The translations under genes were made by a program, and so were the position numbers. Source: Frankia sp. AgB32 (lineage in GTDB: Bacteria; Actinomycetota; Actinomycetes; Frankiales; Frankiaceae). Taken from it: a stretch of DNA of 60,551 bases. Location: assembly GCF_023243045.1 (NCBI RefSeq), contig NZ_JALKFX010000014.1:30238-90788 (forward strand). Direction: 5' to 3'. The notes beneath the pieces were generated by a model. It was not told the origin of the DNA. It saw nothing but the letters and a program-made list of their open reading frames with translations, and did not search any database. Of this stretch, positions 1 to 60,551 are shown one piece after another; position 1 is the first letter of the stretch, and each line of letters opens with the position of its first letter.

Positions 1-72
1 GTCGCTGCCCGCCGGCGCGGCGCGGCGGGGCCCGCTGCGGCCGGTCGGTCGGGGGCCATCCGTAGGGGTGAA

Positions 73-495
73 TCAGCCGAGTGAGGGCGACGGGGGTTCC
101 GCCTCGCCGCCACGGATGCTGTCGGCGAGCTTCTGGATGAACTCCGGGTCGTCGTCCGGGCCCTTGGGTCGGGCGACCGACCGGCGGGTTCCCATCCGCG
201 AGCCGGGCCGTCCCAGGCCTGCCTCGCGACGGTCGATCTCCCAGGTGGATCGCTGGCCGAAGGCGGGGTGATCCGAGATCGCCCGCCGCGGCGGTCGGGG
301 TGCTCCAAGCCCGTTCAGGCTGGGGCGCCCGAAGAGGAACCAGGCAGCCGCGCCGAGGAGGCCGAAGAGGATCACCACGACGATCCAGATCGGCTTGGGC
401 ACGGCCCGTACCTCGTCAGGCGGTGTCCCGACGACGTCGATGATCGCGTACACCGAAACACCAATGATCACAAACAAAAGCGCGAGGCTCAGCAC
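73..495 (-). CDS. PLDc_N-type small membrane protein
   Basis: This 140-residue protein begins with a hydrophobic segment at about residues 2-21, then a short loop containing PPDEVR, then a second hydrophobic segment at about 33-54. This two-helix arrangement with a short acidic/proline loop is typical of the PLDc_N (phospholipase D N-terminal-like) family, which is a membrane module with no catalytic HKD motif. The C-terminal 85 residues are hydrophilic, rich in Arg/Pro/Asp, and probably cytoplasmic and disordered. The GTG start at 495 has an AAGGAG-like ribosome site about 12 nt upstream. The gene is divergent from the menaquinone genes. Its function is not known from sequence. Confidence 0.8.
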   Translation of the reverse strand: MLSLALLFVIIGVSVYAIIDVVGTPPDEVRAVPKPIWIVVVILFGLLGAAAWFLFGRPSLNGLGAPRPPRRAISDHPAFGQRSTWEIDRREAGLGRPGSRMGTRRSVARPKGPDDDPEFIQKLADSIRGGEAEPPSPSLG

Positions 496-808
496 CGGCC
501 GGTCGCTCCTTCCCGCTCCCTTGATCGATTAAATCGAACTCGACGTACTGGGTATGAACATCGGCCCGCGGGTATGTACTCCCAGCCACCCCGCGGCATC
601 GCCGGCGGGTCAGACGAGCGTGCGGCGCCCTCCCGGAAGGGCGCGCGTGTCGCGAAGATGGCCGGCCCGTGTATGCCTAGTGTGCCCTCCGGCCGGAGCC
701 CGCGTCCGGCCGGTCCGTCGGTACGCGCCGGGATGGCCGAGCGGCCGGGTGCGGTGACGGACGGTGGGTACCCGGACGGCGGGGGGCAGTGGCTGCCAGG
801 ATGGAGCA
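496..808. promoter_or_regulatory. Divergent intergenic region with a 13-bp palindrome
   Basis: About 310 nt separate the PLDc_N gene from the ubiD-like gene. The only clear structure is the perfect 13-bp palindrome TCGATTAAATCGA at 525-537, in a small AT-rich island just upstream of the PLDc_N ribosome site. It could be an operator or part of a promoter. I see no small gene here. Confidence 0.3.
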
Positions 809-2260
809 ATGGCCTGGGCGGATCTGCGTGCGTTTCTCGCACATCTCGAACGGCGTGGGGACCTGCGGCGGGTGTCGGCGACCGTCGATCCCCGGCTGGA
901 GATCACCGAGATCGTGACCCGGGTGGTGCGCGAGCGGGGACCGGCGCTGCTGTTCGAGTCGCCGCTCGGCGCGGACATGCCGGTGGCGATCAACGTGTTC
1001 GGAACCGAGGTGCGGATGGCTGCGGCGCTCGGCGTGGAGCGCCTGGACGACATCGGTGACCGGCTCGCGGCGCTGCTGCGCCCGGAGCTGCCGACCGGAC
1101 TGTCCGGGCTGCGCGACGCGCTGGGCAAGGCCGCGTCGCTGACCTCGCTGCCGCCGCGCCGCGTGCGCACCGCGCCCTGCCAGGAGATCGTGCACAAGGG
1201 GTCGGAGGTCGACCTGTTCCGGCTGCCCGGCCTGCATGCCTGGCCGGAGGATGGCGGCGCGTTCCTCAACCTGGGTCTCACCCACACCCGCCACCCGGAG
1301 ACCGGCGCCCGCAACCTGGGGATGTACCGGCTGCAGCGCCACGACGCGCGGACCGTCGGCATGCACTGGCAGATCCACAAGGACTCCAACGCCCATCACG
1401 CGGTCGCCGAGCGGCGCGGGGAGCGCCTGCCGGTGGCGATCGCGTTCGGCTGCGACCCGGCGGTCACCTACGCGGCCTCCGCGCCGCTGCCCGCCGACAT
1501 CGACGAGTACCTGTTCGCCGGGTACCTGCGCGGCGAGCGGGTCGAGATGGTCGACTGCCTGTCGGTTCCGCTGCGGGTGCCGGCGAACTCCCAGATCGTG
1601 CTGGAGGGGTGGCTGGAGCCGGGGGAGCGGCTGCCGGAGGGCCCGTTCGGCGACCACACCGGCTTCTACACCCCGGTCGAGCCGTTCCCCGCGCTGCACG
1701 TCGACGTCATGACGATGCGCCGGGACCCGATCTTCCAGACGATCATCGTCGGTCGGCCGCCGCAGGAGGACGGGCCGATGGGCAAGGCGACCGAACGCAT
1801 CTTCCGGCCGCTGATCAAGATGATGATCCCCGAGATCGTCGACTACGACCTGCCCGAGGCCGGGGTCTTCCACAACTGCTGCATCGTCTCGATCGACAAG
1901 CGATTCCCGAAGCACGCGCAGAAGGTGATGAACGCCATCTGGGGTGCGGGGCTGCTGTCCCTGTCCAAACTGATCGTCGTCGTCGACGCCGACTGTGACG
2001 TCCACGACTACGCCGAGGTTGCCTGGCGGGCGTTCGGCAACGTTGACTACGCGCACGATCTGATCACCATGGTCGGCCCGGTGGACCACCTCGACCATGC
2101 CTCCTACGAGCAGTTCTGGGGCGGCAAGGCCGGCGTCGACGCGACCCGCAAACTGCCGACCGAGGGTTACCGTCGGGAGGGTGGCTGGCCGACCGAGATC
2201 GTCATGGACGAGGCGGTCCGCGCCCAGGTCACCCGCCGTTGGAAGGAGTACGGCCTTTGA
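809..2260 (+). CDS. mqnL: UbiD-family decarboxylase, futalosine menaquinone pathway (MqnL-like)
   Basis: This 483-residue UbiD-type decarboxylase carries the family signature EGPFGDHTGFY (around residue 275). UbiD enzymes remove the ring carboxylate using prenylated FMN. In actinobacteria that lack the classical Men pathway, this homologue is assigned to decarboxylation of the prenylated dihydroxy-naphthoate intermediate. The start ATG at 809 has AGGA at 798-801 with 7-nt spacing; a longer in-frame start at 764 lacks family-like sequence. The stop overlaps the TTG start of the UbiA gene, and a UbiX gene that would supply the prFMN cofactor follows. The role rests on the co-located mqnE and mqnA, so the family is certain and the exact substrate is inferred. 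Confidence 0.9.
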   Translation: MAWADLRAFLAHLERRGDLRRVSATVDPRLEITEIVTRVVRERGPALLFESPLGADMPVAINVFGTEVRMAAALGVERLDDIGDRLAALLRPELPTGLSGLRDALGKAASLTSLPPRRVRTAPCQEIVHKGSEVDLFRLPGLHAWPEDGGAFLNLGLTHTRHPETGARNLGMYRLQRHDARTVGMHWQIHKDSNAHHAVAERRGERLPVAIAFGCDPAVTYAASAPLPADIDEYLFAGYLRGERVEMVDCLSVPLRVPANSQIVLEGWLEPGERLPEGPFGDHTGFYTPVEPFPALHVDVMTMRRDPIFQTIIVGRPPQEDGPMGKATERIFRPLIKMMIPEIVDYDLPEAGVFHNCCIVSIDKRFPKHAQKVMNAIWGAGLLSLSKLIVVVDADCDVHDYAEVAWRAFGNVDYAHDLITMVGPVDHLDHASYEQFWGGKAGVDATRKLPTEGYRREGGWPTEIVMDEAVRAQVTRRWKEYGL

Positions 2261-3210
2261 GTGACGCGACCTTCCTGCCGGGCCCGGGCGGCGCGGCAGC
2301 ACCCGGACGGGGCGCCGGCGGCGGCCCGGACCACGAGCTCGGCCACGTTCGGGCGTTCCTGCGCCTCGTCGTCATCGAGCACTCGGTGTTCGCCCTGCCG
2401 TTCGCCTACATCGCGGCGCTGGCGGCGTCGTTCGCCGCGTCCGGGTCGGTGCACTGGGCCGACCTGGCGCTCGTCACCGTCGCCATGGTCGCGGCGCGGA
2501 CCTTCGCGATGGCCGCGAACCGGATCATCGATCGGGCGATCGACGCGCGCAACCCGCGCACGGCCAACCGGGAGCTCGTCACGGGTGCCGTGTCGCTGCG
2601 TACCGCCGTGGTCGGCTCCGTGGCGGCGCTCGGCGTGTTCCTCGCCGCCGCGGCCGCGTTGTCCTGGCTGTGCCTCGCGCTGGCGCCGATCGCGGTCGCC
2701 CCGTTGGTGATCTATCCGTACGCCAAGCGGTTCACCGACTTCCCGCACGCGGTGCTCGGCATCGCGCAGGCCGTCGCCCCGATCGGTGCCTGGATCGCGG
2801 TCACCGGCCACTGGTCGTGGGCGGCGTTCGTGCTCGGTCTCGCCGTCGGCAGCTGGATCGGCGGGTTCGACCTGATCTACGCCTGCCAGGACGCCGAGAT
2901 CGACCGGCGGATCGGGGTGCGGTCGGTGCCGGCCCGCTTCGGCGTCCGCGGGGCGCTGATCGGCTCGAGCGTCACGCATGTCGTGACGTTCGGCCTGTTC
3001 GTCGGGTACGGCCTGATGGCGAGCGCCGGCGCCTGGTGGTGGGCGGGCCTGGCGATCACCGCGGCGATCTTCTGCTACGAGCATGCGATCGTCTCGCCGA
3101 CCGACCTGTCCCGGGTGAACCGGGCGTTCCTCACCGCGAACGGTTTCGTCGGCATCGCCCTGTTCGCCTTCGCTGTCGCCGACCTGCTCAGCCGCGGCCT
3201 GTCCGGCTGA
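2257..3210 (+). CDS. mqnP: UbiA-family prenyltransferase (MqnP-like)
   Basis: This is a 317-residue polytopic membrane protein with the two aspartate-rich UbiA motifs: NRIIDRAID (first NRxxDxxxD motif) and DAEID (second DxxxD motif). UbiA enzymes attach a polyprenyl chain to an aromatic ring using Mg-pyrophosphate chemistry, here most likely the menaquinone side chain. The TTG start at 2257 overlaps the ubiD stop by 4 nt (TTGA) and is preceded by a strong GGAAGGAG at 2241-2248 with 8-nt spacing, indicating translational coupling. Frame-compatible codons further upstream lie inside the ribosome site and were rejected. Confidence 0.9.
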   Translation: MSDATFLPGPGGAAAPGRGAGGGPDHELGHVRAFLRLVVIEHSVFALPFAYIAALAASFAASGSVHWADLALVTVAMVAARTFAMAANRIIDRAIDARNPRTANRELVTGAVSLRTAVVGSVAALGVFLAAAAALSWLCLALAPIAVAPLVIYPYAKRFTDFPHAVLGIAQAVAPIGAWIAVTGHWSWAAFVLGLAVGSWIGGFDLIYACQDAEIDRRIGVRSVPARFGVRGALIGSSVTHVVTFGLFVGYGLMASAGAWWWAGLAITAAIFCYEHAIVSPTDLSRVNRAFLTANGFVGIALFAFAVADLLSRGLSG

Positions 3211-3223
3211 GTCGACGCGTCGC

Positions 3224-3940
3224 GTGAGCTCCGCATCGCCCTCGCGGGTGCCATGGGTCGTCGGGGTCAGCGGCGCGAGCGGAACGCCGTACGCCGCCGC
3301 AGTGCTGCGCGGCCTGCTCGCCGCCGGGCTTCCGGTCGACCTGGTGATCTCCCGCGCCGCCCGGCTCACCCTGCTCGACGAGACCGGCATCGCCTGGCAC
3401 GACGGCGACTGGGCGACGTCGCTGACCGCCTGGCTGACCCAGCCGCTCGACGCGGGCACCGGGGGCAACGGGGGCGACGCGGCGCGCGCCGGGGCGGCGA
3501 CCGCGCTCGCCGCCGCGGTGCGCGCGCTGGTCGAGGTGCACGCGGCGGGCAACCTCGCGGCGGCGCCGAGCAGTGGTTCCCATCCGACCCGCGGGATGAT
3601 CGTCGTCCCGGCGAGCACCGCGTCCCTCGCCGGGATCGCGCTCGGGCTGTCCAAGGACCTTCTCCAGCGTGCGGCGGACGTGACCCTCAAGGAGGGGCGC
3701 CGGCTGGTCGTCGTCCCCCGGGAGATGCCGTACACCGGGGCGACGCTGCGCCACATGCTTGCCCTGCACGACGCGGGCGCGGTCGTCGCCGCAGCGAGTC
3801 CCGGCTTCTACGCGGGCGCTCGCCGCGCCGCCGACCTCGTGGACTTCGTCGCCGGTCGGGTCCTCGACGCGGCCGGGGTCGAGCACACGCTGTACCGGCG
3901 ATGGGCCGGTGAGCTGGGCGGCGCCCGCCAGTCCTGCTGA
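3224..3940 (+). CDS. mqnM: UbiX-family flavin prenyltransferase (MqnM-like)
   Basis: This 238-residue flavoprotein has the N-terminal UbiX/Pad1 motif GVSGASGTPYA and the C-terminal region PREMPYTGATLRHM that shapes the FMN and dimethylallyl-phosphate site. UbiX makes the prenylated FMN needed by UbiD enzymes, and its position 14 nt after the ubiA gene completes a UbiD-UbiA-UbiX set. An Ala/Gly-rich insertion at about residues 80-110 makes it longer than the usual UbiX length of roughly 190-200. The start is GTG at 3224. Confidence 0.9.
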   Translation: MSSASPSRVPWVVGVSGASGTPYAAAVLRGLLAAGLPVDLVISRAARLTLLDETGIAWHDGDWATSLTAWLTQPLDAGTGGNGGDAARAGAATALAAAVRALVEVHAAGNLAAAPSSGSHPTRGMIVVPASTASLAGIALGLSKDLLQRAADVTLKEGRRLVVVPREMPYTGATLRHMLALHDAGAVVAAASPGFYAGARRAADLVDFVAGRVLDAAGVEHTLYRRWAGELGGARQSC

Positions 3941-3958
3941 GACGGTCCTGCTGAGACG
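3931..3958. repeat. 14-bp tandem duplication across the mqnM stop codon
   Basis: GTCCTGCTGAGACG occurs twice in perfect tandem at 3931-3944 and 3945-3958. The first copy contains the TGA stop of the UbiX gene. The second adds another TGA in the same relative position. It looks like a recent slippage duplication. Confidence 0.85.
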
Positions 3959-4088
3959 CCGGCCGGCAACCCTCTGGTCGCGGTGGCCTGGGGACGGGCA
4001 GAGTGGTCGGTGTCGGCCCCGCCTCGGGGCGGTCGGCCCCGGGTCGGTGCGACGGCGGGGCGAGGAGCTGGGCGGATAGAGGACTGAG

Positions 4089-4493
4089 ATGGCGGGTGGG
4101 GGGCGCGGAGCGCCGAAGGACCGAGCGCCGAAGGACCGAGCGCCGAAGGACCGGGGGGCGAAGGACCGGGGGGCGAAGGACCAAGGACGCGGGCCTGGGC
4201 GGTCCGGGGGAGCCGGGCGGCCGACGAAGAACGCGGCGTCGCGCCGTCCCGCCCGCCCGGCCCGCCCGGCGCAGGCGGACGTCGATCTGCGGGTGCAGCT
4301 GCCGTACTTCCTGGCGCGGCTGGCGGCCCTCGTGGTGATCACGGTTGTGCTCGCCCTCGTCGGGGTGAACCTGCTCCTGGCGGTGCTCATCGGCTTCGTC
4401 GTCGCCGGCCTGCTGACCTGGCCGCTCGGGCGGATGCAGCGCCGGGCCGCGCAGCGGGCGGCGAGTCGGGACCAGCCCGGCCCGGGCGCGTGA
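4089..4493 (+). CDS. DUF4229-type small membrane protein with KDR repeats
   Basis: This 134-residue protein has a basic, repetitive N-terminus (residues 8-28) made of five copies of a (A/G)xKDR pentapeptide. It is encoded by 15-bp near-identical tandem units between about 4109 and 4183. Two hydrophobic helices follow at about 79-95 and 98-114, then an Arg-rich tail. The helical half (LPYFLARLAALVVI onward) is DUF4229-like and related to the 79-residue protein at 6043-6282. ATG 4089 is preceded by GAGGA at 4079-4083. The function is unknown. DUF4229 proteins sitting next to menaquinone genes suggest a role at the membrane face of quinone synthesis, but that is inference. Confidence 0.75.
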   Translation: MAGGGRGAPKDRAPKDRAPKDRGAKDRGAKDQGRGPGRSGGAGRPTKNAASRRPARPARPAQADVDLRVQLPYFLARLAALVVITVVLALVGVNLLLAVLIGFVVAGLLTWPLGRMQRRAAQRAASRDQPGPGA

Positions 4494-4587
4494 GCGGACG
4501 GGCGACGCGCTGGCCGCGGGAAGGCTGTGACGGGTCAGCCCGTCCGGGCGGGGGAGTCCAGGCGGCGCAACGGGCTAACCTTGGTTC

Positions 4588-5736
4588 ATGGATGCTGGGC
4601 TCAGGCGGGAGATCGAGGCCAAGGTCGCGGCGGGTGAGCGGCTGAGTCGCGCGGACGGTGAGGCGCTGTTCGCCAGCGACGATCTGGTGTGGCTCGGCGG
4701 ACTGGCCCACGAGGTCCGGACCAGGAAGAACGGCGACCGGACGTTCTTCAACGTGAACCGGCACCTCAACCTCACGAACGTGTGCTCGGCGTCCTGTGCG
4801 TACTGCTCGTTCCAGCGCAAGCCGGGCGAGGCCGACGCGTACACGATGCGGATCGAGGAGGCCGTCCGGCTGGCGCGGGAGATGGAGCCGGCCGGTATCA
4901 CCGAGCTGCACATCGTCAACGGTCTGCATCCCACCCTGCCGTGGCGCTACTACCCGCGGTCGCTGCGGGAGCTGCGGGCGGCGCTGCCGGGCGTGGCGCT
5001 CAAGGCGTTCACCGCGACCGAGATCCACTGGTTCGAGAAGATCAGCGGACTGTCCGCGGACGAGATCCTCGACGAGCTGATCGACGCCGGACTGGACTCG
5101 CTGACCGGCGGCGGCGCGGAGATCTTTGACTGGGAGATCCGCCAGCAGATCGTCGGCCACGACACCCACTGGGAGGACTGGTCGCGCATCCACCGGCTGG
5201 CGCACGCAAAGGGCCTGCGCACCCCGTGCACGATGCTCTATGGCCATGTCGAGCAGCCGCGGCACCGGGTCGACCACATTCTCCGACTGCGGGAGCTGCA
5301 GGACGAGACCGGCGGCTTCGCGGTGTTCATCCCGCTGCGCTTCCAGCACGACGCGGCCGGTGACCCGCGCAACCGGCTGATGAACCAGCCGATGGCGACC
5401 GGCGCGGAGGCGCTGAAGACGTTCGCGGTGTCCCGCCTGCTGTTCGACAACGTCGACCACGTGAAGTGCTTCTGGGTCATGCACGGGCTGACCACGGCGC
5501 AGCTCGCGCTGAACTTCGGCGCCGACGACCTGGACGGCTCGGTCGTCGAATACAAGATCACCCATGATGCGGACCGGTTCGGCACGCCCACCACGATGAC
5601 GCGGGACGACCTGCTGACCATCATTCGCGACGCCGGCTTCCGGCCGGTCGAACGGGACACCCGCTATCAGGAGATCCGCCAGTTCGACGGGCCCGACCCG
5701 GCCCGCCGTGAGGTCGCGTCCTCCATCGACGCCTGA
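4588..5736 (+). CDS. mqnE: Aminofutalosine synthase (radical SAM)
   Basis: This 382-residue radical SAM enzyme has its CxxxCxxC cluster motif at Cys66, Cys70 and Cys73 (CSASCAYC), then the FQRKPGEADAY and HIVNGLHPTLPW segments typical of MqnE. It joins the MqnA product to SAM to give aminodeoxyfutalosine, the second step of the futalosine menaquinone route. The C-terminus contains the IPLRFQH and family-specific Asn/Asp-rich regions. ATG 4588 is used; its ribosome site is weak. mqnB, mqnC and mqnD are not in the window and must be elsewhere. Confidence 0.95.
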   Translation: MDAGLRREIEAKVAAGERLSRADGEALFASDDLVWLGGLAHEVRTRKNGDRTFFNVNRHLNLTNVCSASCAYCSFQRKPGEADAYTMRIEEAVRLAREMEPAGITELHIVNGLHPTLPWRYYPRSLRELRAALPGVALKAFTATEIHWFEKISGLSADEILDELIDAGLDSLTGGGAEIFDWEIRQQIVGHDTHWEDWSRIHRLAHAKGLRTPCTMLYGHVEQPRHRVDHILRLRELQDETGGFAVFIPLRFQHDAAGDPRNRLMNQPMATGAEALKTFAVSRLLFDNVDHVKCFWVMHGLTTAQLALNFGADDLDGSVVEYKITHDADRFGTPTTMTRDDLLTIIRDAGFRPVERDTRYQEIRQFDGPDPARREVASSIDA

Positions 5737-5752
5737 GCCGGGGACGATCCTG

Positions 5753-7160
<1,408 letters not shown>

Positions 7161-7174
7161 GCCGCGCCGGCTGC

Positions 7175-8155
7175 TCAGACCGGCGGCTGGAACGCGTGGG
7201 TGAGGCCGCTTGGGGACTGCGGCACGTGCCGGTGCGAGTCCGTGTCGGCGAACCGGGCGATGCGCCCCTTCACCAGGGCGATCAACAGCGGCGGCGTCGC
7301 CCGCCCGCCGGGGGCGGTCAGCATCTCGGTGAGTGGGTCGATGCTGTCGAGCCCGGCGGCCACGGACTCGTACGGCGGCTCGCCGTCCGGCCCGGCGGGC
7401 AGGGCGGGGCCGGTCGCCGCGGGGCGAGGCCGGGCCGGCGGCGCGGCGGCGTCCAGGCCGGCGGTCGTGCAGGCCCGCCGGGCGGCCGCGTCGATGAGCG
7501 CGTTGACCGCGAGCGTCCAGGCGCGCAGCCCCTCGTGCCCGGTGAGTTCGGTGAACACCGCCGCCTCCAGGCAGCAGGTGCTGGCACCGGCCAGCTCGTC
7601 GACATCGAGCAGGGAGATGGCGAGCAGGCCGGCGAGGTGGCCGGCGAGCATGAACAGCCGGAACTGCTGATGCGGCAGCAACGGAGTGCGCAGCAGATTG
7701 TCGACCACGCTCTGGTGATCGAGTACGCGGGCGGTGACGTCCGCCGGGTCGAGCCGCTCGGCCTTCTCGATGAGGTCGGCGACCAGCCGGTCGAGGTAGT
7801 CCAGCTCGCTGTCGGAACGGCGGTGGTCGAGCAGGTTCGAGACCCGCCGACGGGATTCCAGCTCCGGGTCGGGCTGGCGGCGCAGGCGCTCCGCCCGGGC
7901 CGCCACCGCGGCCTCGCGCAGGTCGATGAGGGCGCCGCCGGCCTCCAGCGCCGCGTCGACGGCCGCGATGACCGGACGCGACGGAATGCCACGGCTGGGC
8001 TGTTCGAGCTGCGCGATGTACTGGCGGCTGTACCCGGTCCGCCCGGCGAGCTCCGGACGGCCGAGGGCGCGTTCACAGCGACGCCGACGGATCTCCGTCG
8101 GAAGCAGATCCTCGGCGGTGGCCGCATCATGCTGGCCTCGGCCCCGTTGCCGCAT
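7175..8155 (-). CDS. XRE-type HTH regulator
   Basis: This 326-residue protein has an N-terminal helix-turn-helix (about residues 20-70, recognition region GYSRQYIAQLEQPSRGIPS). A long alpha-helical region follows, in the style of actinobacterial XRE regulators with a TPR-like sensor half (repeated Ala/Leu helices about 85-230). The C-terminus is Pro-rich. ATG 8155 is preceded by GGAAGGA about 9 nt away. It converges on mqnA and is divergent from the receiver protein. The perfect 8-bp palindrome GTGATCAC at 8262-8269, about 107 nt upstream, is a possible autoregulatory site. The ligand and targets are unknown. Confidence 0.8.
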   Translation of the reverse strand: MRQRGRGQHDAATAEDLLPTEIRRRRCERALGRPELAGRTGYSRQYIAQLEQPSRGIPSRPVIAAVDAALEAGGALIDLREAAVAARAERLRRQPDPELESRRRVSNLLDHRRSDSELDYLDRLVADLIEKAERLDPADVTARVLDHQSVVDNLLRTPLLPHQQFRLFMLAGHLAGLLAISLLDVDELAGASTCCLEAAVFTELTGHEGLRAWTLAVNALIDAAARRACTTAGLDAAAPPARPRPAATGPALPAGPDGEPPYESVAAGLDSIDPLTEMLTAPGGRATPPLLIALVKGRIARFADTDSHRHVPQSPSGLTHAFQPPV

Positions 8156-8658
8156 CTGTGACGTCCTTCCGCCTGGCAGAGGGCGCCTCCCGCGAGGGGA
8201 GGCTCAGTGGTTGTGCGCCGCCGCGCGCGTCGGCTGGCGGGCCGGCCGGGATTCACTGGTAGTGATCACATTACTCCATGGCGCACCCTTATAGGCTAGG
8301 GGTCTAAAGTCCCATACGCGAGTGGTCATATTAGTTGCTCTCTGTAATCAACTAATGAAGTTGCGGCGATGGCCATCGCCGCTCGCAGTGGCTGTGTAGC
8401 GCCCCGATGACACCGTGACATGATCGCCGTGCCGGCTGCCGTCGAGCCATTATGCCGCCCTTCTTGGGTACTTGTTGGGAAACGTGAGTGATGTGGCTGA
8501 ACGGTTGCCGGAAACTCCGGTAATCGTCACGGGATCGTCGTGGCACCAATTCCCGTAAGCCGGACTATCTCTGTGCGGCCAGGCCTGCGGCACTTCGCCA
8601 CGATCTGTGGGTATCGCCATGGCGGGCCCGGTTCGGGGCTGGCGGGAAACCATCCTGA
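8156..8658. promoter_or_regulatory. AT-richer divergent region with inverted repeats
   Basis: This 500-nt stretch between divergent genes is locally AT-rich, unlike its surroundings. It contains GTGATCAC at 8262-8269. It also contains the inverted repeat TTAGTTG (8331-8337) / CAACTAA (8349-8355) with an 11-nt spacer. No convincing small ORF was found. It most likely carries the divergent promoters of the HTH regulator and the receiver-domain gene. Confidence 0.45.
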
Positions 8659-9333
8659 ATGACGATGTGCGTGCCCAGGCGGGGCGCGTACAAAAGAATG
8701 GTGGATACCGGCCGTTCGGTGGATGCCCACACCATCAGGCCCGGCCGCGGCGAGGCCGTCGGCTCGGCTGGCGGCGCCCCGCTGCCCGAGCCCGATGCGG
8801 GGCCGGGCTGGCGCGGGGCCGCGGAGATCGGGCTCGCCGCGGTGGCGCCGCTCGCCGGCCCGGCGTCCGGGCCGGAGCTGTCTGGCGGGCGCCCGGTCGA
8901 TGTCGCGAACACCCGCGACGGTGTCGGCGTGGCGGGCTCGCGGTCCGCTCCGCCGCCCCGCCGGGTCGTCGTCGTCGACGACGCCGACGGCGTGCGTGAT
9001 CTCCTGTGTCTGCTGCTGGGCGCCGAGCCGGACTTCGTGATCGTGGGCGCCGCGTCGAACGGGGTGGAGGCGATCGAGGAGGTTGTCCGCACCGCGCCGG
9101 ACCTCGTCCTGCTCGATCTCGCCATGCCGGTGCTGGACGGTATCGGCGCGTTGCCCCGCATCCGGCGGGCGGTTCCGCAGGCGGTGGTGGTGATCTTCAC
9201 GGGCTTCTCCGAGGAGGTGCTGCTCGACCGGGTGCTCTCCCTCGGGGCGGACGCGCTGCTGGAGAAGGGCCTGGCCACGGGGCCCCTGGTGGATCAGCTT
9301 CGCAAGCTGTGTGCCTCCCCCCGGCTGGCCTGA
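8659..9333 (+). CDS. Stand-alone response-regulator receiver protein
   Basis: This protein is up to 224 residues long, with one receiver domain from about residue 102 to 220. The acidic pair is Asp107/Asp108 (VVVVDDADG), the phosphoacceptor is Asp153 (LVLLDLAMP), Thr181 sits in VIFTGF, and Lys203 in LEKG. There is no DNA-binding or enzymatic output domain. The first ~100 residues are Gly/Ala/Pro-rich and look disordered; the true start may be ATG 8698 or later, since none has a strong ribosome site. No histidine kinase is adjacent, so a partner elsewhere is likely. Confidence 0.8.
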   Translation: MTMCVPRRGAYKRMVDTGRSVDAHTIRPGRGEAVGSAGGAPLPEPDAGPGWRGAAEIGLAAVAPLAGPASGPELSGGRPVDVANTRDGVGVAGSRSAPPPRRVVVVDDADGVRDLLCLLLGAEPDFVIVGAASNGVEAIEEVVRTAPDLVLLDLAMPVLDGIGALPRIRRAVPQAVVVIFTGFSEEVLLDRVLSLGADALLEKGLATGPLVDQLRKLCASPRLA

Positions 9334-9392
9334 CCGAGATTTGTTCATCTTCCCCACCGGTGCGATAGAGTTGTGGTGGCGGTGTCCGAAGG

Positions 9393-9420
9393 TGGCGTCC
9401 AGATGGCGTCCAGATGGCGT
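9393..9420. repeat. Short tandem repeat in the sulfur leader region
   Basis: Two and a half tandem copies of an 11-bp unit (GGCGTCCAGAT) lie about 230-250 nt upstream of the leader ORF. They may be slippage products with no function. Confidence 0.6.
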
Positions 9421-9645
9421 GAAGGCAGCGCGTTCGCCCAGGTTGCGGCGATTTGTCACGGATTGAGGGCGGCGTGACGGGTCTCCGTTCTCACAACCTG
9501 CCCATCGGCGCCCCATCTGTGGAAACATGGATCCGTGGTCTTGCGCGCCCTCACCCCTCGGGCGCCGGTCTCGCGAAAGTCCGACCGTCCGGTCGGCGTC
9601 GCGTCCCGGCGTGGGGCAGCGCCGTCCCCTGCGGCTTCGTGCCTG

Positions 9646-9726
9646 GTGATCGAGCCGATGCTCGTCGCCCGTCTGCACGTCGACCTGCTGCGGGTCTCCA
9701 GCGCGAGCTGTCGCCGCTTCCGCTGA
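9646..9726 (+). CDS. Cysteine-attenuator-like leader peptide
   Basis: This very short ORF starts at GTG 9646 or ATG 9658 (GGTGA at 9645-9649 would serve the ATG) and stops at 9724-9726. The ATG version is 22 residues: MLVARLHVDLLRVSSASCRR followed by Phe-Arg. The HVDLxRxSSAxC pattern recurs in small actinobacterial ORFs annotated as putative leader peptides in front of sulfur-assimilation and sulfur-transport genes. Related Cys-containing short ORFs in mycobacteria are reported to act as cysteine-responsive attenuators. It lies 68 nt before the sulfite reductase start. The ORF and motif are seen; the regulatory role is inferred. Confidence 0.7.
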   Translation: MIEPMLVARLHVDLLRVSSASCRRFR

Positions 9727-9794
9727 CGTCCTGACGTCCCTGCGCGGCGCCGTGTCCTCGGTGTCGCGCCTCCCCGCGCGTCGAGAGATCTTCC

Positions 9795-11501
9795 ATGTCT
9801 TCTCCTGCCCGTCCGGTCCGATCCGCCGCGAGCCCGTCCCGTCCCAAGGGGGCGGGTCAGTGGGCGCTCGGCTACTCCGAGCCACTTAACGCCAACGAGC
9901 GGATGAAGAAGGACCAAGGCGGTCTGGAGGTGCGCGACCGCATCCTCAACGTCTATCCGCGCACCGGCTTCGACAGCATCGACCCGCAGGACCTGCGCGG
10001 TCGGTTCCGCTGGTGGGGCCTGTACACGCAGCGCCGGCCGGGCATCGAGGGCGGCCGGACGGCAGTGCTGGAACCCGAGGAGCTCGACGACTCCTACTTC
10101 ATGCAGCGGGTGCGCCTCGACGGTGGTCGGATGACCGCCGACCAGCTCCGGGTCATCGCCGACATCTCGACCCGGTACGGCCGGGACGTCGCCGACGTCA
10201 CCGACCGGCAGAACATCCAGCTCCACTGGATCCGGATCGAGGACGTACCGGAGATCTGGGGGGCGCTCGAAGGCGCCGGGATGACCACCGCGGAGGCCTG
10301 CGGAGACACCCCGCGGGTGATCCTCGGCTGCCCGCTCGCCGGCGTCGACGGAGACGAGGTCATCGACGGCAGCGACGTCATCGACGAGGTGGTGCGCCGC
10401 TTCGTCGGCGACCCGACGCTCGCGAACCTGCCCCGCAAGTTCAAGAGCGCGATCTCCGGCTGCGTCGACCACTGCACCCTGCACGAGATCAACGACATCG
10501 CGTTCGTCGGCGTCGTCCACCCCGACCTCGGCGCGGGTTACGACCTGTGGGTCGGCGGCGGGCTGTCGACGAACCCGCGCCTGGGCGTGCGACTCGGGGC
10601 GTTCGTGCCGCCGGATCGGGTCGCCGAGGTCTGGCACGGCGTCGCGTCGCTGTTCAGGGACTACGGCTACCGCCGGCTGCGCACCCGCGCCCGGCTGAAG
10701 TTCCTCGTGGCGGACATGGGGCCCGAATGGGTCCGGACCACCCTGGAAAAGGAATACCTGACCGGCGCCCTGCCCGACGGCCCGCCGCCGGCACCGCCGC
10801 GCAACGAGGGCCGTGACCACGTCGGTGTGCACCGCCAGCGCGACGGCCGCAACGCCGTGGGATTCGCGCCCCGGGCCGGTCGGCTCAGCGGAACGACGCT
10901 GACGGCCGTGGCGAACCTCGCCGACCGGTACGGCCAGGGCCGCATCCGCGCGACGACGACTCAGAAGCTCGTCATCCTCGACGTCGCCGACGACGCGGTC
11001 GAGGCGCTGGAGACCGAGCTGGCCGCCCTCGACCTGGTGGTCCGGCCCAGCGTGTTCCGGCGCGGCACGATGGCCTGCACCGGCATCGAGTTCTGCAAGC
11101 TGGCGATCGTCGAGACCAAGGGCAACGCGCGCGACCTGATCACCGAGCTGGAGCGCCGACTGCCCGACTTCGACGAGCCGATCGGCATCAACATCAACGG
11201 CTGCCCGAACGCCTGCGCCCGCTTCCAGGTCGCCGACATCGGCCTCAAGGGCTCGCTCGTCCCGAACGACGCCGGCGAGATGGTCGAGGGCTTCCAGGTA
11301 CACCTCGGCGGCCACCTGGGGACGCATTCGCGGCTGGGCCGCAAGTCCCGCGGCCTGAAGGTCACCGCGGACGGGCTCGTCGAGTACGTCGTCGGCCTGC
11401 TGACGACCTATCAGGCCGAGCGGGACAGCGGAGAGAGCTTCGCCGACTGGGCGCAGCGCGCCGAGGAGTCGTCACTGACGGCGGCGGGCTCCGGTGGCTA
11501 G
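9795..11501 (+). CDS. sir: Ferredoxin-dependent assimilatory sulfite reductase (SirA/NirA family)
   Basis: This 568-residue siroheme/[4Fe-4S] reductase has the four cluster-siroheme cysteines at Cys428 and Cys434 (CTGIEFC) and Cys470 and Cys474 (CPNAC). Tyr77 and Cys169 are 92 residues apart, the same separation as the Tyr69-Cys161 crosslink described for the mycobacterial enzyme. It reduces sulfite to sulfide with six electrons from ferredoxin. Context with cysH and siroheme genes favours sulfite over nitrite. ATG 9795 follows a weak GAGAGA. The start of the next gene overlaps its stop by 8 nt, marking an operon. Confidence 0.93.
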   Translation: MSSPARPVRSAASPSRPKGAGQWALGYSEPLNANERMKKDQGGLEVRDRILNVYPRTGFDSIDPQDLRGRFRWWGLYTQRRPGIEGGRTAVLEPEELDDSYFMQRVRLDGGRMTADQLRVIADISTRYGRDVADVTDRQNIQLHWIRIEDVPEIWGALEGAGMTTAEACGDTPRVILGCPLAGVDGDEVIDGSDVIDEVVRRFVGDPTLANLPRKFKSAISGCVDHCTLHEINDIAFVGVVHPDLGAGYDLWVGGGLSTNPRLGVRLGAFVPPDRVAEVWHGVASLFRDYGYRRLRTRARLKFLVADMGPEWVRTTLEKEYLTGALPDGPPPAPPRNEGRDHVGVHRQRDGRNAVGFAPRAGRLSGTTLTAVANLADRYGQGRIRATTTQKLVILDVADDAVEALETELAALDLVVRPSVFRRGTMACTGIEFCKLAIVETKGNARDLITELERRLPDFDEPIGININGCPNACARFQVADIGLKGSLVPNDAGEMVEGFQVHLGGHLGTHSRLGRKSRGLKVTADGLVEYVVGLLTTYQAERDSGESFADWAQRAEESSLTAAGSGG

Positions 11502-11691
11502 CGCCGATCGCGCGGTGCCCTTCTACTGCCCGTACTGCGGCGAGGAGGACATCGTTCCGGAACTGGCGCCCGACGGCACCGGCTCCGGGCACGGGCACTG
11601 GTCGTGCCGGTCCTGCCGGCGCGGCTTTCGGTTGAGCCTGACGGCCCTCGCGGTCGGGCCCCGGGTACGTGACGACGAGGAGACGACCTGA
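11494..11691 (+). CDS. Small zinc-ribbon protein in the sulfur operon
   Basis: This 65-residue protein has two CxxC pairs (CPYC near residue 12 and CRSC near residue 38) with HGHWSC between them, so it should bind one zinc as a ribbon. GTG 11494 overlaps the end of the sulfite reductase gene, and its stop shares a base with the ATG of cysH. Complete coupling to both neighbours implies a role with the reductases, perhaps in electron transfer or assembly. No function is established from the sequence. Confidence 0.8.
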   Translation: MASADRAVPFYCPYCGEEDIVPELAPDGTGSGHGHWSCRSCRRGFRLSLTALAVGPRVRDDEETT

Positions 11692-12362
11692 TGGATGTCG
11701 CGTTGAAGACCCGGGCGCTGCGGGCCGCGGACGAGCTGGAAGGCGCGCCCGCCGAGGAGATCCTGGGCTGGGCGGCCGAGGAGTTCGGCACGAAGCTGGT
11801 GGTCGCCGCGTCCATGGCCGAGGCGGTCCTCGTCGACATGCTCGCCCGGATCCGCTCCGACATCCCGGTGGTCTTCATCGACACCGGCTACCACTTCCCC
11901 GAGACGATCGGCACCCGCGACGCGGTCGCCGCCACCTACGACCTGCCGATCATCAGCGCCCGCCCGCAGCTCACCGTCGCCGGCCAGGACGCCGTGCACG
12001 GCGCCGACCTGTTCCGCACCGACCCCGACCTGTGCTGCCGGATGCGCAAGATCGTGCCACTGGACCGGGCGCTGGCGCCCTACCGCGCCTGGGCCGCCGG
12101 CTCCCGGCGCGCCGAGTCCGCCCAGCGGGCGGGCCTGAAGGTCGTGGACTGGGACGCCCGCCGCGGCAAGGTGAAGATCCATCCGCTGGCTGCCTGGACC
12201 GACGAGGACGTCGACCGCTACGTCGCCGAGCACAACGTCATCGTCAATCCGCTGCTTTCCGACGGCTACGACTCCGTCGGCTGCCGGCCGTGCACCCTGC
12301 GCGGTTCCGGCCGCGGCGGGCGCTGGGCGGGTACCACCAAGACAGAGTGCGGCATCCACTGA
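11691..12362 (+). CDS. cysH: APS reductase, [4Fe-4S] type
   Basis: This 223-residue enzyme reduces adenylyl sulfate to sulfite. The [4Fe-4S] ligands Cys115-Cys116 and Cys198/Cys201 (CRPC) identify the APS-using class rather than the cluster-free PAPS class. Catalytic Cys220 sits in the C-terminal KTECGIH. The substrate-binding loop FIDTGYHFPET and the RRAES segment are present. Its product feeds the adjacent sulfite reductase. The ATG at 11691 overlaps the preceding stop. Confidence 0.95.
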   Translation: MDVALKTRALRAADELEGAPAEEILGWAAEEFGTKLVVAASMAEAVLVDMLARIRSDIPVVFIDTGYHFPETIGTRDAVAATYDLPIISARPQLTVAGQDAVHGADLFRTDPDLCCRMRKIVPLDRALAPYRAWAAGSRRAESAQRAGLKVVDWDARRGKVKIHPLAAWTDEDVDRYVAEHNVIVNPLLSDGYDSVGCRPCTLRGSGRGGRWAGTTKTECGIH

Positions 12363-12408
12363 TCCGTCGCCGCTGATCTGCCCGCGGCGAACAGATAGGT
12401 TGCACGCC

Positions 12409-13890
12409 GTGGCAGACGAGCAAAGCACGGGAGAGGTCTGGCTGGTCGGTGCGGGCCCGGGAGATCCGGGTCTGCTGACGGTGCGGGGCCGGGAGCTGCT
12501 CGCCGCCGCCGACGTCGTCGTGGTCGATCGGCTGGCCGGCGCCATGCTGCTCGACCTCGCGCCGCCGTGGGCCGAGATCATCCACGTCGGCAAGAGCCCC
12601 GTCGCTCGCTCCTGGTCCCAGGAGGAGATCAACGCGGTGCTGGTCGACCGCGCCTGCGCCGGCTCCCGGGTGGTGCGGCTCAAGGGCGGCGACCCGTACG
12701 TGTTCGGCCGCGGCGGCGAGGAGGCCGAGGCCTGCGCCGCGGCCGGCGTGCCCTGCGGGGTCGTGCCCGGCGTCACCTCCGCGCTGGCGGTGCCGGCGCT
12801 GGCCGGCGTCCCCGTCACCCATCGCGACGCGGCGCAGGAAATCGTGATCGTGTCCGGGCATCTGCCGCCCGGCCATCCCCGGTCGACCGTGGACTGGGCC
12901 GGTCTCGCCGCGTCCCGGGCGACGATCGTCGTCCTGATGGGGGTGGCGCGGCTCATGGACATCGCCGACGCCCTGCTCGCCGGCGGCCGCGCCGCGGCGA
13001 CGCCCGTGGCGGTGATCGAACGGGGCGCGACACCCGCCCAGCGGGTCCTGCGCACCACCCTGGATGCCCTGGCCGTCGACGCGATCGCCGCCGGGGTGCG
13101 TTCCCCGGCCGTGATCGTGGTGGGTGAGGTCGCGGCCCGCGACGACGCCGCAGCCGACCGGACCCGCCCCCTGGCCGGCGTGCGCGTCCTCGTCGCCCGG
13201 ACCCGACCGCGGCCGGGTCGGCTGGCGCGCGAGCTGCGAGCCCTCGGCGCGGACGCGGTCGAGACGGTCGTCGCCCGTCCCGCCCCGGCCGTCGACGCGG
13301 TGGCGGGGCTCACGGCCGCGCTGGCGGGTGCCGATGGTCTGCTGTTCGCCGACCCCGACGAGGTGGCCGCGGTGGTCGCCCTGCTGCGCCGCGCCGGACG
13401 GGACGTGCGGGCGCTGGCCGGGCTGACCCTGGCCGCAGCCGACCCGCGGGTGACCGCGGCGTTGGACGCGCTCGGCCTGTCCTGCGTCACCCGCGACGGG
13501 CTGGCCGCCGGGAGCCCGCCGGGGCAGGGCCGGGTGCTCGTCGTGGGCGCGGCCGAGCCGCCGGCGAGCGGAGAATGGTCGGTGCGGCGCGTGCCGCTGC
13601 TGACCGACGTGATCGCCGAACCCGACCCGCGGATCGTCGAGGAACTGCGCCACGGTGACTTCGACGTCGCCGCCCTCGCGTCGAGCACCGCGGCGCGCGG
13701 CACCGCCGAACTCTACGGCCCGCTGCCCCCCGACCTGCTCGTCGCCGCGATGGGCCGGCGCAGCGCCGAGGCGTGCGAGGCCGCCGGCCTGCGGGTGGAC
13801 ATCGTCCCCGCCGAGCCCGGGGTGCGCCCGCTGGCCGCCGCCGTCGCCGACTTCGTCACCGCCAACCGGGTCGCCCGCGGTTCGGAGTAG
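12409..13890 (+). CDS. cobA: Uroporphyrinogen-III C-methyltransferase fused to a HemD-like domain
   Basis: This protein is 493 residues long. Residues ~10-245 are a SUMT/CobA methyltransferase: VGAGPGDPGLLT (SAM loop), RLKGGDPYVFGRGGEE and the PGVTSA motif. It makes precorrin-2, the siroheme precursor needed by the upstream sulfite reductase. Residues ~258-490 resemble uroporphyrinogen-III synthase (HemD: VRVLVARTRPRPGRLARELR, then an S/T-rich loop near the end), but they are divergent. GTG 12409 with AGG at about 12397-12399 was chosen over TTG 12400. The gene sits 46 nt after cysH on the same strand. Confidence 0.85.
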   Translation: MADEQSTGEVWLVGAGPGDPGLLTVRGRELLAAADVVVVDRLAGAMLLDLAPPWAEIIHVGKSPVARSWSQEEINAVLVDRACAGSRVVRLKGGDPYVFGRGGEEAEACAAAGVPCGVVPGVTSALAVPALAGVPVTHRDAAQEIVIVSGHLPPGHPRSTVDWAGLAASRATIVVLMGVARLMDIADALLAGGRAAATPVAVIERGATPAQRVLRTTLDALAVDAIAAGVRSPAVIVVGEVAARDDAAADRTRPLAGVRVLVARTRPRPGRLARELRALGADAVETVVARPAPAVDAVAGLTAALAGADGLLFADPDEVAAVVALLRRAGRDVRALAGLTLAAADPRVTAALDALGLSCVTRDGLAAGSPPGQGRVLVVGAAEPPASGEWSVRRVPLLTDVIAEPDPRIVEELRHGDFDVAALASSTAARGTAELYGPLPPDLLVAAMGRRSAEACEAAGLRVDIVPAEPGVRPLAAAVADFVTANRVARGSE

Positions 13891-13905
13891 GCGCCGACGT
13901 TCTCG

Positions 13906-14373
13906 CTAGGCGGACGCGTCGGCCGCGTGGACGAGGCCGCGCAGGGTGTCGTCGAGACGGGCGCGGACCGCCTCGATGACGCAGGCGTGCAGGCCGAGTG
14001 GCTCGGAGAGGATCCACCGGGTGGTGGGATGGCGCCGGCGGGCCTCCTCCAGCGCGGCCGGGATGTCCCGGTGGGTGTGGTTGCCGTCGAACAGGAAGAA
14101 CGGGTAGACGACGATCTCGGTGCAGCCGGCGTCGGCGAGGTTCGCGTAACCCTCGGCGATGTCCGGTCGGGAGACCTCCAGGAAGGCCGCCTCGACGGTG
14201 CCCCACGGCCGGGGATGGGCGTGCGGGCCGCCGCGGGACTTGTCCGGGGTGCTCCCGGCGCACGGCGCGGCGCTCGGCGCGGGGTCGATGGCCAGTCGGC
14301 GGGCCAGCTCGCGGACGGTGGCGTTCGCCTCGCCCCGCCGGGAGCCGTGCCCGATCACCAGAAGTCCGCGCAT
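13906..14373 (-). CDS. CbiX/SirB-type sirohydrochlorin chelatase
   Basis: This 155-residue protein has the short-form CbiX features: LLVIGHGSRRGEAN at the N-terminus (metal-binding His9) and YPFFLFDGNHTHRDIPAAL in the second half. It inserts Fe (or Co) into sirohydrochlorin, completing siroheme. It ends 15 nt from the end of the convergent CobA-HemD gene, so two strands of one pathway meet here. A loop at about residues 33-58 looks like a lineage-specific insertion. Confidence 0.88.
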   Translation of the reverse strand: MRGLLVIGHGSRRGEANATVRELARRLAIDPAPSAAPCAGSTPDKSRGGPHAHPRPWGTVEAAFLEVSRPDIAEGYANLADAGCTEIVVYPFFLFDGNHTHRDIPAALEEARRRHPTTRWILSEPLGLHACVIEAVRARLDDTLRGLVHAADASA

Positions 14374-14441
14374 GACACCAGTGTGCGCCGATTGGCGCCG
14401 GGTGCCCGTCGAGCCGACCGGCGGACCGTCCCGGCCGCCGG

Positions 14442-15440
14442 TCAGCCTACGGCGGGGCCGTCGTCGGAGCTGTGGCCGGGGAAGACCTTCGCGGCGGGGT
14501 CGAGGAGCGGCGCCGCGTTGTTCACCGCGGTCGCGACCTCGCCGAAACCGGTCGCGATCAGGCGGACCTTGCCCGGGTACTCGACGAGGTCACCCGCGGC
14601 GAAGATCCGCTCGACGCCGGTGAACATCGTCGAGTCGACGACCACCCGGCGCCGTTCGACGGTCAGCCCCCACCGGGTCAACGGCCCGAGATCGGTGGCG
14701 AAACCGAGCGCGGCGACGACCGCCTGCGCCGGGCGTGCGTGTCGGCTGCCGTCGCGGGCATCCTCGAGCTCGACCTCGTCGATCCAGTCCTCGCCGCGCA
14801 CGGCGACGACGTCGGTCAGCGTGCGGATCTCCACGTTGGACGCCTCGAGCCGGGCCAGTGCGGCCGGGCTCGCGCGCAGCCGCTCGCGGCGGTGCACCAG
14901 GGTGACCGAGCGGGCGACCGGCGCCAGCGCCAGCGCCCAGTCCACGGCGCTGTCCGCGCCGCCGGCCACGAGGACGTCCCGGCCGGCGTGGTCCTGCGGC
15001 CGCGGCACGAAGTAGGCCAGGCCACGGCCGAGATGGCCGACGGCGGCCGGCAGCGGTTTCGGGGCGAACGAGCCGAGCCCGCCGGTGACCACCACGACCC
15101 GGGCGCGGACCCGATGGCCGTCGGCGCTGGTGACCACGACCCCGTCCGGTTCGCGGGTGAGCTCGGTCGCCTGCCGGTCGAGCAGGTACACCGGGTCGAA
15201 CCGGCCGGCCTGGGCGACGAGCGCGGCCACCAGCTCGCGGCCGCGGATCGCGGGGAAACCGGCCACGTCGTAGATCACCTTTTCCGGATACATCGCGGTG
15301 ATCTGCCCCCCGGCCTCGGGTAGGGCGTCCATCAGCGCGACCGACATCCCGCGGAACCCGCCGTAGTAGGCCCCGAACAGGCCCACCGGTCCCGCCCCGA
15401 TGATCAGCATGTCCACGCTGGTGTCGGCTCCGCTGGCCAT
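14442..15440 (-). CDS. Ferredoxin-NADP reductase, thioredoxin-reductase-like type
   Basis: This 332-residue flavoprotein has an N-terminal FAD motif (IIGAGPVGLFGAYY), an NADPH motif (DVLVAGGADSAVDW) and a C-terminal GDLVEYPGK segment. It contains no cysteine, so it lacks the CxxC of thioredoxin reductase and fits the YumC-type ferredoxin/flavodoxin-NADP reductases. It could supply reduced ferredoxin to the sulfite reductase nearby; that link is inferred from position. ATG 15440 follows AGGAGCC and was preferred to longer upstream starts. Confidence 0.88.
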   Translation of the reverse strand: MASGADTSVDMLIIGAGPVGLFGAYYGGFRGMSVALMDALPEAGGQITAMYPEKVIYDVAGFPAIRGRELVAALVAQAGRFDPVYLLDRQATELTREPDGVVVTSADGHRVRARVVVVTGGLGSFAPKPLPAAVGHLGRGLAYFVPRPQDHAGRDVLVAGGADSAVDWALALAPVARSVTLVHRRERLRASPAALARLEASNVEIRTLTDVVAVRGEDWIDEVELEDARDGSRHARPAQAVVAALGFATDLGPLTRWGLTVERRRVVVDSTMFTGVERIFAAGDLVEYPGKVRLIATGFGEVATAVNNAAPLLDPAAKVFPGHSSDDGPAVG

Positions 15441-15838
15441 GTCGGCTCCTTCCGCAGGCGGGACCGGCGCCGTCGCCGGGCTGGCTCGGCGCGCCCGGCG
15501 CGTTCGGTGCTCCATCCTGCCTGCCGGAGATGTCCGGCGTGGCCGCCCTCGCCGCTGTCCGGGCGTCGGGACGAGCCGGTCGGCGCCGCCGAGGCGATGC
15601 GGTCGGATAGCGGACAGGTGTCCGTTGGTCACGTGCGGTAGGTCTAGCGTGGTGTTCAGTGCCGTGATTGCCAGGTTGGTTTGGATGCGGCGGCTCGCGG
15701 CGTGATGATGTGTTCGTTCCCTCGCGCGAGGGACACGCGGTGTCCGTGACGGGCTCGGCGTCGGTGGCGCGGTCGCGGCGCATCGGCGGGGTCGACGAAC
15801 GGCCGCGCGCAGACGCGCCGGACACGGGCGGGAGATCA
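15441..15838. other. Divergent intergenic region
   Basis: About 400 nt lie between the reductase and the kinase. They must hold both promoters. An in-frame extension of the kinase to 15668 is possible but looks non-coding. No repeat or RNA element was recognised. Confidence 0.4.
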
Positions 15839-17449
15839 GTGACGGAGCAATCGGCGGGACGCGGCGGCGGCGGCCGCCCGCGGGGTGAGCCCTTGTACGC
15901 CGACGACCCGACCGTCATCGGCGAGTACCGGGTCGTCAGCCGGCTCGGCGCCGGCGGCATGGGCACCGTCTACCTCGCCCGCGACCGGCGTGGCGCAGCT
16001 GTCGCGATCAAGGTGATCCGGCCCGATCTGGCTGCCGATCCCGAGTTCCGGGAGCGCTTCCGGGACGAGGTCGCGGCGGCCCGCCGGGTCGCGCCGTTCT
16101 GCACCGCGCAGGTCCTCGACGCCGATCCCGGCGCACGCCGCCCTTATCTCGTCACCGAGTACATCGACGGAGTGCGCCTCGACGACGTCGTGGCCGACAC
16201 CGGCCCGCTGCCGATGTCCACGCTGCAGGGCGTCGCCATCGGCGTGGCCAGCGCGCTGACCGCGATCCACCGGGCCGGGATCGTCCACCGCGACCTCAAG
16301 CCGAGCAACGTCATGCTCTCCTTCTCCGGTCCCAGGGTGATCGACTTCGGAATTGCCCGGACCCTGGACGCGGCCCAGGGACGAACGCAGACGGGGCTGG
16401 TCATCGGCTCGGTGGGTTGGATGGCACCCGAGCAGATGGAAGGCGGGGCCCCGCTCGGCCCGGCTGTCGACGTCTTCGCCTGGGGCCTGCTGGTGGCCTA
16501 CGCGGCCCTCGGCGCGAACCCGTACGGCGAGGGCACCTATCAGGAGATCGCCGAGAAGATCCTCGCCGGGCCGCCCGACCTGCGGGGCGTCCCGGCGGAT
16601 CTGGAACCGGTCGTCCGCGCGGCGCTCGCCCGCGACCCGCGTGACCGGCCGTCCACCGACCGGCTGCTGATGACGTTGCTCGGTCAGGACGGCTCGCCCG
16701 GCGCCGACAGCCGGCAGGCGGCGACGGACCTGCTGGACGGGACCTGGCCGAAGGGCCGGCGTGCTGTCGCGGCCAGTTCGTCCCGGGAACGCGCCGACGC
16801 CGTGGCGCACAATCGCACCCGGGTGGCTGGCGCCGGGGAGCAACGCCGCTGGTGGGACGATCCGGCCGACCTTCCGCCGCCGGCCGGTCCCCCCGTGCCA
16901 CCACCGGCGCTGGCGGGTATCGGCGCCGAGGCGCGCGCGGCCCGCGGCGGCGAGCCGCGCGATCCCGGCGCCGGTGGCGCTGCGGGCCAGAGCGGTTTCG
17001 GTGGGCAGGGCGGTTTCGGTGGGCAGGGCGGTTTCGGCGGGCAGGGCGGTTTCGGCGGGCAGGGCGGTGCGTCGGGTTCGCCGGGTCGCCGCCGGCGCCG
17101 CGGGGGATTCGTCCAGTACGAGGACGAGCAGCCGCCCGCCGCGCGGCCGGCAGCGGTGCCCGCCGCGGGCCGCCCAGCGGGCGAGCAGCGGCCGGCCCGG
17201 CCCCCCCGCCCCGCCCCCGCGGCCCCCCCCCGCCCCCCCCCCCGCCCCCCCCCGGCGGACCGGGGCCCCGGGGCGGGGCGGGGACGGGGCCCCGGCCGGG
17301 GCCCCGTCCCGCCGTATCGATGCCCGGTGGCGCCGCCGGGCACACCTTCGCCGCCCACCCGGGCGGCACCCCTGGGCTCCACCCCGCGCGGGTCCCAGGT
17401 GGTTACTCCGAACCACCCCGGTTTGCACAGCATGAACCGGTATCGCTAG
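15839..17449 (+). CDS. Eukaryotic-type Ser/Thr protein kinase
   Basis: The kinase domain spans about residues 30-290: glycine loop LGAGGMG (36-42), ATP lysine Lys58, catalytic HRDLKPSN with Asp152, DFG with Asp169, and the APEQ motif. GTG 15839 is preceded by GGGAG. After the kinase domain comes a long Pro/Gly/Ala-rich tail with four GFGGQG repeats. No transmembrane helix or PASTA domain is visible. From about 17200 the sequence is a run of C and G homopolymers with a 30-bp palindrome, so the reading frame and the C-terminus from there are doubtful. A membrane helix and sensor could have been lost to a frame error. Confidence 0.85.
   Translation: MTEQSAGRGGGGRPRGEPLYADDPTVIGEYRVVSRLGAGGMGTVYLARDRRGAAVAIKVIRPDLAADPEFRERFRDEVAAARRVAPFCTAQVLDADPGARRPYLVTEYIDGVRLDDVVADTGPLPMSTLQGVAIGVASALTAIHRAGIVHRDLKPSNVMLSFSGPRVIDFGIARTLDAAQGRTQTGLVIGSVGWMAPEQMEGGAPLGPAVDVFAWGLLVAYAALGANPYGEGTYQEIAEKILAGPPDLRGVPADLEPVVRAALARDPRDRPSTDRLLMTLLGQDGSPGADSRQAATDLLDGTWPKGRRAVAASSSRERADAVAHNRTRVAGAGEQRRWWDDPADLPPPAGPPVPPPALAGIGAEARAARGGEPRDPGAGGAAGQSGFGGQGGFGGQGGFGGQGGFGGQGGASGSPGRRRRRGGFVQYEDEQPPAARPAAVPAAGRPAGEQRPARPPRPAPAAPPRPPPRPPPADRGPGAGRGRGPGRGPVPPYRCPVAPPGTPSPPTRAAPLGSTPRGSQVVTPNHPGLHSMNRYR
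16994..17065 (+). repeat. Four tandem 18-bp units in the kinase linker
   Basis: Four consecutive copies of an 18-bp unit (GGTTTCGGTGGGCAGGGC, the last two with one change) encode GFGGQG repeats in the linker of the Ser/Thr kinase. Confidence 0.9.
17281..17310. repeat. Perfect 30-bp GC palindrome inside homopolymer tract
   Basis: The 30 bases form a perfect inverted repeat: the 15-base arm GGGACGGGGCCCCGG is followed directly by its reverse complement. It ends a region (17199-17280) made almost only of C runs of 6-12. Such a sequence is hard to read and may be an assembly artefact rather than biology. Confidence 0.7.
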
Positions 17450-17529
17450 AGTGCCGATCACTCGTCATTCGGACGAGGCCGCCCGGACGGACACCGAGTC
17501 CTGCCCACCGGCCAGGCGGCTCGACTAGA

Positions 17530-17705
17530 GCACCGCAAGGGCAGGAGTGGGGGACCCACATTTCGGACGTCCTGGACGTCCTTGGGGTTAAGTCGGCTCG
17601 ACCCAGCGCCTTCGGTGGGGAGATCGTGTCCCACCCACCAACCGAGGCCTGCGGCCGGACCGGCCGGGCTATCCCAGCCCGCACCCGACAGCTCACCCCG
17701 CAGGT
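17530..17705 (+). promoter_or_regulatory. ydaO/yuaA-type cyclic-di-AMP riboswitch
   Basis: The leader of the Rpf-like gene contains the conserved blocks of the ydaO class in order: AGTGGGGGACCCA near 17546-17558, TTGGGGTTAAGTCGG near 17582-17596, and CCCGACAGCTCACCCCGCAGG at about 17684-17704. The last ends about 20 nt before the ATG. In streptomycetes this riboswitch class controls rpfA-type cell-wall hydrolase genes in response to c-di-AMP. Order, spacing and downstream gene all agree. Confidence 0.85.
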
Positions 17706-17723
17706 GAACGGGATTGGACTTAC

Positions 17724-18452
17724 ATGCCGTCAGCACGGCGTGGGGGTAGGCATCGGGCGCCGCAGGCGCCTTCCACAACAGGTCGCATCCTGCGGACCAC
17801 CGGCGCGGTCACCGCGCTGGTCAGCAGCGGACTCGCGGTGACCGCGGTCGGCGCGTCCCCCGCCGGGGCGGCGACCAGCGACGACTTCGCCAAGCTCCGG
17901 CAGTGCGAGTCCGGCGGCAACTACTCGATCAACACCGGTAACGGTTTCTCCGGCGCCTATCAGTTCGACGACCAGACCTGGCACGGACTCGGCTATTCCG
18001 GCCGCCCCTACCAGGCGTCGCCCGCTGCCCAGGACGAGGCCGCAGCCAAGCTCTACAACTCCCGCGGCTGGCAGCCGTGGCCGTCGTGCTCGCGCAAGAT
18101 GGGCCTGGTCAACAACGGGCCCGCCGCGACCGGTTCCAGTTCCTCCGACGTCGTCCAGCAGGCCATCGCCCCGGCCGAGCCGCCCATGACGCTGGACCGC
18201 GCCCGCCAGGAGCTGGGCGACAGTTCCTTCAAGGGCACCGTGCTCAACGCCGGTTACGGCAACGACGTCCGCCCGGACGCGTTCGTCTGGCAGGCCGCGA
18301 TGCGCAACAAGGGCTTCGTTCTCACTGTGGACGGCAAGTTCGGGCAGCAGTCACAGGGCATCGCCGCCCTCTACGGCTACCTGACCCGCGTCGACGACGG
18401 CCAGCCCGGCGCGGTCGGCCAGAACCTGTGGAACGCCAGCGTCAAGTCCTGA
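17724..18452 (+). CDS. Secreted resuscitation-promoting-factor-like transglycosylase
   Basis: This protein is 242 residues long. An Arg-rich n-region and hydrophobic stretch (about 21-48, ending SPAGAAT) form a signal peptide. Residues ~50-130 are the Rpf/transglycosylase-like domain: FAKLRQCESGGNYSINTGNG with the catalytic Glu in CESGG, AYQFDDQTWHGLG, and the closing Cys in WPSCSRKMG. Residues ~155-240 form a second domain of unclear type that may bind peptidoglycan. It cleaves cell-wall glycan during growth or germination. The c-di-AMP riboswitch upstream should set its expression. Confidence 0.9.
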   Translation: MPSARRGGRHRAPQAPSTTGRILRTTGAVTALVSSGLAVTAVGASPAGAATSDDFAKLRQCESGGNYSINTGNGFSGAYQFDDQTWHGLGYSGRPYQASPAAQDEAAAKLYNSRGWQPWPSCSRKMGLVNNGPAATGSSSSDVVQQAIAPAEPPMTLDRARQELGDSSFKGTVLNAGYGNDVRPDAFVWQAAMRNKGFVLTVDGKFGQQSQGIAALYGYLTRVDDGQPGAVGQNLWNASVKS

Positions 18453-18495
18453 CCCGGTGCATCCCGTCACCACTCGCGTACGGCAGGATGCAGCC

Positions 18496-18930
18496 ATGAC
18501 AACGCCGTCCGACCCGGCCAGGAACCTGCTCTCCGGCCCGCCGCCCACGCTCCTGCCCTCGGACGCCGCCGTCACGGACGCGCTGGCCACGGGCGAGTCA
18601 CCGGCCAGTGTCGCCGCCGCGGCGCCGGCCCTGAGCGCACCGTGGGCCGCCCTCGCCGAGCAGGCCCTCGCAGCCGGGAACGCCGTCGAGGCCTACGCGT
18701 ACGCCCGCACCGGTTACCACCGCGGCCTCGATGCGCTGCGCCGGGCCGGCTGGCGAGGTACCGGACCGGTGCCGTGGTCCCACGAACCCAACCGCGGTTT
18801 CCTCCGGGCACTGGCCGCACTCGGCCGGGCCGCCGAGTCCATCGGCGAGACCGAGGAGGCCGATCGCTGCCGCACCTTCCTCGCGGACTGCGATGCGACT
18901 GCCGCCCGCGAACTCGGCTTCGGCGACTGA
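18496..18930 (+). CDS. DUF3151 protein
   Basis: This 144-residue soluble protein has the DUF3151 pattern: NLLSGPPPTLLP at the N-terminus, AYARTGYHRGLDALRRAGW in the middle and VPWSHEPNRGFLRALAALGRAA near the end. ATG 18496 has AGGA at 18485-18488. The family is widespread in actinobacteria and has no known function; it is often near purA or fructose-bisphosphate aldolase. It lies 220 nt upstream of purA on the same strand. Confidence 0.85.
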   Translation: MTTPSDPARNLLSGPPPTLLPSDAAVTDALATGESPASVAAAAPALSAPWAALAEQALAAGNAVEAYAYARTGYHRGLDALRRAGWRGTGPVPWSHEPNRGFLRALAALGRAAESIGETEEADRCRTFLADCDATAARELGFGD

Positions 18931-19140
18931 AAGCGATCTTCGCGGCTGCCACCGGCCGGGTGACACACTCCTGGCCGAGGCACGCCATCCCGACCGAGGT
19001 GCACACTCGGTCACACACAGTCCTATCGGCGTCGATCCGTGACGACATCGCCGACGTGTAGTGACGCTCGGCGAGAAATGCGCGGTTCGAAGCGGACCAG
19101 CATCCGGGCATCGGCCCCACGCGAGGGCCATCCCTAGTAG

Positions 19141-20433
<1,293 letters not shown>

Positions 20434-20497
20434 GTTCACCGGCGCACCGCCGCCACCCCACCCTCCAGTTGCGCTACGCAGAGTTACCATCGACGCT

Positions 20498-20570
20498 GAG
20501 GAGGTAACGGAACGCGATGTCGGGTGGGGGTGAGGACTGTGACCACTGCCGGCTCCCAATCGTCCGGTGA
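20498..20570 (+). other. Strong ribosome site with a 17-codon upstream ORF
   Basis: GAGGAGGT at 20498-20505 is among the best ribosome-binding sequences in the window. It precedes ATG 20517, which opens only the short ORF MSGGGEDCDHCRLPIVR and a stop at 20568-20570. The longer ORF starting at GTG 20524 or 20539 is in another frame and has no such site. Either a small regulatory ORF is translated, or a frameshift separates this start from the gene. Confidence 0.4.
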
Positions 20571-21525
20571 AGATCGCTCTGTGCCCGGCCAGGTTCCGGC
20601 ACCGAGCGCACCCGCCCTGGCCGATCTGGCCGAACCGCGACCGGCAGTGCTCGCACCCGTCGTTCGGCGCCGGTACCTGCGCCCGACCGATTCCGACGCC
20701 TGGCACGTCGGCTTCTCCCCGACCGGCGAGGCGCTGCCCGACGCGCTCACCGATGTTCTGCTTCGCGGCAGCCACGCGATCCGCAGCTCGAAACGGGCGG
20801 AGGCGCAGCGGCTCGAACGCGCTGCGGCCGTTGCGAACCACGTCGACGCCCAGATCCGCGACTTCCTGGACTTCTGCGCTGCCGAACGCCTGGTGCCCCC
20901 GGTCACCGTGCGAGCCTCGGGCGGGCGCCCGCGCCGCGCCTCCGGACGGTCCGCCGAGCATCCGCTGCCCGGCGTCGACCCGCACCTGGGCGCTGGCCCA
21001 CTTCCGCGCGACACGTGGGTCGAGGAGCAGACCCGGTTCGATGGCCGCCGGCCCCCGGGCCGGTTCGACGTCGGCCCGGGGCCCTTCGACGAAGGGCCCG
21101 GCGCCCGGCGAGCCGAGGATGGCGACGACCAGGACCAGCTCGAACGCGAGGAACACGGCTCGGCCTCCCACCATCGACGGGCCGAGCGGAACGCAGCCGG
21201 CCGACCAGGTGAGCAGGACCCCCGTCGGCGGCATCGCCCACGCCGACGCGAGCGGTTGCAGGCCTGGCCGCTGCTGTACTGGCGGTGCGAGTCGTTCCCG
21301 GCGGCTGGCCGCTCGCTGCACCTGTTCGTCGAGCCGGGCGGCCGGACGTTCGAGGGCCACGACGACCCGGCGCCGCTGACGGTGCTCGGTCGGGAGGTCC
21401 AGGTCTGGCCGGTGGACGCGGCCGCGATCGTCGCGGGCATGGCCGAGGTCGATGCCCGACGCTGCGCACTTCAACTGGTGCACGGGATGGCCCATCTTCT
21501 CTGGCGCTCCGGAGTCGGTCTCTGA
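20524..21525 (+). CDS. Hypothetical protein between purA and purD
   Basis: This ORF encodes up to 333 residues. The first ~130 residues (RYLRPTDSDAWHVGFSPTG, then a helical stretch ending DFLDFCAAE) and the last ~85 (YWRCESFPAAGRSLHLFVEP to the end) look like folded protein. The middle (about 135-250) is charged, Arg/Asp/Gly-rich and probably disordered. I recognise no family. The start is uncertain (GTG 20524 or GTG 20539) because the best ribosome site nearby points to another frame. The opposite strand of the middle section reads as a hydrophobic segment, which lowers confidence slightly. Confidence 0.6.
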   Translation: MGVRTVTTAGSQSSGEDRSVPGQVPAPSAPALADLAEPRPAVLAPVVRRRYLRPTDSDAWHVGFSPTGEALPDALTDVLLRGSHAIRSSKRAEAQRLERAAAVANHVDAQIRDFLDFCAAERLVPPVTVRASGGRPRRASGRSAEHPLPGVDPHLGAGPLPRDTWVEEQTRFDGRRPPGRFDVGPGPFDEGPGARRAEDGDDQDQLEREEHGSASHHRRAERNAAGRPGEQDPRRRHRPRRRERLQAWPLLYWRCESFPAAGRSLHLFVEPGGRTFEGHDDPAPLTVLGREVQVWPVDAAAIVAGMAEVDARRCALQLVHGMAHLLWRSGVGL

Positions 21526-21917
21526 GTGCGGCTCGGCCGAGGCTATGGCGCACCCGACAGGATGTCGAACGCATGTTCGGAATCGTGACGCCCGACAGCG
21601 ACCCGACCTGGACCCGTTCGACGTGTGACGTGAAACACGCGAACACAACGGCCCGGTCATCGCGGTTGTGTACGCGGCGATGGGCCCGAACGGTGCAATC
21701 CACCGAGCCCGGTCAGAGCGGAGCTGGACGCCCCTCATGATGATCATTGGTCACGTTAGTCTGTGACCGTGACCGAACTCGGCTGCCGTGCCCCACGGCC
21801 CGCCCCCGCGGCGTCCATGATCTCGTGCCGCCCGCGGAACGCCGTGCGGATCGACCCGTCGGCGCCCGGCGTCGGGGGCAGGGGCACCGCCGCCGTGCGC
21901 GTCACCGAGGTGAACAG
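21526..21917. promoter_or_regulatory. purD upstream region with inverted repeat
   Basis: This 390-nt region has no convincing gene. GGTCAC at 21749-21754 and GTGACC at 21763-21768 form an inverted repeat with an 8-nt spacer, next to TGATGATCATTGG. It is a reasonable place for the promoter and operator of purD-purE-purB, about 150 nt before the purD start. Confidence 0.4.
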
Positions 21918-23234
21918 ATGAAGGTTCTGGTCGTCGGTTCCGGCGGGCGCGAGCACGCGTTGTGCCGAGCGTTCGCCCGCGATCCCAGGGTGGATGCTCT
22001 GGTGTGTGCGCCGGGCAACGCCGGCACCGCCGCACTCGCCGAGCCGCGGCCGTTGGACGTCGCGAATCCAGACGCGATCGCGGATCTCGCGGAGAAGGTC
22101 GACGCGGAACTGACCGTGATCGGGCCGGAGGTGCCGCTGGTCGCCGGGGCTGCCGACGAGGTGCGGGCACGCGGTCTGGCTGTCTTCGGGCCGAGCGGCG
22201 CGGCGGCCCGCCTGGAGGGCAGCAAGGCGTTCGCCAAGCAAATCATGCATGCCGCCGGCGTGCCGACAGCCGCCTCCCGGGACCACACCGAGGTCGAGCC
22301 GGCACTCGCTGATCTCGACACGTTCGGCCCGCCGTACGTGGTGAAGTACGACGGCCTGGCTGCCGGCAAGGGCGTGACCGTCACCGAGGACCGCGCGGCC
22401 GCCGTCGCGGCGGTGCGCGCCAGCCTGCGCGAGCCCGGCGACCGCGTTGTGCTGGAGGAATACCTCGACGGGCCGGAGGTCTCACTGTTCGCGGTGGTCA
22501 CCGAGTCCGGCGCAATCCTGCCTCTGCTGCCGGCGCAGGACCACAAGAGGGTCGGTGACGGCGATACCGGCCCGAACACCGGCGGCATGGGCGCCTACAC
22601 GCCGCTGCCCTGGGCGAGCCACGGGCTGTCCGCGGAGATCGTCTCGACGGTGATCCGGCCGACCGTCGACGAGATGGCCCGGCGCGGCACCCCGTTCACC
22701 GGCCTGCTCTACGCGGGACTCGCGCTGACCACCCGTGGGCCCCGGGTGGTGGAGTTCAACGTCCGCTTCGGCGATCCCGAGGTGCAGGCGATCCTCGCCC
22801 TGCTCGCCACTCCGCTGACGGACGTGCTGACCGGGCGGGCGACGCCGCGCTTCCGCTCGGGAGCCGCGATCACTGTCGTGGTCGCGGCGCACGGCTACCC
22901 GCAGTCACCGAGACTGGGCGACCCGATCGGCGGCCTGGCCACCGCCGACGCGCTCACCGGCGTGGACGTCCTACATGCCGGTACTCGCCAGGACGCCGAC
23001 GGCAGGATCGTCTCGGCCGGCGGGCGCGTGCTGTCCGTCACGGCGATCGGCTCGAACCTGGAGTCCGCGCGAGGATCTGCCTACGAGGCCGTCAGCCGGA
23101 TCTCGCTGGCCGGCGCCCACTACCGCACCGACATCGGAGACCCGTCGCGCATGCGTCACGCGGCCGACGTGCGCCGAGCGGACACCGCGATCGGAGAGGA
23201 TCCGACGCGGCCCAGAAACAGGGAGAAGGAGTAA
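21918..23234 (+). CDS. purD: Phosphoribosylamine-glycine ligase
   Basis: This 438-residue ATP-grasp enzyme opens with KVLVVGSGGREHAL and has the ATP-grasp region PYVVKYDGLAAGKGV, the QDHKRVGDGDTGPNTGGMG loop and EFNVRFGDPE. It makes glycinamide ribonucleotide in purine synthesis. ATG 21918 follows GAGGTGA at 21907-21913; upstream in-frame codons lack family sequence. purE begins 3 nt after its stop. Confidence 0.96.
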   Translation: MKVLVVGSGGREHALCRAFARDPRVDALVCAPGNAGTAALAEPRPLDVANPDAIADLAEKVDAELTVIGPEVPLVAGAADEVRARGLAVFGPSGAAARLEGSKAFAKQIMHAAGVPTAASRDHTEVEPALADLDTFGPPYVVKYDGLAAGKGVTVTEDRAAAVAAVRASLREPGDRVVLEEYLDGPEVSLFAVVTESGAILPLLPAQDHKRVGDGDTGPNTGGMGAYTPLPWASHGLSAEIVSTVIRPTVDEMARRGTPFTGLLYAGLALTTRGPRVVEFNVRFGDPEVQAILALLATPLTDVLTGRATPRFRSGAAITVVVAAHGYPQSPRLGDPIGGLATADALTGVDVLHAGTRQDADGRIVSAGGRVLSVTAIGSNLESARGSAYEAVSRISLAGAHYRTDIGDPSRMRHAADVRRADTAIGEDPTRPRNREKE

Positions 23235-23237
23235 AGC

Positions 23238-23762
23238 GTGTCGCAGAGCAGCAGCGGGTCCGCGCGGGCGCGGGTGGCCGTCGTGTTCGGTTCACCGTCG
23301 GACAGCCAGACGATGAGCAAGGCAGGCGCCACCCTGGAGCGCTTCGGCGTTCCCTATGAGCAGGTGTCGCTGTCTGCGCACCGTGCCCCGCGCACCCTCG
23401 CCGACTATGTCGGTCAGCTGCGGGCCAGGGGGATCTCCGTGGTCATCGCCGGAGCCGGTCTTGCCGCCGCGCTGCCCGGCGCGGTCGCCGCCCTCACCAC
23501 ACTGCCGGTCATCGGGGTGCCGATCTCCGGCGGGGCGCTGGACGGTATGGACTCCATGCTGGCCATCGCGCAGATGCCGCCGGGCGTGCCGGTCGCCACC
23601 GTCGGGCTGAACAACTCGACGAACGCGGCGATCCTCGCGATCCAGATCCTCGCGCTGGCCGACCCGGACCTCGGGTTCAAGCTCGCCGAGTTCAAGGACG
23701 ACTTCGAGCGCAATGCCGCGGAAGGCCTGGCGGCGGCAGCCACCGCTGGCGTGGGTCAGTGA
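23238..23762 (+). CDS. purE: N5-carboxyaminoimidazole ribonucleotide mutase
   Basis: This 174-residue enzyme has the phosphate/CO2 loop VVFGSPSDSQTM, SAHRAPRTL and the PVIGVPISGGALDGMDSM segment, so it is a class I PurE. It moves CO2 on the AIR ring in purine synthesis. GTG 23238 follows AGAAGGAG at about 23222-23229, inside the end of purD. Its stop overlaps the purB GTG by 4 nt. purK is not in the window. Confidence 0.95.
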   Translation: MSQSSSGSARARVAVVFGSPSDSQTMSKAGATLERFGVPYEQVSLSAHRAPRTLADYVGQLRARGISVVIAGAGLAAALPGAVAALTTLPVIGVPISGGALDGMDSMLAIAQMPPGVPVATVGLNNSTNAAILAIQILALADPDLGFKLAEFKDDFERNAAEGLAAAATAGVGQ

Positions 23763-25066
23763 TCGGCCGCTACACCCTGGCCGACATGGGCCGGGTGTGG
23801 TCGGAGGCGCACAAGTACGAGCTGTGGTGCCAGGTCGAGGTGCTGGTCATGGAGGCGCACGCCGCCGCTGGCCGGATCCCCGGCGACTCCGTCGAGCCCG
23901 TCCGCGCCGCACCCGCGCCCACGCCCGAGGCCGTCGCCGAGGTCGAGGCGGTCACCCAGCACGACGTGATCGCTTTCCTCACCGCCTGGGCGGACCGCAC
24001 CGAGCCCCGTTCCGCCGCCGCGTACGTGCATTTCGGCATGACCTCGTCGGACCTGCTGGACACCGCGCTCGCGCTGCAGCTCGTCGAGTCGACCGACATC
24101 GTGCTCGCGAAGGCGGACGCGCTGGTCGCGGCGCTGCGCGACCTCGGCCTCGCGCACCGGGACACGCTGCGCGTAGGCCGCACCCACGGCATTCACGGCG
24201 AACCGACTGTGTTCGGCCACCGGGTCGCCGACCTCGCGTTCGGCCTGGCCCGCTGCCGCGACCGGCTGCGCGCGGCGCGCGCGGACGTGGCCGTCGCCAA
24301 GATCTCCGGTGCGGTGGGGACGTACTCCAACATCGAACCGGACGTCGAGGCCTACGTCGCCGAGAAGCTGGGTCTGCACCCGACGCCGGTCGCGACCCAG
24401 GTGGTGCTGCGCGACGGCATCGCGAGCTGGGTGGCCGCGCTCGCCGGGCTCGCCACCGTCTGCGAGGCGGTGGCGCTGGAGGTGCGCCACGGCCAGCGCA
24501 CGGAGGTCCGCGAGCTGTCCGAGCCGTTCGGCTCCGGGCAGAAGGGCTCCTCGGCGATGCCGCACAAGAAGAACCCGATCATGTCGGAGCGCATCGCCGG
24601 CCTGGCCAGGATCGTCCGCGCCCAGTACGTCCCGGTCCTGGAGGGCGTGCCGCTGTGGCACGAGCGGGACATCTCGCACTCGTCCACCGAGCGCATCGCC
24701 CTGCCGGACGCCGCCGCCGGCGCCGACTACCTGCTGAACCTGACCACCCGGCTGGTCCGCGGCCTGGTCGTCGACGTCGACCGGATGCGGGCGAACCTCG
24801 ACGCCACCGGTGGCCTGGTCTACACCTCGGCGGTGCTGCTGGAACTGGTCGAGACCGGCCTGTCCCGCGAGGACGCCTACGCCATCACCCAGGCCGCGGC
24901 GATGGAGACCTGGCGCACGTCCGTCCCGTTCCGGGAAACGCTGCGCAAGCACGCCGCGGATCGCGGCCTACCCCTCGACGAGGCCCGACTCGACGAGGTC
25001 AGCCGCCCCGAGCGCTACACCGAACGTCTCGGCCCCGTCTTCAACGCCCTGGCCGCGCTTACCTGA
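23759..25066 (+). CDS. purB: Adenylosuccinate lyase
   Basis: This 435-residue fumarase/aspartase-fold enzyme has the family signature GSSAMPHKKNP and the active-site loops HFGMTSSDLLDT and RTHGIHGEPT. It acts twice in purine synthesis, on SAICAR and on adenylosuccinate. It is coupled to purE by a GTGA overlap. Its last 99 nt overlap, on the other strand, the end of the M50-SRPBCC ORF. A 54-nt piece of this gene (23985-24038) is found again at 26731-26784 with a single difference. Confidence 0.96.
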   Translation: MIGRYTLADMGRVWSEAHKYELWCQVEVLVMEAHAAAGRIPGDSVEPVRAAPAPTPEAVAEVEAVTQHDVIAFLTAWADRTEPRSAAAYVHFGMTSSDLLDTALALQLVESTDIVLAKADALVAALRDLGLAHRDTLRVGRTHGIHGEPTVFGHRVADLAFGLARCRDRLRAARADVAVAKISGAVGTYSNIEPDVEAYVAEKLGLHPTPVATQVVLRDGIASWVAALAGLATVCEAVALEVRHGQRTEVRELSEPFGSGQKGSSAMPHKKNPIMSERIAGLARIVRAQYVPVLEGVPLWHERDISHSSTERIALPDAAAGADYLLNLTTRLVRGLVVDVDRMRANLDATGGLVYTSAVLLELVETGLSREDAYAITQAAAMETWRTSVPFRETLRKHAADRGLPLDEARLDEVSRPERYTERLGPVFNALAALT

Positions 25067-26203
25067 CGAGCTGTCGGGGTCGGCGGGCAGCCCGTCGACC
25101 CCGGCCAGCACCACCGTCCCCACCTTCATCACCTGAACCGACTCAGCCGGCGTTCCGTCGGCCTGTGCCGTCAGGATCTGGCGGATTGCCAGTTGCCGCT
25201 GATCGAGTTCGGCCCGTTCCAGTCGGACAAGTTCCGCGTATCGAGCCGCCAGCCCGTTTTTGGCTGGTATTGCCAGCTGCATCTCCTGCCGGAGCAGAGT
25301 GCCGTTCCTCCTGGTTCGACGCAGCCTGGTAACCCCTCGAACAGTCGGGCTCTCGACCGGACCCATCACGACCGTCCAGGGCGGACGGTGCTCCCGGATG
25401 ATTTCCTCGATCGGCGGCGCGAAGGAATCACCGGCTGGGCGAGACTTGATCACCCACACCTCGCCAACTCCCGTCGGGGTGCCTGCTTTCCGCTCGGCAG
25501 TCAGCAGCCCACCAGTGTAAAGGGCCAGGTTTGCCGGCTCCGCGAGGAAATCCCACACGACGTTCACCGGCCGTTCGATGACCACCTCACTACCGACATT
25601 TAGCCAGGTGACGATCCGCCGTTTGCGAAGATAATTTCTAATGAGCCATCCATCCGTGGCGAGTCGACCCGGCCGGGCGGGCCGAAAAACCAGCGAAGAG
25701 ACTGCGATGACGCAGTTGATCAGGACGAAATCCGCAATCACACCCTCCTCGTACGAGGCGGAGTGCAGCACCACGGAGGAAAACCATTCCAGCGGCGGCA
25801 GTTCCGCCACTCCGGACTCGACCAGCCGGTTTTGTTTGGCATGGTTCTCAGCGAGCATCACAGCTACGAGTCCTGCCGCGACGAATCCGACGACGAGATT
25901 CGCAAGAGGGCCTGCCAGGTAGACGATCACCGCCCGCCAACCCCAGATGAGGCCGCGCCGCGGGGAAACGATGGTCGCGGCGGCGGGCCGAGCCCCGAGC
26001 GAGATTCTGAATCTTCCAGTCCACCGGAAGCGATCCGGGCCACCACCGAAAACAAAGCCTTCAACGCGGTATCCGACCGCGAGCGCCGCAGCGGCATGGG
26101 ACAGCTCATGCAGGACTACGGCGATCACGATGAATAGTAGCGAAAAACAGAGCGTCACGCAAAAAGCCGCACCGAAAACCGTGCAGACAGCCCCTGCCGA
26201 CAT
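24968..26203 (-). CDS. M50 site-2-type metalloprotease fused to a SRPBCC domain
   Basis: This protein is 411 residues long. Residues 10-200 are membrane-embedded and protease-like: helix ~15-31 leads into the zinc motif HELSH (32-36), further helices lie at about 92-118 and 158-173, and TDG (183-185) is positioned like the third zinc ligand of site-2 proteases. Residues ~205-345 resemble a SRPBCC/START-like hydrophobic ligand-binding fold (VIERPVNVVWDFLAEPANL). The ATG at 26203 follows GAGGGG. The last ~33 residues are read from the antisense of purB and are probably not the original C-terminus. The sequence GVDGLPADPD (368-377) recurs at 27989-28018, where it continues into a different tail. 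The gene seems to have lost its 3' end by rearrangement. Confidence 0.75.
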   Translation of the reverse strand: MSAGAVCTVFGAAFCVTLCFSLLFIVIAVVLHELSHAAAALAVGYRVEGFVFGGGPDRFRWTGRFRISLGARPAAATIVSPRRGLIWGWRAVIVYLAGPLANLVVGFVAAGLVAVMLAENHAKQNRLVESGVAELPPLEWFSSVVLHSASYEEGVIADFVLINCVIAVSSLVFRPARPGRLATDGWLIRNYLRKRRIVTWLNVGSEVVIERPVNVVWDFLAEPANLALYTGGLLTAERKAGTPTGVGEVWVIKSRPAGDSFAPPIEEIIREHRPPWTVVMGPVESPTVRGVTRLRRTRRNGTLLRQEMQLAIPAKNGLAARYAELVRLERAELDQRQLAIRQILTAQADGTPAESVQVMKVGTVVLAGVDGLPADPDSSSGKRGQGVEDGAETFGVALGAADLVESGLVEG

Positions 26204-26357
26204 CCTCGCCCCTCGCCCCTCACCCACGACCACCCAACTGCGACCCGGCTCATGATTACACGTACACCGGCACCGGCACCGGCGGGATGTCCGCCACTAC
26301 CGGAACCCGGCACAGTAGATGTGCCGAGCGCTGAGTTCAGTTTGGATGGAGTCCTCG

Positions 26358-26735
26358 TCACAGGCCGGATCGGCCGCGGCTTCGCCGCGAATGGTCCCTT
26401 GCCAGCAGAGCCAGCACGCCGATGGGGGTCGCGCTGCTGACGATCTCCCACCGATCGATCATGTCGCGGAGCTGGGACAGGGGGATCCCTTCGATGTGGT
26501 CGGACTCATTGCGCTCGGCTGGCACGACGACCTCTACGCACCTGTCCGCGATCTTCCAGCACACGACGACGGCCTTTCCGGGCTTACGACCCGCCACCCG
26601 TTGGAACGGCAGATCCGGCCAGGGGAATCGGATTGGTCCGGGCCCGACGCCCGGCGGCGTCCACGACAGTGACCCGGCAGTAGCCGGCCCCGGCCGGAAC
26701 ATCGAGACCGGCAAGGCGCCTTCGATACCACCTGG
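26358..26735 (-). pseudogene. Decayed second copy of the PHP-Nudix junction
   Basis: Bases 26550-26724 align with 28341-28515, the 3' end of the intact PHP gene and the 5' end of the Nudix gene. They share runs such as AGGGGAATCGGATTGGTCC and GTGACCCGGCAGTAGCC. On the minus strand, EGALPVSMFRP matches EGVLPVSMFRP of the PHP protein and then goes out of frame. The following VVCWKIADR matches the Nudix start MRWKILGRR. The continuation to 26358 shows only faint Nudix-like similarity and lacks the Nudix box. It is a remnant, not a working gene. Confidence 0.7.
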
Positions 26736-26784
26736 GCGGACCGCACCGAGCCCCGTTCCGCCGCCGCGTAGGTGCATTTCGGCA
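26731..26784 (+). repeat. 54-nt fragment of purB
   Basis: Bases 26731-26784 match purB 23985-24038 with one mismatch (26771 against 24025), covering the codons for AWADRTEPRSAAAYVHFG. The fragment begins where the PHP/Nudix remnant ends. It has the same orientation as purB and no flanking repeat that I can see. It marks a recombination or template-switch breakpoint. Confidence 0.9.
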
Positions 26785-27004
26785 GATCGACCCCGTGCTC
26801 CCTGCCGGTGCCGCAGACCGCGTGGCACCGGCAGGTGGCCGCTTCCGACACGGCAGCGCACGGAGTCGGGCCCGTGCGCTGCCGCGTACCCGTGGCGGGT
26901 CTGCCCGGGACGCCGGCGCGCCGGCGCCGTTCGGACAGCCGCCGGAAGCCGAGTCAGGTGACCGGCTGAGCGCCGGTCAGTTCACGACTACCGTGTCGCG
27001 TCGG
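26785..27004. other. No feature seen
   Basis: This 220-nt GC-rich stretch lies between the purB fragment and a secreted-protein gene. No coding pattern, repeat or RNA structure is evident. It is likely more eroded sequence. Confidence 0.4.
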
Positions 27005-27373
27005 TCAGGAGACCCGCGTCACGGTCTGCAGGTCGGCACTGACCTGCTCCGTCACGGTCGCACCCGCCTTGGTGCCGACGACCAGGTAGGAACCATCGGG
27101 ATTGCGCCGCACGCTGGTGACGCTGTCCAGCGCGCCCTTCGCCTTCACCACCGCGGTCACCCTCGCCACCTCGTCCACGCTCAGCGCGGTGCCGAGCGAG
27201 AGCCCGAGACCGTTCGCACCGAGCCCGGTCGACACGCCGGTCGACGAACCAACCCCGGTCGACGTGGACAGACCGAGGCCGGTGGACGCGCTCGCCGCGG
27301 TGGCGGCGCCGAAGGTGAGTCCCGCCGCGGTGGCGACGGTGGCGGCGGCAAGGCCAATCTTCTTGAAACGCAC
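27005..27373 (-). CDS. Small secreted protein
   Basis: This 122-residue protein has a clear signal peptide: basic VRFKK, a hydrophobic segment, and AATAASAS before a likely cleavage near residue 30. A Gly/Ser/Thr/Leu low-complexity linker (about 31-60) follows, then a C-terminal ~60-residue domain (VDEVARVTAVVKAKG, NPDGSYLVVGTKAG) that looks PepSY-like in pattern. GTG 27373 was chosen because GGAG at 27382-27385 is 8 nt away; the alternative GTG 27379 is too close. I do not recognise a named family. Confidence 0.7.
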   Translation of the reverse strand: MRFKKIGLAAATVATAAGLTFGAATAASASTGLGLSTSTGVGSSTGVSTGLGANGLGLSLGTALSVDEVARVTAVVKAKGALDSVTSVRRNPDGSYLVVGTKAGATVTEQVSADLQTVTRVS

Positions 27374-27719
27374 CTTCACTACTCCTGTTCGCTGACGGTC
27401 GGGCCCAATTTCGACCCATATCATCCTGCCGGTACTGCCGACAGCCTTCCGCGCATTCGTGCGCCAGGCTGAAAAAATGTTCCGAGAAAGGCCGTCGCAC
27501 ACATTTCTACCTCCCGCGGACGGCAAGCAAAACGACCGCGCCAGGTCGCGAGAAAGACACCGTGATCTGGGTCCGTCGTTCACCCTGATGGGCGCGACCA
27601 ATCGGCACCGTAACCACCCGCCGACGGGGCGTCGCGGACCGGGGGGCGACCGGCTCCGGCAGGACCCCGCGAGGACTCAGACGGTAGGTGTGGTGGGCCG
27701 ATGATGACGAACTCCGGTG
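27374..27719. other. Upstream region of the secreted-protein gene
   Basis: This stretch should contain the promoter of the minus-strand secreted-protein gene; it is less GC-rich near 27460-27500. I found no gene. The section near 27720 onward begins the decayed HIT copy. Confidence 0.35.
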
Positions 27720-27925
27720 GCGCTGCTTCCGTCCGACCGACCTTTCCTATCCGGAAGGAATCGACATCCTGCTCGGGTCGCACCTTACCGTGCCAGGATT
27801 TTCCGCGAACCTCCCGGTTCACCCAAGGAATCCCGGGTCACTTTCGGCGCAGATTCTGCTCACGGCCTTGCCAAGCAGCGAGATATTCCAAAAGAAGGAC
27901 GGCGCGTTCGAAGGATCAGCGCGGG
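27720..27925 (-). pseudogene. Decayed second copy of the HIT-family gene
   Basis: Bases 27798-27911 align with 29530-29643, inside the HIT gene at 29320-29805. The minus strand reads SLLGKAVSRICAESDPGFLG, matching SLLGEAVSKVCTENDPVFLR, then hits a stop. One base is missing at this point; in the shifted frame NREVRGKSWHGKV matches NYEVLGNAWQHLHGHV. A 9-nt deletion has removed part of the histidine triad. Frameshift plus loss of catalytic histidines makes it a dead copy. Confidence 0.75.
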
Positions 27926-27939
27926 GGTGGGGGAGGCCA

Positions 27940-28018
27940 TCAGGCCGACTCATTAATGACGCCGACCAGGTCAGGGCCACCGGAGAGATCGGGGTCGGCG
28001 GGCAGGCCGTCGACCCCG
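27940..28018 (-). pseudogene. Displaced 3' end resembling the M50-SRPBCC gene
   Basis: Bases 27989-28018 match 25074-25103 with one mismatch out of 30. On the minus strand they read VDGLPADPD, continue LSGGPDLVGVINESA and stop at 27940-27942. In the M50-SRPBCC gene the same VDGLPADPD runs into purB antisense instead. This fragment may therefore carry the original end of that gene, cut off from its body, but the origin is inferred. Confidence 0.5.
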
Positions 28019-28040
28019 ACATCTCAGGCGCCTGGTCGCT

Positions 28041-28355
28041 TCACAGGGGGCGCAGCGTCCCCGGTCGCCAGCCGGTCTCCTCTTCGAGTTCACGCGCCGC
28101 CGCGGTGTGCGGATACTCGCCGTCCTCGACCAGGCCCATCGGGAACTCCCAGGCCCAGGTGTCCGTGGCAAGCCGGTGCCGCCACATCATCAGCACCCGG
28201 TCCGTCTCGTCGATGGCGGCCACCACCGCCAGGTCGCGAAGGTGCACGACGTGGTACTCACCGACGGTGCCGTCGGGCCGCTCGACGTCCAGAAACCAGA
28301 CACCCAGCCAGGGTGTGGCAAAGGTGAGACGTCTACCGAGGATCTTCCAACGCAT
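28041..28355 (-). CDS. Nudix hydrolase, C-terminally truncated
   Basis: This protein is 104 residues long. The Nudix box is complete (GLVEDGEYPHTAAARELEEE then TGW, residues ~75-97), with the REL-EE metal-binding glutamates. The protein ends eight residues after the box, whereas Nudix hydrolases usually continue for 40-80 residues and need that part of the fold. It is cut next to the displaced M50 fragment, so a deletion probably removed the end. ATG 28355 lies 23 nt inside the end of the PHP gene. It is possibly inactive; the substrate is unknown. Confidence 0.7.
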   Translation of the reverse strand: MRWKILGRRLTFATPWLGVWFLDVERPDGTVGEYHVVHLRDLAVVAAIDETDRVLMMWRHRLATDTWAWEFPMGLVEDGEYPHTAAARELEEETGWRPGTLRPL

Positions 28356-29310
28356 GACGGCGGCCCTTTCCGGGCCACGGCCCGCTCCCCGCGGGACCGG
28401 CGAATCCGGACAGGGGAATCGGATTGGTCCAGGCACGCCGGCCGGCGGCATCCACCACGGTGACCCGGCAGTAGCCAGCCGGCCGGAACATCGAAACGGG
28501 CAGGACGCCTTCGGTCAGAGCCGACCCTTCGATGGCCTCGACGCCCGGCACGCCGCCCGTGAGCAGAACCTTGCTCACGGGTGAGCAGCGCACGGTGACC
28601 CGTCCGCCGGAAATCTCGACGTCGTGCAGCTCAGGGCCGGTGCTCGCGTAGTAGTGACCTGCCTTGAGCGCGGCCAGGAGCGTATCCGGTTCGAGCGATT
28701 CGGCGCGTACCTGTACCCAGGCCGCGCAGCCCGGCGGGTCCTGGGGCTGGAAGTGGGCGTCATCGGCGGCGTAGGCGCCGAGCTGATGTCCGCGGGCAAG
28801 CAGCAGGTCGGTCAGGTGCCAGCTGTCGGCCCGGTCGTCTTTTGCCGCCAGCGCGTTGTAGACCTCGACGGAGTGCGCCGCGTCGAGGCTCTCCGCGTCG
28901 GCGAGAGTCAGCAGCGATGCCGCGGGGTGGGCCATTCCGATGAATGCCCCGGCGGCCCGGGCCCGACGGGCAATCATCGGCCCGGTCTCGTCAGGAGCGG
29001 GCGGGGAGAACCCGAGCGGCAGACCCACGGCGATGATGTGCCATTCCAGGGACAACTCGGTGCGGGGGGCGTGCAGCTCGGCGCCCAGCAGCGTCGTGAA
29101 TCCTGGACCGCGCAGCGGCCTGGTGTCGGTCAGCAGGAATCCGTACCGGGCCCGGAAATGGTCCGTGACCGCCAGGAAGTCGTAACCCGCCTCGCGGTAG
29201 AGGTGTGCGATGTCCGCCGGAGACAACGCGCCGTCCGACTGGTTGGAATGAGTGTGCAGGTTACCCCGCCAGAACCGTCCGGGCAGGTTGAACGGCAGGT
29301 CCGAGATCAT
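28333..29310 (-). CDS. PHP-domain phosphoesterase
   Basis: This protein is 325 residues long. PHP metal motifs are present: NLHTHSNQSDG (residues ~17-27), TDHF (~49-52), GAELHA (~75), a GMAHPAAS His (~125) and YAADDAHF (~180). A C-terminal beta-rich section follows (about 230-310, VTVRCSPVSKVLLTGG), as in CehA/McbA-like proteins. PHP enzymes hydrolyse phosphoesters using two or three metals. ATG 29310 follows AGGAAGG within the end of the HIT gene. The tail after PIPLSGFAG is Gly/Pro-rich and overlaps the Nudix start. Confidence 0.85.
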   Translation of the reverse strand: MISDLPFNLPGRFWRGNLHTHSNQSDGALSPADIAHLYREAGYDFLAVTDHFRARYGFLLTDTRPLRGPGFTTLLGAELHAPRTELSLEWHIIAVGLPLGFSPPAPDETGPMIARRARAAGAFIGMAHPAASLLTLADAESLDAAHSVEVYNALAAKDDRADSWHLTDLLLARGHQLGAYAADDAHFQPQDPPGCAAWVQVRAESLEPDTLLAALKAGHYYASTGPELHDVEISGGRVTVRCSPVSKVLLTGGVPGVEAIEGSALTEGVLPVSMFRPAGYCRVTVVDAAGRRAWTNPIPLSGFAGPAGSGPWPGKGRRHALEDPR

Positions 29311-29319
29311 CTGCCTTCC

Positions 29320-29805
29320 TCAGCCCGAGGATTCGTCGTTGCGATACGCATCCGCGGTGATCGAGAACAGGGCGGCGGCGAGCTGGGCCCGCAGCGGGGA
29401 ATGGGCCGGACCGAGGGCATACTCCTCCTTCGTCCGCTCGTCACCATACAGGTAGACGGGTCCGACCCGGAATTCTTCAACTTCCCAGGAATACCGGGCG
29501 CGGACGTGACCGTGCAGGTGCTGCCAGGCGTTCCCGAGAACCTCGTAGTTGATCCGGAGGAACACCGGGTCATTCTCGGTGCAGACCTTGCTCACCGCCT
29601 CGCCCAGCAGCGAGAGATCCAGCAGGAACGCGGCACGTTCAGCACGCGGAAGATCTGTCAGATGGTCGGCGTCGCCCGCATAAACGAGAATGGACTATCC
29701 CGGTAGGTGCTGCGTCTCGCCGAGGACAGCCCACCCGCTTAGCATTCTGCTGATGATGTTCGGATCGTCACCCCGGGCCAACAGGGAAAGCCATTCGGAA
29801 CTCAT
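29320..29805 (-). pseudogene. HIT-family (Ap4A hydrolase-like) gene with one in-frame amber stop
   Basis: The reading frame from ATG 29805 (MSSEWLSLLARGDD) to 29320 would give 161 residues with the HIT triad HLHGH (QHLHGHVRARY) and flanking family sequence YAGDADHLTDLPRAERAAFL. A single TAG at 29695-29697 interrupts it after residue 36, between LPG and SILVY. There is no frame change. Related proteins have Tyr at this place, so TAC or TAT to TAG by one substitution is likely. It is either a fresh nonsense pseudogene, a sequencing error, or read through. No good restart codon precedes the HIT domain. It is followed by PHP with a 9-nt gap. Confidence 0.8.
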
Positions 29806-30204
29806 CTCGACCGCTCCCGAATCGACAGCCAACGGTTCCCGCTCGCGATCAATCGTATAGATTCCGCAGGCTGGCTGCGCGGCTTTCCGAACGATCCGCG
29901 CCGACGGAGTCAGCGCGCGGCGGCGGCCGGTGGGATCGACGGGCGGCTGGCTCGCGAACGACGACGGCGAGGTCAGAGGGGGTACGGCCGGGCCCGCGAC
30001 AGGACGGACGCAGGCCCGGTCGCGCAGACCGGGCGACCACTGGGCCCGCCGAGGTCTCGGTGAACCAACCAGGCACCGCGACCAGGTCGGCCGAGATCCG
30101 CGACCCTGTCTGGGACCCACTCCGACCGGCTTCTCCGCAAGCGACTTCCCCCAGGCCAGGTAGAAAATTGTATTTCCGGTGGGAGAAGATCCCTTGCGGT
30201 ATTT
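29806..30204. other. Divergent intergenic region
   Basis: This 400-nt region lies between the minus-strand HIT-PHP-Nudix set and the plus-strand secreted protein. The part at 30155-30200 is less GC-rich and may hold a promoter. Nothing else is recognisable. Confidence 0.4.
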
Positions 30205-31002
30205 ATGACGCAGGCTCTAGCGTCCGGTCCCGTGTCTACCTTGTCCGTACTGGGCCGGCCGATTGCGCTGGTCGGTGCGATTGCCATCTCCGGCTCGCTC
30301 CTGGCGGTCGCCGCCACCCCCGCCATGGCCAGCTCCACGGCCTACTCGAGCACGTTGACCGTCAGCGCCGCGCACACACCGGGCGCCGATGGCCTCCGAG
30401 CGGGGCTGGCCTTCCGGCCCCGGACGTTCAACCGCGCCACGGCCGACCAGGCGGTGACCGCGGTGCTCCGCTTCGCCGCCGAGAACGGCCTGAGCCTGCC
30501 GCCGGCCGGAACTCCGGTCACCGCCGCGGACGTGCAACTGCTCGTCGAGAACGGCGTGCGGGCGTTCATCGCCAGCCCGACGGCGAGCAGGGCCGTCGGA
30601 ACGCTGGTGACGGACTTCGTGGACGCGGCCGGGAGCTCCCCCTCCGCGCATCTGCGTTGCCTGGCCGCGAAGGACCCGATGGGCCTGACGCCCACCGTGC
30701 TGCTCTCCCTGCTGGGTGTCGACCCGGCGACCGTGGCGCAGGACTTCGCGCGCAGCGCGACGGCCTTCCTCAGCGCGCCGGCCGTCCAGTCCGCCCTTGC
30801 CGCGGCACTGCCCGCGCTCCCGGCGCCGGCGGACATACTCAGCCAGCTTCCGGGGTTCGCCGCGGCCGTCCTGCGGGCCGGCCTGGACCAGGTGACGACC
30901 TCCTACGGCTCGCTCGAGAACTATGCGGTCCAGGGCCTCGGCCTGAGCCCGCAGACGCTGCAGACCCTGAAGGCGAAGTTCCTGCCCAGCCAGCCCCTGT
31001 AG
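30205..31002 (+). CDS. Secreted hypothetical protein
   Basis: This 265-residue protein has a signal peptide whose hydrophobic core lies at about residues 20-38, ending ATPAMASS. The mature part is Ala/Leu-rich and helical, with a single Cys in HLRCLAAKDP and no recognised catalytic motif. ATG 30205 has no good ribosome site; GTG 30232 would still give a signal peptide and is a fair alternative. The family is unknown and it may be lineage-specific. Confidence 0.65.
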   Translation: MTQALASGPVSTLSVLGRPIALVGAIAISGSLLAVAATPAMASSTAYSSTLTVSAAHTPGADGLRAGLAFRPRTFNRATADQAVTAVLRFAAENGLSLPPAGTPVTAADVQLLVENGVRAFIASPTASRAVGTLVTDFVDAAGSSPSAHLRCLAAKDPMGLTPTVLLSLLGVDPATVAQDFARSATAFLSAPAVQSALAAALPALPAPADILSQLPGFAAAVLRAGLDQVTTSYGSLENYAVQGLGLSPQTLQTLKAKFLPSQPL

Positions 31003-31060
31003 GCCACGGCTACGGCCACGGCACGGCCCATCCGTCCGGGACGGCGGGTGGGCCGCGTGA

Positions 31061-31597
31061 TCAGTGGATGGCCGTTTCCAGGATGACGAGAACGACGCCG
31101 AACAGGGCACTGCCCGCCGTCTGACGGACGAGGCGCCAGCCGGTCGAACCGGCGGCCAGGCCCGCGCGCAGCCCCCAGAGCGCGAGCAGCACGACGCTTG
31201 CCCACAGCGCGATCTCCTGGGCATCGTCGAGGGTCGCGCCGGCGAGGCGGGCCAGCACCAGCACCGCGACCGGCCCGATCGACGCCCGCGCCAGTGGCAA
31301 GCTCACCATCAGCGACGCCCACGCCAGGCGGGCGGCGCCCCACGGCCGCAGCGGCCTGGTCGGCTCCGCCGCCTCACCACCCTCATCGGAGCCGAACGGA
31401 CGCGCGACCGCGTGCGCGTACCCGTGGGCGAGCCAGAAGACGGCAACGGTGACCAGGACATCGACGACCATGTCGGCGAGTGATTCGACGAGCGGATCCT
31501 GCGCCGCGATCAGCCCCGCCGTCAGAACCGTCCCGTAGATCCCGTGCTCGGGCCGGGCGGTACGGGCCCGGATGTCGGAGTCGGGCGAGGTATCCAC
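31061..31597 (-). CDS. Integral membrane protein
   Basis: This 178-residue protein has four to five hydrophobic segments (about 18-52, 80-97, 100-118, 123-140 and 155-172). A conserved-looking HGYAHAVARPFG follows the first. GTG 31597 has GAGGGGG at 31608-31614. The ORF stays open far upstream only as an antisense shadow of purC. It is divergent from purC. I recognise no family. Confidence 0.7.
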   Translation of the reverse strand: MDTSPDSDIRARTARPEHGIYGTVLTAGLIAAQDPLVESLADMVVDVLVTVAVFWLAHGYAHAVARPFGSDEGGEAAEPTRPLRPWGAARLAWASLMVSLPLARASIGPVAVLVLARLAGATLDDAQEIALWASVVLLALWGLRAGLAAGSTGWRLVRQTAGSALFGVVLVILETAIH

Positions 31598-31810
31598 GTG
31601 GTTGCGTCCCCCTCGACGTCCAGGCCGATCCGCGGCCGGCACCGGCGGTCCGGGTGTCCGCGGCCGCGCGGACCGGCCGACGTCCATGTTCGGTGGCGGT
31701 GGCCCAGCCCGCATGTGCACGGCCGACGCCGCCGACGCGGAAGCTGACCTGGGCATGGTGTGGATCGCGACCGGCCACGAAGGGGTGTGCGGGGTGGGTA
31801 CGGTCATCGC

Positions 31811-32722
31811 ATGCCGCTGACACATGAGGAGTTCGCCGGACTCACGCATCTGGGTTCGGGCAAGGTCCGGGAGTTGTTCGCCGTCGGGGACGACGCGGTG
31901 CTCCTGGTCGCCAGCGACCGCATCTCGGCGTTCGACGTGGTGCTGCCGACGGAGATCCCGGACAAGGGCGCGGTGCTGACCGGGCTGTCGCTGTGGTGGT
32001 TCGACCAGCTCGGCGACCTCGTCCCGTCCCACGTCATCAGCTCGAACGTGGACGAGTACCCGGCCGAGCTCGCGCCGTACGCCGAGCAGCTGCGCGGCCG
32101 GTCGATGCTGTGCCGCCGCCTGGACATGGTGCTCATCGAGTGTGTCGCCCGCGGCTACCTGACCGGCAGCGGCCTGAAGGACTACCAGCGGACCGGGGCG
32201 GTGAGCGGCCATCCGCTGCCCGCCGGGCTGGTGGACGGCAGCCGACTGCCGGCGACGATCTACACGCCGTCGACGAAGGCGCCGATCGGCCAGCACGACG
32301 AGAACATCAGCCGGGCTGACGCGGCCGGGCGGGTCGGCGCGGAGCTCGCCGCCGAGCTGGAGCGGCTCACCCTGCAGATCTTCGGGCGGGCCACCGACCT
32401 CGCCGCCGAGCGGGGCATCCTGCTCGCGGACACGAAGTTCGAGTTCGGCCACGACGCCGAGGGCACGCTGCGCCTCGCCGACGAGGTGCTGACGCCGGAC
32501 TCGTCGCGGTTCTGGCCGGAGGACACCTGGTCGCCGGGCGGCGCCCAGCCGTCGTTCGACAAGCAGTACATCCGCGACTACCTGACCAGCACCGGCTGGG
32601 ACCGCACGGAGCCGGGGCCGGCGCTGCCGGACGACGTCGTCGAGGCGACGCGGGCGCGCTACGTCGAGGCCTACGAGCGGCTGACCGGCATCTCGTTCAA
32701 GGACTACCTCTCCACCACCTGA
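31811..32722 (+). CDS. purC: SAICAR synthase
   Basis: This 303-residue enzyme joins aspartate to CAIR in purine synthesis. The N-terminal GSGKVRELF and VLLVASDRISAFD, IECVARGYLTGS and the C-terminal LADTKFEFG motifs are diagnostic. ATG 31811 is preceded by a weak site. It is separated from purD-purE-purB by about 6.7 kb of accessory DNA, whereas these genes are commonly close together in actinobacteria. Confidence 0.96.
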   Translation: MPLTHEEFAGLTHLGSGKVRELFAVGDDAVLLVASDRISAFDVVLPTEIPDKGAVLTGLSLWWFDQLGDLVPSHVISSNVDEYPAELAPYAEQLRGRSMLCRRLDMVLIECVARGYLTGSGLKDYQRTGAVSGHPLPAGLVDGSRLPATIYTPSTKAPIGQHDENISRADAAGRVGAELAAELERLTLQIFGRATDLAAERGILLADTKFEFGHDAEGTLRLADEVLTPDSSRFWPEDTWSPGGAQPSFDKQYIRDYLTSTGWDRTEPGPALPDDVVEATRARYVEAYERLTGISFKDYLSTT

Positions 32723-32870
32723 GGCACCGCCGGCGCGCCCCCGACCGGGGTGGGGACAGCCCCACCCCGGTGCGGCGGCTGACCACAGCGCGCAGACGCC
32801 GGTTGCCCGCAGCGGGAACTCGGTAGCTCACCGCAGTGACCATGAACGGGCGAAACGAGATCGTCGTTCC

Positions 32871-35420
32871 ATGCGCTCGACACCCCGTTCACCCGCCGCT
32901 CCCCCAGCTCACAGGTTCGACAGAGGCCCGGTTGACGCCGGGCCGCCGCGGCGCCCGACCCATCTCGCCGCGCGGGCCGCGCGGTGGAGCGTCCGCCACC
33001 GCACGCTGGCCGTCGGCGGGTGGCTGGTGGGCGTCGTCCTCGCGATCGTCATCGGCAGCCTGGTCGGGACCAACTCCCTCAAGGACATCGACTACTCGGT
33101 GGGCGAGGACGGTCGCGCCCAGCACATCCTCGCCGAGCACGGTTACGTCGACACGGCCAGCGAGAACGTGCTCATCCAGCGCGCCACCCCCGCGGCCGAC
33201 GCCCAGACGCTGCTGGCCGACCCGCAGATCCGCGCCACCCTGACCGACGCCGCCGCCCGGATCCGGGCGAGTGGGGTCGCCACCGCGCTGCGCAGCCCGG
33301 TGGCGGCGCCGGGGGTCACCGCCGATCCGGGTCTGGTGTCCCACGACCGGCGGTCGGTGCTGCTGACGTTCGACCTCAAGGGCTCGGACGACGACCACGC
33401 GTCGGTCGACCCGACGCTGGACGCGGTCGCCGCCGTCCGCGCGGCCCATCCCGGCCTGTCGGTCGAGCAGTTCGGTGACGCCAGCGCCGACAAGGCGCTC
33501 AACGCCACCGTCGGCAAGGACTTCCACCGAGCCGAACTGCTCGCGCTTCCGCTGACCCTCGGCATTCTGCTGGCCGTGTTCGGCGCGGTGATCGCCGCGC
33601 TGGTGCCGATGGCGCTCGCGATGACCGCGTTCATCGCCTCGATCGGCCTGGTCGCCTTCGTGAGCCGGGCGTTCCCGACGGACTCCACGGCGACCTCCGT
33701 CATGCTGCTGATCGGCCTCGCGGTCGGGGTCGACTACGCGCTGTTCTACATCCGCCGGGAGCGGGAGGAGCGCGCCGCCGGCCACGGGCCGGAGCGCGCC
33801 CTGGAGATCGCCGCCGAGACGTCCGGACACGCCGTGCTCACCTCCGGTCTGACCGTCGCGGCGTCGCTCGCCGGGCTGTTCATCACCGGGATGGGCGCGT
33901 TCACCGGCGTCGCCGTCGGCACAATCATCGTCGTTCTGATCGCCGTGCTCGGCTCACTCACCGCGCTGCCGGCGCTGTTGTCCATGCTCGGTGACCGCGT
34001 GGAGATGCTGCGGCTGCCCTGGCGGCGGCGTACCGCGACCTCCCGGCGCGCCCGGCGCGGCCGGCGGGCTCGGCACGGTGAGGTGGACGCGACCACGGTC
34101 ACCGTGCCCGTCCTCGACCCGCGGGAGGAGCTGCTGCAGCGCCGGCGCGCCTACCAGGCGCATCTGGCGAAGCCCGGACTGATGGGCCGCCTGCTGCGCC
34201 GGCCGGGGCTGGTCGCCGCGGTCACGGGGGGTCTGCTGCTCCTGCTGACCCTGCCCACCCTCGGGATGCACACCGCCGAGCAGGGCTTCGACGACATCCC
34301 GAAGAAGCTTCCGATCATGAAGACGTACGAGCGGCTGTCCGCCGCCTTCCCCGGCGGCCAGGTCGCGGCGCACGTGATCGTGTCCACCACGGACGGCTCC
34401 GCCGTGACCACGCCGCAGGCGACCCAGGCCATCCAGGCGCTGCGCGACCGGGCGCTCGCCACCGGCCGCATGTACGACCCGATCGACGTCACCTTCACCC
34501 CCGACCACCAGGTCGCCCGGGTCTCGATCCCGATCACGGGCAGCGGCACGAACGGTGAGTCGATCAGCGCCCTGAAGACGCTGCGGTCCACGGTGATCCC
34601 GGCGACCATCGGCGCCGACTCGAACCTGCGGGCCGACGTGACCGGCACGACCGCCGGTTCCGCGGACTTCAACCAGCGGCTGAAGACCCGCACCCCGCTG
34701 GTGATCGCCTTCGTCATGGTGCTCGCGTTCGGGCTGCTGCTGGGCGCGTTCCGCAGCGCGCTGATCGCCCTGGTCGCCGTCGGGCTCAACCTGCTGTCGG
34801 TCGGCGCGTCGTACGGCCTGCTCGTGGCGGTCTTCCAGCACCACTGGGCCGACGGGCTGCTCGGCTACACCTCCACCGGGGCGGTCACCAACTGGCTGCC
34901 ACTGATGCTGTTCGTGATCCTGTTCGGCCTGTCCATGGACTACCAGGTCTTCGTGCTCAGCCGGGTCAAGGAGGCGCGCGACGCCGGCCTGTCCATGCGG
35001 GACGCGGTCACGGTCGGCGTGCGGCGCAGCGCCGGCGTGGTCACGAGCGCGGCGGTCATCATGGTCGCGGTCTTCTCGATCTTCGCGACGCTGTCGCAGG
35101 TCAGCATGAAGCAGCTCGGCGTCGGCCTCGGGGCCGCGATCCTCATCGACGCCACGCTCATCCGGGTGGTGCTCATGCCGGCGGTGCTCACTCTGCTCGG
35201 CGACCGCCTGTGGCGCGGCCCGCGGTCCGGCTCGGAACGGGACTCGGAACGGGACGACGACGCCCAGGCCGAACTGCCCCACCAGCCGGCTGCCGCGGAA
35301 GGCCGCTCGGGCGGATTCCCGGCGCGGCCGGCCGACGAGTGGCGCCGCGAGGGTGCGGTCCAGATGGCGCGGCCCAGGCCGGACTATCCGACGCCGCGCT
35401 GGGCGCTGCCGCCGAACTGA
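32871..35420 (+). CDS. MMPL/RND-family membrane transporter
   Basis: This 849-residue protein has two repeated halves. Each has one lead helix (about 48-66 and 440-460), an outer domain, and a bundle of five helices (about 225-375 and 610-770). Conserved GVDYALFYIRR and GLSMDYQVFVLSR carry the RND-type Asp residues for proton coupling. The halves are joined by an Arg-rich cytoplasmic linker (~385-420). MMPL proteins export lipids or hydrophobic compounds; the substrate here is unknown. A strong terminator follows the stop. Confidence 0.9.
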   Translation: MRSTPRSPAAPPAHRFDRGPVDAGPPRRPTHLAARAARWSVRHRTLAVGGWLVGVVLAIVIGSLVGTNSLKDIDYSVGEDGRAQHILAEHGYVDTASENVLIQRATPAADAQTLLADPQIRATLTDAAARIRASGVATALRSPVAAPGVTADPGLVSHDRRSVLLTFDLKGSDDDHASVDPTLDAVAAVRAAHPGLSVEQFGDASADKALNATVGKDFHRAELLALPLTLGILLAVFGAVIAALVPMALAMTAFIASIGLVAFVSRAFPTDSTATSVMLLIGLAVGVDYALFYIRREREERAAGHGPERALEIAAETSGHAVLTSGLTVAASLAGLFITGMGAFTGVAVGTIIVVLIAVLGSLTALPALLSMLGDRVEMLRLPWRRRTATSRRARRGRRARHGEVDATTVTVPVLDPREELLQRRRAYQAHLAKPGLMGRLLRRPGLVAAVTGGLLLLLTLPTLGMHTAEQGFDDIPKKLPIMKTYERLSAAFPGGQVAAHVIVSTTDGSAVTTPQATQAIQALRDRALATGRMYDPIDVTFTPDHQVARVSIPITGSGTNGESISALKTLRSTVIPATIGADSNLRADVTGTTAGSADFNQRLKTRTPLVIAFVMVLAFGLLLGAFRSALIALVAVGLNLLSVGASYGLLVAVFQHHWADGLLGYTSTGAVTNWLPLMLFVILFGLSMDYQVFVLSRVKEARDAGLSMRDAVTVGVRRSAGVVTSAAVIMVAVFSIFATLSQVSMKQLGVGLGAAILIDATLIRVVLMPAVLTLLGDRLWRGPRSGSERDSERDDDAQAELPHQPAAAEGRSGGFPARPADEWRREGAVQMARPRPDYPTPRWALPPN

Positions 35421-35435
35421 TCCGCACGGCTGACA

Positions 35436-35478
35436 GGCCGCCGGTCGGACCGAGCGGGTCTCGGTCCGACCGGCGGCC
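35436..35478 (+). terminator. Strong hairpin terminator after the MMPL gene
   Basis: Arms at 35436-35454 and 35460-35478 form a perfect 19-bp GC-rich stem (GGCCGCCGGTCGGACCGAG) with a 5-nt loop. There is no U-tract, which is common in high-GC actinobacteria. It separates the transporter from the panC operon. Confidence 0.85.
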
Positions 35479-35685
35479 TCGTCGTGTCACCGATGCGGCC
35501 ACGGGTGGGTGTCACCGGGTCACCGGTGTGCTGTGGCAGCGTCAAGATGGGCCCGTGACCAGCACGCTCGGGGGCCCGTCCGGCCGAGGGCAGTACGGCT
35601 CACAGTGAGTCGCGGGAGGCGTTGCAGGGGAGTTACAGTGTCGCTCGACGTCCGGTACCCCACCCGAGGACTGGAACGGAAGCCC

Positions 35686-36705
35686 ATGAGCATCGTCCTG
35701 CCCGGCGCGGCCGACCGCGCCCAGCAATTCGGTCGCCTCGGCGACTCTCCCCCGGCCGCCGCGCCGCCCGCGACCGTGCCCACCCCGGCCACCACAGCCA
35801 CCGCGACGACTGGCGTCCACGCGCCAGCCAGGCCGATCCCGCCGCCCCGCGCCGGCCAGCCGACGGTCGCCCGTGACCGGGCCGAGCTGCGGGCCGCCCT
35901 CGCCACGGCGGACCGGACGGTCCGCGCCGTCGTCATGACCATGGGTGCTCTGCACGAGGGTCATGCCACCCTGCTGCGCGCCGCCCGCGCCCAGGCCGAC
36001 CAGCTGGTGGCGACGATCTTCGTCAATCCGCTGCAGTTCGGCGCCGGCGAGGATCTCGACCGCTACCCGCGCACGTTCGAGGCGGACCTCGAGCTGTGCG
36101 CCCGGGAGGGCGTCGACGTCGTGTTCGCGCCGATGGTGATCCACGAGGTGCCGCCGATGGTCCGCCTCAGCGCCGGGCCGCTCGGCGAGATCCTCGAGGG
36201 CGCGTCCCGGCCCGGCCACTTCGACGGGATGCTCACCCTCGTCGGGACCATGCTGCACCTGGTCCGGGCGGACCTGGCCTTCTTCGGCCGCAAGGACGCC
36301 CAGCAGCTCGTCTGCATCCGGCGGATGGTCGCCGACCTGGCGTTCGACGTGTCGGTGATCGGCGTGGACACGGTGCGCGAGCCCGACGGCCTCGCCCTGT
36401 CCAGCCGCAACGCCTACCTCACCGCCGGGCAGCGAGCCGACGCGCTCGCGCTGTCGCGGGCCCTGGCCGCGGGCGCGGCGGCGGCGGACGCCGGGGGCGG
36501 GCCCGCAGCCGTGCTCCAGGCCGCCCGGGCCGTGCTCGACGTGGCCGCCGGCGTCGACGTCGACTACCTGGAACTGGCCGGCCCTGATGATCTGGGGCCG
36601 GTGACCGCTGGACCCGCGCTGCTGCTCGTCGCCGCCCGGGTGGGAACCACCCGTCTGATCGACAACATCTCTCTCGTTCTGCCCGCCGACTGTCCGGGAG
36701 TCTGA
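35686..36705 (+). CDS. panC: Pantoate-beta-alanine ligase
   Basis: This 339-residue protein has the pantothenate synthetase core from about residue 65: [12 protein letters not shown] (ATP site), [28 protein letters not shown] and [10 protein letters not shown]. The first ~60 residues are a Pro/Ala/Thr-rich extension not needed for catalysis. ATG 35686 was chosen; starting later at the core lacks a ribosome site. It heads a tightly packed panC-panD-nadB-nadC-coaX string. Confidence 0.94.
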
Positions 36706-36707
36706 TC

Positions 36708-37268
36708 GTGTTGCGCACCATGCTCACCGCCAAGATCCACCGGGCCACGGTGACCCAGGCCGACCTGAACTACGTGGGGTCGGTGACGATCGACGCCGAC
36801 CTGCTCGACGCCGCGGGCCTGCTGCCCGGCGAACAGGTGACGATCGTCGACATCAACAACGGCGCCCGGCTGGAGACGTACACGATCCCCGGCCCCGCGG
36901 GCAGCGGCGTGATCGGCATCAACGGCGCGGCGGCCCGCCTGGTCCACCCGGGCGACCTCGTCATCATCATCGCCTACGGGATCATGGAAGACGCGGAGGC
37001 ACGTACCCATACCCCCCGGGTGCTGTTCGTCGACGCCGAGAACCGGATCATCGGCACCGGCGACGACCCGGCCGAGGCCCTGCCGGGCGACCCGGCGAGC
37101 CTGCGGGGCGACATCCCGACGCCGTCCCGGCCGACCCCGTCCCGGCCGACCCCGACCCGGCCGACCCCGAATCCGACGCCGACGCCGACGCCGGTCCACG
37201 CCGGTGTCAGGCTCGGCGTGCGCGCCGCGACCGTGCCCGCCAACGGAACAGCCATGGCCCCCCGATGA
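36708..37268 (+). CDS. panD: Aspartate 1-decarboxylase proenzyme with Pro/Thr tail
   Basis: This protein is 186 residues long. Residues 1-125 are a normal PanD, with self-cleavage at Gly24-Ser25 (YVGSV) to form the pyruvoyl group. It makes beta-alanine, the substrate of the upstream PanC. Residues ~137-162 are a run of (S/T)RPTP-type repeats, then about 24 more residues, so the protein is some 45-60 residues longer than most homologues. GTG 36708 is 2 nt after panC with GGGAG at 36695-36699. Its stop overlaps the ATG of nadB. Confidence 0.93.
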
Positions 37269-38965
37269 CCGTGCTCCCCTGCCGGCTCGGCGCGCCCCGC
37301 CCGGGGTGGAGCCTCGCCGCGGACCTCGTCGTCATCGGCTCGGGCATCGCCGGCCTGACCGCCGTCCTGGCGGCCCGCCGCGAGCTGCCCGCGGCCCGCG
37401 TGCTGCTGGTCACCAAGGCGAACCTGGACGCCGGCTCCACCCGCTGGGCGCAGGGCGGCATCGCCGCGGCCCTCGCGGCGGAGGACTCACCCGCCGATCA
37501 CCTGGCGGACACCCTCGTCGCCGGCGTCGGCCTGTGCGACGCGCAGGCCGCCCAGGTGCTGGTCGACGAGGGCCCGGCGCGGGTCCGGGAGCTCGCCGAG
37601 CTCGGCGCGCGGTTCGACCTGGCCGCCGACGGCTCGTTCGCGCTGACCCGCGAGGGCGGCCACCTGCGTAACCGGATCATCCACGCCGGCGGCGACGCCA
37701 CCGGGCTGGAGGTCGAACGTGCGCTGATCACCGCAGTGCGGGCGGACCCGTCGATCGAGGTGATCGAGAACGCCCTCGTCCTCGACCTGCTGCTGGACGC
37801 CGACGGCCGGGCCGCAGGGGCGACCCTGCACGTGCTCGGCGAGGGCAGCCAGGACGGTGTCGGCGCGGTCACCGCGCCGGCGGTGGTGCTGGCGACCGGC
37901 GGGATGGGGCAGATCTTCGCGTCGACCACCAATCCGGGAGTGTCGACGGGCGACGGGGTCGCGCTCGCCCTGCGGGCCGGCGCCGTCGTCGCCGACCTGG
38001 AGTTCGTCCAGTTCCACCCGACGTCGCTGTGGCTGCCGCCGGCGGACGCCACCGGGCGGCTCGGCGACCAGCAGCCGCTGGTCAGCGAGGCGATGCGCGG
38101 CGAGGGCGCCGTCCTCGTCGACGCCGACGGCAACCGCGTGATGACGGGGGCCCATCCGCTGGCCGATCTCGCTCCCCGCGACGTCGTCACGAAGCAGATG
38201 TCCCGCGTGATGGCGGCGCGAGGCGTGGACCACCTCTTCCTGGACGCGCGGGGGATCGGCGCGTCGACCATCGAGCACCGGTTCCCGTCGATCACCGCCC
38301 GTTGCCGCTCGATCGGCGTGGATCCCGTGACCATGCCGATTCCGGTCGCGCCGGCCGCCCACTACGCCTCCGGCGGCGTGCGCACGGACCTGTGGGGGCG
38401 CACGACCGTCCCCGGTCTGTACGCCTGCGGCGAGGTGGCCTGCACCGGCGTGCACGGCGCCAACCGGCTCGCCTCGAACAGCCTGCTGGAGGGCCTGGTC
38501 TTCGCCGCCCGCATCGCCCAGCACATCGCCGGCGGCGAGGCCCGGCGCGGCGACGCGGTGCCGGCCGCGCCCGTCGTCGGGCGGGGCAGCGGGTTGACCG
38601 ACCCGGCCGAGCGCTCCGACCTGGCCAGGGCGATGACCGACGGTGCCGGGGTGCTGCGCAGCGCCGACAGCCTGCGGGCAACCGCGAAGGTGCTCGCCGG
38701 CCTCGGCGACCTGCGGGTCAGCGGGGCGACGGTCACCGCCGGGCCGCCGGCCTGGGAGATGACGAACCTGCGCACCGTCGCCACGGCGCTGGTCGCCGCG
38801 GCGGCCACCCGCACGGAGACCCGCGGCTCCCACTGGCGGGAGGACTTCGGCGAACGCGATGACGAGCACTGGCTCGGCCGCATCCTCACCCGGCTCGGAC
38901 CGGAGGGCGAGCTCGTCATCGACGTCGAGCCGATCACCGTCGCTCCGATCGGAGCCGCCTCATGA
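37265..38965 (+). CDS. nadB: L-aspartate oxidase
   Basis: This 566-residue FAD enzyme has an N-terminal [16 protein letters not shown] motif, [13 protein letters not shown], the EFVQFHPT loop and [15 protein letters not shown] with the active-site region, then the C-terminal helical domain. It oxidises aspartate to iminoaspartate for NAD synthesis. It is coupled to panD and nadC by 4-nt ATGA overlaps. nadA is not adjacent and not in the window. Confidence 0.95.
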
Positions 38966-39990
38966 GCGGCACCGACAGCGCCTGGACCGACACACACACC
39001 GGGCGGCTCTCGCCGACCACCCGCAGTGCCCTGGTCGTCGCCGGTCTCGATCCCGAAAGTGTCGTCGCCGTGATCGTCCGGGCCCTCGCCGAGGACCTGC
39101 CCGGCTGGGGCCTCGCGGACCCGGCGCCGGGCACCGACGAGCCCGGCGCGGTCGACGCCACCTCGGCGGCGACCGTCGACGCCGCCCTGGTCGGCCATGG
39201 TGGCCTGGTCAGCCGGGCGACGGGCACGGTCGCCGGACTGCCGGTGCTCGCCGCGGTGTTCGAGGCCGTGCTCGGCCGGGCGGTCACCGTCACCCTGCTC
39301 GCCCAGGACGGCGACGCGGTCACGCCGGGCACGACCGTCGCCCGGGTGAACGGCCCGGTCCGGGGCCTGCTCACCGCCGAGCGCTCCGCGCTGAACCTGC
39401 TGTGCCACCTCTCCGGCGTGGCCACGCAGACCCGGGCCTGGGTCGACGCGATCGCCGGCACCGGCGCGGCCATCCGGGACACCCGCAAGACGCTGCCCGG
39501 CCTGCGGGCCCTGGAGAAGTACGCGGTGCGCTGCGGCGGCGGTGTCAACCACCGGATGTCGCTGGCCGACGCCGCCCTCATCAAGGACAACCACGTGGTG
39601 GCCGCCGGCGGAGTGGCGGCGGCCTTCGCGGCGGTGCGGGCCCGGTTCCCGCACCTGCCGGTCGAGGTCGAGTGCGACACCGTCGACCAGGTCGGCGAGG
39701 CCGTCGAAGCGGGCGCCGACCTCATCCTGTGCGACAACATGAGCCTCGCGGAGCTGCGCGCCAGCGTCGCGATCGCCCGACCGGCCGGCGTCCGGCTGGA
39801 GGCCAGCGGGGGGCTGACCCTGCAGGTGGCGGCCGACGTCGCGGCGACCGGTGTGGACTATCTTGCGGTCGGTGCCCTGACGCATTCGGCGCCCGCCCTC
39901 GATCTCGGACTCGACCTCGAGCCAGGTCGGCCGCCGGTGCCGGTCAGCGCGGGTGCGCCGCCGAGGGGTTCGACCGTGGAGGAGTCCTGA
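38962..39990 (+). CDS. nadC: Nicotinate-nucleotide pyrophosphorylase (carboxylating)
   Basis: This 342-residue protein contains the quinolinate phosphoribosyltransferase motifs DTRKTLPGLRALEKYAV, GGGVNHRMSLADAALIKDNH and the C-terminal LEASGGLTL. It converts quinolinate and PRPP to nicotinate mononucleotide. The N-terminus (about 1-30) and the last ~30 residues are extensions typical of this lineage. The ATGA start overlap with nadB and one-base stop overlap with coaX (TGATG) indicate one transcript. Confidence 0.95.
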   Translation: MSGTDSAWTDTHTGRLSPTTRSALVVAGLDPESVVAVIVRALAEDLPGWGLADPAPGTDEPGAVDATSAATVDAALVGHGGLVSRATGTVAGLPVLAAVFEAVLGRAVTVTLLAQDGDAVTPGTTVARVNGPVRGLLTAERSALNLLCHLSGVATQTRAWVDAIAGTGAAIRDTRKTLPGLRALEKYAVRCGGGVNHRMSLADAALIKDNHVVAAGGVAAAFAAVRARFPHLPVEVECDTVDQVGEAVEAGADLILCDNMSLAELRASVAIARPAGVRLEASGGLTLQVAADVAATGVDYLAVGALTHSAPALDLGLDLEPGRPPVPVSAGAPPRGSTVEES

Positions 39991-40742
39991 TGCTGCTCGC
40001 CATCGACGTCGGTAACACCAACACCGTCGTCGGCGTCTTCGCCGGTGAGGACCTCGTCGACTCCTGGCGGGTCCGCACCGACCCGCACGCCACCTCCGAC
40101 GAGCTGGTCCTGCTCTACCGCGGGCTGCTCGGCGACTATCAGATCACCGGGGTGTCGATCTGCTCGACCGTCCCCGCGGCGCTGCGGGAGCTGCGCCGCA
40201 TGGTGGTGCGGGCGTTCCGCGACACCCCGGTCGTGATCGTCGAGCCCGGGACCCGCACCGGGGTGCCGATCCTCATCGACAACCCGAAGGAGGCCGGCGC
40301 CGACCGCATCATGAACACGCTGGCCGCCTACCACCTGTACGGCGGACCGGCGATCGTGGTCGATTTCGGGACGTCCACGAACCTCGACGTCGTGTCGGCG
40401 CGTGGCGAGTTCGTGGGCGGCGCGCTCGCCCCCGGCATCGAGATCGCGCTCGACGCGCTGGCGTCGCGGGCGGCGCAGCTTCGCAAGGTGGAGCTCACCC
40501 CGCCGCGCTCGGTCATCGGCCGAGGCACCGTCGAGGCACTCCAGTCCGGCATGATCTACGGCGTCGCCGGCCAGGTGGACGGTCTGGTCCGCAGGATCCG
40601 GGCCGAACTCGGCGCGCACGCCACGGCGATCGCCACCGGCGGACTCGCGTCGCTCGTCCTCAAGGAGAGCGAAACCCTCGACCAGCACGAGCCACATCTG
40701 ACCCTCATCGGTCTGCGGCTGGTCTTCGAGAAGAACACCTGA
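39990..40742 (+). CDS. coaX: Type III pantothenate kinase
   Basis: This 250-residue CoaX has the ASKHA-fold motifs MLLAIDVGNTNTVVGVF at the N-terminus and VVDFGTSTNLD in the middle, plus GGALAPGIEIALDAL. It phosphorylates pantothenate made by panC/panD of the same operon, the first step to coenzyme A. The ATG at 39990 is coupled to nadC. It ends the string; 210 nt of non-coding DNA follow. Confidence 0.95.
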   Translation: MLLAIDVGNTNTVVGVFAGEDLVDSWRVRTDPHATSDELVLLYRGLLGDYQITGVSICSTVPAALRELRRMVVRAFRDTPVVIVEPGTRTGVPILIDNPKEAGADRIMNTLAAYHLYGGPAIVVDFGTSTNLDVVSARGEFVGGALAPGIEIALDALASRAAQLRKVELTPPRSVIGRGTVEALQSGMIYGVAGQVDGLVRRIRAELGAHATAIATGGLASLVLKESETLDQHEPHLTLIGLRLVFEKNT

Positions 40743-40952
40743 CTTTTCCCGGCCAGCCGGACTCGTTCCCGCTCGGCCGTTGAATCCCGAGGATGGCCGT
40801 CCTTTCGTGGCCTATCCGCTGGACCTGGGAAACCACCGGTCCCGGACCACCAGTCGGGCTAATTCGGTCGGGTCGGGCGAGTGACGTCCGACAAACGACA
40901 ACCTCCCCGTCCGGGGGTGCGGGGACGGCCCAGCCGGATATCCTTCCAGGCT

Positions 40953-41867
40953 ATGCGGGATCGATACCCGGCGACCTCGGCGGGGCGCCATCCCGGCCGG
41001 TGTGCGTTCGCCGTCCGGCCGATTGCGATCGCCCTGGCCACCGTATTTCTGGCCACGGCCGCGACGGTGTCGGCCGGTTGGGGCGACCCGGTCCTGGCGA
41101 CGCCTGGCGGGCGCACACTGGCAGCGCTCGGGGACTCCTACTCCTCCGGCGAGGGCAGCCCGCCGTTCGACGCCATCGACCCGCGTTGCCGACGCAGCGC
41201 CCAGGCCTGGCCGCGGCAGCTGACCGAGAAGGACCCGTCGATCTCGCTGACGCTGTTCGCGGCCTGCTCCGGCGCGACCACCGACGCCCTGACCGGCTCT
41301 TTCAAGGGCGACGACCCGCAGCTCACCCAGTTGCGGCACCTGCCCACCGCGCCGGACATCGTCACGATCACGATCGGCGGCAACGACGCCGACTTCAGCG
41401 GCGTGATCATAAGCTGCTTCACGTGGAAGTGCTTCTGGGACGGCAAGGACAAACGGGAGCGCGACCTCATCAACAAGACGCTTCCCGGCAAGCTGACCGC
41501 GAGCTACGCCGCACTCAAGGCAGCCGCATCGCACGCGAGAATTCTCGTGGTCGGATATCCCGACGTTTTTCCGACCAGTCAGCGCAAGAACACCTGTAAA
41601 TGGCTGAGCAGTACCGAGCGACGCCAGCTGACCAGTTTGAACAGCCTGCTGAACCGGGTGATACGGCGGGCGGCCCGGGACGCGGACGTCGAGTTCGTCT
41701 CCACCGACCGGGCGCTGCGCGGCCACGAGATGTGCACGAAGGACTCCTGGGTCGCCCCGGTGGGCGTGTTCTCCCCCGCCCGCGATCTCAGCGCCCATCC
41801 GACCCCGCAGGGCCAGCAGGCGATCGCCGAAGCCGTGAACCACTACCTTGCCACCGACAGCCGCTGA
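40953..41867 (+). CDS. Secreted SGNH/GDSL hydrolase
   Basis: This protein of about 304 residues has a signal peptide (helix ~20-38, ending ATVSAGWG). The SGNH blocks are LAALGDSYSSGEG (catalytic Ser), ACSGATT (Gly), TITIGGNDADF (Asn) and DLSAHPTPQGQ (His). Cysteines are consistent with the disulfides of actinobacterial secreted lipases of this group. ATG 40953 has CCAGG just upstream; GTG 40881 is a longer alternative. It is likely an extracellular esterase or lipase of unknown substrate. Confidence 0.85.
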   Translation: MRDRYPATSAGRHPGRCAFAVRPIAIALATVFLATAATVSAGWGDPVLATPGGRTLAALGDSYSSGEGSPPFDAIDPRCRRSAQAWPRQLTEKDPSISLTLFAACSGATTDALTGSFKGDDPQLTQLRHLPTAPDIVTITIGGNDADFSGVIISCFTWKCFWDGKDKRERDLINKTLPGKLTASYAALKAAASHARILVVGYPDVFPTSQRKNTCKWLSSTERRQLTSLNSLLNRVIRRAARDADVEFVSTDRALRGHEMCTKDSWVAPVGVFSPARDLSAHPTPQGQQAIAEAVNHYLATDSR

Positions 41868-42182
41868 CCCACGACGTCCCGCCGCGTGGGGGACAGTCAG
41901 TGGACATCTCGTGGCGTGATTTTCGCAACGCTCCGGGACCGGGATCGCCCGCGTCAGACGAAGGAGCGCAGCAGATCATGGCCGCCGACGGAGACCGGGG
42001 CGGACGCCACACCATGCTGAAATGACTGAAAGAATTTTTGCCACTACCGTGAGAGACCAGCCCGAACGCCCATCCGTCCGGCCCGCCCTCCCGACAGGGC
42101 GTCCCAGAAATGGGCATAGGCGACAATAGGGTCAGCGCGCCCAGAACCCGGCACCTCTGGCCAGTCCATTTGACTACCGGCA

Positions 42183-42201
42183 TGAAGTTAGGCTTACCTA
42201 A
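42183..42201. promoter_or_regulatory. IdeR/DmdR1-type iron box
   Basis: TGAAGTTAGGCTTACCTAA matches 17 of 19 positions of the consensus TWAGGTTAGSCTWACCTWA. It lies 142 nt upstream of the FhuF-like gene, in an otherwise non-coding region (41868-42342). Iron-loaded IdeR/DmdR1 should repress the gene when iron is plentiful. Confidence 0.85.
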
Positions 42202-42342
42202 CCACATGCCAAGCTCGATGCATCGCGGCCAGCCGGCCCAGCGCCCGAGGCCGCACTCCCAGTGGTGCCGTCCGGCCGCGGGCTGCCGCCAACCCGCGGC
42301 GCCCCGCCCTGACCCGGCTCGGCGCAGTCACCGGTTCCGGCA

Positions 42343-43365
42343 GTGAGGCCGCCCCTCGACGCGGCCCCCGCGGTGGGATCGCGGCTGATGGCCGAGATCC
42401 CCACGGTCGCGACCGGTTCGGCCCCGGACCGCACCCGGACCGCCGCCCCGCGTCCTTCCCAGCCCGTCGGCCGCCTCGGCCGCCTCGGCCGCCTCGGCCA
42501 CGCCGGCGCCAGCGGTGCCGAGGTGGCCGACGTGCTGTCTCCGCGCGGGCTCGACCTCGGCCGGCCGGCCGGGCCCGACTGGGCCGACTGCGCCTTCCAC
42601 TCCAGCCGGCAGGGCGTGGAGCGGTCCCTGGAGCGGGTCCGTGCCGCGCACGACGCGACGGACGAGGTCGCCGCGAGCTACCTGGCCAACTGGTACGCGG
42701 CCGGCGTGGTCGGCCCGGCGATCGCGTCCTACGTGCTGCTCCGCCGGGTCCCGGCGCTCGATGCCACGGGGATGTCGATGCACTGGCTCGACAGCGGATG
42801 GTTCGACCGGACCGCGCTGCACCGCCACGATGTCACCGTTCTGTCCGGCGACCCGCTTGCGCGCGGCCTGACCGCGGGCACGCCAGGCTCCGTCCCCACC
42901 GCCGCCCCGGGGACGGAGCCACGGGAGACAGTCCGGGTCGTGCCCGACGGCGACGCGCTGCGCGACGTCCTGGTCGAGGCGATCCTCGACCACCTCGGGC
43001 CGTTCGTCGGCGAACTGCGGGCGCGGGTACGCCTCGGCCTGCCGGCACTGTGGGGCGCGGTGGCCGGGCAGTGCGCCCGAGCGTTCCTCCTGACCGAACG
43101 CGCAACCGGGGATCCGGCCACGGGACGCGACGAGGCCGACGCCTTCTTCGAACGGGCCTCGCCGACCCTGCGGGCCCGGCCCCGCTGGCACGAGTTCGTC
43201 CATCGGGGTCGGCCCTACGTCGGGATGCGCTGCGGTTCCTGCTGCCTGGCCCATCGCCTCGGCGACGAGCACTGCACGACCTGTCCGTTCACGGACGACA
43301 GCGAGCGGGAACGGCGCATGCGGGCCTGGATCGACACACAGGGTCACGGAGGACTCGCTGTGTGA
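42343..43365 (+). CDS. FhuF-like ferric siderophore reductase
   Basis: This protein is 340 residues long. The C-terminus holds the FhuF-type [2Fe-2S] motif CGSCC followed after ten residues by CTTC (CGSCCLAHRLGDEHCTTC, about 299-316). The middle (about 105-290) is the FhuF body, with the ANWYAAGVVGPAIASYVLLRR segment. It would release iron from siderophores in the cytoplasm. GTG 42343 was taken; ATG 42388 is possible. The first ~60 residues, including a GRLGRLGRLG repeat, look disordered. The iron box upstream supports the role. Confidence 0.85.
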   Translation: MRPPLDAAPAVGSRLMAEIPTVATGSAPDRTRTAAPRPSQPVGRLGRLGRLGHAGASGAEVADVLSPRGLDLGRPAGPDWADCAFHSSRQGVERSLERVRAAHDATDEVAASYLANWYAAGVVGPAIASYVLLRRVPALDATGMSMHWLDSGWFDRTALHRHDVTVLSGDPLARGLTAGTPGSVPTAAPGTEPRETVRVVPDGDALRDVLVEAILDHLGPFVGELRARVRLGLPALWGAVAGQCARAFLLTERATGDPATGRDEADAFFERASPTLRARPRWHEFVHRGRPYVGMRCGSCCLAHRLGDEHCTTCPFTDDSERERRMRAWIDTQGHGGLAV

Positions 43366-43866
43366 GCCGGCCACAGATCGTCAATGCAGATGCTGCGGAC
43401 GTAAAGTAGTTAGATGAAAACGTCTAGCTAACGACACAGAGGCGGAGCCCCATTTTAGCAACCTACAGAGACGATCTATTGTCATAGCGTCACATGTGTG
43501 CCTTGAATCACAACGAGAGGCCCCTTGCCGTCAACTACCGTCGACACCGAGAGGAAGCCGGCCCATCAGCGGAAGCCGGCCCGGGGGCGCGATCACGCCC
43601 TCCCGGAGGGTCGCGTGGCGGCGGCCCCAGGGGGTTCGCGTCGTTCTGCTCTTGGCGGAACGACGTGACGGAATCATGGTTGGTCAGCCACCGTTGACCC
43701 AGGCGTCTCCGCTGGTGGGAACGGTCGTCAAGCCGATCCTCCGTCCTCGACGATGCGGGCGGAACCGGCGGGTAGGTTTCTGTTCGATGCGTGAGGACAT
43801 GCCTCGGCGGAGCTAGCATGCGGATACCGGCTGTCGTGTGGTCGGTCGCAGCTCGAAGGAGCGCAC
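43366..43866. promoter_or_regulatory. clpC upstream region with ClgR-like site
   Basis: This 500-nt region has no convincing gene; open frames within it lack coding character. An imperfect 21-bp palindrome at 43642-43662 has arms CGTTCTGC and GGCGGAACG. It resembles the ClgR operator described for actinobacterial clp genes (GTTCGC-N5-GCG type). It lies about 205 nt before the clpC ATG. An AT-rich segment near 43400-43500 may be another promoter. Confidence 0.45.
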
Positions 43867-46371
43867 ATGTTCGAGAGATTCACCGACCGGGCACGTCGGG
43901 TCGTCGTCCTGGCTCAAGAAGAGGCCAGGATGCTCAACCACAACTACATCGGGACCGAGCACATCCTGCTGGGCCTGATCCACGAGGGCGAGGGCGTCGC
44001 CGCCAAGGCCCTCGAGTCCCTCGGCATCTCCCTTGAGGGTGTGCGGTCGCAGGTCGAGGAGATCATCGGCCAGGGCCAGCAGGCGCCGAGCGGGCACATC
44101 CCGTTCACGCCGCGTGCGAAGAAGGTCCTGGAGCTCTCGCTTCGGGAAGCCCTGCAGCTCGGCCACAACTACATCGGCACGGAGCACATCCTGCTCGGCC
44201 TGATCCGCGAGGGCGAGGGCGTCGCCGCCCAGGTGCTCGTGAAGCTCGGCGCCGACCTCAACCGCGTGCGCCAGCAGGTCATCCAGCTTCTGTCGGGCTA
44301 CCAGGGCAAGGGCGAGACGGCGACCTCCGGCGCCCCCGCCGAGGGCACCCCCTCCACCTCCCTGGTGCTCGACCAGTTCGGCCGCAACCTCACCGCCGCG
44401 GCGCGCGAGTCCAAACTCGACCCGGTCATCGGGCGCGAGAAGGAGATCGAGCGCGTCATGCAGGTGCTGTCGCGCCGGACCAAGAACAACCCGGTCCTGA
44501 TCGGCGAGCCCGGTGTCGGCAAGACCGCCGTCGTCGAGGGCCTGGCGCAGGCGATCGTCAAGGGCGAGGTGCCCGAGACCCTGAAGGACAAGCAGCTCTA
44601 CACCCTCGACCTCGGCGCGCTGGTCGCCGGTTCCCGCTACCGCGGTGACTTCGAGGAGCGGCTGAAGAAGGTCCTCAAGGAGATCCGCACCCGCGGCGAC
44701 ATCATCCTGTTCATCGACGAGCTGCACACGCTGGTCGGCGCGGGCGCCGCCGAGGGCGCGATCGACGCCGCGTCGATCCTCAAGCCGATGCTGGCCCGCG
44801 GTGAGCTGCAGACGATCGGTGCCACCACCCTAGACGAGTACCGCAAGCACCTGGAGAAGGACGCGGCCCTCGAGCGCCGCTTCCAGCCGATCCAGGTCGC
44901 GGAGCCGTCGGTGGCGCACACCATCGAGATCCTCAAGGGCCTGCGCGACCGGTACGAGGCGCACCACCGCGTGTCGATCACCGACGCCGCCCTGGTCGCC
45001 GCCGCGTCGCTGGCCGACCGCTACATCTCCGACCGCTTCCTGCCGGACAAGGCGATCGACCTGATCGACGAGGCCGGGTCCCGGATGCGCATCCGCCGGA
45101 TGACCGCGCCGCCGGACCTGCGCGAGTTCGACGAGCGCATCGCGAACGTCCGCCGGGACAAGGAGTCCGCGATCGACGCACAGGACTTCGAGAAGGCCGC
45201 CTCGCTGCGCGACAAGGAGAAGACCCTCCTCTCGGAGAAGGCCAAGCGGGAGAAGGAGTGGAAGGCCGGCGACATGGACGTCGTCGCCGAGGTGGGCGAC
45301 GAGGAGATCGCCGAGGTCCTCGCCATCTGGACGGGCATCCCGGTCTTCAAGCTCACCGAGGAGGAGACCGCCCGCCTCCTGCGCATGGAAGACGAGCTGC
45401 ACAAGCGGGTCATCGGCCAGCAGCAGGCCATCAAGGCCGTCTCCCAGGCCATCCGGCGTACCCGCGCCGGCCTGAAGGACCCCAAGCGCCCCGGCGGTTC
45501 GTTCATCTTCGCCGGCCCGTCCGGTGTCGGTAAGACCGAGCTCTCGAAGACGCTCGCCGAGTTCCTCTTCGGCGACGAGGACGCGCTCATCCAGCTCGAC
45601 ATGTCCGAGTACATGGAGAAGCACACCGTCTCGCGGCTGGTGGGCTCCCCGCCCGGATACGTCGGTTACGAGGAGGGCGGCCAGCTCACCGAGCGGGTCC
45701 GGCGCAAGCCGTTCTCGGTCGTCCTGTTCGACGAGGTCGAGAAGGCACACCCGGACGTCTTCAACACGCTCCTGCAGATCCTGGAGGACGGTCGCCTGAC
45801 CGACTCCCAGGGCCGGCTGGTCGACTTCAAGAACACTGTCCTGATCATGACGTCGAACCTGGGCACCCGCGACATCTCCAAGGGCCCGGGCATCGGCTTC
45901 GCGACCGGCCAGGGCGCGGTCGACTACGAGCGGATGAAGGCCAAGGTCCAGGACGAGCTCAAGCAGCACTTCCGGCCTGAGTTCCTGAACCGGATCGACG
46001 ACATCATCGTCTTCCACCAGCTCTCCGAGAACGAGATCATCCGGATCGTCGACCTGATGCTGGCCCGGGTCGACATCCAGCTGAAGAACAAGGACATGGC
46101 CCTGGAGCTCACGTCGGCGGCCAAGGCGCTGCTGGCGAAGAAGGGCTACGACCCGGTGCTCGGCGCTCGGCCGCTGCGTCGGACGATTCAGCGGGAGATC
46201 GAGGACGTCCTCTCCGAGAAGATCCTGTACGGCACGCTCAAGCCGGGCGAGATCGTCGTCGGTGACGTCGAGGGTGAGGGCGAGAGCGCGAAGTTCATCT
46301 TCCGCGGCGAGACCAAGCCGAACCAGGTGCCCGACGCGCCCCCGGTCGACCTGGCGAAGTCGAGCGAGTAA
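43867..46371 (+). CDS. clpC: Clp protease ATPase subunit ClpC
   Basis: This 834-residue Hsp100 ATPase has two N-terminal repeats (each with [14 protein letters not shown], residues ~1-145). AAA domain 1 contains [13 protein letters not shown]; a UVR-type coiled region contains [16 protein letters not shown] (~425-460). AAA domain 2 contains [12 protein letters not shown] and [13 protein letters not shown]. It unfolds proteins for the ClpP protease and handles damaged proteins. AAGGAG at 43855-43860 serves the ATG. It is essential in relatives. Confidence 0.97.
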
Positions 46372-46383
46372 GGCGGCTTCCCA

Positions 46384-46466
46384 CCGGACCGTCCGCGCGG
46401 CGGTCCGGCCCGCAATGCCGAGCGGCTGAGCCCCGGAGCCCCACAGTGGGTTTCGGGGCTCAGCCG
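46384..46466. terminator. Bidirectional double-hairpin terminator between clpC and the TauE gene
   Basis: Two stems follow clpC. CCGGACCG at 46384-46391 pairs with 46401-46408. The perfect 13-bp stem CGGCTGAGCCCCG at 46423-46435 pairs with 46454-46466, with an inner CCCAC/GTGGG stem in its loop. The second stem overlaps the last codons of the converging TauE-like gene, so it can serve both genes. Confidence 0.8.
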
Positions 46467-47212
46467 TATGCGCTCCAGGCGAGGCTCGCGGCGAGGCCGA
46501 GGGCGGCCAGGCCGATCACCGCCCGCAGAATGTCGGCCGGCAGCCGCCGCACGATCACCGGTCCGACCACCCCGCCGACCAGCAGCCCGGCGGCGAGCGG
46601 CGCCACGGCCGCCCACCGCACCGGACCGAAGGCGGCAAAACCGGCTGCGGCGACAAGGTTCGCGAATCCCGACGACACGTTCTTGATCGCATTGACCCGT
46701 GTCAACGGCTCCGGAATCGCGACCGCCAGTACCGCGAGCAGTGCGATCCCGCCGCCAGCCCCGAAGTAGCCCAGGTAGACCCCGGTCGCCAGGACCGCGG
46801 CGAGCACCGCCGGGCCGTCCTCCGCCGGCCGGCGCCCCCGGCGGGCGAGCAGCCGCGGCTGCCCCCACAGCAACACCGAGGATCCGGCGATGAGGATCGG
46901 CACCGCCCGTTCGAAGGCGGATGCCGGCAAGGTGAGCAACAGGGCCGCGCCCACCGCGCCGCCGACGAAGGTCGCGGTGCCGAACCGACCGACCCGCCTG
47001 GACTGACCAGCCAGTTCGGGACGTGAACCAACAGCGGCGCCGACCGCGACGAACAGCAGCGCCGTGGTGTTGGTGACGTTCGCGGCCAGCGGTGTCAGCC
47101 CGGTGACCAGCAGCGCCGGATAGGACACCAGGGAGGCGAGACCGGCGACGGTGCTGGAGATGCCGGCCAGGATGCCAGCGCCCACCAGCAGCGCGACGTC
47201 GCCGAAGGTCAT
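46460..47212 (-). CDS. TauE/SafE-family membrane exporter
   Basis: This 250-residue protein has about eight hydrophobic helices and the family motifs GAGILAGISSTVAGLASLVS near the N-terminus and GYFGAGGGIALLAVLA in the second half. The family exports organic anions such as sulfite or sulfoacetate. ATG 47212 follows AGGAGGG. It is far from the sulfur genes at 10-14 kb, so a sulfite link is only a family-based guess. Confidence 0.88.
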   Translation of the reverse strand: MTFGDVALLVGAGILAGISSTVAGLASLVSYPALLVTGLTPLAANVTNTTALLFVAVGAAVGSRPELAGQSRRVGRFGTATFVGGAVGAALLLTLPASAFERAVPILIAGSSVLLWGQPRLLARRGRRPAEDGPAVLAAVLATGVYLGYFGAGGGIALLAVLAVAIPEPLTRVNAIKNVSSGFANLVAAAGFAAFGPVRWAAVAPLAAGLLVGGVVGPVIVRRLPADILRAVIGLAALGLAASLAWSAYG

Positions 47213-48165
47213 GGACCCTCCTCTGTGATCGGCGGACGCGGCGGGAGACCGCGCGTCGCGGGCCCGGGGCCGAGACCCCGTATGCTCACCGGCTGGGCCG
47301 TGGGAAGGCAGGCGGGTCCGGTGCGGCAACGGATCCGGGGCGTGGCTGACCGGCTGCGATCGATCCCCGTTCGACGAGCGCGGGTGCTCGGTCCGCCGGG
47401 TGGAGGCGGCCGCGACCCGAACGTATCGGTGCTTTCGTTCGCGCGACCAGGTCCGAGACCGCATTCTCCCCGGCGGGCCGGCAGTTTCCGCCGCGATCGC
47501 CCACGGTGACGAAATACCGGCCAAGATGCGGGCCGCGAATACCGACCGTTCATGAACCGCGGAGCACCGCTCCCCGACGTCGCCATCGCGAGATCTACCC
47601 GGGTGGCAACAAACCCGAGGGAACGTTTCCTGGCGCCCGGCGCGAACGTCGGTCGCAAGCCAGAATGCAGCGGCACTCAGCGGCAGTACTCTGCACATGC
47701 CGCTGCACGGCCAGGATGCGTGGCAGCACCCGCTGCGCCGCAGGGCAAAACCCTCGGTGAGTACTCGGCTGGCCGACCAGAACCCCGAACGGGACCACAC
47801 CGTTTCCCACCGGGCAGCCGGTGATTTCCCGCGCCCTCTGGACTACCCTAGGTTTCCCGGAATACCTTTTGACCAGACCTCGATGATTGGTCAATCACGC
47901 GATCAGCGGCATCGGCTGGAACCAGGACGGGGGGCAAACCATTGACCAGCATGTGGGGGGCCTCCCGCCGATTGGGCGCACCGGCAGCGACCTCCGGAAC
48001 CAGTGCCGCAATTGACCAAGAACATTGCCGGAGGTCTCGCCAGCAAGAGTCACAATGTCGGGGAGCCGGCGAGGATCGATCTACGTACACGGTGCTGAGC
48101 ATCAATCGACGACCGGCCCGGAGGAGGGCACCCACCCACGACTCGGCGCCCGTGCAGGGCCCCCG
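47213..48165. promoter_or_regulatory. Long non-coding region with repeated TTGACCA motif
   Basis: About 950 nt have no supported gene. TTGACCA occurs at 47869-47875, 47942-47948 and 48012-48018, and its reverse TGGTCAA at 47888-47894. The last pairs with the first copy as an inverted repeat. The copies are spaced about 70 nt apart and precede the four-gene cassette at 48166-56857, so they may be regulator sites or part of its promoter. Confidence 0.45.
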
Positions 48166-49959
48166 GTGAGCCTGCCGGCGACCGCCGTGACGACCTTGGA
48201 CCTCCGTCGGTGCCATCGCGACCCGGTGATGCGCGCCGGCGCTGACTCCCGATGGCTGGCCGCCCTGCTCAGCCGGCAGGCCGGCCTCGACGTGCGCCGC
48301 GCGGACCGCCTGCTGGTCGTGGACGACGCCAGCGCCGCACCCGCCCACCGGACGGTGATCGCGGAGCTCACCGCCGACCGGGCCACCGATGCGACGCTGC
48401 TCGTCCTGGTCGGCCCCGCGACCACCGGAATCGGGCCGCCGACCTGCGGCCCCGAGGACGAGCCTGGGAATCCCCCCGGTGGCTGGTCGCTGGGAGACGT
48501 CTGGGAATGCCCGTTCGACAGCACTCTCGGTGGCTGGCCGGACGACCTCGACGACGACTACCAGCCAGATCTCTACGCCTCGTACGAGGACACCTCCGAC
48601 GAGGACACCGCCGACGAGAACACCGCCGACGAGGCGGTCCCGGCTCCACCGGTCGCCTCCCGGGCTGTCCCGACACCTGGCGACGAGGCGGTCATGCCGG
48701 CGATCGTCTGGCTCTCGGCCGTGGGGGCCGAACCATCAGCCCCGCCAGAACCGGAATCCCTGTCAGAACCGACGTCGACCGCGCGCGACCAGGGCGCTGG
48801 GAGGGAGGCCGGCAGCCGCGAGTGGTGCGTTGCCCCTGACGACGGCGGCGCGATGGTGCGTGCCTGTGTCGATGCGCTGCGGTCGCCGGAGGTGTTCGAC
48901 GAGGTGTGTCGCGAGGTGTCCGCGATGCCGGGACGGCTCGCCTTTCCCGCCCTCGCCGTCGTTGTCGGCCGGCTTCCGGACGAGGTCCTGCGCACGATGC
49001 AGATCGAGGCGGCCGAGCGCTTCGTCGCGCTGGCCGGGCGACAGTCGCCGGTCGGGTCCGCGCTGGTCGAGGCCGCGCCGGCGGCGGCAGCCAGACCCGG
49101 CTACCGCGCGGCCCGGCTCGCCCACCTCACCGCCCGGCTTGCCTGCGTCGCGATGCCGCACGACTGCCTCGCGGCGTTGGTACCCCGCCTGTCGCCGCTA
49201 CCCCGCCGCCTGCCGCGCACGGACCGCTGGCGTCGGCGCAGGCCCACGCCGATCCGCCGGCTGACCGGCTCCGCCGCCGAGATCGTCGAGGAGATCGCCG
49301 CCTGTGCGGATGCCCTCGCCGGGTCCGGCGCCTGCCCGCCGGCCCGCGAACGGCCGGGCATCAGCCAGGCGGCCGCCGTCGCGCTGGCGGAGCAGGCCGG
49401 GGAGCTGGCCGCGCTGTTCGACGCCGACCTCGCCGACCTCGCCGCCGCCGCACTCGCGCGGCCGGCTGCCGCCGGCCCGGAGCACCGCCTGGGCCCGGGG
49501 CCCGGGCGGCCCGGGGTCGGTCGCCGCGTCAACGACCTGCTCGATGCCTACCACGAGCAGCTGCGGCAGGCTGGCGTACTGGAGCCGCCGAGCTTCGGCT
49601 CGACCGCGACCCGCCGGGCCGAACTCGGCCAGCGGGTCTGGCGGACGATCGCCATCCCCGCCGGGGACGCGCCAGTCGTCCGGCTGTTCGCGAGCGGACG
49701 GCAGACGGGCCGGTCGGATCCCCGGCCTGAGGCCGGCCGCTCGATCGTGTTCGCCCCGCACGCGGCCCGGCCGTCATCCGCCGCGGCGCGAACGACGTCG
49801 AGCGACCCGGTCGGCGCCAGCACGGACGGACCGTCCGCCGCCGTGCCGCGGACCACGCCGGTCTGGACCAGTTCGACGCTCGTCGCCGGTGTCCTGCGGC
49901 TTGTCCCGCCCCGGGACGCCACCTGCCTGGACGTTCTCTTCCCGGAGACCCAGACGTGA
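48166..49959 (+). CDS. Large unrecognised soluble protein, first of the cassette
   Basis: This protein of about 597 residues (GTG 48166, VSLPATAVTTLDL) has no membrane helix. Residues ~1-85 look folded. An acidic stretch around 140-165 has tandem DEDTADENTADE-type repeats. Residues ~225-460 form a helical Ala/Arg-rich body with SPEVFDEVCREVSAMPGRLAF. The final ~25 residues (STLVAGVLRLVPPRDATCLD) look folded again. I recognise no family. It is followed on the same strand by the 1040-residue protein after 49 nt. Confidence 0.65.
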   Translation: MSLPATAVTTLDLRRCHRDPVMRAGADSRWLAALLSRQAGLDVRRADRLLVVDDASAAPAHRTVIAELTADRATDATLLVLVGPATTGIGPPTCGPEDEPGNPPGGWSLGDVWECPFDSTLGGWPDDLDDDYQPDLYASYEDTSDEDTADENTADEAVPAPPVASRAVPTPGDEAVMPAIVWLSAVGAEPSAPPEPESLSEPTSTARDQGAGREAGSREWCVAPDDGGAMVRACVDALRSPEVFDEVCREVSAMPGRLAFPALAVVVGRLPDEVLRTMQIEAAERFVALAGRQSPVGSALVEAAPAAAARPGYRAARLAHLTARLACVAMPHDCLAALVPRLSPLPRRLPRTDRWRRRRPTPIRRLTGSAAEIVEEIAACADALAGSGACPPARERPGISQAAAVALAEQAGELAALFDADLADLAAAALARPAAAGPEHRLGPGPGRPGVGRRVNDLLDAYHEQLRQAGVLEPPSFGSTATRRAELGQRVWRTIAIPAGDAPVVRLFASGRQTGRSDPRPEAGRSIVFAPHAARPSSAAARTTSSDPVGASTDGPSAAVPRTTPVWTSSTLVAGVLRLVPPRDATCLDVLFPETQT

Positions 49960-50008
49960 TCGCGGCGGCCGCACGGGCGAGGAACCGGCCGACGCGGCAG
50001 GACCAGCC

Positions 50009-53000
50009 GTGATCGAGTATTCGTCGCCGATCAGAGTCCATGCCGACTGGACGGCCGACGCGAGCCGCATCGACCAGGTCGTCTACGTCTGGTCGCGGGC
50101 CCGCTCGGGCCAGGAGGGTTACTTCCCGGTCGCGAGCTCGCTCGGCTCGGCGGGAACCCGATCCTGGCGCGATCTGCTCGCCGGCCAGGCGGAGCCCGAC
50201 GACGCAGGGGTCGAGCATCCGGCGAGCTCGCTCGCCTACCTCGTCGGCGTCGCCGGCCGTCCGGGCCGGCGCGATCCGGACGAGGTGCCGCAGGCCGCGC
50301 TGGTGCACCGGGTCCGGGTCCCTGGCCGCAGCGGGCCGGGAACCGGCCGGCGGCGGGCGCACGTCCTGCTCGGCCGGGCGGACTACCTGACCGAACGAGT
50401 CGGGCTGGCGCTGTACTCGGCCGGGACGGGGCAGGCCGACGCGCCCCGCACCACCCCGCGGCTGGCCCCGCTGCGACTGGCGGAGCTGACCGGGCAACGC
50501 CGGACCGGCGAACGGTCCCTGCGGCACGGCGCCCGCGCCGCCGCCCGCCGGCACCGCCTGACCAACCTGATCGCGACGGTGCTCGCCTGGTCCTGGACGC
50601 AACGACCGTTCGCGGTGACGCACACCGGGTCGCAGGAGGCGGTCACGCTGATGTGGGCCCTCGTCGAGACGCTCGAGACGGTGCTTCCCTACCGGCTGAC
50701 CTTCTCGTCCCACATCGCCTCGGCCAGCGAGACCTCGGCCGGCGCGGACGGGGCAGGTGAGCACGCGGCCGGCAGCGCCGCGCGGGCGGCCGCCGACGAC
50801 GTGCCGCGGCCGGGACGGACCACGGCCGGATCCGTCGCGCCCCGGTTGCTGTTCGTCCCGATGCCGCTGGAACTGGCCGTCGGCCTGGACCCGGCTTCGA
50901 TTCACGTGGATCCACGGGTGCGGCCCTACGTCCCACCGGTCGTCCATGACGCCGCCCGGCTGCTGGTCGACGTGTATGGCCTGGGCGGCATGCGGGCGGT
51001 CAGTGGGCTGCTGGCAACGGTGGCGGACCAGGTGCTCCAGCCGAACGATCCGGAGCGCTGGTGCCGTTCGCTGGTGGCGGCGGGCAGCGCGGGCGCCAGC
51101 CATGTTCCGCCAGGCGTCCCGCTCGACCCCGAGGGTGCGCCCGGGCCGGCGGCGGCGGTCGGCCTCACGATCCTCGCCCGCGCGCGCGACTCCGCCCGTC
51201 CGTCGCACCCGTCCCGGACCGACCCGCCGGAGCCGCCACCCGCGGTCCCACCCGCCGAGGCGTCGACCGCCGTCGAGGCCGTCCCGGGGCCGCAGGCAAA
51301 GGCCGGATCGGCCCTGGCGGCCGTCGGGGTCGATGCGGCGGACACTCGGGCGGCGTGGCCGGTCGCGGACCATCTGCGCGACGCCTACGAGGCGATGCTG
51401 GGGCGGCCGCCCGCGACCGCAGGGGCATCGGCCGGGCCGGGCGGACTGGACCCGGCGCACGAGCTGGCTCTGGTTCTCACCTCTCCGGCCGGGCTGCCGG
51501 CCGACCTGCCGGCCGGCACGCGGTTCCAGGGCCAACTGCGCCGCCTCGCCGGCCTGCTGCTGGCGCCCGACACCGGCCCCCGGTCGGCGAAACGACCGGA
51601 GCACCGGCCGGCCCGGCCACCCTCCCAGCCAGCGCTGACGCAGGCCAGGCGCCGTGGACGGGCGGAGCTCGTCGATCGAATCCTGGCCCGCGCCGGCGAG
51701 GTCGGCGCGGATCCCAGCCGGGTCGCGGTCGAAAGCACCGTCGCCGAGTGGCAGCGGCAACTCGAAGGCCTGATCACCGCACTGGCGGACGATCTCGCCG
51801 CGCTGCCCGGGCCATCACCCACCCGAGGCATCGAGGAGGCGCTGCGACACGCGGCCCCGACGCTCACCGCCGGCCTCGAGGCGATCTTCACAGCCTGCCG
51901 GCTGCCCGCCGCCGCCGACAGGGCGCGGCGGCTGGCGGCGGAAACCCTGGCCGCGCTGCAGCCGGCCAGCCCCACACCATTGCCCGCCGGGCAGCCCCAC
52001 CCGGCGGGCAATGGGCCCGCGCACCCGATCACCACAGCCATCCCGATCACCACGACCACCCCAGCAGCCACGGCCACCCCAGCCACCGCCGGTCCGCTGG
52101 CGGTGCCAGGACCGACCAGCGCGACCTTGGCGACCGGCGGCTGGACACCCGACCCCGCCGTGGTCGTCCCGCCGGCAACCGCGTTCGCCGCGGCACACCC
52201 GGCGACGGCCAGCACGGCGACGGCCAGCACGGCGACGGCGGCCGGGCGGGTCGCGCCCGGCGGCGAGTCACCGGCCGCCACTGTCGTCCGCCTGCTGCGG
52301 GAGACCCACGCGTGGGGGGCCGACGCCTTCCGGCTGCTCGTCCTCTACGTGCCGGGCTGGGACGGCGCGCAGGATCTCCGACGCGCCATCGCCGACGCGG
52401 CCACGGTCTCGCCGGCCGTCGCGGCGGCCGGCGACGGCGGCGCCCTTCTCGCGGCCGGCGCCCGGCCCCTGTTCGAACAGCTCACGATCAGCAGGCCGGC
52501 GGGACAGACCTCGGAACGCATGACGGTGATCCGGCGGGTCCTCGATCTCTATCACCACGACCGCGCCGGCGCGGTCGATGCGGATCTCGCGGCCCTCAAC
52601 ACGGAGCTGGCCGCGCGCATCCCGGCCACCGACCCCACGGACCACAGCCCGACCGTGGCCTTCCTGGCCGCCTGCGAATCGGGGCTGCCGGACGCCGCGC
52701 AGGTCTTCGGACTGCTCGCCCGCCACGTACCCGGTTGGGAGGGCGAGCGGGACCTGCACGAGGCGATCTGGCGGTGGGGCACGGTCGGCCGGGACGACCG
52801 GGCGCAGCGCGGGTCGGAGCCACCGACGGGCGCGGCGTTGGCGGCGGCGGCGGAGCGTTACTTCCGCCGCACCGTCCAGTCCGCCGACGCCGAGGCCGGC
52901 GGCCCGCATCCGGCCGACCTGGAACGCGTGGTGCGGCGCCTGGCGACGCTCTACCTCCCGGACGACCCCCGGCTGCGGGCCGCCGCGGCACTGGCGGACA

Positions 53001-53131
53001 TGGTCGAGTCCCGCATCATTACCGAGATCACCGACGGCCCGAACCGGCGACGCCGCCGCTCCTTCGGGCTCCCCGTGATCGCCCTCACCCTGATGACCGC
53101 TGTCGTGCTCCCGTCCCCGGCACGGCGGTGA
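50009..53131 (+). CDS. Large unrecognised protein with hydrophobic C-terminal tail
   Basis: This protein is 1040 residues long. Residues ~1-310 look like a conserved body: VIEYSSPIRVHADWT, ALVHRVRVPG, RRAHVLLGRADYLTERVGLALY, MWALVETLETVLPYRLTFSSH and a VPMPLELAVGLDP segment. The layout faintly recalls GTPase-associated GAP1-type proteins, but no signature is secure. A long Ala/Pro/Thr linker (about 360-750) follows, then helical repeats with the paired phrases VLYVPGWDGAQDLRRAI and ARHVPGWEGERDLHEAI (about 770-1000). The last ~18 residues before the end (FGLPVIALTLMTAVVLPS) are hydrophobic, suggesting a tail anchor. GTG 50009 has AGGA at 49999-50002. Confidence 0.65.
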   Translation: MIEYSSPIRVHADWTADASRIDQVVYVWSRARSGQEGYFPVASSLGSAGTRSWRDLLAGQAEPDDAGVEHPASSLAYLVGVAGRPGRRDPDEVPQAALVHRVRVPGRSGPGTGRRRAHVLLGRADYLTERVGLALYSAGTGQADAPRTTPRLAPLRLAELTGQRRTGERSLRHGARAAARRHRLTNLIATVLAWSWTQRPFAVTHTGSQEAVTLMWALVETLETVLPYRLTFSSHIASASETSAGADGAGEHAAGSAARAAADDVPRPGRTTAGSVAPRLLFVPMPLELAVGLDPASIHVDPRVRPYVPPVVHDAARLLVDVYGLGGMRAVSGLLATVADQVLQPNDPERWCRSLVAAGSAGASHVPPGVPLDPEGAPGPAAAVGLTILARARDSARPSHPSRTDPPEPPPAVPPAEASTAVEAVPGPQAKAGSALAAVGVDAADTRAAWPVADHLRDAYEAMLGRPPATAGASAGPGGLDPAHELALVLTSPAGLPADLPAGTRFQGQLRRLAGLLLAPDTGPRSAKRPEHRPARPPSQPALTQARRRGRAELVDRILARAGEVGADPSRVAVESTVAEWQRQLEGLITALADDLAALPGPSPTRGIEEALRHAAPTLTAGLEAIFTACRLPAAADRARRLAAETLAALQPASPTPLPAGQPHPAGNGPAHPITTAIPITTTTPAATATPATAGPLAVPGPTSATLATGGWTPDPAVVVPPATAFAAAHPATASTATASTATAAGRVAPGGESPAATVVRLLRETHAWGADAFRLLVLYVPGWDGAQDLRRAIADAATVSPAVAAAGDGGALLAAGARPLFEQLTISRPAGQTSERMTVIRRVLDLYHHDRAGAVDADLAALNTELAARIPATDPTDHSPTVAFLAACESGLPDAAQVFGLLARHVPGWEGERDLHEAIWRWGTVGRDDRAQRGSEPPTGAALAAAAERYFRRTVQSADAEAGGPHPADLERVVRRLATLYLPDDPRLRAAAALADMVESRIITEITDGPNRRRRRSFGLPVIALTLMTAVVLPSPARR

Positions 53132-53347
53132 GGCCGGGCCCGCGTCACCGCGGGCGGGCGCCACGACACTCTCGGACGTCCGGTGCCCTACTCGGGATCG
53201 TTCAAGTCTGGAACAATGACCAGCACTTGTGTCGGAGTCACGACACACCCGTGGTCCACGGGACGTCGATGTCCTTGAGTAGCAAGAAGGACGGCTGGCG
53301 ACACGTCCGGCAGCGTGGTCATGACTGGTTCGGCGGGGACGGAGGCC

Positions 53348-54922
53348 ATGGGTAGCTCGCTGGTGCCGATCATGCTCATCGTGGTGCTGCTGGTGGCCCT
53401 GGTGATCTTCCTCTACCTGAACAACCAGCCGACTCGGCGGGGAAACCAGCGCCCCAGGCGTGGCCTGAACCACGAGCGCCACCAATCCGGTACGGTGCCG
53501 ATCCGTGACGACCCCGATACGGCCGCCCTCGACGACCTTCCCGGCTTCACCGAACCGGATCCGGCGCCCGCGGTCGCCGTGCCGGCGGCGGAGTCACGCG
53601 CGGCGGACAGCGAACCTGCGGACACCCGCCTGGCCAGGGTGTATCACCTCGGTGGGGCCACGGACGACGAACATGCGGCCGGCGGGGCGGAAGCCGGCCG
53701 AGCGGGCGGACAGGCCCGTGAGGGCGCCAGGGCGAGCAACGTCGGTCCGGACGGTGACGGTTCGACCGGCCCGGCTTCGGCCGACAGGGGGACACATGAT
53801 CCACGGGACAGTGACCCAGGTACGGCCGAGGCAGGCTCCGTCGGGATCGCCGGCGCGCCGTGGGGAGGGACAGTGACCGCGCAGGTTCCCGCGGGCGAGT
53901 ACGGCCGCGGATCCGATCCCGACGCGACCGGCTGGACGCCACCGCCCGCGACGCCCCCGCACGAGGTGCCGCCCTACGACGACGATCGGCAGAACACGAC
54001 CCGGTACTACGACCCGCAGACCGGCGACTTCCCCATCGCGCCGCCGACCACGACCTACATCCCGCAGCCGACCGCGCCGGAGCCGGTCGCCCACGCGGGA
54101 GCGGGTGATCCGCGCTGGGAGAGCACCCCCACCGCGACGACCTTTCCCGGCATGACACCCCCGCCCACCACCCGGGAGCACGCGGCGGACCTCGTCGCGA
54201 CCGAACCCGAGGAGCCCACGGCCGCGCCGCTGCGGCTGGCCGCCGCCGGGCGGACCCGCCGGGGCAAGCGCGGCGGGCCCAACGAGGACGCGTTCGTCGT
54301 CGTCGACGGCCTGCTCGCGGTGGCCGACGGGGTGGGCGGCGAGGCCGCCGGCCAGATCGCCTCGACCCTCACCGTCACCACGGTCGCCGGTTTCCGGCCG
54401 CAGTACGCCGAGGATCCGCTGGAGGGCCTGCGCAAGGCGGTCAATCGGGCGAACCGGGTGGTGCGCACCCGCGCCCGGGAGGAGCCCACCTGGCTCGGCA
54501 TGGCCTGCACGCTCGACGTCGTCATCCTCGGCCGGCAGCGCAGCACCGGCGAGTACCTCACCGTCGCGCACGTCGGCGACAGTTCGGTCTGGTTGCAGCC
54601 GGGGCGTGGGCGCCCCCGGGCACTGACCACCCCGCACGCGATCCGTAACGGCCCGCTGCTCAACGCGGTCGGTCTCGCCGACGAGATCGAGGCCGACATC
54701 TTCTCCGAGCCGGTGCGCGCCGGGGACCGGGTGGTGCTCGCCAGCGACGGCATCACCAAGGTGATGACGCCAGAACAGCTCGACGGCCTGATGAGCGAAC
54801 TCGGCTCCTCACCGCCGGAGCGGGCCGCGGACGCCCTCGTCGAGGCCGCCCTGCTCGCCGGCGCGCGGGATGACACCACCATCGTCGTCGCCGACCTGGT
54901 GTCCGAGCCCACCGGACGGTGA
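53348..54922 (+). CDS. Membrane-anchored PP2C-type protein phosphatase
   Basis: This protein of about 524 residues starts with a helix (about 5-25, LVPIMLIVVLLVALVIFLYL). A ~265-residue acidic Pro/Thr-rich linker follows, then a PP2C domain (about 293-520). PP2C metal motifs are visible: GGPNEDAF, LLAVADGVGGEAAG, VAHVGDSSVWL, VLASDGITKVM and ARDDTTIVVADL. It removes phosphate from Ser/Thr residues. ATG 53348 was preferred (GGGGA about 8 nt upstream); ATG 53321 is also possible. It sits 216 nt after the 1040-residue protein and 69 nt before the RyR protein. Confidence 0.88.
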   Translation: MGSSLVPIMLIVVLLVALVIFLYLNNQPTRRGNQRPRRGLNHERHQSGTVPIRDDPDTAALDDLPGFTEPDPAPAVAVPAAESRAADSEPADTRLARVYHLGGATDDEHAAGGAEAGRAGGQAREGARASNVGPDGDGSTGPASADRGTHDPRDSDPGTAEAGSVGIAGAPWGGTVTAQVPAGEYGRGSDPDATGWTPPPATPPHEVPPYDDDRQNTTRYYDPQTGDFPIAPPTTTYIPQPTAPEPVAHAGAGDPRWESTPTATTFPGMTPPPTTREHAADLVATEPEEPTAAPLRLAAAGRTRRGKRGGPNEDAFVVVDGLLAVADGVGGEAAGQIASTLTVTTVAGFRPQYAEDPLEGLRKAVNRANRVVRTRAREEPTWLGMACTLDVVILGRQRSTGEYLTVAHVGDSSVWLQPGRGRPRALTTPHAIRNGPLLNAVGLADEIEADIFSEPVRAGDRVVLASDGITKVMTPEQLDGLMSELGSSPPERAADALVEAALLAGARDDTTIVVADLVSEPTGR

Positions 54923-54991
54923 CGTCGGCGGCCGGCGCCGCGCGGGGCGGGTCGTGACGCGACTCGGCCGGCGAGCCCGAGGCCGGCACCG

Positions 54992-56857
54992 GTGATCGGC
55001 CCGGGCGCGGGCCGCCAAGGCTACCTCGGCGGCCCGGGCATCGTGCTGGCCCTGGCCGGCCGGCTGGCACGCTGGCTGCGCCATCATCTGCTCGGCGTGT
55101 TCGCGGTGCTCGGGGTCATCGCCTTCACGCTCGGCCTGATCGGGATGTACCGGCTGTTCAAGGCCACGCCGGCGACGTTCAGCTGGCCGAACGTCGTCTA
55201 CTTCACCGCGACGTTGTTCCTTCTCGACGGCAACGTCTTCGTGGGCGCCGGTCACTTCCCGCTGACCCTGGAGATCGCCCGCTTCCTCGCTCCGCTCGCG
55301 ACGGCGGTGGGTGTCGCGGACGCCGTCAGCACGGTCTTCGCGCAGCGCTTCGAGCGGTTCCGGGCTCGCCGAGCCCGCCATCACGTGGTCGTGTGCGGCA
55401 CCGGACCCACCGCCTCCGCCCTGGTCGACAGGTTGTCGCAGACGAAGCGGGTGGTGCTCGTCGCCGAGGACGCGCAGCGCGAGTACCCGGACACCGAACG
55501 GCCCGCGGGGCTGCTGCGGGTGGTCGGCGATCCGGTCGAACCGCTGGTGCTGGCAAAGGCCGGCATCGCCCGGGCCGACGTGGTCTACGGATGCCTGCCG
55601 GACACCTCCTCGAACCTGGCGATCGCGCTCGCCGCCCGGCGCCTGGCCGTCGACCGGGCGGACCAGCCGCTGCGCTGCCTGGCCCAGGTCGGCGACCTGT
55701 CACTGATCCCGCATCTGCGGGCCCGCCGGATCGGGCTGGACGACGACGCCGGGTTTCGGCTGGACTTCTTCGCCATCGAGGTGCTGGGTGCGCACGCCCT
55801 GCTCAACCGCCACCCGCCGAGCTGGGCGGCGGCCGACGCGGAGGGCGCGCCGCCCGCCCAGCCGGCACCCCTGGTCGTGCTCGGTCTGTCCGGGCTGGGC
55901 CGGGCCCTGGTGATGGAACTGGCGCGCCGCTGGCGGACGTTCGCCGGCGCGACCGGAGCGCTGCTGCCCATCGCCGTGTCCGACCCCGACGCCGTGGCGA
56001 AGCTCGCCCTGTTACGGGCCCGCGAGCCGGCCCTGTCCCGGGTCGTGCTGACCGGCCACGACACCCAGAACGGCGAGCTTCCCCCGGCCGTCCTGGCCGC
56101 CACCGACCGGCTCGGCCCGCCCGAGTTCGTCTACGTCTGCCTCGGCGACGAGGAGCGCGCTCTGCTGTTTGGACTCGATGCCGCCCAGGTGCTCAACGAG
56201 CACTTCGGCGTCAGGCGTACCACGGTCATCGTGCGTACCGGCCGGCAGCGGAGTTTACAGGACGTCTTCGGCCAGCAGGACACCGCCCTGCCCGCGACCC
56301 CGATGCCGCTGCTGGAGAACCTGCGGGGCGGCGTCCGCTTCTTCGCGGTGAACGACGAGGCGCTGCCGCTGGACCTTGGCGACACCGACCTGATCGAGCG
56401 GTTCGCCCAGGCCAGCCACAACCGCTACCTGGAGGCCGAGCGCCGCCGCGGCCAGGCGATGGGATCCCGGCGGGCGATGGTGCCCTGGGAGGAGCTGCCC
56501 GAGGACCTGCGTGACTCCAACCGGGCCCAGGCCGCGCAGTTCGGCGAGGTCCTGCGGACCCAGAACCTCATGCTGATGCCCGCCGGGGAGGCGGACTCCG
56601 ACTTCGCCTTCACCGGCGCCGAGATCGAGCAGCTCGCCCAGCAGGAACACGAGCGCTGGCGGCGGGAACGGGCTGCGAAGGGTTTCACCGTCGGTCCGGT
56701 CGCGCAGGACGGTCCTGACCGCCGCCATCCGGCGATGGTCGACTGGGCCGCGCTGACCGAGGTCGATCGTGAACGCGACCGGGACGTGATCCGCACTCTG
56801 CCGGACATTCTCGCGCACGCCGGGCTACGCATCGTCCCGCTCAACCGACCGAGCTGA
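54992..56857 (+). CDS. Two-TM RCK-like protein with two C-terminal RyR repeats
   Basis: This protein is 621 residues long. TM1 is ~33-56, a pore-loop-like stretch is ~68-90 (VVYFTATLFLLDGNVF), and TM2 is ~96-116. A Rossmann domain begins HHVVVCGTGPTASAL (~130-144) and has the RCK/TrkA-N look, including LLRVVGDPVEPLVLAKAGI. A second nucleotide-binding motif APLVVLGLSGLGRALV is at ~292-307. The C-terminus carries two RyR-like units, ~466-526 (VPWEELPEDLRDSNRAQA) and ~543-613 (VDWAALTEVDRERDRDVI). There is no canonical K+ filter. It looks like a ligand-gated channel or membrane sensor; function is not established. GTG 54992 is the start. Confidence 0.8.
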   Translation: MIGPGAGRQGYLGGPGIVLALAGRLARWLRHHLLGVFAVLGVIAFTLGLIGMYRLFKATPATFSWPNVVYFTATLFLLDGNVFVGAGHFPLTLEIARFLAPLATAVGVADAVSTVFAQRFERFRARRARHHVVVCGTGPTASALVDRLSQTKRVVLVAEDAQREYPDTERPAGLLRVVGDPVEPLVLAKAGIARADVVYGCLPDTSSNLAIALAARRLAVDRADQPLRCLAQVGDLSLIPHLRARRIGLDDDAGFRLDFFAIEVLGAHALLNRHPPSWAAADAEGAPPAQPAPLVVLGLSGLGRALVMELARRWRTFAGATGALLPIAVSDPDAVAKLALLRAREPALSRVVLTGHDTQNGELPPAVLAATDRLGPPEFVYVCLGDEERALLFGLDAAQVLNEHFGVRRTTVIVRTGRQRSLQDVFGQQDTALPATPMPLLENLRGGVRFFAVNDEALPLDLGDTDLIERFAQASHNRYLEAERRRGQAMGSRRAMVPWEELPEDLRDSNRAQAAQFGEVLRTQNLMLMPAGEADSDFAFTGAEIEQLAQQEHERWRRERAAKGFTVGPVAQDGPDRRHPAMVDWAALTEVDRERDRDVIRTLPDILAHAGLRIVPLNRPS

Positions 56858-56872
56858 GGGCCCGGCGGGGCC

Positions 56873-58573
56873 TCAGCCGACCCGCTGGTCGACGGGGCAG
56901 TCCAGGGCGCTGGCCCGGGTCAGCCCGTCGACCGACAGCCGGGCGGTCAGGCGCACCGGCCCGGCCGACTCGGTGAGGATCCCCGTCCAGCCGCCGGCGG
57001 CCCGGAACACGCATGCCCGGCCCTCCCCCGGCTGCCAGTACGGCGTGTAGTGCACGAGGACCGTGGCGATGCCGGGCGTGCGGAAGTCGACGGCCATGGA
57101 GCTCACCCCGAGCTCGGTCAGGCTCGCCGGCCCCTGCACCAGGCCGGGCGAGTCGGTGACGAGCCAGACCTTCCAGTGCGCGTCCTGCCAGGCCAGGTCC
57201 AGGTACGGCAGGCCGGCCCGCAGCAGCTTCGCCTCGGCGACCGCGGAGGGGTCCAGGTTCACGTCGGGCAGGGCGACATAGCGGATGCCGCGGGCCAGCA
57301 GCCACTGGTGGTACGTCTCGGCGTTCAGCGTGCCGTCGTAGAACAGGGCGTTGTACTTGCTGTCGAGCTGCCGCAGCCAGCCGCGGGCCATCGGCACCGA
57401 CGGCGCGACGTAACGCGCCTCCCAGTGCGCCTGGGTGAACGGCACCTCCACCCGTCCCGCGGACACCGGTGTGCCCCGGTGCAGGTAGTCGAGCAGGCCC
57501 GCGTAGTACCCGGACCCGGCGGACGGGTCACCCTGGGTGAGCAGGGCGCCGTGCAGCGGCCCGAACTGCCAGCCCATCAGCGGGATCGCCACGATCGCGA
57601 GCAGCCGACGCCGGTCGGCGAGCAGCAGCGCCGCCGCCGGGCCGGCCAGCAGCGTCGCCGGCCGGGTGATGTTCCCGCCGACCTGGGACGGGACGAAGAA
57701 GAACAAGGTCGCCGCGGCCGCCCACAGCAGCAGGCCGTGCCGGATCGCCCGGGCGTCACGCGGGACGACGAGCAGCCCCACCCCGATCAGCGAGAGCAGC
57801 GAAAGGTAGGTCACGGCGGGAAAGGGCTGGTATCCGTCCTCCGGGAAGGCGAGCGCGACGCCGATGCCGGCCCCGGCGCCGAGGAACGGAAGCACCCGCC
57901 GCCAGCCGATCGTCGGCAGCAACGCGCAGCCGACGAGCAGCACGAAGCCGGCCGCCAGGGGGGAGGCCAGCGAGGACAGGATCGCGCCGGCCCAGGTGAG
58001 CTTCGTGCGCCGCTCCCGCGCGCCGAGCAGCGCCAGCGCGCCGAAGGCCATCCCGAGGGCGAACGGCATCCGGCCCACGACCAGGTTCGACACGGTCGCG
58101 ACGGCGAACCAGACCAGGACGAGTTCGTGCCCCGAGCGCCGCCGCGGACCACGCAACAGCCGGGTGACGAGCACGGTGGACGCCACACAGGACAGCGCGC
58201 CGAGAACCTCCACCCCGAGCAGCGCCCCCAGCGGGGGGAACAGGACACTGTACCCGGGTATGGTGTGGCCGCCGTACCATTGATCGTCCCAGAGCAGCGC
58301 CCCACCGTGGCGGAAGAGCCACACCCGGTATTCCTGGGCGGGGGTGTCGGGACCGGTCACGCCGAACCCGACGCACAGCAGGCACAGGACAGCGGTCAGC
58401 ACCCAGGGCCAACGGCACGCCACGGCGACCACCGCGCTGGCCGCGCGCCACACCGGCCCACGGTGCCGCGGTGGTTCGAGGGCGACGAAAGGGGTCTGGG
58501 GTAGTGCAGCCACTCGGGGCTCGGTCTCGCCTTTTGGTGCCGCGGCTGCGGCCGACGAGCGGCCGACCGGCAT
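56873..58573 (-). CDS. Polytopic membrane protein, possible GT-C-type
   Basis: This protein is about 566 residues long. Roughly ten hydrophobic helices lie between residues ~45 and 350. The first long loop (about 70-100) contains WLFRHGGALLWDDQWYGGH, an acidic-residue loop position similar to GT-C glycosyltransferases. The last ~220 residues form a soluble domain with ARGIRYVALPDVNL. A sugar-transfer role is possible but unproven. ATG 58573 was chosen; GTG 58513 is an alternative. It converges on the RyR gene with a 15-nt gap. Confidence 0.75.
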   Translation of the reverse strand: MPVGRSSAAAAAPKGETEPRVAALPQTPFVALEPPRHRGPVWRAASAVVAVACRWPWVLTAVLCLLCVGFGVTGPDTPAQEYRVWLFRHGGALLWDDQWYGGHTIPGYSVLFPPLGALLGVEVLGALSCVASTVLVTRLLRGPRRRSGHELVLVWFAVATVSNLVVGRMPFALGMAFGALALLGARERRTKLTWAGAILSSLASPLAAGFVLLVGCALLPTIGWRRVLPFLGAGAGIGVALAFPEDGYQPFPAVTYLSLLSLIGVGLLVVPRDARAIRHGLLLWAAAATLFFFVPSQVGGNITRPATLLAGPAAALLLADRRRLLAIVAIPLMGWQFGPLHGALLTQGDPSAGSGYYAGLLDYLHRGTPVSAGRVEVPFTQAHWEARYVAPSVPMARGWLRQLDSKYNALFYDGTLNAETYHQWLLARGIRYVALPDVNLDPSAVAEAKLLRAGLPYLDLAWQDAHWKVWLVTDSPGLVQGPASLTELGVSSMAVDFRTPGIATVLVHYTPYWQPGEGRACVFRAAGGWTGILTESAGPVRLTARLSVDGLTRASALDCPVDQRVG

Positions 58574-60551
58574 CGCGTCGGTCGACGGGCCGGGCGCCGC
58601 GAGAGCTGTCACGCGCGACCTCCCCAGCAACCGACGACGGTCCCTCCGCCGCACCCGACAGATCATCCCTCGGCGCCCCGCCCCGGGGCGAGCGGCCGAG
58701 AGCGGCCACCCCACCAGCGGTCGGGCGCGCTCAACCCGGACCGTCCGCTGGCCGCAGCCGCAGCGGTGTCGGCTGGCTGATCGCCGCCGGCACCGCGGCC
58801 GCGGTCACGGCCATGGCGGCCGAGGGCCGGCTCGGGCCGAGGGACCCGAACATCACTGATCCCTCATCCTGGTGGGGGATTCTTCCATCGACGCCGCCGG
58901 GCGAGACCACGAGGGGCGTTCTGGCCGGACTGTCCGCGCTGAGCGTCATTGTCCTGTGCGGGTGCTGGGGTGTGCTCCTGCGCGGCGCGCTGGCCGGCCG
59001 GGTGACCACGCGCGGCGGGCTCACGGCCGCCGTGACCTGGAGCCTGCCGTTCGCGGTCGGGCCGCCGCTGTACAGCCGGGACGCCTACGCCTATGCCGCT
59101 CAGGGTGAGTTGGCCCGGCTCGGGCTGGATCCGGCGACCCACGGCGTGTCCGCCCTGCGCGCCGCCGGCACGGCGGACGGTTCCGGGCTCGGTTTCGTGC
59201 GCGCCGTCGACCCGCGCTGGACCGACACCCACAGTCCTTACGGCAGCGCGGCGGTGGCGATCGAGAAGGCCGCCGCGGCGCTCGGCGACGGCCCGGGCGG
59301 GACCGTCGTGACGCTGCGCGTCATCGCCGTGCTCGCCACGGTCGCCCTGGTCGTCCTGGCGCTGCGGCTGGCCGGGACGGGCCACCGCGCGATCGCCGCC
59401 GTGGCGGTGGCGGCGAATCCGGTGATCGTCATTCATCTCGTCGGCGGCAGCCACCTCGACGCGCTCGCCGCGGCGCTCGTCGTCGCCGCCCTCGTGCTCG
59501 ACCGCGCCGCTCCGGGCCCCACGGACCGCACCACCGCTCCAACCGCCACCGACCCTGATCCAGGCGAACCTGGGCTGGACGAGAGCCGGCCTGGCGGTGC
59601 TGGGCGGTCCTGGGCGGTCCGGTGCCGGCCGGTGGCGGTGGGCGCCGCCGCGACCGGCCTCGCCGGGCTGGCCGGCAACGTCAAGGCGACGGCGCTGCTC
59701 GCGGTCGGCTGGCTGATGGTGTCGCACCTGCTCGCCGCCCGGCGAGCGGCGCACCCCGTGCGGGCCGGTCTGACCCGGCTCGCCGCCGATGTCGGGGCCG
59801 TCGCCGCCGTCTCGGCCGTGAGCATGGCCGCCGCCGGGTTCGGGCCGTCCTGGATCCACTCCCTGTCCACCTCCGGCAAGCTCAGCACCGGCATCGCCCC
59901 GGCCTCGATCCTGGCCGCCGCCGTCGACGGGCTGTGCGGACTTCTCGGGTGGCATCTCCCCGACGGCGCCGCGCTGCGGGTGGCCCGCGGCCTGTGTCTG
60001 GCCGCGGCGGCGGCCGTCGTGCTGACGCTCACGATCCGCGCCTGGCGCCACGGACCGGGCGAGCGGCGGGCCGGGTCGCCGCTGGACGAGCGGCCCGACC
60101 TGGCCGTGCTTGGTTTCGGCGGCCTGGCCGTCGCCCTGGGCAGTCCCGTCGTCTACCCCTGGTACCTGGCGATGTGCCTGCCGCCACTGGCCGTGATCGC
60201 GGCCATGGCTGTCCCCGCCGACCGGACCGTCCCCGCCGAGCGCGGCGCCGCCGGGAGATCGACCGCCACCCGGCCGGCCGGGTGGCGGTCGGTGGCGGGC
60301 CTCGTGCCGACGACGGCGGCCGGACGGACGCTCGCCGGGACCGTGCTGGTCTCGTCGTGGCTGTGCCTGGCGACCCTCCCGCCGCTCGCCGCGACCTGGC
60401 GGCTGCTCGGCGGCGGCGGGGTGCTCGCGCTCGTCGGCGGCCTCGGGCTGGGCAGCGGGGCGGGGGGGGGGGGCGGGGGCCCGGGGGGGGCCCCCCCGGC
60501 CCCCCCCCCCCCGCCCGGCACCACGCGGGTGGCCCCCCCGGCCGCGGGGTG
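58549..60551 (+). CDS. MptB-like polyprenol-phosphomannose mannosyltransferase, partial
   Basis: This long open frame has no stop before the window ends. Family features are LGPRDPNITDPSSWWG after the first helix, LYSRDAYAYAAQGELARLGLDP, NPVIVIHLVGGSHLDALAAAL, SWIHSLSTSGK and VVYPWYLAMCLPP, spread over about ten hydrophobic segments. MptB-type enzymes extend mannan cores of cell-envelope glycolipids using polyprenyl-phosphomannose. The start is unsettled: the first helix begins near 58768, and the nearest in-frame start before it is GTG 58549; ATG 58813 would cut into that helix. The final ~95 nt are homopolymer-rich and doubtful. Confidence 0.75.
60455..60551. other. Homopolymer-rich end of the window
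   Basis: The last ~95 bases are runs of G and C of up to about 12, like those at 17199-17280. They probably reflect poor sequence at a contig edge. Any translation from here should not be trusted. Confidence 0.65.

Follow-up and report, generated by a model that had tools for sequence, protein, structure and literature searches.

The four large genes that follow one another on the plus strand at 48166-56857 of the window (the whole stretch of Frankia sp. AgB32 DNA that was analysed, 60,551 nucleotides) form two adjacent pairs and not one four-gene system: genes 1 and 2 on the one side, and on the other a PP2C phosphatase gene and a gene for an RCK-RyR protein, which constitute a conserved membrane pair present in two genera. 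We consider it probable that these are two side-by-side units of two genes, the second being a membrane signalling pair with a nucleotide-sensing, channel-like RCK-RyR component. The four genes are where an earlier note had placed them, and their coordinates and lengths were reproduced, including by a codon-usage gene caller for which clpC and genes 2-4 served as seeds and which chose the same four: gene 1 (48166..49959, 597 amino acids), gene 2 (50009..53131, 1040 amino acids), PP2C (gene 3; 53315..54922, 535 amino acids) and RCK-RyR (gene 4; 54992..56857, 621 amino acids). Downstream of RCK-RyR come a convergent membrane gene (56873-58453) and an MptB-like gene at 58813 (NF038066, 68.7 bits for a cut-off of 40); both adjoin the PP2C/RCK-RyR pair in the two genera. 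A promoter scan of the locus found none, and a terminator scan gave three sites, all on the minus strand and uninformative.

Gene 2 is found in 13 of 13 Frankia-type genomes and in none of six genomes of the sister genus, while PP2C is present in all 19 genomes of both genera and RCK-RyR in 18 of them. All six sister-genus genomes have PP2C and RCK-RyR without genes 1-2 at the locus, and one Frankia-type genome has kept gene 2 and PP2C and lost RCK-RyR, with 94 nt between PP2C and the next gene. Spacing and dN/dS divide the genes into the same two pairs. With starts as set by the codon-usage caller, genes 1 and 2 are near each other or overlapping (at one extreme they share 4 nt, at the other they are 49 nt apart), as are PP2C and RCK-RyR (4 nt shared to 150 nt apart), whereas gene 2 and PP2C are 183-419 nt apart (11 loci). 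Likewise, dN/dS amounts to 0.67-0.76 for the weakly constrained gene 1 and 0.48-0.55 for gene 2, as compared to 0.14-0.32 for PP2C, 0.27-0.35 for RCK-RyR and 0.08-0.20 for the flanking convergent gene.

The earlier note had proposed a single cassette, i.e. one phospho-regulated membrane sensor or defence-like module, and this idea could accommodate the sister genus if genes 1-2 had been lost there. Eight genomes (G000, G002-G005, G008, G009 and G011) do carry the four genes as a same-strand run on one contig, and a hydrophobic C-terminal segment is common in gene 2, which in this resembles PP2C and RCK-RyR with their own hydrophobic segments. But the wide gap before PP2C, the survival of gene 2 and PP2C without RCK-RyR, the arrangement in the sister genus, the unequal constraint and the absence of a defence-library match for genes 1, 2 and 4 make a single module very doubtful. 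Separate conservation, which had been set beforehand as speaking against the cassette, is what we found. Fixed co-occurrence in varied genomic places, which would have favoured it, is not seen: wherever the four genes occur, clpC flanks them on one side and the MptB-like gene on the other, in a single syntenic position. What stands of the proposal is the conserved PP2C/RCK-RyR membrane pair with its nucleotide-domain residues; the single system is not supported. The one-system idea is thus corrected, and genes 1-2 are flagged as a genus-specific orphan pair.

Genes 1 and 2 are coupled and fast-evolving, and restricted to one genus. They had been described as unrecognised, and they remain so: neither matches a Pfam, NCBIfam or PADLOC family at E ≤1 or a PHROGs family at E ≤0.01. 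Gene 2 consists of a conserved N-terminal domain (residues ~20-355), a variable middle and a C-terminal part in which two similar stretches can be seen by eye. The hydrophobic tail pointed out previously was confirmed at residues 1018-1036 (mean 1.79), and among the 11 cluster members whose sequence reaches the C-terminus (not counting the N-terminal fragment L051_5 and L035, a duplicate) 8 have a C-terminal segment above the same cut-off. Eight homologues of gene 2 gave a single match at chance level (DUF2379, E 0.11), as did the N-terminus against PDB profiles (best E 0.69, dynactin). A profile search of 296 actinobacterial genomes with the N-terminal domain returned the window itself and four stray matches of 17-21 bits, an absence that is not firm, since few candidates were scored per genome (about 7, and about 5 in a further search).

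From its N-terminus, gene 2 was suspected to be a GAP1 (GTPase-associated protein 1), in which case genes 1-2 would be an NTP-dependent conflict system that has decayed or diverged strongly. Residues 21-241 are collinear with GAP1 3-220 over 199 columns, and the GAP1 profile (13 rows, 11 of them distinct because two loci were entered twice) reached the top raw score, 28.8, when compared with 37 control profiles and its own reverse. However, the corresponding P of 0.0054 is not significant, and one control, c36, has a lower one (0.0025, score 26.7). Five divergent GAP1 sequences alone gave no match to gene 2. The Pfam family GAP1-N2 (PF20013) is likewise without a match in the own genome and in the eight gene 2 homologues, Pfam scans covering genes 1-4 plus three genes of the flanks showed no GTPase family, and the predicted structure of gene 2 residues 1-359 is unusable (pLDDT 34.5). 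We keep the GAP1 origin as a rival, an unlikely one. The GAP1-N2 GTPase-centric conflict systems, as presented by Kaur et al. 2020 (PMC7159879), share with this locus TM-bearing proteins in multicellular actinobacteria and, possibly, the faint similarity to the gene 2 N-terminus; unlike them, genes 1-4 and the scanned flanks have no GAP1 profile, GTPase or FNIII match.

The second pair could be characterized further. Gene 3 proved to be the TM-anchored PP2C phosphatase announced earlier: a TM at residues 15-33 is followed by a linker and a PP2C Ser/Thr phosphatase domain (Pfam PP2C_2, 49.4 bits for a cut-off of 24), with motifs PNED, DGVGG, GDS, SDG and DDT, of which PNED and DGVGG, and also L.SDG, are kept in 17/17 PP2C sequences. 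Its sole PADLOC match is PDC-M21C (E 0.0051). The description of gene 4 as a two-TM RCK-like protein with two RyR repeats also held good, given its two hydrophobic segments, a TrkA_N match of 51.4 bits, above the Pfam cut-off, and a RyR match (PF02026) of 42.3 bits for a cut-off of 27.4, with one RyR stretch at a stricter threshold and two at a looser one. The order reads as TM, short helix, TM, RCK1, RCK2, RyR repeat 1 and RyR repeat 2, i.e. a channel-like N-terminus (residues 29-116, 55076..55339) with TM1, a possible pore helix at 65-78 and TM2, then tandem RCK/TrkA_N Rossmann domains (residues ~131-453, 55382..56350) and a Repeat12-like RyR module (residues 456-618, 56357..56845), all on the plus strand.

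For RCK-RyR the structure model reached middling confidence (pTM 0.39, mean pLDDT 59). It places helices at 15-58, 65-78, 90-105 and 109-127, with pLDDT <50 in that TM part, so the channel topology is weak. Two RCK domains are seen in the model, as in GsuK, a double-RCK K+ channel of Geobacter in which they also come after a two-TM part; by sequence only RCK1 was matched, the profile search aligning GsuK over RCK1 only (E 3.3e-13). GsuK (4gx5) is the top Foldseek match too (E 1.5e-7), with a TM-score of only ~0.2, 13-17% identity and an rmsd near 20 Å over the whole chain. The double-RCK arrangement recalls as well the gating rings of plant CASTOR/DMI1 and bacterial TrkA, but over residues 130-458 the superposition is loose, with VIA values under the safe level of the tool (Z 11-12.6, rmsd 10-13 Å; LjCASTOR 11.6 and 11.4 Å, MtDMI1 12.1 and 11.2 Å, TrkA 12.6 and 11.2 Å), and the RyR module is unmatched in those chains. 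Single RCK domains do superpose (MthK, 2.5 Å), their arrangement being unsettled. Unlike GsuK, RCK-RyR carries an extra RyR module and no selectivity-filter motif: [TS]-x-G-[YFLI]-G is absent from the first 140 residues of all 30 family members, and no Pfam ion-channel domain was found in the nine family rows scanned, so the protein may be a membrane-anchored sensor and not a pore.

As modelled, RCK-RyR resembles human RyR3 Repeat12 better than GsuK. The RyR family is matched in 9/9 rows scanned with Pfam, the profile search gives E 2.6e-30 for gene 4 against RyR, and RyR3 Repeat12 stands at Foldseek rank 5. The tandem repeats, residues 456-618, would form one cleft and match the fold of Repeat12 (VIA Z 12.2-13.3 for the animal module): Z 13.2 and 3.5 Å over 160 residues with ATP-bound RyR3, and Z 13.7 and 2.9 Å over 155 residues with a B. 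thetaiotaomicron/human Repeat12 chimera (6uhi). In contrast to the animal receptor, the module sits here on a small bacterial RCK protein and not on a giant Ca2+ channel. Aromatics occupy the two stacking positions of Repeat12 (Y479 and W556), one Trp being Tyr/Phe here, and R494, which we placed opposite the arginine that binds phosphate in repeat 1, is conserved as R in only 14 of 30 rows. The key residues H75, W78, H100 and D117 of RyDEP (phage DyoEdafos gp78) align to H553, W556, H579 and D596, all four present in the window protein. The module has the residues expected of a domain that binds nucleotides, and binding is predicted. RyR3 Repeat12 binds AMP-PCP/ADP (PMC12627627), and RyDEP cleaves 2'/3'cADPR, which most of the tested phage homologues bind (PMC13232231).

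Such a resemblance raises the possibility that RCK-RyR destroys or soaks up cyclic ADP-ribose signals, as RyDEP and the phage RyR sponges do, all the more so as the window protein has both catalytic residues, H and D, and 28 TIR_2 matches in the host genome offer a possible signal source. Yet the three binding positions H553, W556 and H579 are invariant in the 29 family rows covering the site, while the catalytic acid, D596, is kept in 20 and replaced by S, A or N in 9, which argues that enzyme activity is not general. Moreover, none of the eight other phage homologues tested was catalytic and six bound the signals (PMC13232231), TIR_2 occurs in 33/35 genomes of the order and thus discriminates nothing, and a host-encoded fusion to RCK and TM segments, unlike a soluble phage protein of 138 amino acids, suits a sensor. 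We regard degradation or sequestration as improbable. Another possibility is a function of the pair in envelope or cell-wall homeostasis, suggested by mannosyltransferase-type neighbours. The convergent membrane gene and the MptB-like gene do lie beside it in both genera, and in two further genomes of this genus a stand-alone RyR gene comes after a large gene that we take to be AftD-like; but the case is one of neighbourhood only, the homologues of other genera lie beside different genes, and we deem this function unlikely.

The preferred reading remains a nucleotide-sensing signalling pair. ADP and NAD+ activate GsuK (PMC3510474), and the cytoplasmic side of RCK-RyR would be a GsuK-like double RCK stacked with a Repeat12 module, both sensing nucleotides. 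Most probably an adenine nucleotide would bind, ADP/NAD+ at the RCK domains and, in the RyR cleft, ATP or a form of ADP-ribose; closure of the RyR clamshell would then change the state of the membrane segment, and the co-encoded PP2C could reset a phosphorylation of RCK-RyR or of a partner. A bolder version, for which the chances seem rather low, is a nucleotide-gated bacterial conductance in which Repeat12 would sense an NAD-derived signal (for instance ADP-ribose or 2'/3'-cADPR) and gate a pore, while PP2C would act as reset switch. If true, bacteria would possess a ryanodine-receptor-like channel, and the long-standing question of how RyR responds to cADPR-type signals would gain a simple model. 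A module used in animal ryanodine receptors, and by phages to bind or destroy immune signals, is here joined, with an apparently intact pocket, to channel-type RCK domains in a host-encoded membrane protein; bacterial ADP-ribose signalling and the regulation of animal RyR are brought together in a single testable protein of 621 residues. Burroughs and colleagues reportedly discussed prokaryotic RyR domains (NAR 2015), and the RyR-RCK architecture may already be in print, although no paper on this joining was among the matches listed.

A defence role for the PP2C/RCK-RyR pair is possible. The PADLOC-DB families gave nothing for genes 1, 2 and 4, and a plasmid search with RCK-RyR had no match. 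In phages, the window RyR module retrieved 84 records at E ≤1, a RyR bait from another genus 241 at E ≤0.01, and one stand-alone Frankia RyR none. ThsB_TIR, looked for as a Thoeris link, is missing from the own genome but occurs in 13/35 genomes; like TIR_2, it does not track the presence of RCK-RyR. Where RCK-RyR genes occur in other genera, as distant relatives, the examined flanks contain nothing from this PP2C cluster, so the pairing rests on two sister genera; a tblastn search with the window PP2C likewise found nothing in seven non-Frankia RyR loci. A motif scan did reveal, in genome G131 (locus L129), a PP2C-like NED/DGIGG gene, without Pfam match, two genes from a RyR gene that itself adjoins an FHA-domain gene, and in genome G224 a RyR domain is fused to a weak SLOG/LSDAT match; these contexts hint that RyR domains accompany phospho- and nucleotide signalling.

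Four large genes follow one another on the forward strand, as the earlier note had said, and the ORF listing and a codon-usage caller agree on their coordinates: gene 1 (48166-49959), gene 2 (50009-53131), the PP2C phosphatase gene (53315-54922) and the gene for the RCK-RyR protein (54992-56857). Upstream lie clpC (43867-46371, labelled by reading the translation) and a TauE-type gene on the opposite strand; on the other side, 15 nt separate RCK-RyR from the end of a convergent gene (56873-58453), and an MptB-like gene starts at about 58813. The nearest named relatives are Frankia, RCK-RyR being 91% identical to its counterpart in Frankia sp. AgKG'84/4 and 70-76% to those of F. canadensis, F. 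torreyi and Frankia sp. AiPa1. Several relatives have a phosphoesterase-like gene (cluster c7, a label given by eye) at the site of window positions 47213-48165, where tblastn did not find it in the window.

The observation was good, but its interpretation as one membrane signalling cassette joins too much: the four genes do adjoin in the window, whereas presence, spacing and dN/dS separate genes 1-2 from PP2C and RCK-RyR. Presence was counted by tblastn on the locus as taken from 19 genomes, 13 of the genus (window included) and six of the sister genus. In the genus, gene 1 was found in 11/13, gene 2 and PP2C in 13/13 and RCK-RyR in 12/13; in the sister-genus loci, PP2C and RCK-RyR were found in all six, and gene 1 and gene 2 in none. 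The four-gene run lies on a single contig in eight genomes, and the locus is split over contigs in four (G001, G006, G007 and G012). Gene 1 is missing from the G006 locus because of a contig edge; the G010 locus lacks both gene 1 and RCK-RyR, with 94 nt from the end of its PP2C to the convergent gene. When 35 genomes of the order were searched for the N-terminal domain of gene 2, it was found in 12, all within the genus; in the thirteenth genus genome, G006, the contig includes no more of gene 2 than its C-terminal end. Other genera of the family have RCK-RyR homologues (33-39% identity), in different neighbourhoods and with no member of the window PP2C cluster in the flanks covered. Three further genomes out of 246 drawn from the phylum (about five candidates scored per genome) have a full-length RCK-RyR, and tblastn found no PP2C beside it, with a two-sided flank in one locus only (L126), one side in L125 and a 3.5-kb contig in L127.

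Spacing, measured from gene starts as set by the codon-usage caller, and dN/dS split the locus along the same line, into genes 1-2 and PP2C with RCK-RyR. Five loci show a 4-nt overlap of genes 1 and 2, and four have 25-49 nt between them. For PP2C and RCK-RyR the overlap is again 4 nt, in three loci, and elsewhere these two genes are separated by 150 nt or less; the gap between gene 2 and PP2C is 183-419 nt (11 loci). Pairwise dN/dS is 0.67-0.76 for gene 1 (four pairs) and 0.48-0.55 for gene 2 (five pairs), against 0.14-0.32 for PP2C (five pairs), 0.27-0.35 for RCK-RyR (four pairs) and 0.08-0.20 for the flanking convergent gene (four pairs). Since gene 1 differences also show just a mild bias to third codon positions (e.g. 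44, 36, 50), this gene is under weak constraint or else diversifying, and part of it may be non-functional.

At the limits used, neither gene 1 nor gene 2 matched a family in Pfam, NCBIfam, PADLOC or PHROGs. The N-terminal domain of gene 2 is conserved and its middle varies in length; two C-terminal stretches look similar by eye, and 8 of the 11 members whose sequence extends to the C-terminus have a hydrophobic segment there. A test for a GAP1-like N-terminus left this similarity unproven. The AgB32 genome gave no GAP1-N2 match. In related genomes, operons (L084-L089) combine GAP1-N2 genes with DnaK-type and GTPase-type genes, the latter two labelled by eye, and in L079-L083 a divergent GAP1-N2 protein with a terminal P-loop domain (GPPASGKTT), possibly a solo GAP1-GTPase fusion, is encoded opposite a 633-690-aa gene. 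Residues ~310-510 of gene 1 are shared with L042 only and are missing in six other aligned relatives. In the closest relative, the 9.2-kb contig to which L051 and L031 both belong has gene 2 pieces at either end plus a chimera of MptB and gene 1 (L051, 7539-8720), probably through an assembly error.

What the locus does hold is a close pair of genes for two membrane proteins, PP2C and an RCK/Repeat12 protein with a conserved pocket. In PP2C a long linker joins one strong N-terminal TM segment to the phosphatase core; the enzyme is probably active, because all 17 members of its cluster have the PNED and DGVGG motifs. The remaining interest of the locus is RCK-RyR, in which Pfam found TrkA_N and RyR. 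Its model (pLDDT 59, pTM 0.39) has helices at 15-58, 65-78, 90-105 and 109-127, followed by two Rossmann domains and two helical repeats. Foldseek against the PDB placed GsuK, a double-RCK channel of Geobacter, first (E 1.5e-7), but with a TM-score of about 0.2 and an rmsd of 20.8 Å over the chain; RyR3 Repeat12 came at rank 5 (TM-score 0.59 by target). VIA gave Z 13.7 (155 residues, 2.9 Å) against a Bacteroides/human Repeat12 chimera, Z 13.2 (160 residues, 3.5 Å) against RyR3 with ATP and Z 12.6 (261 residues, 11.2 Å) against the TrkA ring, and single RCK domains superposed well (MthK, 2.5 Å). By these scores the modelled RyR module is well supported and single RCK domains fit well, the predicted ring arrangement being matched only loosely. 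Since no [TS]-x-G-[YFLI]-G motif was present in the first 140 residues of any of 30 family members, and no Pfam ion-channel domain in any of nine scanned, a possible conduction is suggested by topology only.

The pocket can be compared with two described proteins. AMP-PCP or ADP is bound in the pseudosymmetric cleft of RyR3 Repeat12, where Trp880 stacks on the adenine (PMC12627627). RyDEP, described in a 2026 preprint, is a mycobacteriophage Repeat12 protein that cleaves 2'/3'cADPR by means of H75 and D117, with W78 and H100 holding the ligand; eight phage homologues were also tested there, of which six bound and none cleaved (PMC13232231). All four residues are present in RCK-RyR (BLASTP E 3e-6), H75, W78, H100 and D117 aligning with H553, W556, H579 and D596, but the catalytic D is not invariant across the family. 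The alignment has 30 rows, all from a single bacterial family, and invariance is meant within that range. At this site, covered by 29 rows, H553, W556 and H579 are unchanged (29/29) and position 596 is D in 20 and S, A or N in nine. In repeat 1, H476, W499 and N510 are invariant (30/30), with Y (27 rows) or F (three) at position 479. Judged by these residues, binding is conserved while catalysis is optional, the pattern to be expected of a sensor.

A mechanism may be proposed in which an adenine or ADP-ribose nucleotide would close the Repeat12 cleft; this closure, together with ADP/NAD+ at the RCK part, would alter the membrane part, and PP2C would reset phosphorylation. In GsuK, ADP and NAD+ act at the RCK part (PMC3510474). 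Two RyR contexts elsewhere are outside hints for this mechanism, and they point in the opposite direction to the weak GsuK and ring match numbers. In the first (L129, genome G131), transglutaminase-type, PP2C-like-motif, FHA-domain and RyR genes stand in a row (2524-8340) and may form a second locus that links RyR to phospho-signalling; the RyR gene adjoins the FHA-domain gene and is two genes from the PP2C-like-motif gene, which Pfam does not match. The other is a 660-aa protein of G224 (L128:4029-6011) that combines RyR, TPR and a sub-threshold match to LSDAT_prok (SLOG in TRPM). With 28 TIR_2 matches, the AgB32 genome could make ADP-ribose signals; TIR_2 proves nothing here, since 33 of 35 genomes from the order have it, and a ThsB-type TIR is absent from the AgB32 genome.

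Other RyR genes were seen in passing. A distant RCK-RyR (34%) elsewhere in G010 (L057:8908-10407) is broken by a stop and has a presumed type VII secretion-like ATPase gene nearby. Locus L056, from another genus of the family, has RCK-RyR with a stand-alone RyR gene immediately downstream (1188-1727 and 1814-3661), near genes that by eye are glutamine synthetase-like. Stand-alone tandem RyR genes also occur at L109:4445-4954 (169 aa) and L110:4231-4779 (182 aa), each directly downstream of a ~1330-aa gene that is presumably AftD-like, and the L109 protein aligns with all four RyDEP residues.
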